Assembly: GCF_030936135.1 (NCBI RefSeq)
Contig: NC_082634.1
Span: 12,501 to 76,500, forward strand
Reading direction: 5' to 3'
Length of the DNA stretch: 64,000 nt
DNA from: Gavia stellata
Lineage: Eukaryota > Chordata > Aves > Gaviiformes > Gaviidae
The position numbers were made by a program, and so were the translations under genes. The notes beneath the pieces are model-generated. The model was not told the origin of the DNA. It saw nothing but the letters and a program-made list of their open reading frames with translations, and did no database searches. Shown piece by piece: positions 1 through 64,000 of the stretch; the first letter of the stretch is position 1, and each line of letters begins with the position of its first letter.

Positions 1-267
1 GGCCCGCCCACTTTGCAATCGAGCCCTCCTTGACACTGGCTCCCTAGTCTGACTCCCCACGCCCTTCTACCACAAGATCTGTGACCATATTCCCATGATC
101 ATGTGCTAAACACCACAGCTCCCTGCTATGACAGACAAATGTCCCGTTCCAGGGGAGTGCTCCCCAGGAACACCATTCCCAGGGGCCTCAAAACCAAAAA
201 AAAGAAAACAAAAGAAACCGCTCTGCCTGCCAAAACCCCGGCCCTGGCCCGACCTCCGCCCAAACGT

Positions 268-285
268 AGGCGACGAACGTCGCCT
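268..285. repeat. perfect inverted repeat AGGCGACG-AA-CGTCGCCT
   Basis: Eight-base arms separated by two A residues are self-complementary. The same palindrome recurs at 673-690 in the next 405-bp unit, so it is part of the repeat unit and not a chance hit. Confidence 0.85.
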
Positions 286-308
286 CGCAGAGCGGCCGGG
301 ACCGGGGG

Positions 309-362
309 AAAAAAACCCAGCTGGGGGAAGAAAAAAGAAATCCCCCAGCCGGGTTTTTTTTT
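309..362. repeat. long hairpin with A-run and T-run flanks (copy 1)
   Basis: CCCAGCTGGGGG at 316-327 pairs with CCCCCAGCCGGG at 342-353 with one mismatch. It is preceded by a run of A and followed by nine T, which extends the stem. The loop is A-rich, 14 nt. Confidence 0.85.
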
Positions 363-713
363 ATTCTATTTCTCTTTTCAAATGTCCAACAGAGAGAACA
401 ATCTCAACTCCGCCTCCAACCTGCAGGGAAAAACACAACAGGTAAAAAACAGTTCAGTATACAAGGCTAAGCACCTTCACAACACACCGCTCATTCAGCT
501 ACCGCCTAAACCGCCCCTCGCTCGCCCATCATCCGCTCCCGCCACCCACCCGCGCCGACGGGCCGGTGCCCGTTTCCCCCACGCTCCCGGGAACGGCGTT
601 CCCGGGGGCCTCCAAAGGAAAACCACCCTGCCTGCCAAAACCCCGGCCCTGGCCCGACCTCCGCCCAAACGTAGGCGACGAACGTCGCCTCGCAGAGCGG
701 CCGGGACCGGGGG

Positions 714-767
714 AAAAAAAACCCAGCTGGGGGAAGAAAAAAAAAATCCCCCAGCTGGGGTTTTTTT
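714..767. repeat. long hairpin with A-run and T-run flanks (copy 2)
   Basis: CCCAGCTGGGGG at 722-733 pairs perfectly with CCCCCAGCTGGG at 748-759. The flanking A-run (714-721) and T-run (761-767) add about seven more pairs across a one-base bulge. The structure looks like a bacterial terminator, but the context is a vertebrate tandem repeat. A degenerate third version is near 1565-1615. Confidence 0.85.
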
Positions 768-1899
768 ATTCTATTTCTCTTTTCAAACGTCCAATAGAGA
801 CAACACTCTCAACTCCGCCTCCAACCTGCGGGGAAAAACACAACAGGTAAAAAACAGTTCAGTATACAAGGCTAAGCACCTTCACAACACACCGCTCATT
901 CAGCTACCGCCTCAACCGCCCCTCGCTCGCCCATCATCCGCTCCCGCCACCCACCCGCGCCGACGGGCCGGCGCCCGTTTCCCCCCACGCTCCCGGGAAC
1001 GGCGATCCCGGGGGCCTCCAAAGGAAAACCACCCTGCCTGCCAAAACCCCGGCCCTGGCCCGACCTCCGCTCAAACAGTAGCGATAAAGGTCACCTTGCA
1101 GAGCACCTAGAAACATGGCGAGGGGGGGTGGTGCAGGGCAGGCACAGGGAAGGAACCCACCAGGAGAAAGGGAAAAAAAAAAACCCAAAAGACAACCAAC
1201 TACACCCACCCTGGCTGGTTTTTCTTTCCCCCCTAAAATGTCTGAAAAAAAAATTTAAAATTGCATTTGTGCATACAACCTGCAAGGGAATATTGAAAAA
1301 ACACCACACCCCAACACAACTATACAAGCCGAAGCACATGCAAAACATGCCTCTCATTGAACTACCACGCAAACAACTCCTCCCTCTCATCTCGTCGATT
1401 CTACCACCCGCCAGGATGAGCCGTCGCTCCGTGTCCGCGCCGCTCCCCAGAGCCTCGATCATCGCCCTGCCCGCAAAAACCCGGGCCTGAGCCCATCCTC
1501 CTTCCAAACACAGGCAACAGACATCACATTGTAGAGCGGCCGGGACCGAGGGAAAACACAACCACCCAGCTGGGGGAGAAAAAAAACTAACCGCAACACA
1601 CCCAGCTAGGGAATTTCTCCCCCCATTTTTACTTTTAAAATAAGTTTTAGCATCTCAACATTAATTACAACCTGCAACAACAGAATTGACGCGTACAACG
1701 TTAGACACGTTCAAAAACCAACGCTCGTTCAACGTGCGCTCGATTCCACCCCTCGCTCTAAACATCTCCGTTTCACCACCCGCCCGCCACCGCGGCGCAT
1801 CGCCCCGGTTCTAAAGCCGTTCCCGGAACCGCCTCGCCGTGCGCCTCAAACATCCGATTCCAATGCGCGGGCGCTCGTCGCCAGAAGTCGAGGGAGACT

Positions 1900-3480
1900 C
1901 CTCGCTACGCGTGCCGCTCCCTCGCGGTTGCTTTTATTTCTACGCTCCGGCAAAACTCGCTCGAGGATTTGCTCCGGGGATCCGAACAGCCCCACGGTGC
2001 CCATGTAATGCGACAGAAGGGACTCTACGGCCCGCTCGCCTGTAGCTACCGGCTATCCCCCAAAACGCCCCATACAACCTCCGCCCAAACGGGCCACGCT
2101 AATCAACGTATCTGCATCCCACATTTGGGCCGCTCCACCCTGAGCGGTATTGCTATGCACACAGACAGAGCTGCTCCACCTCGAACACATGCAAACAAAC
2201 ATGACGTAAGGCTGCGAGAACAGCACACGGGTTTGAGTCAACACCGGACCGAAACGCAGCCTCGCGTTAGGCACGACGATGCCGCGGCCGCTCCGGCGCG
2301 GCCTGCCGTGCTAGAAGGCTGTGGCTCCGGATGGAAGGTAGGCGAGGAGGCTGCAATGACCGCTCAAAACAAAATGCCAGGAAATACTTAAGACTATGGT
2401 GACACAGGGAACAAACCCCTGGAAGAACTTGAAAAAGACACTCGGCAAGAGAAGACCCAATAGCAAAGCCCTACTGAGAGCCGCGAGACAGACTGGTCAG
2501 ACACGCCTACGACGCTCGACCGGACCGGCAGCTTTCCGCTTCTACGTCACGCCGCAAAACACGACACGGTCGATTGGCGACGCGCCTATAACTGGAGACC
2601 GAAACGATGCTGCGGATGGCTACTCCGATCGCGGAATGAAGCGAGTACGCCGGAGCTTCCTCAGACGTGAAAGCCGAGACTCGTCAACGTGTTAGTTAAG
2701 GCACACGTACGAAAACACGCTAGGCATACAACACGACCCTACCCGCTCATCCCGGAGCCATTTGAACGGTGCACGCACCTCGCGACCTTTTGCGCCCGCT
2801 ACCCGCGTGCGGCTCGCTCCCCGCAAACCACCCTCTCGTTACCCTGCCGTTTGGAGATGCGAGGTCCCCCGCTCCCCACCGCTTTGCTTTCACGGTGCTG
2901 CGGGTCACCGTTTATCCTCAGTGGCCATCCTCAATAGCAGCTGCTTCATACAAATGCAAGGTTCCTTTAGTCAGCTAGTGCCCCTCAGTCACCCGCAAGA
3001 ACAACACACAGAGCTGTTTACTACATGCTTCATCCACGAGAGAGCAGCCCGCCAAAGCTCCGCTTGTCTGCTGTACTCTGACTCAAAAAACCACACGCAC
3101 ATTGCGGACAGAGTCCTCTAGCGCTTAACCCCAGAGCATCATAACAACCGAGACACCCCAAAGCGACCGACCGTGCAGAGACCCGTCACGCAGCTCCTTG
3201 GACAAGGGCGTCTCATCCGTTTCCGGAGGCTTGCCACGGGGCACCTGCAATAACAGTAGGATAACCGTTGCCGACTTGCCACCTTAGCTCACGTCACCTC
3301 GCAATCCCGCCGCGATCCGCTCGACTCCCGTTCACGTGCGCAGACACCTCAAAGTCACCTTAACCCTCTACGCCGGCTACACGATGCCGTACATTGCAAC
3401 ACGCTCGCATTGTTCACCACAAAACCCAAGTACAGACACAGGACAGTCTCAAATGGCTGTCCACCCAAGTACAGAGCTGC
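1900..3480. other. unassigned sequence between tandem arrays
   Basis: Moderately GC-rich, CpG-containing sequence. I see no known coding family, no clear repeat period and no transposon remnant. Short open frames occur on both strands, but none has recognisable domains or neighbouring splice signals that would join them. Confidence 0.5.
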
Positions 3481-3489
3481 ACAACACAA

Positions 3490-4130
3490 GACAGTCTCGC
3501 ACGGCACTCTGTACCAGCGCGGAGCGACACAAACGCGCCGCAGAGCCGAGCGCGGAGCGACGAGAACGCGCCGCAGAGTAAGACGGACTCGGGCGGCAGT
3601 CGATACAGGCACAGAGCGACACAAACGCGCTGCAAAACCGAGCACGGAGCGACACAAACGCGCTGCGGAGCAAGACAGTCTCGGGTGGCAGCGGATATGG
3701 GCACAGAGCGAGACAACGCGCCGCAGAGCCGAGCGCGGAGCGACGCGAACGCGCCGCAGAGTAAGACGGACTCGGGCGGCAGTCGATACAGGCACAGAGC
3801 GACACAAACGCGCTGCAAAACCGAGCACGGAGCGACACAAACGCACAGCAAAGCGAGACGGACTCGGGTGGCGGTCGATACGGTCACGGAGCGACACAAA
3901 CGCGCCGCAAAACCGAGTACGGAGCGACGCAAACGCACAGCAAAGCGAGACTGTCTCGGGTGGCGGTCTATACAGGCACGGAGCGATACGATCCACTGCA
4001 GAGCAAGATAGCCTCAGGTGGCAGTCGCTACAAGTTCAGAGCGATGCAATGCACTAGAAAACCAAATACAGAGCAATACAAATGCGCTACAAAACCAAAT
4101 ACAGAGCGCTGCAACACAATACAAAACCGC
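3490..4130. repeat. 36-40-bp minisatellite with a 183-bp higher-order unit
   Basis: The core GAGCGACACAAACGCGC is repeated about 16 times with small changes. Two longer blocks starting GAGCCGAGCGCGGAGCGAC at 3543 and 3726 are almost identical over more than 100 bp, so the array has a 183-bp superunit. Translations in several frames are Arg/Ala/Thr-rich or, on minus, Cys/Arg/Leu-rich, as expected for such a repeat, and are not taken as genes. Confidence 0.9.
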
Positions 4131-7100
4131 AACAACGCACGTGCGAGAAGCACGGCTTTAAGACCTAAGCCTATAGGAACGCAGCGTTGAAATGCCGTAG
4201 GGGACCTCTACAGAAACAGAACTTTCGAGAGCTGGTCCCGATGGCCTCTGGAAACACCCGCGATGCATGACACGCTTTAAGGTCCGATCGCGGGACCGGA
4301 AGCGCGTGACAGGCTCTGCGTCAAAGCGGCGAGACGTTCGAGACCCTCCGGATGCCTACCGAGGCCTGTGCCGAGAGCGGAGAGCCTGTGGGGCGGAACG
4401 TAGAGACCGATGGAAGGCTCCATATAGGAGACAGAACACAGACTACACCGTTGACACCGGAACGCAGACCGGAATGTTCGCATCTTGCGGAACGGACCCG
4501 GGCCCTCTATCTGCCCACAGACTTAACGGAGCCCAAATAACCCTCTCTGCAACCCTGACGTTAGACGGCCCCCTGCTGGCCTCACCCCACCTACCGCTTC
4601 CGCCCCTTGACTTAGCTTTCGGAGGGCAGGGTCCACATTCCATCCTCATTGGGAGCGCATCATCTAACCGGCATGTTCCCGCATACATAGAGTTCCTCTT
4701 CATCACCTGCAAAGACAGAGCGCCGCCAGTCGCTGACACGCCAGCCATCGATTCCAAAGTCGCCTGCTGTAGCCCCAATTGCTTCTGGCACCTAAGATAC
4801 CAAGAGACACAAAGTTATCATTGGGCTTATGAGACATCACCGGCCCCGTGCTCCTCCTCGCTACTACCTAGCTCACCGCAGGTGGTCATCCAATTCCAAA
4901 GGTGGCCTGCACAGCACCTGCAAAACCAAAAGGTAAATACTTAGGTGAGTTGCCATATAATACTTTGACTCCTCATCACCGACCCGGCCAACAACTCCTC
5001 GCCTTCTCAGACTGCTCGTCAGCTGCAGCTTTGTCCCTACGAGGCTGCGTGCGGCACCTGCAAGAACCAAAGCAAAAGGCACCCGCTGAGATACTGCCCA
5101 AAACTGCAGCCTGTCCGCAGTCATTCCTTATCTCCTGCGCTTTACCTTGGCTGCTCGCTGGCCCCGCCTCTGCCGTTTACAGGTTGCCAGGTAGAGGCTT
5201 GGGTACCACCCGTAAGTCATAAACAACACAAGATGCTCATAAACTTCACTAACACAACACCTGAAAAATAACTGCTACTTTGGCCCGCTACTCACGGCTC
5301 ACCTTATCCGAGTCGGCTCCGGAGCCGACATCCTGCTTTGCAGCTTTAAAATTTAAGAAACCCGCAAAACAAAACCTCTGAGCTAGTCACGCAGCCACCG
5401 GTCACATCTTCCCTCCGACACCGTGCGTCGAACCGCCTTCTTATGGCGCTCCGCTCGCGTCTGCTCCGTCGCCTGTTGACACGCCGCTTGTCCTGCTCCA
5501 TCTGAAAAAGTAATATTGAACAAGTCACCCAGATGCCAATCGATGGCTTAAGAATTCTAGAGGTCTCAATTCCATTGAGGAATACCATCTACACTCCAAC
5601 TACAGCCCACCATTAACAAACCACATAAAGACCAAAACCTTTAGGCCCCACACATACAAGCCTTAACGCCTTTGAGATTGTCTGCTTTACTACCGCTGAA
5701 CAGCCCCTCCCATACGGTGCCAATCATCCCCACAAAACGCTACGGAAATGACTGTCCGCACAACCTGCCGATGGCTACTCGATCCGAGACGACTGCACGA
5801 TCGCTGCCTAGACAGTCTAGGCACATCAACATACCATAACCGTAGACTCTTCCTGCTATTCTACCTACCCCTGACACCACGCTCCCGGGCAGAGCAGCTC
5901 AGAGCCGGACACGTGCACGCGCAGGCCGACGCTACTTGGAACGCTACAGACAACATGACTCAAAGATGAGAGAAAATTCTCAGCAAGAATAATAACGCCT
6001 AGAACCGAGGCTCTGTCACGCTAGAAGACCTAAGCGGCCACAACGATGAGGCAAGGCGGCTCTACGGCAGCCCTGGAAAAGAGTCCCACATAATGGCCCC
6101 TAACAAGAAGTAGTCCCTGTCAAAACTGAGATGATGGATGCGCAGGAAGCCCGGTTTCAAGACTTAAGAACATAAGGGTGCAGGGCAGAAGAAGTCACAG
6201 TCCGTGAAAATAGACTGAGAGAGCAGAGCTGCTGACACAGCCCGGAACGATGCCACAAAAAGAGGACCGACGGAAACTTCTGAGGCGCGAGACCGATCCA
6301 CGCTTTAAGCTTATAACGCAAGAAAAGAAGCGCCCGATTGGCTCTGTGGCCGATGAGTACGGGCATTCGAGACCCTAGGGATGGCACCCGAGGCGCATGC
6401 TGCGCTCCTCAAGCGCAAAGAGGACATCGAGACCCGAGGAACATCTAAGACGCAGAAGACGGACCGCGCAAACTACACGTGGACACACAGACGCAGGCTG
6501 GAACTGCCCTGCTGGGTACACGCTAGTCTTGCGCCAAAGAGTAACCCGCTCCCCTTACCTGCCCAAAGGGGACCGTTCCTGGACAGCCCTCTCCTCTACG
6601 CTACCTTTAAAACCCCTCCCTGCAATTCCCAACCTTGTCCCATCCTCCCAGCTCCAGTCCCTCAACTTAGCTGTCGGAGCGCCGGGGGTCTGATTCCATC
6701 CTCAAAGTTACATCGGCTAACTGGAATGTTCCTGCGGTCAACAGGTTCCTCTTCATCACCTGCAATAAAAAAAAATCAAACAAAAACAAAGCAGTGCCAG
6801 CAGTGAGCATCACATCGGCCAATGACAACCTCTTCCACAACACACCCCTCCTCAGATGAGACGTGGCATTCTGCTCACCTGCTCATTCCAGAGTTGGACG
6901 CTGCGGCTGTCGTCATCTGTTTTAAGTAAGATTCCAAGAGACGCAAAATGATCGCTGGGCTTGTGAGGAGTCATCAGCCCCACGCTCCTCCTCACTACCA
7001 CCCCAGCTCTCCCCAAGTGAGCATTCAGTTCCAAAGGCGGCCCACGCAGCACCTGCAAAACTGAAAGGTAAAGACTTAAGCGAGTTGCTGTGTAATACTT

Positions 7101-9740
7101 CGCTCTCGGACACCAATGCAGCCAACCGCCTTACCTTCTCATACTGCTCGTCAGCGTGTGGCTTCACCTTGCAGAGTCTGCATGTGGCACCTGGAAAAAA
7201 ACAAATCAGAAGGCACATGCCGAGATACCTCCCGAAACCTCAGCCTACCCCCAGTAATTCTCATCTCCCGCTCCTTTACCTTGACCGCTCGCCCACCTGG
7301 CCTCCGTCTTTTTGGGCTGCCACACTGAGGCTCGGGTACCACCTGTAGACGCAAACAAGGGATGCTTCTACCTTCACCAACAATAGAACACCTGAAGAAT
7401 AACTGCTACTTCAGCCCACTAGTCATGGCTTACCTTGCCCGAGGCAGCTCGGCTGCCAATATCCCACTGCAATCATCATTTCACACATTCAAAATAATGA
7501 GAGACAGAACCACCACCATACAGCCACCAGGTGCATCTTCCCTCCGACACCACGCACCAACCCACCTTCTTACGGCACACCGCTCGCCTGTTCTGTTGCT
7601 CTTTGGTGCTTATCTTGTCCCTCTGCACGCAAAAAAAAAAATATTGATCAAGTCTCCCAGATGCTAAATGATAGCTGAAGAACTCCAGAAGTCTCAATTC
7701 CATTTAGGAATACCATCTAGACTCCAATTACAGCCTGCCAAAACAAAAAATAGACCAAACCTCAAGCCCCACACATACAAGCCTTAATGCCTTTGAGATT
7801 TAATCTGCTTCCCTACCGCCGAACAGCCCCTCCCACACAGTGCCAATCATCCCCACAAAACGCTACGGAAATGACTGTCCGCACAACCTGCCGATGGCTA
7901 CTCGACCCGAGATGACTGTACAACCCTTGCCTAGACAGTCTAGGCACATCAACATACCATAACCGTAGACTCTTCCTGCTATTCTACCTACCCCTGGCAC
8001 CACACCCCCGGGCAGAGCAGCTCCGAGCCAGACACATACATGCAGAGACCAACGCTGTACAGAACACTACAGACAACACAACTCGAAGATGAGAGGAAAC
8101 CCTCAGCAAGAAGACCGATGCCCAGAACAGAGATGCTGTCGGACTAGATGACCTACAGGGCCGCAACAATGAGGCGAGGAGGCTCTACAGCAGCCCCAGA
8201 AAAGAGTCGAACATAACAGCCCATAATAAGAAGTCACTGTCAAAACTGAGACGATGGATGCGTGAGAAGCCTGGCTTCAAGACCTAAGAGCGTGAAGGTT
8301 GCAGGGCAGAAGTCCCAGTCTGTGAAAATAGATGGCTAGAGAGCTGAGCTGCTGACGCAGCCTGAAACGATGCCGCAAGAGAGGATTGATGAGAAATTTC
8401 AAGACACCAGACCGATCCACGCTTTAAGCTTATCACACAAGAAAAGAAGCGCCCGATTCGCTCTGTGCCGACGAATACTGGCATTCGAGACCCTAGGGAT
8501 GGCACCCGAGGCGCATGCTGCGCTCCTCGAGTGCAAAGAACAACGAGAACATTGAGACCCCAGGAAGGTCTAAGACACAGAAGACAGACCGCACAAACTA
8601 CACACCGACACACAGACGCAGGCTGGAACTGCCCTGCCCGCGCTAGTCTTGCGCCAAAGAGTAACCCCGCTCCCTTTATGCGGGCAGCCCTCTCCCCTAC
8701 GCTAAATTTAATGCGCCTCCCTACAATTCCCAGCCTTATCCCCTCCTCCCAGGCCCTCCCCTTCAACTTAACTTTCAAAAGAGCCAGGGGTTTGATTCCA
8801 TCCTTGACAAGAAAAAAAATTAATATTGGATAACTGGGATGCTCCTGCTGCAGTCACCAGGTTCTTCACCACCTGCAAGAAAAACAAGCACCAGCAGCAA
8901 GCATCCTGACGGTTGAGACCAATGTCTTCAACATCACCCTTCTCCTCAAAAGCGATATGGTCTTCTGCTCACCTGCTCCGCATGGATTCCAGAGTCTGAT
9001 GCTGTGGTCACGATTGCTTCTGGCACCCAATATACCAAGAGACAGAAAATTACTGTTGTGCTTGTGAGATAGTCACCAGCCCCTGCTCCTCCTCGCTACT
9101 CCCCAGCTCACCTCAAAAGCTCATCCAATTCCACAGGTGGCCCGCAGGGCGCCAGCAAAACCAAAAGAGAAACGCTTTGCTGAATTGTTGCAGCATACTT
9201 TGCTCCGAGACACCAACCCGGCCGACAGCCGCCTCACCTTCTCGGACTGCTTGTCGGCATGCTGCTTCACCCCTCCGAGCCCATGTACAGCACCTGAAAG
9301 AAAAAAGAGAGCAAAAGACACATGCTAAGATCCTGCTGAAACTGCAGCCTGCCCACAGCTATTCCCATCTCCCACTCCTTTACCTTAGGCTGCCTCCACC
9401 ATTTACAGGCCACCACATTCAGACCTGGCTGCCACCTGAAGGACACAAACAAGGGATGCTTCTAACTTCACCAACAATACAACTCCTTAAAAATAACTGC
9501 TGCTTCAGCCCGCTAGTCACAGCTCACCTTGCCCAAGGCAGCTCCAGAGCCAGTATCCTGCTTTGCTCATTGCTTCCACCTTCAAATTGAAAAACAAACC
9601 AAAACCTATAAGGTAGTCATGTAGCCACCAGTCACATCTTCCTTCTGACACCACACACAGACCCACCTTCTTATGGCAACTGCTCGCCTCCTGTCGCCCT
9701 TTGGCCCATGGCTCATCCCTCTGCACCTGAAAAAGCAATA

Positions 9741-10480
9741 TCAAGCAACTCACCCAGATGCAGAGTGATAGCTGAACACCAGGGGTCTTGTTTCCTTTCA
9801 GGTATACCATCTGGAGTCCAACTACACCCTACCATGAAAAAAAATCTGGTCATCCCCTGTGTCTGCATAACACTATGGAAATGACTCTCCTCGCCTGCTG
9901 CATATATGGCTACTTGCTCTGAAATAGACTGTACACCCTTTGCCTACAAAGCCTTGGCCTGTCAAGATATTAACTAGAGAATCTTACTGGTATTTCCCTG
10001 CTGAGCCTATCACTGCTACGCCTCCAGGCAGAGCAGCTCCAACCCAGGCAAAAACCACGCACGGACCAACACTGCACACAAATGAGACAAAGGACACGAC
10101 CCAGAGGCATAAGAACGCTCCCTGTAAGAAGAACGACTCCTGGACCAGAGATGCCATCGGGCGAGAAGACCTAGGGGGTTGCGAGGAAGAATCGACGGCA
10201 GCTCCAGAAAAGCCGAATGCCGTGCCCCTCGACAAGAAGATACGGCCGCAACTGGGACGAAGCGTGCGCAAGAAGCCCTGCGTAAAGGCCTCAGAATGTA
10301 GGGATGCAGGGAAGAAGTCTGAGAAAAGGGATCGGTGAAAACAGGCCGCTCAAGGTCAGAGCTGCTGACTCAGCCTGGAACGATGCCACAAGAAGAGGAC
10401 TGACCGGAAACTTCAAGACGCAAGACCTATCCACGCTTTAAGCTTGTTATGCAAGGAAAGCAGCGCCCAGTTGGCATTAT
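9741..10480. repeat. near-identical 0.74-kb segment (copy A)
   Basis: This stretch and 12968-13707 match with a constant offset of 3227 bp and only scattered differences. That is much more similar than other units of the same array. Both contain an identical 132-codon plus-strand open frame (from 9940 and 13167). Identity of the frame is explained by recent duplication, so it is not called as a gene. Confidence 0.85.
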
Positions 10481-12967
10481 GCCAACGCATACAGGCATTC
10501 GAGACTGTGCTCCTTGAGCGCAAAGTCCACACAGAGACTTCAGGAAGGTCTAAGACACAGAAGAGACTGCACAAACTACACAACATGACACCGACACAGG
10601 CTGGAACTGCCCTGCCCACGCTAGTCTTGTGCTGAGAAGTAACCCGCTCGCTTTACCTGGACAGCCCTCTCACCTACACTACCTTGAAAACGCCTCGCCG
10701 CAAGTCCCAACCTTGTCTGTCTCCTCCCAGCTGTGGTCCTTCCACTTATCTTACAAAGGGCCACAGGTCTGAAGCCATCCTCAAGAACACACCCACACAA
10801 GCCACATTAGCTAACTGGAACATTTCTGCAGTCGCCAGGTTCCTCTTCATCACCTGCAAAAAAAGAAAACACACACAAACAAGTGCCAGCAGTAAGCATC
10901 ACATCAGTCAACACTGACCTCTTGCACAACACCCTCCCCCTCAAGAGCAAGGTGGCCTTCTGCTCACCCGCGACGTGCCGCCTCCAAAGTCAGACGCTGT
11001 GGTCGTCATCGCACACAAGCCTTAACACCTTTGAGATTCAATCTGCTTCACTACTGCTGAACAGCCCCTCCCACATGGCTCTAATTATCACCATCAAACA
11101 TTATGGAAATGACCACCTACACAACCTGCCAACAGCTCCTTCATCTGAGACAACTGTACAACTGTTGCCTAAAGAGTCTAGGCATATCAACATATTAACC
11201 ATGGGCTCTTACTGCTATTCCACCACCCCTGACTCCGCACACCCGGGCAGAGCAGCTCCAAGCCAAACACACACACAGAGATCAACACCCCTCAAAACAC
11301 TACAGACAATGCAACTCGAAAGACAAGAGAAAAGCTCTCGGCAAGAGCAACGATGCCCAGACTGGAGATGCTGTCAGGCAAGAACACCTGCAGGGCCGCA
11401 ACGGTGAGGCGAGGAGGCTCTATGGCAGTCTCAGAAAAGAGTGCAACATAATGGCCCGTAAGAAGTTACAGTCAAAACTGAGATGATGGATGCACAAGAA
11501 GCCTGGCTTTGAGACCAAAGAACATAAGGATGCAGAGAATCGTCCCAGTCCATGACTATAGAAGGCTAAGAGCAGAGCTGCTGACACAGCCTGGAACGAT
11601 GCTGCAAGAGAACCGACCGGAAACTTCAAGAGAAGCGAGACCGATCCAGGCTTTAAGCTTGTAATGCAAGAGAAGAAGCACCCGATAGGTACTATGTCAA
11701 TGAATACAAGCATTCGAGACGCTAGGGTTGGTGCCCAAAGCACATGCTCTGCTTCTTGAGTGCAAAGAACAATGAGGACATTAGGACCTGAGGAAGCTCC
11801 AAGACAGAAGACAGACTACACAAACTACACCACACCGACACAGGCTGGAACTGCCCTGCCCAGCACACATAATGTGTTACTGATAAGCAACCCACTCCCT
11901 TTACCTGGACAGCCCTCTCCCCTACACTACCTTTTAATCCCACTCCCCGCCATTCCCAACCTTTTCTGCCTCCTCCCAGCCCCAGTCCTTCAACTTCGCT
12001 TTCAGAGGGCCAGGGGTTTGAATCTACCCTCGACAAACAAGCCACATTGGCTAACTGGGGCATTCCTGCAGTTGCCAGGTTCCTCTTCATCACCTGCAAA
12101 AAAACTCAAGTGCCATCAGTAAGCATCACGTCAGTCAACACTGACCTCTTGCACAAGACCCTCCCCCTCAAGAGCAAGGCGGTCTTCTGCTCACCTGCAC
12201 CATGCTGTCTCCAAAGTCAGGCGCTGTGGCTGTCATTGCTTCTGGCACCTAAGATACCAAGACACAGAAAATTACTGTTGCGCTTGAGATAATCACCAGC
12301 CCCGCGCTCCTCCTCGCTACTACCCAGCTCACCTCAAAAGCTCATCCAATTCCACAGGCGGCCCACACGGCACCTGCAAGACCGAAGAGAAATGCTTCAC
12401 GGACTGGCCACAGGATACTTTGCTCTTAGACAGCAACCCAGACGACAACCACCTCACCTTCACGGACCTCTTGTCAGCACGCGGCTTTGTCCCTCCGAGG
12501 CAATGTGCAGCACCTGCCAAAACAACAGCAAAAAGGCACATGCTGAGGTACTGCCCAAAACTGCAGCCCGCCTGCAGTGATTCCCATCTCCCACTCCTTT
12601 ACCTCGGCTGCTCATCCACCCTGCCTCTGCTCTTTACAGGTTGCTACACTGAGGCTCAGTTATCACCTGTAAAACAAACAACAAGGAGTACCTTCACCGA
12701 GAATACAACACCTGAAAAATAACTGCTACTTGAGCCCACTAGTCATGGCTCACCTTGCCTGAGTCACCTCCAGTGCCAATAGCCTGCTTCGCTCATTGCT
12801 TCGCACCTTCAGAATAAAAACCCAAAACCTATAAGGTAGTCATATAGCCATCAGTCACATCTTCCCTCTGACACCACGCAACAAACCACCTTCTTGCACC
12901 GACCGCTCACGCCTCCTCTTTTGCCCCTAGGTGCCTGGCTCATCCCTCTGCATATAAAAAAGCGATA

Positions 12968-13707
12968 TTGAACAACTCACCCAGATGCAGAGTGATAGCT
13001 GAACACCAGGGGTCTTGTTTCCTTTCAGGTATACCATCTAGAGTCAAAACTACACCCTACCATGAAAAAAATCTGGTCATCCCCTGTGTCTGCATAACAC
13101 TATGGAAATGACTCTCCTCGCCTGCTGCATATATGGCTACTTGCTCCAAAATGGACTGTACACCCTTTGCCTACAAAGCCTTGGCCTGTTAAGATATTAA
13201 CTAGAGAATCTTACTGGTATTTCCCTGCTGAGCCTATCACTGCTACGCCTCCAGGCAGAGCAGCTCCAACCCAGGCAAAAGCCACGCACAGACCAACACT
13301 GCACACAAATGAGACAAAGGACACGACCCAGAGGCATAAGAACGCTCCCTGTAAGAAGAACGACTCCTGGACCAGAGATGCCATCGGGCGAGAAGACCTA
13401 GGGGGTTGCGAGGAAGAATCGACGGCAGCTCCAGAAAAGCCGAATGCCGTGCCCCTCGACAAGAAGATACGGCCGCAACTGGGACGAAGCGTGCGCAAGA
13501 AGCCCTGCGTAAAGGCCTCAGAATGTAGGGATGCAGGGAAGAAGTCTGAGAAAAGGGATCGGTGAAAACAGGCCGCTCAAGATCAGAGCCGCTGACTCAG
13601 CCTGGAACGATGCCACAAAAGACGACTGACCGGAAACTTCAAGACGCAAGACCTATCCACACTTTAAGCTTGTTATGCAAGGAAAGAAGCGCCCAGTTGG
13701 CACTATG
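12968..13707. repeat. near-identical 0.74-kb segment (copy B)
   Basis: Partner of 9741-10480 at +3227 bp. It indicates a recent unequal exchange or conversion inside the array, or an assembly effect. Confidence 0.85.
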
Positions 13708-14910
13708 CCAACATGTACAGGCATTCAAGACCCTAGGGATGGCACCCAGGGGACATACCGTGCTCCTTGAGCACAAAAAGGAGATGGACACTGAAGAAGG
13801 TCTAAGACACAGAAGACAGACCGCACAAAGTACACAACACCACACCAACACAGGCTGGAACTGCCCTGCCCACGCTAGTCTTGTGCTGAAAAGTAACCCG
13901 CTCCCTTTACCTGCCCAAAGGTGACTCTTCCTGGGCAGCCCTCTCCCCTACACTAACTTAAATACCCTCCCTGCAATTCCCAACCTTGTCCCCCTGCCCC
14001 AGAGCCCCCTCCCCAGCCCTGGTCCTTCCACTTATCTTTCAGAGGGCCAGGGGTCTGAATCCATCCTACGCAAAAACCACATCGGCTAACTGGGATATTC
14101 CTGCAGTTGCCAGATTCCTCTTCATCATCTTCACAAAAACAGTGCCAGCAGTAAGCATCACATCAGTCGACACTAACCTCTTGCACAACACCCTCCTCCT
14201 CGAAAGCGATATGGCCTTCCGCTCACCCACTCTGCGCCGGTTCCAAAGTCGGACGCTGTGGCCGTCATTGCTTCTGGCGCCTAAGATACCAAGAGACAGC
14301 AAACTATTGTTGCGCTTGTGAGACATTACCAGCCCCGTGCTCCTCCTCGCTACTACCCCAGCTCACCTCAAATCCAATTCCAAATGCAGCCTGAATGGCT
14401 CCTGCAAAACCAAAGAGAAACACCTGAGCTGCCACATGATTATCTGCTCTTAGACACAGACCCAGCTGAGAACCGTCTCACCTTCTCAGACCACTCATCA
14501 GCCTGCGGCTTCACCCCTCCCAGCCTGCTGCAGCACCCGAAGAAACCAAAGCAAGAGGCATATATGAGATACTGCCCGAAACCACAGCCTTCCAATCTTT
14601 CATTACTTGCCCGAAACCACAGCCTTCCAATCTTTCATTACTTGACCTTAGCGGCTCACCTGCCAAACACAAACAAGGGATGCTTCTAACCTCACTACAA
14701 TACAACACCTGAAAATTAACTGCTACTTGAGCCCACTAGTCACATCTCACCTTGCCTGAGTCACCTCCAGCACCAATAGCCTGCTTCGCTCATTGCTTCC
14801 ACCTGCAAAACAAAAAAACCCAAACGTGCAAGCTACTTGGTCCTGATGCTTATAATGTATGAGGGGCCTGCCACAAGCTGTAAAGGTTTGGGAACAAATT
14901 AGTACTCTGC

Positions 14911-16180
14911 AGGCAACCAAGTAATTAGCTGCCCTGTACTCTGTAAGACACTATGAATCATATCCCAGCTACTTACTTAAGAAATGTTAAAAGTCCATAT
15001 ACAGATGCATACAAAATGCTCACCCTAACCCCTGCTAGAAAATCTCACCATTGGTCCTATTAGCAGAGAGTATATCATTAACATACACAACATACAGCAC
15101 AACTGGTGAAAAAATCCCAAGGTTCCACCATCAATAAAGAATTCCAGGAAAATGCAACACACATAGAATAAGAAAAACCCTACACACAATCAAACCATCT
15201 TGCTGCCCTTGAACACTCAATACAAAATTACTGACCTGAAAAAAACCCCACTGCATAGAGATGTACTTTCTACTACATATGCTGCTGAACCTTGACTATT
15301 CCTGAAGCTCTTACCTCAGACAGACACCTCCACATCTCTAAATATCAAAACACATCTGCCCAAATAGCTTAGACAGCTCAAAAGCAGCAATTGACTGAAG
15401 GAACGGCAGAGCTCTGACACCAGAGAAACCCAGGAGCAGAATGAGCTCCCTGAGGAGAGGCTGTGGCTCATATACCCCGGGCCTCACCCACTGCCTTTCC
15501 CACAACCACCTGGGGAAGGGGAGGGGTGAATCACCTGAAGGCATAAAGGCGGCCGGAGGAGCAGCAGAGAGTTTGCTCACCTGCCTTAAGTTTACAGTAT
15601 GTGAAGTGCTGAAGAGAGAAAATGACCCGTACTGGAAATGACGATACCTGCTCTTTTGCTGCAACTACATCTATTGCATCAGCAACGTGACCAAGTAGGG
15701 AATGAAACTTAATTTTTCTGAGGCATAGATAGAAAAAGATAGATGTTGTACTAAGCTATGTAAGAAAGTAGGTCATTAAATGCAATAATTACATTATTAT
15801 CAAAAATTATGTGGTTTAGTTTCCTATTAAAAAAACCCCAAATCCTCTGGGGTTACACTTCATTTCCAGCACACTACCTAACTTCTACTGGAACTACATT
15901 CTGGGTAGGACGGAATGACAAAGTAGAATTAGAACCCGTAAGAATCCCTTCTCAAAAACATCTCTGGTTGCAAAGTAAATTATTGACTGTAAATTGTTGA
16001 TGATTCAGAGTCCGACTGACTCCCTTAAGAGAATTAGATGAGTCCCGAAGGACAGAAAACACCAAAAAAACATTGAAATACAAGAAATGTATCAAGCTGT
16101 ATGAAGCAGCCTAGTTAGCACCTAATTAACTAGAACAAAAATAAATTGCAAAGCACAACAAAAAACACCACGGGAGATGT
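14911..16180. other. AT-richer unique spacer between the two large arrays
   Basis: This is the least GC-rich part of the left third. It shows no repeat period and no recognisable coding family. The composition change at both ends is sharp, so it may be an insertion or the original sequence between two arrays. Confidence 0.5.
15467..15474 (-). promoter_or_regulatory. weak TATA-like candidate upstream of the array
   Basis: On the minus strand TATATGAG follows a GC-rich stretch with a CACCCCTCCCC box about 50 bp upstream. It points toward the exon-like array. On the plus strand GCATAAAGG at 15540-15548 is an alternative TATA-like element. Either could be chance; no transcript evidence is available in the sequence. 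Confidence 0.18.
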
Positions 16181-16229
16181 GTCGATAAAAATAGAGGAAG
16201 GCTATCGCCTCCTCTGAAAAACTCAAGAG

Positions 16230-18340
16230 GGGATTTGAGCTGATGATAGACATCTTTAGGGTGCCAGATACCACACAGAAACATACTATAAGACGGGAAA
16301 ACAAAAGGACGGCTCTGGAGCACAAAGATGGCTTCGGAAAAGGTTCTGACAGAACAAGAGGCATCGTCACGGGGATTAGAGAAGTCCCGAAAGGACCAGA
16401 GAGACCAAAGAAGCCTTGGGGATGCAACGAGCTCTAAAGGGAATTGAACAAAGTACAGATGTCCTCAGGGGACCGGGGACCGAATGGAGGCGCACTGAAC
16501 GGATGAGAGGACAGAAAGACCCCCCCGAGGTAACACGTGTGGACTCAGGAAGCGTTCTGAGGGGAAAAGAGGGGTGCAAAGCGCCCTCCTGAGCTAAAAC
16601 AGGGCTGTACGGTATAGGGGATGTCTCGCAAGAGCTCGGCAAAGGGAGCGGCGGAGTCCCGAGGGGGCCTGAGAGACCAAAGAAGCCTCAGAGATAACAA
16701 TGAGGAACTCTGAAGGGGATTTCAACAAAGTACAGATGTCGTCAGGGGGCCGGGGGCTGAACGAAGGCATCCTAAACGGCAAAGAGTAAGATAAGAGCGC
16801 TCTGAAGTGCGCACAAAAATAAAATTGAAAGGGAGCTGAAGTGCTACAAGAGTGCTGTGGAGTACAAGAAAGGACTCGGAAGACAGAGACAGTGGAAGAA
16901 TTACAAGGGGACACGGTGAGAAAAGAAGACTTGGAGATGCAGCGAGGGCCTTGGAGTTTCAGGAGGGCATTGGGGCAAACTACAGATGACTGAGAGAGGA
17001 ACCAAATGGAGACACCCTCGATGGCAGAGAGAAAGACAAAGGAGCGCTGCGTAGCAAAGAAAGAAGGGAGGCGCTGATGGAGCAAGAGAGCTAGAAAGGG
17101 CGATAAAGTGCCACGAGGTGCCGTGGAGATCGAGGAAGGTCTCGTTAGGCATCGTGACTGTGAGGAGAGGGGTGTCGAGGGGCGCTAACGGACAAGACAA
17201 GGCTTGGGGATGACAAGGAGGAACTAGGGCGATCATCTGAGCGGAGTACAGATGGTCTCGGGTGGTAAGGGACTGAAAAAGGAAATCCTAGATAGCGTAG
17301 AGGAACAAATGAGTGTTCTGTGGCTCAAAGATGACCCCATGTAAAGTGCTAAAAAGATGGATGTGGAGCACAAGGAAGGTCTCTGGAGGCATCGTGACTG
17401 GGAGAAGAAACGTCCCGAGGGAGACAGAAAAAGGATTGGGGAATCAACAATTAAATCCAGAGGGGCTCTCAGCCGAGTAAACATGTCATCAGAGGGCCAG
17501 GGAGCAAGTAGAGGTGTGGCTAGAGGGAAGAGAGGAGAGAATGACCGGGCTGGGTCACAGATACGGACTCGGGAAGTCTTCTGAGGGAATGAGAAGGATG
17601 CGAGGTCCACCACAAAGCTAAAAGTGTGCTAAGGGCAACCTCGAAGACATCGTGATGCCATTAGAGGGGTCCCGACTGGGCCAAAGGTGCCAAAGAAGGC
17701 TCAGGGACGCGAGGAGGAAGTCTGGAGGGGATCTGAACAGATTACAGATGTCCTCGGGAGGCTGGGGACCAAATGGAGGCACCCTAGATGGCGGAGAGGG
17801 TAAGAGCGCTCTGCGGCACAAACCAACCCGAGGACGGCTTTCTGAGGGAACGAGAGAGGACCAAAGTCTGAGACAGAGCTAAAACGGGGCTGCGGTACAC
17901 AAAGAACGTCTCGGGAGGCACGGTGACTAGGAGCGGAGGGGTCATGAAAGACTCGAGGCGTAAGAGAGATTGAAAAGGAGGTAACGTGCTACCAAAAATG
18001 CTGTGGAGCACAAGAAAAGTCTCAGGAGGCATCCTACATGGCATAGAGAAGAAATAGAATGTTCTGTTTTGGGAAGGGAGATCTTAGGAGAGGTGCGATT
18101 GCGACAAAATGAGTCCAAAGAGGGCTTACAGAGCTAAAAGTCTGCTGCAGAGAACATCTAAGACCTCAGGAGGCATTGTGACAGTAGCAGAGGGGTTCCA
18201 AGAGGGACAGACAAAACAAGGCTCGAGGATGTGATGATGTCGTTCAGAGGGGATCTGAACAGACTACAGATGCCCTCAGGGGACTAGGGACTGAGCAGAG
18301 GTATCCTAGCTAGCATAGATGATGACATGAGTGTTCTGGA
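16230..18340. repeat. ~260-bp tandem array, about 8 units
   Basis: The landmark ACAGATGTCCTCAGG or a close variant lies near 16454, 16732, 16981, 17246, 17480, 17742 and 18264, giving steps of 278, 249, 265, 234, 262 and twice about 261 bp. Other landmarks (GAGCACAAGAAAGTCTC, GGCATCGTGACTG) keep the same register. Units differ by many substitutions and small indels, so the array is not recent. On the minus strand several units share a PPEDIC-type peptide phrase, but frames shift between units and no gene is called. Confidence 0.85.
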
Positions 18341-18459
18341 GATGAAAAATGGCATCAGAAAAGGTTCTCGGGGAGCAATGTGGAATTATTGCTGGAGGTG
18401 ACTTAGAAGTTAAATCTATATTTGCATTTTATAGGGAAGGTACAGCACTGAAGCAACTT

Positions 18460-18785
18460 TCATTCCTTTACCTTGGCCGCTCACCTGCCCTGCTTCTGCT
18501 GTTTATAAGGTGCCATGTCGAAGCTTGGGTACCACCTGCCAAACACAAACAAGGGATGCTTCTAACCTCACTACAATACAACACCTGAAAATTAACTGCT
18601 ACTTGAGCCCACTAGTCACAGCTCACCTTGCCTGAGTCACCTCCAGCACCAATAGCCTGCTTCGCTCATTGCTTCCACCTGCAAAACAAAAAAACCCAAA
18701 CCTGCAAGCTACTTGGTCCTGATGCTTATAATGTATGAGGGGCCTGCCACAAGCTGTAAAGGTTTAGGGACAAATTAGTACTCTG
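18460..18785 (-). repeat. displaced copy of the 14.6-14.9 kb array segment
   Basis: From about 18517 to 18784 the sequence matches 14641-14908 at an offset of 3876 bp with very few differences. It includes two exon-like blocks starting (minus strand) at 18678 and 18535, equivalent to 14802 and 14659. The match stops abruptly at GTACTCTG on both sides, after which the two loci differ completely. Confidence 0.85.
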
Positions 18786-18949
18786 TGGTCCAGGACCCCC
18801 AGGGAAGTTTTGGGGGTCCCTAAGGTCATGCAGTGCCTGGAAAGGTGGATAATACACATGTGCCACCCCCGCCGGTTGCTAAATCCAGCCCCCACCCTGC
18901 GCCGAGTGGCACCAGGTGTTTGGTTGGGGAGGGGTTGTCAGTGGGGCAC

Positions 18950-19230
18950 CCATGGGTGCTCGGGGGGGCATGCAGCACCCCTGGGCGTTCAGCCCTGCAG
19001 GGGCTGGGGGGTCTTGCAGCAAGCATCCCTGAGTGCTGAGGGGGCTTTGCAGCACCCCTGGGTGGTTGGGGGGCCATGCAGCACCCCTGAGTGCTGAGGG
19101 GGCTTTGCAGCACCCCTGGGTGTTTGGAGGGCCATGCAGCACCCCTGCATGCTTAGCTCTGCCTCGGGGGCCCTGCAGCCCCCCTGGGTCCTCAGGGGGC
19201 CCTGCAGCCCCCCTGGGTGCTGGGAAGAGC
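18950..19230. repeat. ~45-bp minisatellite
   Basis: Repeats of a GCAGCACCCCTGGGTG core with GGGGG spacers mark the change from the left arrays to the GC-rich gene block. Confidence 0.85.
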
Positions 19231-19429
19231 TCAGGGTGTCAGTATCCACCACACCAAGGCTTAGGGTGGTTGCAGCGGGTGCTGCCGAATTCCCCAGGGC
19301 CCCCACGCTGCTCTGCCATCAATAGTTCCATTCATGTGTCCGCCCACGGCCATGGGTGCTGCCGGCAGGGTTTGCTGAGTCAGCACATTGCTCAGCTGCT
19401 GGGGGGGCACCCAGGCATCTGAGCTCCCC

Positions 19430-19935
19430 TGGGGGTGCTATGGGGGTCCCAGGGGTGCTTTTGGGGTGCTTTGGGGGTCCAAGGGTGCTATGGGGATCCC
19501 AAAGGTCCTTTGGGGGTCCCAGAGGTGTTATGGGTGTCCTAGGGATGCCATGGGGGTCTAAGGGTCGCTATGGGTGTCTAGAGGTGCTCTGGGGGTCCTA
19601 AGGATGCTACGGGGATCCTGGGGGCATGATAGGTGTCCCAGGGGTGTTATGGGGGGTCCAAGGGGTGCTTTGGGGGTCCCATGGGGGGTCTCAGGGGTGC
19701 TACAGGTGTCCAGGAGGTGCTATGGTGGTTGCAGGGGTGCTCTGGTGGTCCCAAAGGTGCTTTGAGGTTCCCATGGGGTGTGCTAGGGGTGTTCTGGGGG
19801 TCATGGGGGTGCTGTGGGGGTCCTGGGGTGCTTTGAGAGTCCCATGGGCAGGGTCTCAGGGGTGTTTTGGGGATCCTGGGGTGCTATGGGGGTCCCAAGG
19901 GTGTTATGGGTGGTCCTGGGGGTGCTATCCCCCAG
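19430..19935. repeat. ~30-bp G-rich minisatellite
   Basis: About 16 copies of a GGGGGTCCCAGGGGTGCT-like unit, strongly G-rich on the plus strand. Translations are Gly/Val/Trp-rich and are not genes. Confidence 0.85.
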
Positions 19936-19974
19936 CCCAGGGGCGCCCCCCAAACCCTGCACCCCACCAGCCCA

Positions 19975-20190
19975 ATACCCGTGTACCTGTGCACCCATGC
20001 ACCCATGCTTCGGTGCACCCTGGCATCCATGCACCTGTGCAGTCATGCATCTGTGCAGCCGTGCACTCATGCCTCTCTGCACCCATGCTTCTGTGCGCTC
20101 TTGCACCCGTGCACCCATGTACCTATGCACCCGTGCACCCATGCAGCCGTGCACCCACGCTTCAGCACACCCCTGCATCCATGCAGCCTG
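19975..20190. repeat. 15-16-bp minisatellite (GTGCACCCATGCACC type)
   Basis: About 14 copies of a 15-16-bp unit alternating GTGCA and CCATGC. It lies 0.7 kb upstream of the first recognised PRX exon. The rest of 20.2-20.9 kb shows no gene. Confidence 0.85.
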
Positions 20191-21021
20191 CGGATCGCAC
20201 AGGCAGGCACCGATGCCTGGAGCAAGGACAGACCTGGCAGGGGGGCACAGTTTGCAGGATGTGTCCCCGTCCCCTCCAGCTCGTCTCCCACTCGGCTCAT
20301 CCCTGGCTGCAGAGCTGGGAGTCCATCACTGCGGCCACAGGCCTGGCCGGCTGAATCCAGCCTCATGCCACTCTCTGTCCCATGGGATTTTGTGCTGAGT
20401 CTCCCAAATTCCCGGAATTCCCTTGGGGTGGTGATGGGGAGGACACAGGACAAGGGACGCCCTTGTCCTGCTGGTGCGTGGGTGGGTGCCAGCGGGAAGT
20501 TCAGGGTGCAATGCTGAAGGGAGGGTTCTCCGGCATGGAGCGGGTGACCTTTGCTGAGCCAGCGTGGGATGGAGAGCCCGGATGCCTGGGTTCTCTGTTG
20601 GGGGGGCCCGGATGCCTGGGTCTCCCCATCCTGGCTAAGGGGTGGACACAACCACTTCCTAGCAGAGCGCTGGAGCGGGAAGAAGCCGGGAGGTGAGGGG
20701 GGTCTCGGCAGATCCCAGCAGAGAGGTTTTGGGGTGCAGAGTGGGAAAGGGGGACCCCCTGCCCCAGGGCTGCCTGCACTCTGCCAGTGGGTGTGGGGCA
20801 GGGGGGGAGGGGGCTGCGGTGGGGGGTTGGGGGGCTGCAATGGAAATGTTGGGGGGTGCAGTGGGGGGGTTGGGGGGCTGCAATGGGGGGGTTGAGGGTC
20901 TGTGCCCCCCATTTGCAGGAGCCAGAGGCATCGGAGCACCCCCAGCCCCTGCCACCTGCCTGTGTCCCCCCTGGGACCCCAGCGAAACCCTCCGGAGGAC
21001 AGGACCCCCCCCATCCCCCCC

Positions 21022-24000
21022 ATGGAGGTGAGGGCCACGGTGGGCGTTGGGGCACGGCGTGGGGCAGGGGGGAAGGGCCAGATCCCACCCCCACCCCCCC
21101 TCTGCCCCATAGGAGGACGCGGAGCTGGTGGAGCTGGAGACGGCGCCTGAGGCCGGGGTGACGGGTGTCACTGTGGCCCGTGACCGCCACGGCCTCTACA
21201 TCACCAAGGCGCCCAAATCCCTGCACATCCACCAAGGTGGGGGGTCCCCGAAACCCCCCTGGATTTGAGGTGGGGGTGGCACTCAGGGTGACAGCCCCTG
21301 TGGCCCCTACAGGTGACCGGCTCCTCAGCGCCAGGGTTTTCTTCGAGGGGGCCCCCCCTGAGGACGTCGCACGGCTGCTGGAGGGCGCCAGGTCCTGCAA
21401 GGTCTCGCTCTGCCTCCGGCGTCGGGCACCCGGCACCCGCATCCTCCTTGGTGGCACCGGCAGCGAGGGACACCAGGGGAAGGTGGCCAGGCTGGTAGGT
21501 CCCTATTGATGCAGGACAGGGATGCAGGAAGTTCGGGGGGTCCCTATGGATGCAGCACCATGGATGCGGAATGCTCAGGGGTCCCTATGGATGCAGGACA
21601 GGGATGCGGGATGCTTGGGGGTCACTACGGATGCGGCACCAGGGATGCGGGATGCTCAGGGGGTCCCTATGGATGCAGGACAGGGATGCAGGATGCTCGG
21701 GGGTCCCTACAGATGCAGGACAGGGATGCGGGATGCTTGGGGGTCACTACGGATGCGGCACCAGGGATGCGGGATGCTCAGGGGGTCCCTGTGGATGCAG
21801 GACTGGGATGCGGGATGCTGGGGGTCACTACGGATGTGGCACCAGGGATGCGGGATGCTCAGGGGGTGCCTATGGATGCAGGACTGGGATGTGGGATGCT
21901 GGGGGGTCACTACGGATGCAGCACCAGGGATGCGGGATGCTCAGGGGGTCCCTATGGATGCAGGACAGGGATGCAGGAAGTTCGGGGGGTCCCTATGGAT
22001 GCAGCACCATGGATGCGGGATGTTCGGGGGTCCCTATGGGTGCATGCCTGGGTCCGGTGGGTGCCAGGTGCCATCTCCCCCCCCTCACCCAGAGCATCCC
22101 GATCCTGACACCCTCCAAGAAGCCACCGCCAGCACCCAGCACGGTGAGCGTGGCACCTGCCAGCACTGTGGCCGTGGAGTTTGCCCTTCCCAAGCTCCCC
22201 AAGCTGGTAAAGAGCCGGAGTGCTGCCGAACCAGTGCCAACTGCCACATCCACCACAGTGCCACCAGCGGCAGAGCCCAAGCGGCCGCGTGCGATGCTGT
22301 CCCGCTTAACAGTGAAGGAAGCAGCAGCCAGCAAAACATCAGCGATGGAGGAGCCACCAGTGAAACCGGAGGTTCCTGGCCTTGCCGCCGAGGTGCCGGC
22401 AGGTACCGGCACCTGGTTACCGGCCATGGAGGTGGCAGCACCCAAAGTCACTGTGGGGTTGAGCCTTGTCGGCCCGGCACAGCCGGACGCCCCTCAAGCC
22501 AAGGAGCTGGCATTACAGCTGCCGCAGCTGGAGGTGGCCGTGCCAGCACTGCCGCTTCCGGCAGTGATGCCGGAGCCCAGCACAACCATAAATCAACCCC
22601 AAATCAAGCTGGGGGAGGGAGACACCCCTGGCAGCAGCCGTAAGGGTGGGGGGAGCCCAGTGCTGAAAACCAAGCTGCCAAATTTCGGCACAGCCCCAGT
22701 AGAGGATGAGGAGGGGGACGCCAGCACGCGAGGGGGGGTTACTGGCATCCGTGTCCCCTCCATCGCCATCGCCATCCCCAGCGCCGCTGTGGAGCTGGTC
22801 CCTGAGCTCAGCATGCCCAAACCAGAGCCAGCCATTGCCGGTGGGCAACCACGGTTGGAAGCGAAGCTGCTGGCGCGGCGGTCAGAGTCACCGCCAGCGG
22901 CACCTACTCGGTCAACCTTCCCAGCGACAGTGGTGCCGTCCATTGATATCGCCGTGCCGCGTGTTGGTGTGGGTTTGGCGTTGCCAGCAGGTGCCGGTGC
23001 CACGGTGGTACCGGATGAGGGGGATGCCACGGTGATGCCAGACGTGGCAGCCAGGTTTGCTAAAGGGCTCCGAAAGCTCAGCCTGGAGCTGGAGCCCACA
23101 GCACCGCTGCCAGCAGTGGAAATTGCCACCCCGTCACGGTTCACCGGGGACACGCCGGCAACTGGCGCTAAACCCAAACCTCCCAAATTCACCCTGCCGC
23201 GGTTTGGGTTTTCCCTCGCCAAGCTCAAAATGGGCGGCGATGGCAACAGGTATCCCCCGGCGTCCCATGGCACAGCAGTGCCAGCGCCACCTGGTATTGC
23301 TGTCACCAGTCCCACCGTGGCCTTAGACCTGGCTTTGGGGACGGTTGGTGCCAGCAGTGCTGGGGTCAAGCTGAAGGTCCCCAAATTATCCCTGGCACCT
23401 TTCAGTGTCAAGGATGGGTATAAGGGTGCTGGTGGTGAGGAAGGTCCCCAAGATGCCAGTGCAGTGATGAAACTGCCACAGTTGGGAATCAGGGGGTCAG
23501 GGGGGGACGATGGGAGGTCAGCAGAACCGGGGTCCCCCAGGACACCCCGGCTTCGGGTACCGCGCGTGGGCATCGCCCTGCCAGAGACAGGCAGCCGCTG
23601 TGTGCCATCTTTGCCTAAACTCTCCGCCGGACCAGAGCTGGGGGGGGGGGTAAAGTTGCCGAAATTTGGGGGATCCAGCCCTGATATCCGGATCAGGGGG
23701 GACCCCAAAATGATGAGACGTGGGGGAAGTGCCGAGAGCTTGAGCATTGGCATAGCAGGAAGGAAGACGCCGGAGTCTCCTGGCACGATCAGGTTGAAGC
23801 TGAAAACCAGGGGGGCGATGGGTGATGGGGGGGCACAACCATTGATCCCCCGGTTCACCATCCCCACCGTGGGTTTCACCATGCCAGTAAAGCAAATGGA
23901 GGATCCAGTAAGCCGGAAGATACCGAAACCCACTAGCATGCCGGCATTGAAGGTGCCAGTGTTGGAGCTGGCGCCGCCAGGGATGGATGGGATGGAGGAG

Positions 24001-24477
24001 ACCACCAGGACGGATACGGCACCAGGACGCCGGTCGAGGGTCAAATTGCCAAAATTTGGCACAGGTTTTGCCAGGAGCGGGTTGGAATCCGAGGGGAGGA
24101 TGAGGATGGGTGGTGTGAAGAAGGCGGTGCTGGTGTTGGTGAAGCCAAAGGAGAAAGGAGAAGACAGCCGGGTGGTGGACCCCCATCCCCATGTCAACGG
24201 GGAAGCGGAGGGCAAGGCCCGGCGACGGCAGTGGGTGCCCAGGGTGGGTTTCGTCCCTGGGGGGCCTCCACCAGAGCCCCCCATCACCCAATCCAAGGTG
24301 GGAAAGATGCAGTTACCCAATGTTGAGCTCTCCCCCGGGGACCCTGAATTCAATCAGCAGCCAGTGATGACAGAATTCACCCCACGCTTCAATTTGGGGG
24401 GGTTTGGGGGTGAGGGGACCCCTAAATTTCAGCTGCCTAAGCTGGCACTGAGCCCCCAACCCTGCGGTGAGCGGTGA
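21022..24477 (+). CDS. PRX: periaxin (PRX), PDZ-domain scaffold protein
   Basis: Periaxin links the dystroglycan complex to the cortex of myelinating Schwann cells and is also found in lens fibres. Coding exons are 21022-21027 (ATG GAG), 21113-21236, 21313-21494 and 22093-24477; all junctions are AG/GT and phases fit, giving 898 aa. The 5' UTR exon probably starts at 20919. Residues 5-88 are the PDZ domain: AELVELETAPEAGVTGV and then GDRLLSARVFFEGAPPEDVA, close to the mammalian protein. A basic stretch with SKKPPP and AEPKRPRA follows, the likely nuclear-signal region. The rest is Val/Pro/Leu-rich with many LPKF- and VPRVG-like phrases. The human L form is about 1461 aa; this one lacks the long LPKVPEM-type repeat block and the long acidic run. 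Intron 3 is filled by a tandem repeat, and reading into it meets a stop after four codons, consistent with a short S-periaxin-like form. HIPK4 follows on the same strand. Confidence 0.93.
21515..22050. repeat. minisatellite in PRX intron 3
   Basis: About nine units of 55-62 bp, paired into ~118-bp doublets, alternate a GCACCAGGGATGCGG-type and a CAGGACAGGGATGC-type half. It occupies nearly the whole intron. Confidence 0.9.
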
Positions 24478-24717
24478 ACCCCCACCCTGAGCACGGGAAT
24501 CTTCAAGGAGCCCTGAAATGGTGATGGGGTGGTGGAGCATCACTTGCTCCCCCAGACCCTGTTTAACCCCCTTACCCCCAAAAAAATTCCTAACACGGCT
24601 TTTTTGGGGGGGTGTTTGAAGCTTTGTTGCCCATTTTCCAGGTGTTAATATTAACCGGGGCAGAGGGGGAATGGCAGCATCGCCCTGCCCCCGGCCCCTT
24701 GCTCTCAGCTCAGCCAG

Positions 24718-24723
24718 AATAAA
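24718..24723 (+). terminator. PRX polyadenylation signal AATAAA
   Basis: AATAAA lies 241 bp after the PRX stop codon and is followed by a GTGTGTC-containing downstream element. Confidence 0.75.
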
Positions 24724-24754
24724 TGTTAACCCCAAAAAAAGCCCCGAGTGTGTC

Positions 24755-25030
24755 TATGGGGTCTGGGGATGGGTTTTGGGGGACCAGGGATGGGTTCTGG
24801 GGAGTGGGGATGGGTTTGGGGGACCAGGGATGAGTTTTGGGGGGCCGGGGATGGGTTTTCTGGGGCTGGAAATGGGTTTCAGGGGCATGGGGATGAGTTT
24901 TGTGGGGATGGGTTATGTTGGGCTGGGGATGGGCTTTGGGGGGCTGGGAATGGGTTTCAGAGGATCAGGGATGGGTTTTGGGGGATCAGGGATGGGTTTT
25001 GGGGGACCAGGGATGGGTTTCAGGGGGTTC
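24755..25030. repeat. ~25-30-bp minisatellite between PRX and HIPK4
   Basis: About ten copies of GGGATGGGTTTTGGGGGACCA-like units fill the short intergenic space between the PRX poly(A) site and HIPK4. Confidence 0.85.
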
Positions 25031-25215
25031 GTCCACCTGGGCTGCAATCCCTTGTGCAGGGGAGCGGTTGCTGATGTCAGGAACAGAAGGTGTCGTCATG
25101 GCAATGCTGGAACCTGCAGCACTGTTGGGGGCCAGGTTGAGGTAGTTGGGTGTCCCAAGCCCATCTTGGGTGCTGAGTGGGGGATCCCAAGCCCCTGGCA
25201 AGGAGCTGACTCACC

Positions 25216-27182
25216 ATGGGGACGCTGGTGGTGGGTGCCGAGTGCTACGACATAGTGGCCACGGTGGGGAAGGGAACCTTTGGGGAGGTGACCCGGGGCT
25301 GGCGGAGGAGCACAGGGGAGATGGTGGCCATCAAGATCCTGAAGAACGAAGGCCATCATGGCCAGGTGGCGAAGAATGAGCTGAGGCTGCTGCAGGCCTT
25401 GCGGGAGATGGACACAGAGGAGTCACACGTCGTCCGTTTCCTCGAGTCCTTCGGTGATGGTGCCTGTACCTACCTGGTCTTTGAGCTGCTGGAGCAAAAT
25501 CTCTTTGACTTCCAAAAGAAGAACAACTTCATGCCATTGCCTGTCCGGCACATCCGTACCATCACAGCGCAGGTGTTGGCAGCGTTGGTCAAGCTGAAGG
25601 AGCTCTCCATCATCCACGCCGACCTCAAGCCAGAGAACATCATGCTGGTGGACCATGCACGCTATCCTTTCCGTGTCAAGCTCATCGACTTTGGCTCGGC
25701 CAGCATCTTTACCGAGGTCCGCCACATCAAGGAACCCTACATCCAATCCCGCTTCTACCGGGCACCAGAGATCTTGTTGGGGTTGCCCTTCTGCGAAAAG
25801 GTGGACGTCTGGTCTTTGGGTTGCGTGATGGCCGAGCTTCACTTGGGTTGGCCTCTCTACCCTGGCGTCAACGAGTATGACCAGGTCCGCTACATCTGCT
25901 CCACCTTGGGGCTACCACGGGGTGAGTTGCTCTGCGCCGCCCAGAAGACGTGGTCCTTCTTCCAACGGGTGCCACATCCCACCAGTTCCTGGCAGCTCAA
26001 ACCACCAGGTGAGGAGATGGCGAAGCCAACAGAGAGGAGGAAGTATGTCTTCTCCTCACTGGATCAGTTGGCGGCAGTGAACATCCGCCCAGTGTTTTAT
26101 CCCAGCCGGGAGGCACTGGCCGAGCGCTGTGACCTGCATGGGATGGTAGAGCTGGTCAAGAGGATGCTCACCTGGGACTCGCACGAGAGGATCGTGCCCA
26201 GCGCCGCCCTCAAGCATCCCTTCATCTCCTTGCAGCAGGTGAAGACCAGCTTCGAGGCCACCCGGTACTACCAGCTCTGCCAAGAGGACTTGAGGGCATC
26301 CCGTAAGGATGCCGGCACACTTGAGATCTTCCCTGGCATGGAGGAAGGTGCCTTCAACCCTGCCAGCCATTGCAGCATCCAGAAGGCCATCACCCAGATG
26401 GATGGGCTCAGTCTGGCTGAGCCGGTTGGGGACACCGGTGACAACAGAGAGCAGGACATCTGCCAAGCCCCCATCCCCACCCACTACGGCACCTGGCACC
26501 ACCAGCATCACCAGCGTTCCAAGACGGAGCCCACTGCCAGTAACTTGATCGTGCTGGGGTCCCCCCGCAGACGGGAGCAGCACGGCCACCGTGATGGTGG
26601 CATGGTCTTTGGTGGCATCATGGAGCAGAACCTGCCTGGAAGACCATACACCTCACCCCACACCAAGGTATGGACACAGGGTGGGGGGCTCACACAGAGA
26701 CTGTGGGCTCCTGGACAATGGGGCTCTGGGACACTGGGTGCTTGGGGTCCCTTGGGTGCTTTGTGTCTCCCAGGTGCTTCAGGTCCCTGGATGCTCGGGG
26801 TTCCTGCTGCCCCGTGTTCCCTGGTGCCCCACATCATGGATGCTCGGGGTCCCTGGTTCCTGGTGCTCCCACGTCATGGGTGCTTGGGGGTCCCTGGTGC
26901 TCCATGTCCCTTGGTGCCCCACGTCATGAGTGCTTGGAGTCCCTGGGCATTCAGGGTCCCTGGGTGCCCCAGGTCCCCACCAAGGCGGGGGGGACTGCTT
27001 ACCCCATTCTCATGCTTCTCCCCCCTCCCCCGCAGGGAGCTCCGGTGATGCGGCGCAACCCCAAGCCCCCACATCCCATCCCCGTCCCCAAGAACAGGCT
27101 CCAGGGGCCAGGCTGGGATCCCCGCGTTGTACCCGGCACGCTCCTCCCGGCACAGAGCCGGCAACACCCACAGCACCGCTGA
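25216..27182 (+). CDS. HIPK4: homeodomain-interacting protein kinase 4 (HIPK4)
   Basis: This is a DYRK-family Ser/Thr kinase with testis-biased roles in mammals. Coding exons are 25216-26667 (484 codons, ends at a GT donor in phase 0) and 27036-27182, giving 532 aa; human is about 616 aa. The kinase domain covers roughly residues 11-345: glycine loop GKGTFGEV at 18-25, catalytic Lys40 in VAIKILK, HADLKPEN with Asp136, DFG at 158-160, and the activation-loop Tyr175 in YIQSRFYRAPE. The kinase part is very close to mammalian HIPK4, while the C-terminal tail after about residue 350 is diverged and shorter. The whole kinase domain is in one uninterrupted exon. The start is the first in-frame ATG and gives an N terminus aligned with the human protein. 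PLD3 is convergent downstream. Confidence 0.94.
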
Positions 27183-27369
27183 GCCGCCATGGCAAACCTG
27201 ACAAACACCCTGGCAGCTGAGAGCTCACCAAAGACCTTCCTCTTCCTCACCATCGGTCACCCTGACCAGTAAAACCCAGCTCCATGCCAGTAGCGGAGAA
27301 AGGAGCCAGGGATGTACCAGTACGTGCTGTGCCAGATGCTACCGGCACTGGTTCTTGCAATGATTCCCC

Positions 27370-27375
27370 AATAAA
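27370..27375 (+). terminator. HIPK4 polyadenylation signal AATAAA
   Basis: AATAAA lies 188 bp after the HIPK4 stop, followed by a TGTTTT element. The convergent PLD3 stop codon is only 284 bp further on, so the two 3' ends are closely packed. Confidence 0.75.
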
Positions 27376-27658
27376 TGTTTTACTGACAGCCGAGCATTTC
27401 ATCTGGCTCTTTGCTGGTATGGGTCTGGCACTGCCAAGACTCGAGGGGTGTCCCGGCTTCCCTCCCATTGCTGGCACGGTATTCGGCAAAGGCCCAACGC
27501 TCTCCATCACCATGGCGCAGAGGACCCCCCACCTCAATAACAGCAATGCAAAGTCCAGAAAAACTCATTTTTTCTGTTTTTTTCCCCAAATTGGAGCAGG
27601 GCGGACAGATTCGGCACAGACAGAACCCGTGGTTCACCAGCGGTCCGTTCCCCAGCAC

Positions 27659-30625
27659 CTAACGGGAGCCGCAGAGGCTTCCCCACCGCTCAGCATCGCT
27701 GATGTCGGCACTGTACTGGGAGCTCCAATCCCGCTCAAAAACCGCCTGCAGCTGCTCTCGGATGGTGCTGGCAGCAGTGCCGGTGGCAGTGCTGGCACTG
27801 GTTCGGCTCACCGTCTGGTTCACCACCAGCGCTGATCCCGCCGTCCGCACAAAGTAGTCGCCAGACCAGTTTGATGTCCCTGCAAGGAAATTTGGGTGGG
27901 GGACCCCAAAAACCGCCCCCAAGCCACCGTCACCAGCAGCCGGCGGTGACTTGCACGGCAGCATCGCCACTCACGCCATGCTCACCGATATACGCCGCCT
28001 TCTCTGTCACCATGTACTTGTTGTGGTTCACGCGGGCGTAGGGGATCTGGGCTTGTGCTGCACTCGCTGGCACCATGAAAAGCCGCTGTGGGGAGCAAGG
28101 AGACTGTCACCCACTGAAACATCACCCGCTGCACACTGCGGTCATGCCGCGATACCCACCACCTCCACGTTGTAGCGGGTCCGATTATCGGCGACAGCAG
28201 CGAGGGATTTGAGGAAGGGGAACATGGTCATGCGGCTGTGCCGCCAACAACCTGCCAACAACCGAACCTTGACCTGGCGTTCGAAGACAGCTTTCCGCAG
28301 CCGGTTATCAATCGCCGGCCAAAATCTGGGGAGGGAAAGCAGTTAGGCATCACCAGTGCCAGCAAGCCGGGGTTGGCATAGGACCATACAAACCTTTGGG
28401 GGTGGGAGAATTCGGTGGTGGGTAGGTAGCTCATCACCGCAATGTCCACGAAGTCCTCGGCAGCATCGATGACGTTGAGGAGGGCGCCAAGATCCTGGGT
28501 CCGACCGGCAGCACAGAGAGCCGGCGGGGAGCTCTGACGGAATCATTGGAGATGGATCAAGCACCAGCACAGCCGATCCTTGGCACCAGGAAAACCAACC
28601 ATGATGGATTGGGGACATACCGAGAAGTAGACAGCGGCATTGGTGTCGTTGAGTTTCAACTCCAATGGCGTCTCCATGTTGAAGGTGGTGGAATAATTTG
28701 CTGGCCACGGTACTGGGATGGAAGCGCCGGGAATGCCAAGAGCCCAATAAGCTTCAAAAATTTTGCCTAAATCTTTGGCCAAGCAGCTGCAATTGTAGAT
28801 GGCGGCGCCGAGCTCCTTCACCTGCAGCGAGTAGCACGGTGGCACTATCACATCACCAGATGGTGCCCTCATCCCTCTCCAATGCCCTAAGTCCCATCTT
28901 ATGGCATTGAGCATCCCTTGATGGGGACAGGGATGGGGGGCTTGTTTTGAGATAGCCCCGGCACTGTTCGGCACATGTTTGGCACCATCCGGTGGTATGA
29001 TAGTGCTGCCATGCTGCTCACCTGGGTCAAAGACCTCCAGTCCATGTTGGCGCTCCCAACGTAGAGGTGGGTGCCATCAACGAGCCAAAACTTGGTGTGC
29101 AGCACGCCACCAGTGAGCCGCGGCATATCGACGGTGCGTACCAGGGCACCTGCACGACCACAGGTTGGGCGTCTCCCACTCAAAATCCCCCCCAAAAAAC
29201 AATTTTGGTTTATTTCCATTGCTCACCGCTCTGCTCCAGCGCTTGGAGATCGTTCAGGGGCGATTTTGCTGACGGATGGCTGACAGCGATTCGGACAGTG
29301 ATGCCACGCTGGGATAATTGGAGGAGTTCCTCCAGGATTTGCTCACCCTGAATCAGCACGTGGTTTGAGGTGAAAAAAAGCAGAAATTATTAAAAATTAT
29401 GGGAAGGCAAGAAAACAGTACCCGGCGCCGGGTTCAAGCACCAGAATCGGAGCTGTGCCACGCATGCTGGATGCCGGCGGTGCAGACCTGAGCGGCGGAG
29501 GGTTCGTGTGTCTGTGTGTCCTCGTTGGTCATGGTCCAGTAGAAGGAGGCGATGTCCAGGCTGTGAGTGATGGTCCCCAGGAGGTTCATCCACGTGGAGA
29601 AGGTGGATGGGTTCAGCACGTAACTGCCACTGAAGGTCATTCCCTCCGGGATGCTCTCCACCAGGACGATCCTATGGTGGAAATTTGGTGGCACCGGCAC
29701 CAATGAGATTGTAGCACCAGGATGCCGAGGGTCTCAGGGGAGCGTCACCCCCCCGTAAGCTCGTCTTACCGGCATGCATCACCGCAGGATCCAGCATCGC
29801 CGCCAGCTTCACCATCAGCATCACCGCGGAGGGCTGAGCTCAGCCGGAGATTGAAGAAGAGGAGGAAGATGAGGATGAAGAGGGTGAGGAGGATGGCGGA
29901 GAGCAATGCACTGCAGGAGCACTGGGATGGAGAGGGGACGTCGGTGCCCCAAAATTAAGGAATAAATTACTTTATGGGGCTTAAAGCCACCCCCTACACC
30001 GGTGGGATACGGCAAGGGATGGCACCGGATCCAGCCGGCACAGAAGCCAGCCCCCGTAGGCTGAGGGAGTTACCTTTGGCGGGAAGCGGGTGGGCTGTGC
30101 CCCACGGTCCTCCAGTGGGTCCAGCTGTGATGGGGCGCAGAGAATTGGGGTGGAGGGGACACCGAACCAGGTAAAACCCACCCCAAAATGCCCAGGGAAA
30201 AGTGACACCACCACCCCCCATATAGCTGGGGGTCCCCATGGGGTGCAGGGTCTGGGTGGAAATGGGGGGCATGGGGCACCCCGGTTTGGGGTTGCAGGGT
30301 GCCAGGCAGAGGGCTATGGGGCAGCCTGGCTTGGGGTTGTAGGATGCTGGGCAGGGGGCTATGGGGCACCCTGGTTTGGGGTTGTAAGGTGCTGCGCAAG
30401 GGGCTATAGGGCACCTCACTTCAGGGTTGTAGGGTGCTGGGGTGGGGGCCTATGGGGCACCCCAATTTGGGATTTTAGGGTGCCAGGATGGGGCAGGGAG
30501 CTCTGGGGTGCCCCAGTTCGGGGTTGTGGGGTGCCAGGACAGGGCAGGGAGTTCCATGACCCCCAGTTTGGGGTCTCAGGGTGTCACCAGCACCATACCT
30601 GCTTGTAGGTGCCGTCAGGCTTCAT
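27659..30625 (-). CDS. PLD3: phospholipase D family member 3 (PLD3)
   Basis: PLD3 is a type II membrane protein of endolysosomes with 5' exonuclease activity on single-stranded nucleic acid. Eleven coding exons, minus strand: 30625-30599, 30124-30074, 29921-29770, 29671-29488, 29347-29227, 29149-29022, 28821-28621, 28533-28394, 28325-28160, 28085-27986, 27879-27659. The phases join to 496 aa (human 490). A short cytosolic tail (MKPDGTYKQ start) leads to one membrane segment, [19 protein letters not shown]. The first HKD motif is HTKFWLVD at 196-203 with GSANMDW after it. The second is HNKYMVTE at 411-418 followed by [10 protein letters not shown], with Glu in place of Asp exactly as in mammals. 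The mammalian-like ESIPEG and [10 protein letters not shown] blocks are present. Everything expected for an active enzyme is there. Head-to-head with C19orf47. Confidence 0.95.
30240..30590. repeat. ~60-bp tandem repeat in PLD3 intron 1
   Basis: About six diverged units with the phrase GGGGCACCCTGGTTTGGGGTTGTAGGGTGC lie between the first and second coding exons of PLD3. Reading frames across it are repeat artefacts. Confidence 0.85.
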
Positions 30626-31124
30626 CCCGGCGTGACGCTGGAACAGAACAAACCGGATTTCTCCCGACATGCCCAGACAGGCGAGACCTCCCCGGGGTGC
30701 GGCACAGATGGGATTTTTGGCGTACAGATGAGGGGAGAGACCCCCAAAAACTCAGGCGGGGCAGAGGCCTTCCCAGCTGACTCACGGGATCACAGTGCTC
30801 ACGTGCCCCAACCCTTCTGGGGCGGGGAGGGGAAGTGCTTGGTCATCCCCACAGCCACTGGGGCTGATCCCCCTTGGGAATAGGGCGGGGGACACCAATT
30901 TCGGGGTGCAGACCCCCCACACCCTGCTGGGACCCTTCCCCTGTGCCTCGGGGACCCCATAATAAAGGGGTGCTCAGCCCCAGGGATCAGCCCCCCCCAA
31001 ACCCTGACCCATTTTTGGGGAGGGGGTTAGTGTTGAGGGGGGTTAGGGGCAGGGGTTAAGCTCGGTCTGGCATCACCCCCCGCAGCTCAGCTGAATTTGG
31101 GGGGGTCAGGGCTGTGTTTCAGGG

Positions 31125-31520
31125 TTAAGATGATGTTTAGGGAAGGGTTTAGGGCCCGGGTCAGGGTGATGTTTAGGGGTTGTTCAGGGCCAGTGGCATA
31201 TTTAGGACTGGGTTTAGGGCCAGGGATATTTTAGGACCGGGTTTAGAGCCCGGGCTCAGCTTAGGACCCGGTTTAAGGCCAGGGCCATATTCAGGGCCGG
31301 GTTTAGGGCCAGGGCCGAGTTTAGGACCAGGTTTAGGGCCGGGGATATTTTAGGACCGGGTTTAGGGCCAGGGATCAGCTTAGGGCCCGGTTTAGGGCCA
31401 GGGCCATATTTAGGCCCAGGTTTAGGCCCAGGGCCGAGCTTAGGACCAGGCTTAAGGCCAGGGACATATTTAGGGCCGTGTTTAGGGCCAGGTTTGTGCC
31501 AGGGCCGGGCTTAGGGCCGG
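31125..31520. repeat. interstitial TTTAGGGCC-type minisatellite
   Basis: About 20 copies of an 18-21-bp unit GGTTTAGGGCCAGGGCC (variants TTTAGGACC) lie between PLD3 and C19orf47. The core contains TTTAGGG, close to the vertebrate telomere motif, but the unit is longer and degenerate. Confidence 0.88.
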
Positions 31521-31559
31521 GTTTAGGGCCAGGGCCCCCCTCAAGGCCGCGGCTCCCAG

Positions 31560-31860
31560 GGGTGCCCGGTGCCCTCCGCCCCCCCCGTACCGGAAACACC
31601 CGCGTCCGCGGGGGCGGCTGTTCCCGGAGCCGCCCGCAGGGGGGCGCTCTCGGTCCTCCAGGGCTCTACAGTCCCCCCTCACTTTTCCCCCCTCCCGCGC
31701 CGCCGCTGCCTAGAGCGGCCCCCGCCCCGGCGCGCGCGACTGGCGGCGGGCTGGGCCGGCCGGCGAGGTCACTTCCGGCGCTCCGTGACCGGTGTTTCCG
31801 GTGGGGCCCGGCCCGGCGGCGGCGGCGGTGGGATGGGGCGCGGCGAGAGCGGAGAGGTGA
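31560..31860 (+). promoter_or_regulatory. CpG-rich promoter and first exon of C19orf47, probably shared with PLD3
   Basis: CpG-dense sequence contains ACTTCCGG at 31771-31778 (ETS/GABP type) and a second GTTTCCGG near 31795. A likely noncoding first exon ends at 31856 with a GTGAGG donor. It contains an upstream ATG with eight codons before the splice. Because PLD3 starts in the opposite direction about 1 kb away, a bidirectional promoter is plausible. Confidence 0.6.
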
Positions 31861-32240
31861 GGGGAGAAGGAGGGTGTGTGGGGCAGGAGGAGGGGGCAGG
31901 GAGGGTGTGTGGGGCAGGAGGAGGGGGCGGGTGGGGCAGGGAGGGTCTGTGCGGCGGGAGGAGGAGGCAGGAGGGAAGGGGAGGGTGTGTGGGGCAGGAG
32001 GGTCTGTGGGGCAGGAGCAGGTGGCAGGAGGGAAGGGGAGGGTGAGTGGGGCAGGAGGAGGGGGCGGGGGGTGCAAGGACGGTGTGTGGGGCAGGAGGGG
32101 GGGGCAAGGAGGGTGTGTGGGGCAGGAGGAGGGAGCAGGGGGGCAAGGAGGGGGTTTAGGGTGGGGGGGTCTGTGGGGCAGGAGGGAAGGGGAGGGGCTG
32201 TGGGGCGGCAGGAGGGGGCAGGGGTGCAGGCAGGGGGGGT
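31860..32240. repeat. G-rich minisatellite in C19orf47 intron 1
   Basis: Repeats of GGGTGTGTGGGGCAGGAGGAGG, 30-40 bp per unit, begin directly at the donor of the first noncoding exon. Confidence 0.88.
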
Positions 32241-32361
32241 AGCAGTAGCCCCGTGCCTGCTCACTGGCGGTCAGAGGAGCCATGCAGCCGCTCTCTCACC
32301 CATCAGGCTGCTCTTGGTGCTGCTGCCTAGCCCCACGCCCATGTCCTCTAGCTCCTCCACC

Positions 32362-35300
32362 ATGGTGTCCGTCACGATGGGTAAGGGACATTTCCCTCCC
32401 TGCGAGCGCGCCCCCCTGCCTGCCCCCCCCACCCCCCAATCATCCTAAATTGCCCTAAAACCCCTCAAATTGCGTATTTTCATCTGGGAGACCATCCCCA
32501 TCCCCCTCTACCATCCCAGGAGCAGTTTTCTTCCCGATCCCACTAATCGCACGATGACAGCTGCAAACGCCTGGAATGAGCCTCTCGGCCAGTGCCTGCC
32601 GAAACCCAGGCAACAGCCCCACCCCTTTTTCCATATCCACTTAATTTTTCCTTTTCCGTGGCTTTTTTTCAGCAACATCCGAATGGATTCAGTTTTTCAA
32701 GGAAGCTGGGATCCCCCCGGGCCCCGCCGTCAACTATGCTGTCATGTTTGTGGATAACAGGTGAGGTCAGCAATGAGGCAGCACCTTTTCATCGCATCAC
32801 AGGGGGAAAATAGCACCAAAAGATCCCCCCAGTGAGGGGGAAGGAAGGAATTAACCAATTATCCCGCTCCTTAATTAAGTTACGTTAGTTATTCGTCTGT
32901 GAGGAGCTTCTTTTTCGTTATCAGTGCTGTTCCTATAAGGTGGCATCCGAACCCAGGTCAGGGATATTATGGTGCGCCACACGCAAGGCTTCATTAATCA
33001 GAGCTTGTAACGAGGGGAGACCTCGTTAAGCCGGGTCTTTCCTCACCTCAGGATCCAGAAGAACATGTTGATGGATCTGAACAAGGAGATCATGAACGAG
33101 CTGGGCATCACAGTGGTGGGAGACATTATCGCCATCCTCAAACACGCCAAAATCGTGTACAGGCAGGTATGGTAAAGCCTCGCTGTCACAGGTAAAGCCT
33201 CGCCGGCTCATTTAGCAGCAAAGTTTTGCCTCGAGGCTTCTCGTTCGCCTCTGAAGAGCCCGAGGGAAAACCCTCCTCCCTGTGTTTTTCCTTCAGGAAA
33301 TGTGCAAGGCAGCCACCGAATCCCTCTGCCCCAGCTCCCCCAACATTCAAGCCGAGCTGCGCCGCAACACCAACAGCGGTGAGCATGGGCGGGAGGTTTC
33401 TGGGAGATTAAATCCCCTCACCTGATTAACGAGGTGAATTAATTATCTTGAAAATAAAGGGGTCAAACAACGGCTGCCTTCCCCACAATCCTGGGGAAGG
33501 ACCGCTCTTTAATTTAGCTGACAAGATGGACGCTTGTCGTACTCGCCGAAGCCCCTTGGAGTTGAAAACCTCTCCCTCACCGCGCCATCCTCCCCTTCCA
33601 GCCGCCAGCCGGATGATTGCCAACAGCTTGAGCAGAGACTCGCCTCCTGCCACCCTCCTCCGACAACGGCCCCACACCTCCAAAATCTCCGTCACTGTCT
33701 CTAACAAACTGGCCGCCACAAAGGCAGGTAGGGAGGGTGACGGGTCCCAGCAGAAACAATGCCAAAAGTTGCTTTTTCCTTTCTGTTTCCCATTTAATAT
33801 CCCCCTGGTTGAATTTTAGCAGCTGTTTTGGATCCAGCTACAGGGTTTTTGAGCTAATCACACAACATCCTTGTCTCTAAAATGGAGAGACACGGATTTG
33901 AGGAGTGCACCCCTCGGTGGGTAAGGAATCGGCTGGATGGTCACACTCCAGCTTGAAGTCTGGGTGGAGAATGGTGATGAGCAGCGTCCCTCAGGGGTCC
34001 GTCCTGGGACCAGTATGATTTAACATTTTTGTTGGGGACATGGACAGGGGGGTCGAGTGCACCTGCAGACAGTTTGGGGGTGACCCCAAGCTGAGGGTGG
34101 GGGGGGTTGATGCTCCAGAGGGAAGGGATCCATCCAGAGGAATTGTGGCAGGCTGGAGAGGGGGGCGCCCATGCCAACCTCATGAGGTTCAACAAGGCCT
34201 GTTGGTGCCAAAGCAGCCGGTGTGAGAGCTCACTCGAGCCCGGGATTGTGCCCAAGAGCTCATAAAACCCTTCCACCCCCTCAGTCTTGTTGGAACGAGA
34301 GCTCTCGTTTCACTTTTCCTTCACCCCACCAGGTTTATGCAACACAGCAGATGAAACTCCAACGATCCCAGTAAAACGCCGCCGGGTGACGGCGGAAATG
34401 GAAGGGAAATACATCATCAACATGCCCAAGGGCACCACACCAAGGACAAAGAAAATCCTGGAGCAGCAAGCGGCCAAAGGTACCAGCAGGGTAGTTTGAT
34501 CCTCATTTTCTCTTCTACAAGCCCAGTTTAGTCCGAGTTTAGCTCATCGTTACAAATCCCACAAGGATTTTCATATCCAGAGGGTTATTGGGTAGAAGTT
34601 GTGTTACTGCAAGCCTATATTAACTCGCTGCAAGACATAAAGGTTCCTCTCACGTCTGTTTTAAGTCTTAGGAAGAAGGGGATGGGTGGCCCTTCACATG
34701 CTTTTATCGAGTGGATTTTATTTTGCCGGGTGCCCCGATGGGTAGGATGGGGCTGAAAGGCCACGAGCCCTCGGCACTGACCCAGCGTAGCTTCATTTTC
34801 CAGGGAAACCTCCAAAAAAACACATTTTCTTGAAAACTACAGGTCTGCAGAGAACATCCGTCTTCGACCGGCTGGGAGCTGAGGCAAAAGCGGACACGAC
34901 CACGGGAGGGAAGGTGAGAGGACGCAAGTTTTCAGCTGCGGCTCCATTTAGCCGCTGAGATCCCAACATGAGGGTTCTCTCCCCGAAGATTATTTCGGGA
35001 TTCACAGCTGCCCACTCGCCGCCGAGGGGCTGAAGGAACCTTGAATAACCAGAAAATGGTGGGGAAACACTGGGGAAAAGCAGGATGGAGTCACCAAAGG
35101 CAAGCGGATCCCCAGTCCCTGGGTGATTCCTTTCTGCACTTCTATTTTGACCCCTTTAATGGGGGATACAGGAGGGTTTTTCTCTCCTCTGGAGACAAAA
35201 AGCTCTTTATTTGGTGATACAGGAGATTTTTTTCTCTCCTCTGGAGGTAAAAACCTCAGCATGGAAGTCTTGGGGTGTAAAACAAGTTACAGATTCAGCC

Positions 35301-36051
35301 CCTCAAGAAAAATAAGAGGGAATATGATTTTACGGGTGATTTATAGACCTGTTTTATAGCCTAATCGTTAATTTAATTGCTGCAGGCAGCGTTTTGCATC
35401 GTTGCATCCCAAAACGCTTTGTGGGCAAGGTCAGCGTGCATCTTGCCTCCGTCACGGTGGCAGAATTCGGGGGGCGAAGGGGAAGAGAAGGGTAAATAGA
35501 GCACCTGAAAATGGGGGTGCGGATGCTGATGGGCTCCCCCCACCCTTGTCTCCCAGCCCACGGGGGTCTTCAGCAGACTGGGTGACGCCTTGGGGACCGA
35601 TGGGGACAAAGCCACTGAGAGCGATGACGACTGCTCTGTCCTCCAATATGCCGGCGTCCTAAAAAAACTCGCCAAGCCTCCCCGTAAGGAAAGCGCCAAG
35701 CCGGGAGGGACCATCAAGGCGAAAGCCACCAGTTCGGAAGCCAAACCGGTCACCGTCACCACCGCCATCCAGCGGCTTGGTCACAGAAATGCCACCGGTA
35801 TCCGTACGGCAGTGAAACCGCAACTGGCAGCATCCAAAATCGGCGTCATCAGTATTGCCGCGGTGCCTGTTGAAGCCCAGGACGACGATGTTACCAGCAC
35901 GAAGGATAAAAGTGAACCCGAATTTCGGGTGACAATCAAAAGGACCTGGGGGTGCGGGAAGGTGAGCAGCACTAACGAGACCCCCGGCGCTCAGATGGAC
36001 AGTGCTGGCACCGTTAGCGTCTTTAAACGGCTGGGGAAGAAACCGGATTGA
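32362..36051 (+). CDS. C19orf47: C19orf47-like protein with N-terminal SAM-like domain
   Basis: Nuclear protein of unknown biochemical role. Coding exons: 32362-32380, 32673-32760, 33052-33166, 33297-33378, 33602-33727, 34333-34479, 34843-34913 and 35557-36051; all are AG/GT and phases fit, giving 380 aa (human about 422). The N terminus MVSVTM then [18 protein letters not shown] through residue ~75 ([18 protein letters not shown]) is the SAM-type fold and is nearly identical to human. Next come a [12 protein letters not shown] block, the basic [13 protein letters not shown] segment (likely nuclear signal), [15 protein letters not shown], and two short repeats of the type VFDRLGAE and VFSRLGD; a third, [10 protein letters not shown], ends the protein. 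The C-terminal exon is the most diverged. The gene order with PLD3 and AKT2 is the same as in mammals. Function is inferred only from family identity. Confidence 0.92.
33918..34200 (+). mobile_element. CR1 LINE fragment (reverse transcriptase region)
   Basis: The segment encodes a decayed piece of the CR1 ORF2 palm region. QGSVLGPV is recognisable, followed after an in-frame stop by FNIFVGDMD and then a remnant of the catalytic FADD box that now reads FGGD. The element is truncated at both ends, carries stop codons and frameshifts, and lies in intron 5 of C19orf47. It is an old copy. Confidence 0.85.
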
Positions 36052-37141
36052 TCCTGTGGCGCTTCTTCCTGCACCAGATGGATCATCTCAACAGTTTTCC
36101 GCTTGTCCCGTCCCCTCCTGATGGTCACCCGCTGTCCCCCATCCCATTTATTCACGCTCAAGAACCGGCAGTCTCATCCTGCCTTCCTCCTCACTAATCC
36201 CACGAGGAAACAATGCCAATCCCATGGGGAGATGCTTAATCCCACGGGGAAGGGCTTAATCCCACAGGGAAACTAATCTCATGGGAAAACAGCAGAGGGA
36301 AGAGGGGAAAAGCCTTTCCTGATGGATTTCTTGCCTGCTGGGCATCCCTGCCTGCCCCTGGCCGCAAAGCCGGCAGGTGCGAGGCCAAATCATTGCTCTC
36401 CATCTCCTACCAGCACCAAAATGTCTTTTTTTTCTTCCCCTATTTTTCCCTCCTCTGCAGGTTCTTTCCTTTATTCAGGAATTTGGACCTGGAGAACTCC
36501 ACACAGAGGGGTTTTTCGTACCTCTGCAGGGTTTTTTTCCCTGCATTTATGAATTTGCACCAAAACAATTCCGTAAATAGTCATTACGGAGTGGCGGCTT
36601 GCTGCGGGGATTCTTAATCTTTAAGGATTTTGGAGCAGCCACCAAAAAAAAACAACCCAAAAGCTTCAAAAAAACTCCTCGGAGGCTCAAAAAATCCAAA
36701 AATTGCCTTAATTTAAAGCAACACCTTCAGTCTCCCGCTCGCAGTTTTAGGCTCGAGCTCATCCCGCTGCAAAATCTAAAATGGCCGCCGTGGAGTTTTA
36801 CCAAAATTATTGCTTTTCCCCCAAATTTGTTTCCCCCCAAATTTATTTCTGACGTCACCGGGGGTGTCTTCCCCCCGCACCTGTCCGGCAATGCTGCAAA
36901 CCTTGAAAAGGCATTTTTTAATCCACAAAATAAAGACAGTGGGGGTGGAGGCAGCTGCGTGGTGATTCAGGGCCAGGTGGTCTTTTTAATAAGAAAAACC
37001 ACTGATTTCTTTATTTTACCCTATTTTGGGAGGTTTTCTTTGTGCTTCTGGCGTTGTTTGGCGTGTGAAAATGAGTGGTTTTTCCCAATTTTCGGCTTTC
37101 TACATCACCCGCCAGCCTGCGGGGGAGCTTTTTGCAATAAA
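36052..37141 (+). other. 3' UTR of C19orf47 with two poly(A) signals
   Basis: Sequence after the stop codon is A/T-richer than the coding parts and has AATAAA at 36929-36934 and again at 37136-37141, the latter followed by GTGTGG. No other gene is seen before the AKT2 promoter. Confidence 0.65.
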
Positions 37142-37429
37142 GTGTGGAAACAGCTCCGTTTGGTGTCGATTGAGACCCCCCAGTCTGTGGCCGGGACCCC
37201 CCAAAACTACCCCCGGGGTGCTGAGATTGGATCAGCTCAGTGCACCCGTGAGTGGGTGGTGCATCCCGGGAGAGGGGTGCCCACGCCTCGTGGGTATCAA
37301 GCAAGCATCATCGCCTAGCTCCTCGCCCTCTCCGGCCACGCGTGGGTGGTCGGAGTGTGAATTTATGCAGCTATATTTAAATATAAACAAATGAGCAGGA
37401 ACGGGAGGAGGTTCTGCTCCCCGCCGGCC

Positions 37430-38110
37430 CCGCCCCCCCCCGGGCGCAGTGAGCGCCGCAGGGCGAGAGGCGCATGCGCGTTGGGAGGCTGTGCGTCCCC
37501 CGCCTCTCTCCCACCCCTTCGCGCAGGCGCGCTGTCCCTGCGCCGCATGCGCAGTCGGAGGCGGCCGCGCAGCGCCTGCGCAGTGCGGCCCCGGGGAGGT
37601 GAGTGGGGTCCTTCCCTCTCCGTCCCCCCCTCGACACCCCCCCCCAACCTCCTCCCCGTCCGTCTCCGCTTCCTGCGTGCGTGGGCCCGGAGCGGGCGGG
37701 GTTTCCGGGAGCGCGGGCGCCGTCGGAGCTGATAAGGCGGAACGGGGGGGGGGGGAGCCCCACCGCTACCGGGATGAGCAACGGCAGCCGGCTGGGCCTG
37801 CGGCGTCCATGACAGGTGAGGAGTCGGCCCTGCTTCCCCCCACCCCCTGCGCCGCGCTATGGGCTCGCCCGCCCCCCGCTGGGCGCCGCGCGGAACGCAC
37901 CACGCGCGCCGCTCTGCCAGGGGTGCGCAGCGCCGTCCCCCCTCGCGCCGCCGAATGGACCCGCCCGTCTCCTGAGGGGCGCCGCGGGGACCGCACCACC
38001 AGCGGAGGGTGGGAGCGGCCCCCATGGCCTCGCGATGCGCCCGTCCGCCGTCGGGCGGGGGGGATGCTCTGGGGAGCGAACCACCCGCCGCCGGGGGGGA
38101 GTGCAGTGAG
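37430..38110 (+). promoter_or_regulatory. AKT2 CpG island and noncoding first exons
   Basis: Very CpG-dense. Four NRF1-like elements lie close together: GGCGCATGCGCG near 37471, CGCAGGCGCGC near 37521, GCATGCGCAG near 37546 and GCCTGCGCAG near 37575. A probable 5' UTR exon ends at 37600 (GGGGAG then GTGAGT). A second possible first exon ends at about 37815, where CATGACAG meets a GTGAGG donor. Confidence 0.7.
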
Positions 38111-41040
38111 GGGCTGAGCTGGGCTGAGGGGGGCTTACGGGGGGGGGGGCGGGGCTCTGTCCTAGGGGTGACTTGATTGGGGGAGTCTGTGCAGGCTGGG
38201 GGGCCTGGAATGGGGGGCCATGGCAGGCTTGGGAGGCCTGTCCCAGGGGCCTGAGATGAGGGTGATGGGCAGGCTTGGGGGGGGCGTATCCAGGGGGTTG
38301 ACATAAGGGGCCTGTCCTAGGGCCTGGCAGGCTTGGGGAGGGGTGTCCCAAGGGGCTGAGGTGGGGGGGTCAGGCCGGCTTGGGGGGGGGGCTATCCTAG
38401 GGTTCTGATGTGGGGGGCCTTGGCAGGCTTGGAGAGTCCTATACTGGGGCCCTGGCAGGCTTTGGGGGGGCTCCTTTTAGGCCTCTGGTGTTTGGGGATT
38501 GTCTCTTGTCGGGGGGGTGTAGGGGGATGGGCTCTGCCATGGGAGAACAGGATTTGGGGGCTCTCTGCAGACTGGGGCATCTCTGTTGGGTGGGGGGGCT
38601 GTGCTGGGACACCCCCCTCAGTCCGTCCCCCCCCAGGGAGGAGCAGCAGCACTGGGGGACCCATCCCCTTCCCTAGCCACCCCCTGAGCAGGCCTGGCCA
38701 AGGGCTCTGCCCCTTCGTAAGTGAGTATCAACCGAAACTCCCTGCCAGCCTGCAGAGTGGGGAGGGCACGTGGCACCCCCCACACCCCTCTGGAGGAGGG
38801 GGCTTGGGCTGCACCATCCCTGTGGCTTTCGGTACCAACACCTTTCAAACCTCCGAAAGCTCACTGCTTGTCCCCGGGACAGGATGCGCGGTGCTGCCCT
38901 TCAAGATGCAAATCTTTTACAGCGCTGCTTCGCAGCTCATTTAAAGTCTCTTGAACGCGCATGAAATGGGGCTTTTTTGGTGTTTTTTTTAATCGCTGCT
39001 TTTTGGTGCATGCTTGGAAACCTCTCACAGCGTCTGTGGGGCTGTCAGGATGCCTCATTGGCGGATACAATCCCCGTCCGTCATCGGAAACAACCGTAAC
39101 GATCAGGGCTCGAAGAATCTGTCAATGACTGCTGCTCCTTCCCACTCTTCATTAACCATCAGGATCATACTAAAAATCCTCTGGTACCTGCAAGGACAAG
39201 GAAGGGACCATGATGGGGTTTGATGCTTCAAGCTGCCAGTGATTCCTGAATCACAATTCTCCCGCTGTTGTAATTATCCTTAAACACACCGAAAAAGCAA
39301 CAATTTGGGGTGGTGGTTTTTTTTTTTAGACCAACACCTTTTTTTTTTTTTTCCATATTGCTGTTGAAGGACAACTCGGTATTGGCTCGGAGAAGTCCGC
39401 AGGCTCCAGGTTCAAGAGCCTCGCTGTCCTGCGCTTTGCACAAAAATATAATCAAAGGTCAGGTACAACCAATTGAAGGCTTTTAATTGCAGCCGGGATA
39501 ATTAGCGCAGCGTAGAAACAAGCCCTGAATGCGAACAAGCGATGCCCGGACCTCACCGAAAACATCTTTGTTCCGCTGCTGGGTTCGAAGGCTTCTCGCA
39601 TCCTGAATGTCTTTTACCTGCCTGCGATGCTGTGGATGTGCCGGACCCTCTCTGCTGTGCCAAAACTCGTTTGCGGGATGAGACAATCCCAAAATCCTGC
39701 ATCCTCCATACCTGTCGAATCGCTCATTTAGGGACTGTTTTTCCTAATTTGGGGGATTTTTTTTATTAAAGCCTCTTGTGATCTCGTTTGCATCCGTGGT
39801 CCAGATCCTTCGTGGGACATCTGCAGTGGGCTCAGCCTCTCCGGCCCAGCTCCAAAATTAATTAGAGCCCTTTTCTGCAGCAAGCTTTTTATTTCCTTTT
39901 TAATTAATGTCGACGAGCTCTTTGCCGGAGCCCGTCCAGGAGCGGATCTGTCTGGAGACCGACCCTTCAGCAGCTGGAGAAATGTTAGCTCTCTGCACTG
40001 CCAGGTCCTGCCTGTATTTGTTCTGCCCAAATTGCCTGCCTGCCCTGCGCCCTTGCCCACTGCTGGGCAAGCAGAGGAGCCTCAGGGGGAAGTGGAGTCC
40101 CCAAAATCCTCCTCGCCATCTGGGATCACAGGAGCATCCCGGGATGCTTGAGGGGGTGGGCTTCCCATCGGGAAGGCACGGGCAGATTTATGGGAGCGAG
40201 GAAGAGAAATTATTTTCCTCCCACCCGCTGTGTTTCCCTTCGGAAACCCCCTCGTCCCCACAGTGGAGGAAGTTTTAAAGGTGAGATCGGAGGTTTTAAA
40301 ACTAAGCTGGAGGTCTGGGAATTAGGCAGGTGCTGGGATTGATCCCGAGGGATTAGAGGGGAGCGGGAGCTCCATTGGGATAACACCATGTCCAGGGAAT
40401 TTGTCTTGGGCTGCTCCAGCTCTTGCCTTGCTTCAGATGCAGCTGGAAAACCCCAAACTCTTGCGCCTGGCCATAAGTTTATGGGGTTGGGTTTTATTTT
40501 AACCTGATTAAAGCCAGGGGATGGGGGGGCAGCAAGCCCAAGGTGACTTTGGGGAAAGTCCAAGGACAATCCCCTCTGGCCACTGCCGAGATGTGGCACG
40601 TCCCCTTGTCCCGCCGCCTCCAATCGCCTGGCGCAGCAGGATTTTGGAGCCCAGGGAGTTAAACTTGTCAGGTGACTCCGATTAATTTTTTTCTAGCTGT
40701 TTGTTTTGCAAGGGACTGTGCCCCCCCCCACCCCCCCCCCACCAAAGCTTGTCCAATTCTCCAGAGGCTTTTTAATCCCTCGTCGCGTGGCGGCCAGGTA
40801 AAGGGACAATGCCAACAAACCTGCTCCATCCCGGCATCTCCAGGTTTGCAAGGCTGCCATGCTGATTTTTAATTTGGGGGCGGGGGGCGGGGGGGGCGCG
40901 TTGGGAAACTGGTGCAGCGGAGGACTTTTTAATCGTCGCATGGGGGTGGCTTCATGCTGAAACCAGCTGCCTCCCCTCGAGGGAGGGGAAAGAAAAGCAT
41001 TGGGAGCTTTGCCGGCTTCCTTTGAGCATCTCTTCCCCCG
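38110..41040 (+). other. AKT2 intron 1
   Basis: About 3 kb without a recognisable gene. From 38160 to about 38500 there is a ~60-bp G-rich minisatellite (GGCAGGCTTGGGGGG phrases). The rest is unique sequence with T-runs. I see no microRNA hairpin that I can name. Confidence 0.55.
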
Positions 41041-41144
41041 CAGGTCGTCTCTGCTCCCGCTGCTCCTCCCACAGCCGCCACCGCCGGCGTTAGCCGCTTC
41101 CCCGGCCCTGCAGCAGAGAGGGGGTTAGAGCCCACGGCACCACC

Positions 41145-46713
<5,569 letters not shown>

Positions 46714-48090
46714 CTGGCAGCAGCGGCATTTGGCCTCCAAGGAGGAAGAGGGTTTGGGGGTTCACTCACAGCGGGGGAGATTTCTCTTCTGTGCCCAGCA
46801 GAAGTGGGGGATGGGATGCTGTGGCTCACCAGCGTTGCACTGCGGCGCCTTTCAGAAGCCATACCCCTACGAAGTGCTCTCGCTCTGCGGCTCCCACTGG
46901 CACCAAGCCGTGCCTCCTGCCCCTAGCCTAGGACTGCTTTGATTTTAATTATTATTATTTTTATTTTTTAAACTCCTAGAAGTGCTCACAGCTTTTTAAA
47001 GCAACCCCCACTTCCCCACAACCATGGCCTTGACCCCTCCGGGAGCTCAGCCAGCCCTCTGCCCGATAAAACCCACTGCTCCCAGGTGGGGAGAAACTGT
47101 TTTGACAGCAGAAGAGAGGTGGAACCCCCCCGCCCCATGTGGCTGGGATCCAATGCCAGCTGCCCCAAGGAACGTGGGGGACAACAGGGCAGGACTCCCC
47201 CTGAGACCGTGGGGGCCATGTCTCACACCCTTAAATCTTCCCAGCTCTGCTTTGAACTGAACCTGCAGTGACTGAAAACCAACCGTACCCTGGAATCAGT
47301 GCCTCAGCAGAGGGGAGTGCCTTGACCCTGCGGCCGGCTGACGCAGCCCTAAGGAAAACGTGATCCTAAAAGCAATAGTTTGGCTTCTCCGGTGCCTTAA
47401 GGCCAGGAGCCGTGGTGATGCTGGGCTCAGTGATGCTGGCCACGTCCTCCAGCATCCTCAGCGGATGATGGCGTCACCAGAACAACAGCCTCCGGTCCCA
47501 GCGTGGTGTTGCAGAGGGACAGGGCTTTTGCCGCCACACAGCCGGCTTGGCAGCCCCAGCTGCCAGCGTTGTGCCTGAGTTTCTTCCGTTGTATGCCATT
47601 GCCGACGATGGTTCCACACCAGACAGACGCTCCCTGGATGTCTTTCCATAGAGGCCACTGTCACTGGGGATGTTGGCTCCAGACCCTGCCAGCATGGCAT
47701 GACACTGCTGGGACCTGGCATTTGGGGAGCATTGCCTTCAGTGGGACACCCACACTGACACGCTGGGCCAGTGACAAGCTGGACTTGCTGCCCAGCCTCT
47801 CCTGGCGCAGCCAACACCAGGGCCACAGTTTGGCGGTAGGAATTTGGTGCCTGGTGCCACTTCCCTGCAGCGAAGAACTGAGAAAAGTCGATTTTTTTTT
47901 TTTTCTTACTTCATTCCTAGTTGCCCAAATTCAGTTGAATTAACTTAAAAATACCGGAGCAGTGCAGGGGGCTGAGACCCCTCGACAAGGCAGTGGTGGC
48001 CTAGCATCCCCAGCTCGACGGCAGTGGCTGGCCAGCAGCTGTCACCTGCCCTCATATTTGTACGGTACAAGCAATAAAATGGGGTTGGTT
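46714..48090 (+). other. AKT2 3' UTR with poly(A) signal at 48073-48078
   Basis: About 1.36 kb after the stop codon with no coding frame of note. AATAAA at 48073 is followed by a GGTTGGTTTTGGGG and T-rich downstream element, including a run of about 20 T near 48121-48142. Confidence 0.75.
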
Positions 48091-48397
48091 TTGGGGTTTT
48101 TTTTGTTTGGTTGGTTGTGGTTTTTTTTTTTTTTTTTTTTTTGGAGGAATGGGGATCTTGGGCTCCTTCAGGGTGAGGGAAGAGGAGGCTGAGGGGCCTG
48201 GCTGCCCCTCAGCAGGACGCAGGCACTACTCTGGCTGATTCTCCCATGGCCTGAATAGTGTGCCCTGGGCTCCCTAATTGCCCTAGTGCTCACTGGGATC
48301 TGTATTATGTGTTCCCATATGTCCTCATGCATCCCTGTCCCCAGGGGTGGCCCCACAGCAGTTGACAGCACAGGACACAGCATCGGTCACCAAGCAC

Positions 48398-48403
48398 TTT
48401 ACT
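48398..48403 (-). terminator. possible QPCTL poly(A) signal AGTAAA
   Basis: AGTAAA on the minus strand lies about 60 bp beyond the QPCTL stop. The AKT2 and QPCTL genes are tail to tail with about 300 bp between their 3' ends. Confidence 0.45.
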
Positions 48404-48463
48404 GGTGGCTCCCAGGGCTGCCCAGAGTCCCCGGGGGCCTCAGGCCGGGGGTGACAGCGGGGC

Positions 48464-51338
<2,875 letters not shown>

Positions 51339-51339
51339 G

Positions 51340-51600
51340 GCGCGGGGGCGTGGCCTCCGCGGGAGAGGGCGTGGCCCCCCTGGGGCGGGACCATGGCGGG
51401 TAGCAGCTGGACGGGGGCGCCGCTGATAGGGCGCGGGGCGGTGCTTGCGCTAGGCCACGCCCCCTCCCCTAGACGCGGGCTCCGGGCGAGAGCAGACGCA
51501 TGCGCAGTGGAACAAGGCACAGGTTGGCGCACGCGTAGGCGCCTGTACGGATGCGCGTATGCGCGGACAACCCCGGGGGGGGGGGGGGGGGGGTTGTGCA
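51340..51600 (-). promoter_or_regulatory. QPCTL CpG-rich promoter
   Basis: Directly upstream of the QPCTL ATG the sequence is CpG-dense. It has NRF1-like GCATGCGCAG near 51498 and GCGCGTATGCGCG near 51553, then a G run of about 19 bases (51576-51594) on the plus strand. Confidence 0.55.
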
Positions 51601-52130
51601 GCGGCCATCACCCCGGCGGGATGTCACCCCAGACGTGGTGATGTCACCACAGATACCACCTGGGGTGGGGGCATCACTCCCAGCGGGATGGCATCTTGGA
51701 CCAGAACATGGCCCCAGAGACGTTACCCTGGATGGGAACGTCACCGCGAACGTGGACGGTACCGGGAGGTCACCCCGGCGGGGGACGCCACTCCTGAGAG
51801 GACATCACCCTCCGTGGGGACGTCACCACGGACAGGGCATCACCCCAGAGGGGGCCACCACCCTCCACGGGACTGATGTCACCTTCCACGGGGCCATCAG
51901 CTCGGATGGGGCCATCACCTTCCATTGGGCCATGACCCTCCATGGGGCCACCACCCTCCACGGGGCCATCAGCCCAGTTGGGGCCATCAGCCCAGTTGGG
52001 GTCATCGCCACGGGGCCTTCACCCTCCATCGCGCCATCACCCCAGACGGAGATGTCACCTTCCACAGAGCCATCACCCTCCACGGGCCCTCCACCCCCGA
52101 CAGGGCCATCAGCCTCCAGGCTGCCACCCC
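51600..52130. repeat. ~25-30-bp minisatellite between QPCTL and FBXO46
   Basis: Repeats of CATCACCCTCCACGGGGC and CATCAGCCCAGTTGGGGC-like units fill most of the space between the QPCTL promoter and the FBXO46 3' end. Confidence 0.88.
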
Positions 52131-52308
52131 CCATCCTCTCCGCCCCCTCCACTTCGTTCCTTTTTCTTTTTTTCCTTCAAGTTTTGGGGTTTGATGATTT
52201 TTTTTTTTCCACCTTCTCCTCTGCCCTTTTCCAACAACCGCCGCAGACAACCTCCCCCTTCCATGTCCCCAAAATCTGCCACCACTGTCCCCGCCGGCGC
52301 TTGTCCCT

Positions 52309-54153
52309 TCACCTGCCGTCATCGCGCCGGGTGGCCGGGTGTACCCAGTTGTTATCGTGCAAGCCCACCCGGCAACCGGGTGCCTCCTTATCGGGTCTCC
52401 GGCAGCACATCCAGTAGGATCGGCCATAAGGCAGGTCATGGTGGTAGGGCTTGGGATGCCACCGGCACAGGGACACGTCCCCCTTCTCATAATGCTTCTT
52501 GCACTGCTTGCAGGGGTCGTCGCGGTAGAGGGGGTCACGGTTCCAGCGGGAATCAGTGGCCTGCACCCCGAAGGTCTCAATGATGGACTTGAAGTAGTGG
52601 CAGGAGCACTTGAGGGCGGCCAGCGCTTGGGTGGGCAGGTAGCTGAAGATCTTCACCATGACGTGCTCTGGCAGCAGGAGCATGTACTGCCGGGGCTCCA
52701 GCAGCCGCTGGATCTTGAAGCGGATCTCCAAAAAGTCGTGGGAGACGTGACGGTACAAACGGCAAAGCGAGGGGTCGGGGACAGCTGATGGCTCCTCGCC
52801 AGCCTCCGTGTCCTCCGCCACCGGCGTCTCCTCAGGGACGGGCAGGAGGAAGAGCTGCCCTGGCGGTGGGTCCTCCTGTGCTGCTGCCGGCAGCCGCACC
52901 GTCTCCTCCTTCATCTTCTTGGCGCTGTCCTTGCCGAAGAAGACACACTGGTCCACCACCCCCGTCACCACCACGTCCACATGGAATCCAGAGGCGCAAT
53001 CCCGCGCCGACACCGATGACGCCTCGACGGTTCCTTCACCCGTCTCCGGCTTGACAGCAGTCGCTGACCCCTCACCACACCCCATGTCCACGTCAGGGCC
53101 GTCCCCGTCCCCCTTGGGACCAGCGGTGGCCAGGAGGAACTCCACATTGTTGGGCAGTGCGTCACGGGACGGGCTGATCAGCTGGTAGAGGTCACAGGTG
53201 ATCTTGTCCTTGGTGCGACCACCGGCATTACTGCCACCGCTCGCCGTCCCACAGCTCATAAAGACACAATTGGGACGCCCGACAGCACCCTGCTCAGCCG
53301 TGGCTCCAGCACAGGGCTCGCGGCCGCTGGAGATGCGGAAGGCGATGCGCACCTCACCGGGACCCGGTGCCGATGATGCCGCTGCTGCAGCAGCACATTC
53401 AGCGCCTGAGCGGCACAACCCATTGGGTCGGGTGCCGCCGTGCTCCCGCTGCCGTGACTCGAAGTGGGCAACGGCTTCGGCCACCCGGCTGCAATCAGAG
53501 CCACTCGGCGCTTTGGTTTCACTGCCAGCCGCCTCCACGAAGACAAGGGGGGCGGTGGGAGCGCCGCAGGGCCGTGGAAAGCTCTGCAACGCCAGCGCTG
53601 TCCTCTGCTCCACCAACGCCACCATCTCCGCCACCGACAGCAAGTCGGGGGCTTCACCTGCAGCGGCAGACAGTTCACTGGGGCGCGGGCAAGCTGGGTC
53701 CCTGCCGCCAGTAGCCCATGCTGGGCTTGGCTTGCTCTTAGTGGGGTCGTGGCATCGTCGGCGTCGCTTTGCTTTGGAGCTGTCACTGCCCCAGTTGCCC
53801 TTTACCTTCATGGTGCTGGCACGGCCACCAGTGCTGCCACCACCGATGCCACCGCCGCACTGGTGTGCCACAAAGAAAGCCACCTTCTCCTTGGTGTTGC
53901 CCGGTTTGATGACATACCACGTGTCCAGCAGCACCCGACCTTCCTCTGCCGATGCCGGCGGAGCTGGGGTGGCATCGGCAGCAGCCGGCGGCGTGTTTTC
54001 GGAGGGAGCCCGTGCTCCAGCAGGCTCTTCGGTGGGACGGCAGGAGAAGGGTTTCTTGGTGGAGCCAGGACCAGGGCATGGTTTGTTCTGGGAGTAGGTG
54101 CCGAAGGGCCGTGGGCACCAGAGCTGCAGCTGGGGGAAGGCGTTGGGCTCCAT
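52309..54153 (-). CDS. FBXO46: F-box only protein 46 (FBXO46)
   Basis: Substrate receptor of an SCF ubiquitin ligase. One coding exon of 615 codons including stop gives 614 aa (human 603). The start is ATG at 54153 (MEPNAFPQLQLWCPRPFGTY); the frame is open further upstream, but that part lies before a splice acceptor (CCCCGTAG) and does not resemble the family. The N-terminal block LDTWYVIKPGNTKEKVAFFV, the KRRRRC basic motif, LLSVAEMVALVEQR, DKITCDLYQLISPSRDALP and GFHVDVVVTGVVDQC are conserved. The F-box is near residues 491-530 (LLPEHVMVKIFSYLPTQ), followed by a Cys/His-rich tail (DDPCKQCKKHYEKGDVSLCRW, then YGRSYWMCCRRPDK). Between blocks are bird-specific Ala/Gly-rich insertions. In human, FBXO46 and QPCTL point opposite ways; here they are on the same strand. 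Confidence 0.96.
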   Translation of the reverse strand: MEPNAFPQLQLWCPRPFGTYSQNKPCPGPGSTKKPFSCRPTEEPAGARAPSENTPPAAADATPAPPASAEEGRVLLDTWYVIKPGNTKEKVAFFVAHQCGGGIGGGSTGGRASTMKVKGNWGSDSSKAKRRRRCHDPTKSKPSPAWATGGRDPACPRPSELSAAAGEAPDLLSVAEMVALVEQRTALALQSFPRPCGAPTAPLVFVEAAGSETKAPSGSDCSRVAEAVAHFESRQREHGGTRPNGLCRSGAECAAAAAASSAPGPGEVRIAFRISSGREPCAGATAEQGAVGRPNCVFMSCGTASGGSNAGGRTKDKITCDLYQLISPSRDALPNNVEFLLATAGPKGDGDGPDVDMGCGEGSATAVKPETGEGTVEASSVSARDCASGFHVDVVVTGVVDQCVFFGKDSAKKMKEETVRLPAAAQEDPPPGQLFLLPVPEETPVAEDTEAGEEPSAVPDPSLCRLYRHVSHDFLEIRFKIQRLLEPRQYMLLLPEHVMVKIFSYLPTQALAALKCSCHYFKSIIETFGVQATDSRWNRDPLYRDDPCKQCKKHYEKGDVSLCRWHPKPYHHDLPYGRSYWMCCRRPDKEAPGCRVGLHDNNWVHPATRRDDGR

Positions 54154-54239
54154 CAGGGCAGCATGGCACTGCCGACGTTGCCGACACCGCGGGCTGCCGG
54201 CGCCCGTGCCCAGGACTACCGGGGGAGAGAAAGGAGTGT

Positions 54240-54460
54240 TAATGGGGATGATGAGGGTGGGGTGGTGACAGTGGAGACAGCATGGGGCTGGCAAGGCCAG
54301 TATGGGGCTGGTGGGGACAGTATGGGGTTGGCAGGGACACTATGGGGCTCTGGGGACACTATGGGGCTGGCGGGGCAAGCACGGGGCTGGGGGGGTTAAC
54401 GGGGCCATTACTGGGCCATTCCCAGCACCGTTACTGGGCTGTACTGGGGTCACTGGGGCG
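54240..54460. repeat. short minisatellite 5' of FBXO46 coding exon
   Basis: About eight copies of GGCTGG(C/T)GGGGACA(C/G)TATGGGG-type units of 20-25 bp lie in the FBXO46 5' intron. Confidence 0.8.
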
Positions 54461-54793
54461 GTGGCCGGGCTGTGCCCCACCCGGCTCCTCCCCCCTTGCA
54501 CAGTCACCCCCACGCCCCGCCCCATTTGCACACTCAGAAGCCCCGCCCCCTCGCGCACCCGGCCCAGAAGGTCCCGCCCTCAAGCCCCGAGACCACACCC
54601 CCCTCAGAAACGCCCCGCCCCCTCACCGGCACCACTGGCTCCCGCCCGTCGCGGCCCGCAGGGGGCCGGGCCCGGCCCTTAAAGCGGCCGCAGCGCCCGC
54701 GGAAGTCGTGCCCGCCACTCCCGCGCGGCCCCGCCCTTTTAAGGACCGGCGGCGGCAGCCGTTTGTTGACGGGCCCTGCGCGCGAGGCGGCGG

Positions 54794-54832
54794 CCAATCA
54801 GAAAGCCGCGCTTGGGCCATGCCCATATATGG
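54794..54832. promoter_or_regulatory. CCAAT box plus perfect CArG box
   Basis: CCAAT at 54794-54798 and CCATATATGG at 54823-54832. The latter is an exact match to the serum response factor site CC(A/T)6GG and is palindromic. It lies in the 5' region of FBXO46, within the presumed first intron or an internal promoter. Confidence 0.6.
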
Positions 54833-55059
54833 ATGGTGGCAGTGCGGTGGACGGCAGGCGTGGCCGACGGAAGGCGTGGCAGGCGAGGGGGCGTGGCCGG
54901 CTGTCCCCGCCCTCCCCTGGTCCGCGGGGACGGGAGGGGCGCGGGGACGGTCCCGCGTGGCCCCGGGGCGGGGGGGGTCCCGCCCGACCCATATCTCCCG
55001 GGGTGGGGGTGGGGGGGCGCAGAGCCGATGACCCTCGAGGGCCACGCGAGGCCGGGCCT

Positions 55060-55370
55060 GTCCCCGCCCCAGGTGTGACACGGGGACACGCCCGCCCCCA
55101 CGCGCGACATTGGGACACGCGTGTCCCCACGCGCGACACAGGGACGTGCCCTCGGTCTCGCGCAAGGCGAAGACAGCCCCGTCCCCGGGTGCAAAGCGAG
55201 GGCACGCTCGTCCCCGGTGTCCCACGAGCGCGGACCCGTCCCCCCCCGATGTGTCACGGATGGGACACGCCTGCCCCCCGGTGTGCCGCGGGCACGGCCC
55301 CAGCGCCCCACGGTGTGTCACGAGCGGGAGATGCCGGCCCCCGGTGTGACACGGGGACACCTCCGTACCC
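55060..55370. repeat. ~36-bp CpG-rich minisatellite
   Basis: About eight copies of GTGTGACACGGGGACACGCCC-like units, each with several CpGs, lie between two parts of the FBXO46 5' region. Unusual here because most minisatellites in the window are CpG-poor. Confidence 0.85.
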
Positions 55371-55539
55371 TGCCTTCCGCCGGGCCCCGGCCCAGCGGCC
55401 CCGCGGGCGTTACCGAACACCGGCCCCGGGGCTCCGCCACCGCCCCGCAGGGCCCCGCCACGCCCCGGGGCGCTACCCGCCCACGCCCCCCCCCCCCACC
55501 ACCCGTGGCCCGGGCCCCGCCCGGTGCCGCCGCCCCTCC

Positions 55540-55800
55540 CCCGCTCACCGGGCAGGTGCCGGGCGCGGCCGCTCCGCCTCTCCGCGCCGCTTCCGGGGTG
55601 CCCCGCGCATGCGCTATCACGCCGTTCTCCGCGCATGCGCCACGAGGTCGACGCTGGGAGTTGTAGTCCGCCTGGGGCGGTGCGAAGCCTCCGCACATGC
55701 GCCGCGTGGGGGGAGCTGGGAGAGAGTCCGCCACCTTGCTGCTCCGTAACTCTGCGCATGCGCAACGGCTGTGCCGGGAGGTGTAGTCCACGCGTGGAAG
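55540..55800 (-). promoter_or_regulatory. CpG promoter with NRF1 and ZNF143-type sites
   Basis: NRF1-like GCGCATGCGC occurs near 55606, 55629 and 55752, with a weaker ACATGCGCCGC near 55695. Two ZNF143-type boxes occur on the minus strand, ACTACAACTCCCAGC (about 55650-55664) and ACTACACCTCCCGGC (about 55774-55788). A minus-strand exon ending at 55549 with a GTGAGCGG donor is a probable FBXO46 5' UTR exon. Confidence 0.6.
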
Positions 55801-56079
55801 GGCTCTGGCGGTGACGGGGATCTCCCCGCCCTACCCCGGTTTCCCAGCGGCACCATCCCAGGTCACCCACTGACACCCGCAGTGACCCCCGTGCCAGTCC
55901 CCAGTGACACCCTCCCCAGTAACACCCAGCCCTGGCCACTTGTGACAGCCCAGTAGCCCCCAGTGCCCCCCAGTGACACCCCCAAGAGCCCCCCATTGCC
56001 CCCCAGGTGATTTCACAGAAGCCACTCGTGGGTGTCAGATGTTTTTTAGGGTACAAAGCTGGGGACACCCGGGTCCCCA

Positions 56080-56720
56080 CAGCCCAGACACCCCTGCCAT
56101 GCCCCTCCCCACCCTGCAGCCCACGCTGCCAAGGACCCCCCCAAGACCCCCTAACCCCACCAGCACCCCAAGGCATTGGAGACCCCCCCCAGCACCCCAA
56201 GGTGTCAGGTGGCACCCCAAGCCCCCCGACTCCCCTAGCAGCCCAAGGCATTGCCCCCCCCCCCGACCCTCCACCCCAGCACCCCAAGCCATTGGGAACC
56301 CCCCCCCAGCACCCCAAGGTGTCAGTTTGCACCCCAAGCCCCCCGATTCCCCCAGCAGCCCAAGGCATTGCCCCCCCCCCCCCCCAGGTGTCAAGGTTCT
56401 GGACCTCCCCCTTGAACCCAAAAGTGTTGGGGACTCCCAGACCCTCCACCCCCAGCACCCCAAGCCATTGGGACCCCCCCCCCCCAGCACCCCAAGGTGT
56501 CGGGGTCCTGGACAACCCCCCCCCCGCACCCAAAGGTTTTGGGGACCCCCAGACCCTCCACCCCCAGCACCCCAAGCCATTGGGGACCACCCCAGCACCC
56601 CAAAGTGTCAGGTGACCCCCCCAAGCCCCCCCCGACTCCCCCCGGCACCAAAAGGTGACAGGGACCACCCCCCTGGCATCCAGAAACTTTTGGGACGCCC
56701 CCCCAGAACCCCAAGGTGCT
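56080..56720. repeat. ~100-bp C-rich tandem repeat 3' of GIPR
   Basis: Five to six units with CACCCCAAGCCATTGGG, CACCCCAAGGTGTC and runs of 7-14 C. It lies just beyond the GIPR stop codon and gives spurious long frames on both strands. Confidence 0.88.
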
Positions 56721-56736
56721 GTGTGTGTGTCCCCCC

Positions 56737-59700
56737 TCAGCAGCAGCTCTCGGCAATCGGGTGCCCTCCGGAATCGGGGGGTGCCGGGCGCTGCCCCCCC
56801 ACGGCCACGTAGTGGCGGGTGCCACGGGGTGGGGCCCGGGTGGGGCCGGGGGGGCAGGGGGCACCCAGGCGGCACCGCTGCCACCCGCGCCGCACCTCCG
56901 CCTGCACCTGTGGGCACCAGGACACGTTGCGACACGTCACACCACGTCGCGACATGCTCCCCCCCGCCCCGACACGTTGCGACGCGCCCTAACGCACCTC
57001 CTTGTTGACGAAGCAGTAGAGGACGCTGACAACGAGGCCCTGGGGATGACGGGGGGGAGGCGGGGGCACCCCAGGGTGGGGGTGCACCCAGAGGTGTGGG
57101 TGCATGTGGTCGCACGCACACATATGTGCACTCCTCGGCCCTCAGCACCCACCCCCTGAGCACCCCTGCCCCTGCACCCCCACCCCATTGCAGCACCCAC
57201 CTCCTGCAGCCCCCCCATTGCACTCCCCCATTGCCCCTCCATTTTAGCCCCCCATTCCACCCCCATTGCACCCTCCATTACACCCCCCAATTGCACCCCC
57301 CCATTATAACCCCACCCCATTGCAGCCCCCCAATGCCTCCCCCAAGCCCCCCCCACGCACCCCCCCATTGCACCCCTCCATTACACCCCCCACCACATTG
57401 CAGCCCCCCCATTGCTCCCCCAAGCCCCCCCATTGCAAGTCTCCATTGCAGCCCCCATCGCACCCCCCATGCCCGCCCCATGCCCCTCCCGTTGCCCCCC
57501 CCGCACCTGGGAGGAGGAGAGCAGCAGCTGGAGGCAGAGCCGCACCAGGCGCAGGGTGCCCCCCCCCTGCCCCTCCCCCACCAGGGCAAAGGCCACCTCG
57601 TGCACCCCCAGGAGCGGGATCAGCGTCAACGTCGACCTGGCCAGCCTGTGGCGGGGGCATGCTCGGGGACATCCAGCGACACCCCTGGGGACACGCTCGG
57701 GGACACCCCCAGGGAGACAGGGGACACCCCCGGGGACCCCCTCAGGAAGGGATGGGGACACCCTCAGGGACACATTTTGGCAGCATTACAGGGACAGAGA
57801 TGTGTGGGGACACGCTTGGGGGACACGCTTGGGCACACACTTGGGGATGCCACAGGAATAGGGACATGGTGGGGGACATCCTTGGGGACGTTACAGGCAT
57901 GGGGACACACTCGGGGTGTTATGGGGACAGGGACACGCATGGGGACACACCTGGGGATGTGACAGGGATGGGGACACACTCAGGGACATGCCTGGGGACA
58001 TTGTAGGGATGGGGACACGTGGGGATGTGCACAGGGCTGGGGTAGGCACGAGGACATCGCACAGACAGCATGGGGGCACAGTGGGGACAGGGATGGGCTA
58101 TGCAACGTGTGTCCCTGCATCCCCACTGTCCCCATGCACACCCTGGTGTCCCCATGTCATTGGCATCCCCATGCCCATCCCCAGTGTCCCCATGTCCCCC
58201 TGCACATCCCGCTGTCCCCCTATCCCCACCTGACCCTGGTGTCTCCACGGGACACCTGATGCGCCCGGACTTTGGCCACCAAGATGCGGATGATGCGTAC
58301 GAACACCACGAAGTTCACCTGGGGACAGGGACACTGGAGGTGACACCCCCTGTGATGGGGACACTGCCCCAGGATGGCCACCCCCCTGCTGTGTCACCCA
58401 CCGCCACGGCCATCAGGATGGGGCAGCGGATGATCCACCACACTGCCACCTTCTCGTTCCTCTCCCAGCACCTGCCGGGGCGCGGGGCTCAGCCGGATGC
58501 CTGGGTCCCCTGTTGGGGACATCACAGTGTCCCCCAGGGGTGACAAAATGGGGAAGGGGGGTGTCCGGCAGCCTCACCCCTCATTCTCGTAGAGGTACCT
58601 CACCACCACCCATGGTACCACGAAGAGCACGGGGGCTCCTGGAGCAATGTGGACAAAGTTGGGGAGGGGACGTGGGGACACGTGGGGACATGGGGGGGAC
58701 ACGGGGACAGGCTCACCCCAGCCGAGGAGGAGGAAAGCGGGGAGGCAGCGCTCGCCGGAGAAGGCCGCCAACACCAGGAGCTTGTGGAGGAAGAGTCCCT
58801 CGGCCAGCAGCCACCCGTAGTTGGCCCCCACGCAGTACTGGGTGAGAGCCTGGGCCAGCCGGCACCCTGCCACCGCCTGCCGCAGGGACACCGGCACCGC
58901 CACCGGGACACCGGCGTCGGGAAGGGACCGGCATTGGGGTGGCACCAGCATCATGTTAGACCAGTATCAGGGTGGCACCAACATCGTGGTGGCACCAGCA
59001 TCATGGTGGGACCAGCATCATGTTTGAGCCAGGATCATGGTGGCACCAACATCGTGGTGGCACCAGCATCGTGGCGGCACCAGCATCGTGTTTGAGCCAG
59101 GATCGTGGTGGTGCCAGGATCGTGGTGGCACCAGCATCGTGGCAGCACCAGCATCGTGTTTGAGCCAGGATCGTGGTGGTGCCAGGATCGTGGTGGCGCC
59201 AGGATCGTGGTGGCACCAGCATCATGTTTGAGCCAGGATTGTGGTGGCGCCAGGATCGTGGTGGCGCCAGCATCATGGTAGTACCAGCATCGTGGTGGGA
59301 CCAACGTCATGTTTGACCAGGATTATGGTGGCACTGGCATCACGATGGGACGAGCATCATGGTGGCACCAGTATCATGGTGGACCAGCCCCCCCACCTTG
59401 GGTCCCCCATCCAAGCACAGCCCACCATCCTCCACCTATGGGTGCCCCCCCCCTTGGGTACTCCCCGATGGGTGCCCCCCCCACCCCTGGGTGCCCCCCC
59501 AAGGGTGCCTCCTGCCATAGGTGCCCACCATCCCCCATGGGTGCCCACCTGCTGGCCCAGCAGCTGCAAGGGGTGCCCGGCGCCAGGGCGCAGGTGGCGT
59601 TGCAGCAGCGCATCCCGCGTCAGGATGGCGCCCGCCCGCAGCACGAAGGAGAGGAAGAGGTTGGCATGGATGAAGTTGCGGGTGCACCGCAGGCGCCTGC

Positions 59701-61962
59701 AGGGATGAGGAGCGGTGGCAGCACCCACGCATGCCCCGCTAGCACCCAGGGGTGCCCCAGTGTGGGTACCTGAAGAGCAGGAGCAGCAGCAGCGCCAGGA
59801 GGAGGGCGACGAGGGAGAGGGAGTAGCCCACGGTGTAGAGGAGGCGGAACTGCTCCAGCAGCCAGGCCTGCCACTGCAGGGACAGGGGACACAGGGGACA
59901 GGGAGGTGGCACCACGCTGGGAGGTGGCACAGGGCATGGTGTGGCATGGGGCAACGGGGCAGGGCGTGGTGTGGGGTGCAGCGTCGTGAGGTGCAGCATG
60001 GTATGGTGCAGCACAACATGGCACAGCACAGCGTGACAGGACGTGGCACGGTGCAACATGGCACAGCACCGTACACAGCACAGCACAGCACAGTGCAACA
60101 CGGCATAGCACAGTGCAACATGGTACAGCACAGCATGGCACAGTGCATGGCAAAGCATGGCACAGTGCACGGCACAGCATGGCACGGTGCACAGCATGGC
60201 ATGGCACAGTGCAACATGGCCTGTCACGGTGCACGGCACAGCACAGCACAGTGCGCAGCACGGCACGGCACAGTGCAACATAGCACTGGTGCATGGCACA
60301 GCACGGCATGGTGCAACATGGCATGGCATGGAGCAACATGGCATGGCACAGTGCCACACAGCACAGCACAGCATGGTGCAAAGAGGTGTGGCACGGTGCA
60401 GCATGGCAAAGCACAGTGCAGCATGGTGCAAAATGGCATAGCAAAATGCAGTGCCACACGACATGGCACAGCGCACAGCACGATGCGACATGGCACAGCA
60501 TGGCGCAGCCCAGTGCATGGCACAGCACGGTATGACCTGGCACAGCCCAGCAGCTCCCAGTGCAGTGCAGCCCAGTGGCACGTGGCACGGCACAACGTGG
60601 GGTATGGCACGTGTCAGCCTGGCGTAGTGCAGCCCCCGGCACATGGTCCAGCACGGCACGGGGCACAGCATGGCACAGCACAGCACGGGGCATGGCACAG
60701 CGCAGCATGGCACAAGAAATGGCCCGGGGCATGGTGTTGTGCACAACAGCTCAGCGGGACACAGCATGGCACAGGGCACAGCCCAGCGTGGCACAGCACA
60801 GGGCATGGCATGGGGCACGGCATGGGACACAGCACGGTGCATGGCACAGCAGAGCGTGGCACAGTGCACCACAGTGCAGCTCTGCGGCACGGGGCACAGC
60901 ATGGCACAGTGTGGCACAGCAGAGACACGATGCACGGCACAGTGCGGCACATCCCAGCATGGCATGGCAGCGTGACACATCCCAGCATGGCATCTCCCAG
61001 CATGGCCCAGCGTGGCACGGCATGGCACCCCACGGCACGGCACCCCACGGCACCCGGGCCCCCACCTGCAGCGGCTGCTCCTCCACCAGGTCCTCACACT
61101 GCGAATGGTCCTGCCAGGGCCGCCCCGTCTCGTCTATCACCCACCGCCCGTCGGGTCCGCAGCGCCGAGCCACCACCCCGCCCTGCACTGAGCACACTGT
61201 CCTGTCACGCCACAGCACCCAGGGGCACCAAGGGGGACCCCCGGGGTGGGTGCCATCCCCCCCCGTTACCTCGGTGGTGCCAGGGCAGGTACCAGGGGCA
61301 AGGGACGGTGATGGTGCTGTTGGGGGCTGCGTCCCCCCAGCAGGCGTACATGTCAAAGCTGCGGTTGCAGACGGGTCCTGGGGGGGTGGGAGGTGTCAGG
61401 GTGTCCCCGGTGTCCCCCCAGTGACCTCACCCTGTCCCCACTCACCAGTTGCTGGTGGGTCGAGGCGCAGGCGCAGCTCGCAGGCGTGCCGGTACTCGTG
61501 CCAGGCGGCCAGCGTCGCCTGGGCTGAGCGCTCCTCCTGCAAGGGGACACCATGGGGACACCACGGGGGGGGCCACCGTGGGGACACCACCACCAGGTTC
61601 ACCACATTGGGGCAACCATCGTGGGGACACCACCACTGGGGTCACCACCATGGGGTCACTATGACGGGGCCACCCTGATGGGGCCATCACCCGGGGGCCA
61701 CCATGACTGGGGCCACCACCATGGGGACCCCCATGGTCCTGGGGGGGAGGTCCTGGAGGTGGCAGCTGGGGGGGTCCTGGTGGGGTGGGGGTCCCCATGA
61801 GGCAATGGGAGGGTCCTGAAGGGGGGGGGGGGGCAGCAGTGGGGGGGTCCCAGGGTGTGGGGGGACCCCAGGGGTAATGTTGAGAGGGTCCGGGGGGGGC
61901 GGGGGTCTCACCTCTGCCCCGTGCAGGACCCGGCTGGGCGGGGGCACTGCCCGGTGGCCCAT
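56737..61962 (-). CDS. GIPR: gastric inhibitory polypeptide receptor (GIPR), class B GPCR
   Basis: Incretin receptor coupling to Gs. Minus-strand exons: 61536-61446, 61377-61270, 61187-61066, 59873-59770, 59696-59549, 58876-58717, 58638-58578, 58471-58402, 58318-58230, 57645-57507, 57039-56998, 56907-56737; these join in frame to 434 aa. The extracellular domain has six cysteines (HACELR, VCNRSF, YACWGD, VPCPWY, RRCGPD, SQCEDL) and the phrase [18 protein letters not shown]. It is nearest to GIPR rather than glucagon or GLP receptors. Seven membrane segments follow, including [19 protein letters not shown] and [19 protein letters not shown], then [16 protein letters not shown] and [20 protein letters not shown]. 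The acceptor at 61188 was chosen so that WYLPWHHR reads into [11 protein letters not shown] candidate first exon, 61962-61912 ([17 protein letters not shown]), fits in phase but is not hydrophobic, so the true signal-peptide exon is unresolved. Nearly every long intron is filled by its own minisatellite. Confidence 0.9.
57170..57500. repeat. C-rich CCCCCATTGCA repeat in a GIPR intron
   Basis: About 18 copies of CCCCCCATTGCA-like units of 12-20 bp. Confidence 0.85.
57660..58200. repeat. GGGGACA(C/T)(A/G)CTCGGGGACA repeat in a GIPR intron
   Basis: About 20 copies of an 18-24-bp unit with GGGGACACACTCAGGGACA; it extends to the next exon. Confidence 0.85.
58930..59395. repeat. GGTGGCACCAGCATCATG repeat in a GIPR intron
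   Basis: An 18-bp unit and a 27-bp variant containing TTTGAGCCAGGATC are interleaved about 24 times. Confidence 0.9.
59920..61040. repeat. 1.1-kb CATGGCACAGCACAG repeat in a GIPR intron
   Basis: A 10-15-bp purine/pyrimidine-mixed unit, GGCACAGCATGGCACAG, is repeated over more than 1.1 kb. It opens frames of 569 codons (+) and 452 codons (-) that contain only low-complexity Trp/His/Gln/Ala or Cys/Ala/Pro/His text. Confidence 0.92.
61545..61900. repeat. GGGGCCACCATGACTGG repeat and G runs in a GIPR intron
   Basis: Sixteen- to thirty-base units of GGGGCCACC(A/C)T and GGGGACACCACC, followed by G runs near 61821 and 61893. Confidence 0.8.
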
Positions 61963-62039
61963 GATGGTGACTGCAGCTCCTGGGGGGGGGGGGGGGGGAG
62001 TGTACCGGGGGGGCACCGGGAGGGATGGGGGTACCGGTG

Positions 62040-62760
62040 TCGTCCCCTGCGCCGTTATCGGCGCCGCCCTCCCCTTTGACGCGCTGGTTACCAGGGAGCT
62101 GCAGGTGGTGCCCGGACGCCTGTGTCCCTCCGGGGAGGGGAACGGGACCGGGACACCCCCGCCCCGACACCCCCCACCCCGTGACCGACACCTCGCCCCA
62201 GGTCCGCGGACACGCGTGAGGACCGCGGGCCGTCGTGGGGGGTGGGCAGTGGCCGCCCTCCCGGTGATGCTGGTTCCTCCCGGTGCCACCTTGGTGCCCC
62301 TTGCCCACCCCCCAGTGTCCCTTGTCCCCCCTCCCCCAGTGTCACAGGTCGTCCACACGTGTCGTCCGCTGCCCCTCACAGTGCCCCCATGTCCCCTCCG
62401 CTTCACCCCCACACCCCCATGGTCCCCCTCCCCGCTGATGCCGGTTCCCCCCCGTGCCACCCCCGGTGTCCCTTGCCCCCCCCCCCCCCCCCCAGTGTCC
62501 CGGGTCCCCCGGCCGGTGTCCCGTCTACCCCCACGCGTGTCCCCCGCTGCACCCCTGTCCCCTACGCTTCACCCCGACACCCCCTCGGGCCCCTCCGGCG
62601 CCCCCCGCTCCCCCGGACCCCCTCGGTTCCCCCCGCCCCCCCCCCCTCCCGGGACCCCCGGTACCGGCTCAGCGCAGGGCTCTGCCGCCCTCGGGGCACC
62701 GGCACCGGCTCCGGCGGCGCCGCCCCCGGGAGGGGCGGGGGCACGGGGGGGGGGGGGCGC
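62040..62760. other. C-rich intergenic sequence with a ~180-bp duplication
   Basis: Long C runs (for example 62475-62493) and two copies of a segment with CGTGTCCCCCGCTGC and CCTACGCTTCACCCC about 180 bp apart (62360 and 62538). No coding family is recognisable; GPR4 and EML2, expected here from mammalian order, are not seen. Confidence 0.6.
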
Positions 62761-62929
62761 ACCCAGGGGGGCTCAGTCGGTGCAACGTGACCCGGTGGTA
62801 GCGTGGAGCCCGGCCCACGTCTCGGGTGGGGGGCGCCGGGAGGCTGCCCCACAGGTCCCGGGGCTCCAGGGTCAGCCGGGGGTGGGGGGGAAGGTCCAGG
62901 GTGACCCACGGGGGTCCCGAGTCATCCAC

Positions 62930-63560
62930 GAGTGCTCCACTGTCACACAAGTGGGTCCAACGTCACCCACGGGGACTTCAGGGTCACCCAGGGGGGTCCA
63001 GTGTGACCCAGGGGACTTCAGGGTCACACACTGGAGCTCCAGTGTCACCCAGGTGGGCTCCAGTGTCACGCAGGAAGATTCAGTGTCACCCAGGGGCGGT
63101 CCCGTGTCACCCACGAGTGCTCCAGTATCACCCGAGGGGCTCCAGCATCACCCACAGGTGCTCCAGCATCACCCAGGGGGTTCCAGCGTCACCCGGGGGG
63201 GTTCAGCATCACCCACAGGTGCTCCAGCGTCACCCAGGGGGGCTCCAGGGTCACCCACGAGTGCTCCGGTGTCACCCAGGGGGGCTTCACTGTCCCCCAG
63301 GGCTGTGCCAGGGGTCTCCAGCATCACCCACGGGTGCTTCAGAGTGACTCGGGGAGGTCTATGGCCGCCGGTAGGGCACCGGCGTCAGCGATGGGCGCTC
63401 CGGTGTCCCCCAGGGGGGTCCAGCATCACCCACGGGTGGTCCAGTGTCTCCCACGGGTGCTCCAGCATCGCCCACGTGCGCTCCAATGTCACCCACGAGT
63501 GCCCCGGTGCCACCGGGAGCGCTCCAGCGTCACCCCGGAGGGTCCGAGGTCACCCGCAGG
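62930..63560. repeat. ~27-30-bp minisatellite upstream of OPA3
   Basis: About 22 copies of CTCCAGCATCACCCACGGGTG-like units. It ends about 170 bp before the OPA3 start codon, within or next to the promoter. Confidence 0.9.
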
Positions 63561-63736
63561 TCTCCCACAGGCGCCCCGACGTGCGGGGGGGGGTCCCGTC
63601 GCGCGTGGCGGGGGCCGGGGGCGTGTCCCAGTGGCGGGAGAGGGCGTGGCCGAGGGGCAGGAGGACGCGCGCCCTGCTCGCCCCGCCCCTCCCCCGGGTC
63701 GCGCGGCGGTGAGGTCACGGCGCGCGGCGGCGGAGG

Positions 63737-63878
63737 ATGGTGGCGGGCGCGTTCCCGCTGGCCAAGCTGCTGACGCTGGGCGCGCGCCAGCTGAGCCGCC
63801 CCCTGGCGGCCCGCATCAAGGCCGGGGCGCGAGCCAGCCCCTTCTTCCGCGCCTACATCTGCCTCCCGCCCGCGCAGC
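63737..63878 (+). CDS. OPA3: OPA3 outer mitochondrial membrane lipid metabolism regulator, exon 1 (partial)
   Basis: Mitochondrial protein mutated in human optic atrophy 3 and 3-methylglutaconic aciduria. Only the first coding exon is in the window: 142 bp, 47 codons plus one base, ending at GTGAGTGG. Human exon 1 has the same length. The peptide starts [20 protein letters not shown] and contains [12 protein letters not shown], which is diagnostic. Ala and Arg are used where mammals have other residues, which fits the extreme GC content. A CpG-dense region with few repeats lies just upstream as the probable promoter. The rest of the gene lies beyond the right edge. Confidence 0.93.
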
Positions 63879-64000
63879 GTGAGTGGGGCGGGGGGGGGGG
63901 GGGGGGGGCGGCGGGCGGGGGAAGGGCACGGGGGGGCGGGGAGGGCACGGCGGGGAGGGCCGCGGCGGAAGGACGCGCGGCGGGGGGGGCGGTACCGGAG

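What the first reader, a model, noticed from the sequence alone, without database searches (positions are those of the whole stretch)
4265..14910. Higher-order array whose ~140-150-bp monomers look like minus-strand mini-exons
Blocks of 41-66 nt recur every 140-150 bp (9726, 9579, 9435, 9293, ~9152, 8872 in one unit; 12806, 12666, 12513, 12373, 12093 in another). Most are preceded by a T-rich tract with CAG and followed by GTGAG or GTAAA. Fourteen or so monomers build a 2.0-2.1-kb unit repeated about six times. The block lengths do not preserve a frame, so this is not an ordinary repeated protein gene. It may be a satellite that is spliced when transcribed, a multi-exon noncoding RNA, or a decayed exon-repeat gene. 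I do not know a described avian family that matches.
Basis: partly seen in the sequence, partly recalled or inferred. Interest (0 to 1): 0.8.

Follow-up and report, generated by a model that had tools for sequence, protein, structure and literature searches.

The report
Spliced RNA gene at bird telomeres
The repeat is one copy of a gene-like block found at the ends of many chromosomes of this probably avian genome, with a conserved promoter and a chain of tiny exons pointing at the telomere, which suggests a little-known family of spliced non-coding RNAs made at chromosome ends.

Summary
The observation largely holds; the reading changes. Six minus-strand mini-exons (41-64 nt in the consensus, 3' splice sites 126-154 bp apart) fill one half of a ~2.1-kb unit repeated about six times. 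They form a 6-exon chain, against a mean of 0.23 and a maximum of 2 in 500 shuffles. The other half has no such chain and the monomers are mostly not homologous, so "14 monomers of 145 bp" fails.

The array is not a local satellite. The window begins 12.5 kb from a contig end that carries (CCCTAA)n. The same block recurs in this genome: promoter region 40 scored hits of 94 candidates, telomere-proximal block 40 of 48. On contigs over 400 kb, 15 of 16 promoter hits point at the nearest end.

Upstream lies a promoter: TATA box with 7 of 8 columns invariant in 25 copies, initiator 32 nt on in 23 of 25, exon 1 ending in GTRAG in 24 of 25. Array donors are better kept than other GTs across 57 units (0.949 v 0.690, p=0.0004); acceptors are not. 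No reading frame was found.

Best reading: a telomere-directed, spliced, non-coding subtelomeric RNA gene family. Transcription is inferred, not shown.

The parts
15512..15531 (-). C-rich upstream promoter element (CACCC/Sp-like; label recalled), the best-conserved 20-bp window of the 781-bp promoter region
   Evidence: 0.992 conservation, rank 1 of 762 windows over 25 copies
15542..15549 (+). CATAAAGG, TATA-like on the opposite strand; possible divergent promoter
   Evidence: invariant in 25 copies, as are 14 other 8-bp windows; function inferred
15467..15474 (-). TATA box TATATGAG
   Evidence: 7 of 8 columns invariant in 25 copies, the eighth 24 of 25; rank 24 of 774 windows
15315..15442 (-). 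predicted exon 1 (128 nt): initiator TCATTCT with A at 15442, donor TGAG|GTAAGA after 15315
   Evidence: TATA-to-initiator distance 32 nt in 23 of 25 copies; donor columns invariant except +1 in one copy and A/G at +3
14037..14880 (-). unit U6 (partial), nearest the promoter; exons B 14802-14751, E 14401-14367, others damaged
11999..14036 (-). unit U5
   Evidence: alignment
12754..12806 (-). U5 mini-exon B
12603..12666 (-). U5 mini-exon C
12458..12513 (-). U5 mini-exon D
12333..12373 (-). U5 mini-exon E
12195..12248 (-). U5 mini-exon F
10734..11998 (-). unit U4, shortened by an internal deletion; most of its mini-exon half is missing
8756..10733 (-). unit U3
9667..9726 (-). U3 mini-exon A
9528..9579 (-). 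U3 mini-exon B
9384..9435 (-). U3 mini-exon C
9238..9293 (-). U3 mini-exon D
9112..9152 (-). U3 mini-exon E; the acceptor AG is TG in 6 of 8 aligned ends, this copy among them
8973..9026 (-). U3 mini-exon F; acceptor is GG in this copy, AG in the other 7 of 8 aligned ends
6639..8755 (-). unit U2; mini-exons A 7622-7566, B donor 7434, C 7342-7280, D 7190-7135, E 7052-7012, F donor 6879
4586..6638 (-). unit U1; mini-exons A 5501-5437, B donor 5303, C 5209-5146, D 5057-5003, E 4917-4877, F acceptor 4791
3481..4140 (-). GC-rich minisatellite between array and telomere-proximal block
1105..3480 (-). telomere-proximal block, one copy per contig end among the listed hits
   Evidence: 1701-3400 finds 48 candidates, 40 scored, 80-100% identity
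215..1104 (-). 405-bp terminal-exon-like repeats with T-rich tract and AATAAA
   Evidence: AATAAA in 18 of 21 copies from 8 contigs, but the acceptor motif YAGGTTG in only 11 of 21
16200..18400 (+). purine-rich repeat upstream of the promoter; seen at the C1, C30 and C16 ends too
18533..18785 (-). 253-bp duplicate (98.4%) of 14657-14909, carrying exon B and the start of C

Best explanation
A subtelomeric, Pol II-type, spliced non-coding RNA gene, found about once per chromosome end where it occurs and aimed at the telomere. A TATA/initiator promoter starts transcription at about 15442 on the minus strand. Exon 1 (128 nt) is spliced to a chain of mini-exons in tandem 2.1-kb units, and the RNA probably ends in the AATAAA-bearing 405-bp repeats before the telomere, or runs on toward it. 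The promoter and donor sites are kept while exon bodies drift, so the act of transcription and splicing, or the chromatin and R-loop state it sets next to the telomere, is a likelier function than any one exon sequence. Shown: the anatomy, its recurrence at contig ends, its orientation, and conservation of TATA, initiator, exon-1 donor and array donors. Inferred: transcription, splicing, 3' end, function.
For: Recurrence: mini-exon half 40 scored of 372 candidates, promoter 40 of 94, telomere-proximal block 40 of 48. Same order of parts at eight ends: C41, C1, C30, C16 and C38 were read through the promoter; C24 and C27 have promoter hits further in; C26 was not read that far and has no promoter hit among the 40 listed. 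Telomere repeats were found in 4 of 9 fetched end stretches (C41, C16, C26, C24) and at the C14 start outside its block. Orientation: 15 of 16 promoter hits on contigs over 400 kb point to the nearest end. Promoter conservation. Donors 0.949 intact v 0.690 for 77 control GTs, permutation p=0.0004. Exon-1 donor varies only between GTAAG and GTGAG in 24 of 25 copies. 19 of 57 units have all 12 splice dinucleotides intact. Chain v shuffles. GC skew favours G on the minus strand in 26 of 31 500-bp windows up to 15500 and reverses beyond the promoter. Not coding: minimum stops 3 v 2.38 shuffled; 15 of 18 exon length changes not 3n; no codon periodicity in the terminal block, 42/54/51 of 150.
Against: No RNA evidence exists here. 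Acceptors are not better kept than other AGs (0.83 v 0.79, p=0.29). Comparing the same unit across ends, donor excess is weaker (0.935 v 0.881, p=0.053) and acceptors show none (0.956 v 0.937, p=0.31; invariant 0.67 v 0.76 of controls), after leaving out three damaged exons and the sites whose majority is not GT or AG (1 donor, 3 acceptors of 21 each). Exons change faster than introns (0.696 v 0.755; 0.763 v 0.786 with CpG columns masked). No spliced retrocopy among 40 scored of 246 candidates. The exon-1 donor window is not exceptional by mean conservation (rank 244 of 772), nor TATA-to-initiator as a whole (rank 81 of 745). The five window units keep 44 of 56 splice dinucleotides and none keeps all, so this copy may be poorer than others. 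AT skew does not reverse at the promoter and recent changes show no clear strand bias. Three fetched contig ends (C1, C30, C27) show no TTAGGG run in their last 10 kb: the contigs probably stop short.
Confidence: 0.65

Rival explanations
1. Passive subtelomeric duplicon: the block spread by exchange between chromosome ends; promoter and splice signals are relics of an ancestral gene that is no longer transcribed.
For: Whole block shared in the same order; same-class units are 87-97% alike between the window and other ends but 69-86% within the C41 array; acceptors and exons show no constraint.
Against: TATA, initiator spacing and exon-1 donor near-invariance at 89% mean promoter identity; donor excess p=0.0004.
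Confidence: 0.22
2. Decayed array of a former protein-coding gene with repeated small exons.
For: Exons are GC- and purine-rich, T-poor (T 0.14 v 0.33 in introns); some exons stay open in one frame in several units.
Against: No frame chain, stops not fewer than shuffled, non-3n length changes, no Pfam match, no PDB match for one frame. The T contrast weakens once splice-signal stretches are left out (rank 179 of 899).
Confidence: 0.15
3. Long piRNA precursor locus with a divergent promoter, as in bird testis.
For: Opposite TATA-like element invariant; chicken piRNA loci are enriched for tandem duplications (PMC9925758, passages read).
Against: No MYB-motif excess in 14911-15600 (0 v 0.3 and 1 v 0.8 expected); conserved donors are not expected of piRNA precursors (inference). 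Small RNA not testable here.
Confidence: 0.1
4. snoRNA or other small-RNA host gene, with introns as the product.
For: Introns better conserved than exons.
Against: Rfam: 0 matches at gathering scores in the 64 kb; 11 matches up to E 5 in 1-18800, all below gathering score. Consensus introns of 85-92 nt are short for a hosted snoRNA (recalled).
Confidence: 0.03

Closest known systems
TERRA (telomeric repeat-containing RNA) and its subtelomeric promoters
   Same: Promoter in the subtelomere, aimed at the telomere, many chromosome ends, non-coding.
   Different: Here a TATA/initiator promoter, 17-38 kb from the contig end in 13 of 15 end-pointing large-contig hits (others 4 and 132 kb), a tandem mini-exon array, and AATAAA repeats before the telomere. 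A class of human TERRA promoters is CpG islands in repeats (PMC6600276, start of abstract in a search listing). UUAGGG in the RNA is untested.
CenTe_5k, a 5-kb conserved sequence on the short arms of 19 acrocentric chicken micro- and dot chromosomes
   Same: A sequence shared by many bird chromosome ends, lying with telomere repeats and centromere satellite (PMC9974502, passages read). In this genome the block is also joined to a 190-bp satellite on C345.
   Different: 5 kb against a block of at least 18 kb; the passages say nothing of exons, promoter or RNA. Its sequence is not held here, so relatedness is untested: it may prove to be a relative.
PO41 subtelomeric tandem-repeat RNA of chicken and quail
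   Same: Avian, subtelomeric, tandem, non-coding; foci associated with Pol II (PMC4301066, abstract and passages read).
   Different: PO41 is a 41-bp repeat transcribed from both strands; this is a 2.1-kb exon-bearing unit with splice signals on one strand and its own promoter.
Chicken pachytene piRNA loci
   Same: Fast-evolving, prone to tandem duplication (PMC9925758, passages).
   Different: No small-RNA evidence here; splice donors conserved.
Subtelomeric duplicon gene families (human WASH, DDX11L; recalled)
   Same: Whole gene-like blocks copied among chromosome ends.
   Different: No coding frame found; internal tandem exon array.

Membership tests
TERRA | starts in the subtelomere and is aimed at the telomere | tested here: inconclusive
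   Predicted promoter meets it: 15 of 16 on contigs over 400 kb. Transcription itself is not testable.
TERRA | RNA contains UUAGGG repeats | not testable with these tools
   No RNA data; AATAAA in 18 of 21 terminal repeats argues for an earlier end.
TERRA | CpG-island repeat promoter (one human class) | tested here: not met
   Promoter has TATA and initiator in sequence of 40-44% GC. GC-rich 41-bp and 72-bp arrays lie nearer the telomere on C24.
Higher-order satellite of 140-150-bp monomers | monomers homologous to one another | tested here: not met
   1 of 21 monomer pairs clearly alike; no clear autocorrelation peak.
Protein-coding exon-repeat gene | open frame through joined exons, 3n length changes | tested here: not met
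Spliced multi-exon non-coding RNA gene | promoter, first exon with donor, ordered acceptor/donor chain on one strand | tested here: met
   Sequence signals only:
Spliced multi-exon non-coding RNA gene | spliced transcripts observed | not testable with these tools
   no RNA; retrocopy search negative
CenTe_5k of chicken | sequence similarity to the chicken 5-kb element | not testable with these tools
   sequence not held; only passages seen
PO41 avian subtelomeric repeat RNA | 41-bp PO41 repeat unit | not tested
   A 41-bp repeat lies beside the C24 telomere; it was not compared with PO41.
piRNA precursor locus | piRNA-sized small RNAs | not testable with these tools
   no small-RNA data
snoRNA host gene | snoRNA in introns | tested here: not met
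   no Rfam match at gathering score

The most novel reading that the evidence does not exclude
Many chromosome ends of this bird carry a dedicated promoter that fires a spliced non-coding RNA toward the telomere; its splicing keeps transcription of the subtelomere under control and feeds or limits telomeric RNA (TERRA) and R-loops, making it a telomere-regulating gene family with about one member per end.
Probability: 0.28. Interest if true: 0.92.

Novelty: new variant of a known kind. Interest (0 to 1): 0.75.

Why it matters
From what promoters bird telomeres are transcribed is, as far as I could see, little known. If this family is expressed, it gives a defined promoter, start site and splice junctions at many chromosome ends, so telomere-directed transcription in birds could be measured end by end. 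It also shows a tandem repeat in which the promoter and splice donors, rather than the product sequence, appear to be what is kept.

Tried and rejected
Base-level autocorrelation for 145 bp: no clear peak. Monomer homology: only D-E. Protein reading: not supported. Faster exon change as positive selection: largely explained by CpG content. Known RNA families: none at gathering score. Substitution strand bias as a sign of transcription: no clear asymmetry (A>G 0.048 v T>C 0.044). piRNA promoter motif: not enriched. Exact patterns from the unit in viral contigs and genome contigs: 0 matches. A bacterial promoter scan of 14900-15700 is not informative for this DNA. Spliced retrocopy: none among 40 scored of 246 candidates. 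A 150-152-aa open stretch in the terminal block of three of eight ends: no codon periodicity.

Literature: nine searches. None of the papers listed was seen to describe this family, but most lists were cut (8 to 20 shown of up to 558), only three papers were opened (passages of PMC9925758, PMC4301066, PMC9974502), and most subscription papers are not held. The splice-site tables (used) and the TATA and initiator consensus were recalled. In one search exon 1 was entered as 15447-15316 instead of 15442-15315. The TATA and donor were what led me to use 14920-15700 as a query; I did not write that prediction in the notebook before the comparison. Locus orientation was wrongly handled for minus-strand loci and put right.
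Full report
What was checked. The window's first 15 kb hold a six-unit tandem array (U1 4586-6638, U2 6639-8755, U3 8756-10733, U4 10734-11998 with a large deletion, U5 11999-14036, U6 14037-14880 partial). Pairwise identity of U1-U6 is 69-86%. In the 2094-nt consensus the acceptors are 147, 145, 153, 141, 126 and 154 nt apart. A chain search finds all six exons (62, 53, 64, 56, 41, 54 nt) in the half-unit; 500 dinucleotide shuffles give a mean of 0.23 and a maximum of 2. The other half scores 1 against 0.61 and the plus strand 0. Scores come from splice-site tables I recalled.

What it is not. The monomers are not repeats of one another (1 of 21 pairs clearly alike), and base autocorrelation shows no clear 145-bp peak. 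Joined consensus exons have as many stops as shuffled sequence, copies differ by non-3n lengths (15 non-3n v 3 3n-changes and 117 unchanged in 135 comparisons), and consensus exons match nothing in Pfam (three frames) or the PDB (one frame). Rfam has no match at gathering score in the 64 kb.

Where it is. The genome holding the window could be searched. The window is 12.5 kb from the start of contig C41, which carries (CCCTAA)n. The mini-exon half gives 40 scored hits of 372 candidates, the promoter region 40 of 94, and the telomere-proximal block 40 of 48, with identities of 76-100%, 85-100% and 80-100%. Of 31 promoter hits with known contig length, 24 point to the nearest contig end. On contigs over 400 kb (my cut) it is 15 of 16, the exception being an interstitial copy on C3; on smaller contigs it is 9 of 15, where the nearest end means little. 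Nine hits lie on contigs whose length I did not have. C89 carries two promoter hits, and small contigs may be haplotype copies, so hits are not a count of distinct ends. Nine end stretches were fetched: four show telomere repeats (C41, C16, C26, C24), three show none in their last 10 kb (C1, C30, C27), two could not be read. A fifth telomere, at the C14 start, lies outside that end's block. At eight ends the order of parts is the same: promoter, units, minisatellite, telomere-proximal block, 405-bp repeats. C41, C1, C30, C16 and C38 were read through the promoter; C24, C27 and C26 were not, and of these C24 and C27 have promoter hits further in. On C24 a 41-bp and a 72-bp GC-rich tandem array and then TTAGGG follow. 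Units of one class are 87-97% alike between the window and other ends (seven other ends, five for U5), more than units within the window, so the block spread as a whole.

The promoter. A TATA-like box and the donor at 15315 led me to use 14920-15700 as a query. Twenty-five copies were compared (20 fetched, four in other fetched loci, and the window); mean pairwise identity is 0.891. TATATGAG has 7 of 8 invariant columns and ranks 24 of 774 windows; the C-rich element ranks 1 of 762; an opposite-strand CATAAAGG is invariant, as are 14 other 8-bp windows. The initiator lies 32 nt after the TATA start in 23 of 25; alone it ranks 84 of 775. The exon-1 donor keeps GT in 24 of 25 and those differ only as GTAAG or GTGAG, although as a 10-bp window it ranks only 244 of 772.

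Selection on splicing. Across 57 half-units from 20 contigs (matches under 700 bp dropped), donors are intact in 0.885-1.0 of copies, mean 0.949, against 0.690 for 77 other GTs (p=0.0004). Acceptors are at 0.83 against 0.79 for 87 other AGs (p=0.29). Nineteen of 57 units have all twelve sites; the five window units have 44 of 56 and none has all. These copies are related, so p is approximate. Comparing the same unit over ends, after leaving out three damaged exons (U1 B, U1 F, U2 B) and the sites without a GT or AG majority (1 of 21 donors, 3 of 21 acceptors), donors are at 0.935 v 0.881 (p=0.053) and acceptors at 0.956 v 0.937 (p=0.31). In the window alone donors are 25 of 29 and acceptors 26 of 35, against 276 of 412 GTs and 362 of 467 AGs. 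Exon bodies change faster than introns, largely a CpG effect.

How it probably works. Transcription would start near 15442 on the minus strand, run toward the telomere through units whose mini-exons are joined, and end at AATAAA in the 405-bp repeats (18 of 21 copies; the acceptor motif there is intact in only 11 of 21). G exceeds C on the minus strand in 26 of 31 windows up to 15500, and the sign reverses beyond the promoter, though AT skew does not; recent substitutions show no clear strand bias. No transcript has been seen, and no spliced retrocopy was found among 40 scored of 246 candidates.

Known kinds. It looks most like a subtelomeric, telomere-directed non-coding RNA gene, but cannot be filed as TERRA: UUAGGG content is untested and the human CpG-island promoter type is not met. 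It differs from PO41 RNA (PMC4301066, passages) in unit, strandness and promoter. Chicken has a 5-kb sequence, CenTe_5k, on 19 acrocentric short arms (PMC9974502, passages); it may be a relative, which could not be tested. Nine literature searches, mostly with cut lists, showed no description of this family; that is not proof that none is in print.

Noticed in passing
L061 (C345:19700-28400): The promoter-U6-U5 block (82% to window 16840-12793) is joined to 22 copies of a 190-bp satellite; exon C recurs every 8.64 kb on C345, and C416, C358 and C162 show spacings of 8.63, 6.74 and 9.4-9.6 kb.
   Followed up: partly
C24 end, L027-L028: Between the block and TTAGGG lie a 41-bp array (11.8 copies) and a 72-bp array (18.2 copies) rich in CCGGAAGTG, then degenerate telomere repeats: a possible separate telomere-proximal promoter region.
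   Followed up: no
14657-14909 and 18533-18785: 253-bp direct duplicate at 98.4% on either side of the promoter and purine repeat.
   Followed up: partly
C3:773123 and C3:948074-956041: Interstitial copies of promoter and array about 0.8-0.95 Mb from a 105-Mb contig start, pointing away from that end: an old end, a fusion or an assembly join.
   Followed up: no
20900-54339: PRX-like gene (recalled, no Pfam match for the frame tried), HIPK-family kinase at 25210-27045, DUF5577 at 35530-36048, F-box protein at 52312-54339 minus: order resembles human 19q13.2 (recalled).
   Followed up: partly
308-361 and 713-771: Inverted repeat in the 405-bp repeats (CCCAGCTGGGGG ... CCCCCAGC(C/T)GGG), seen by eye.
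   Followed up: no
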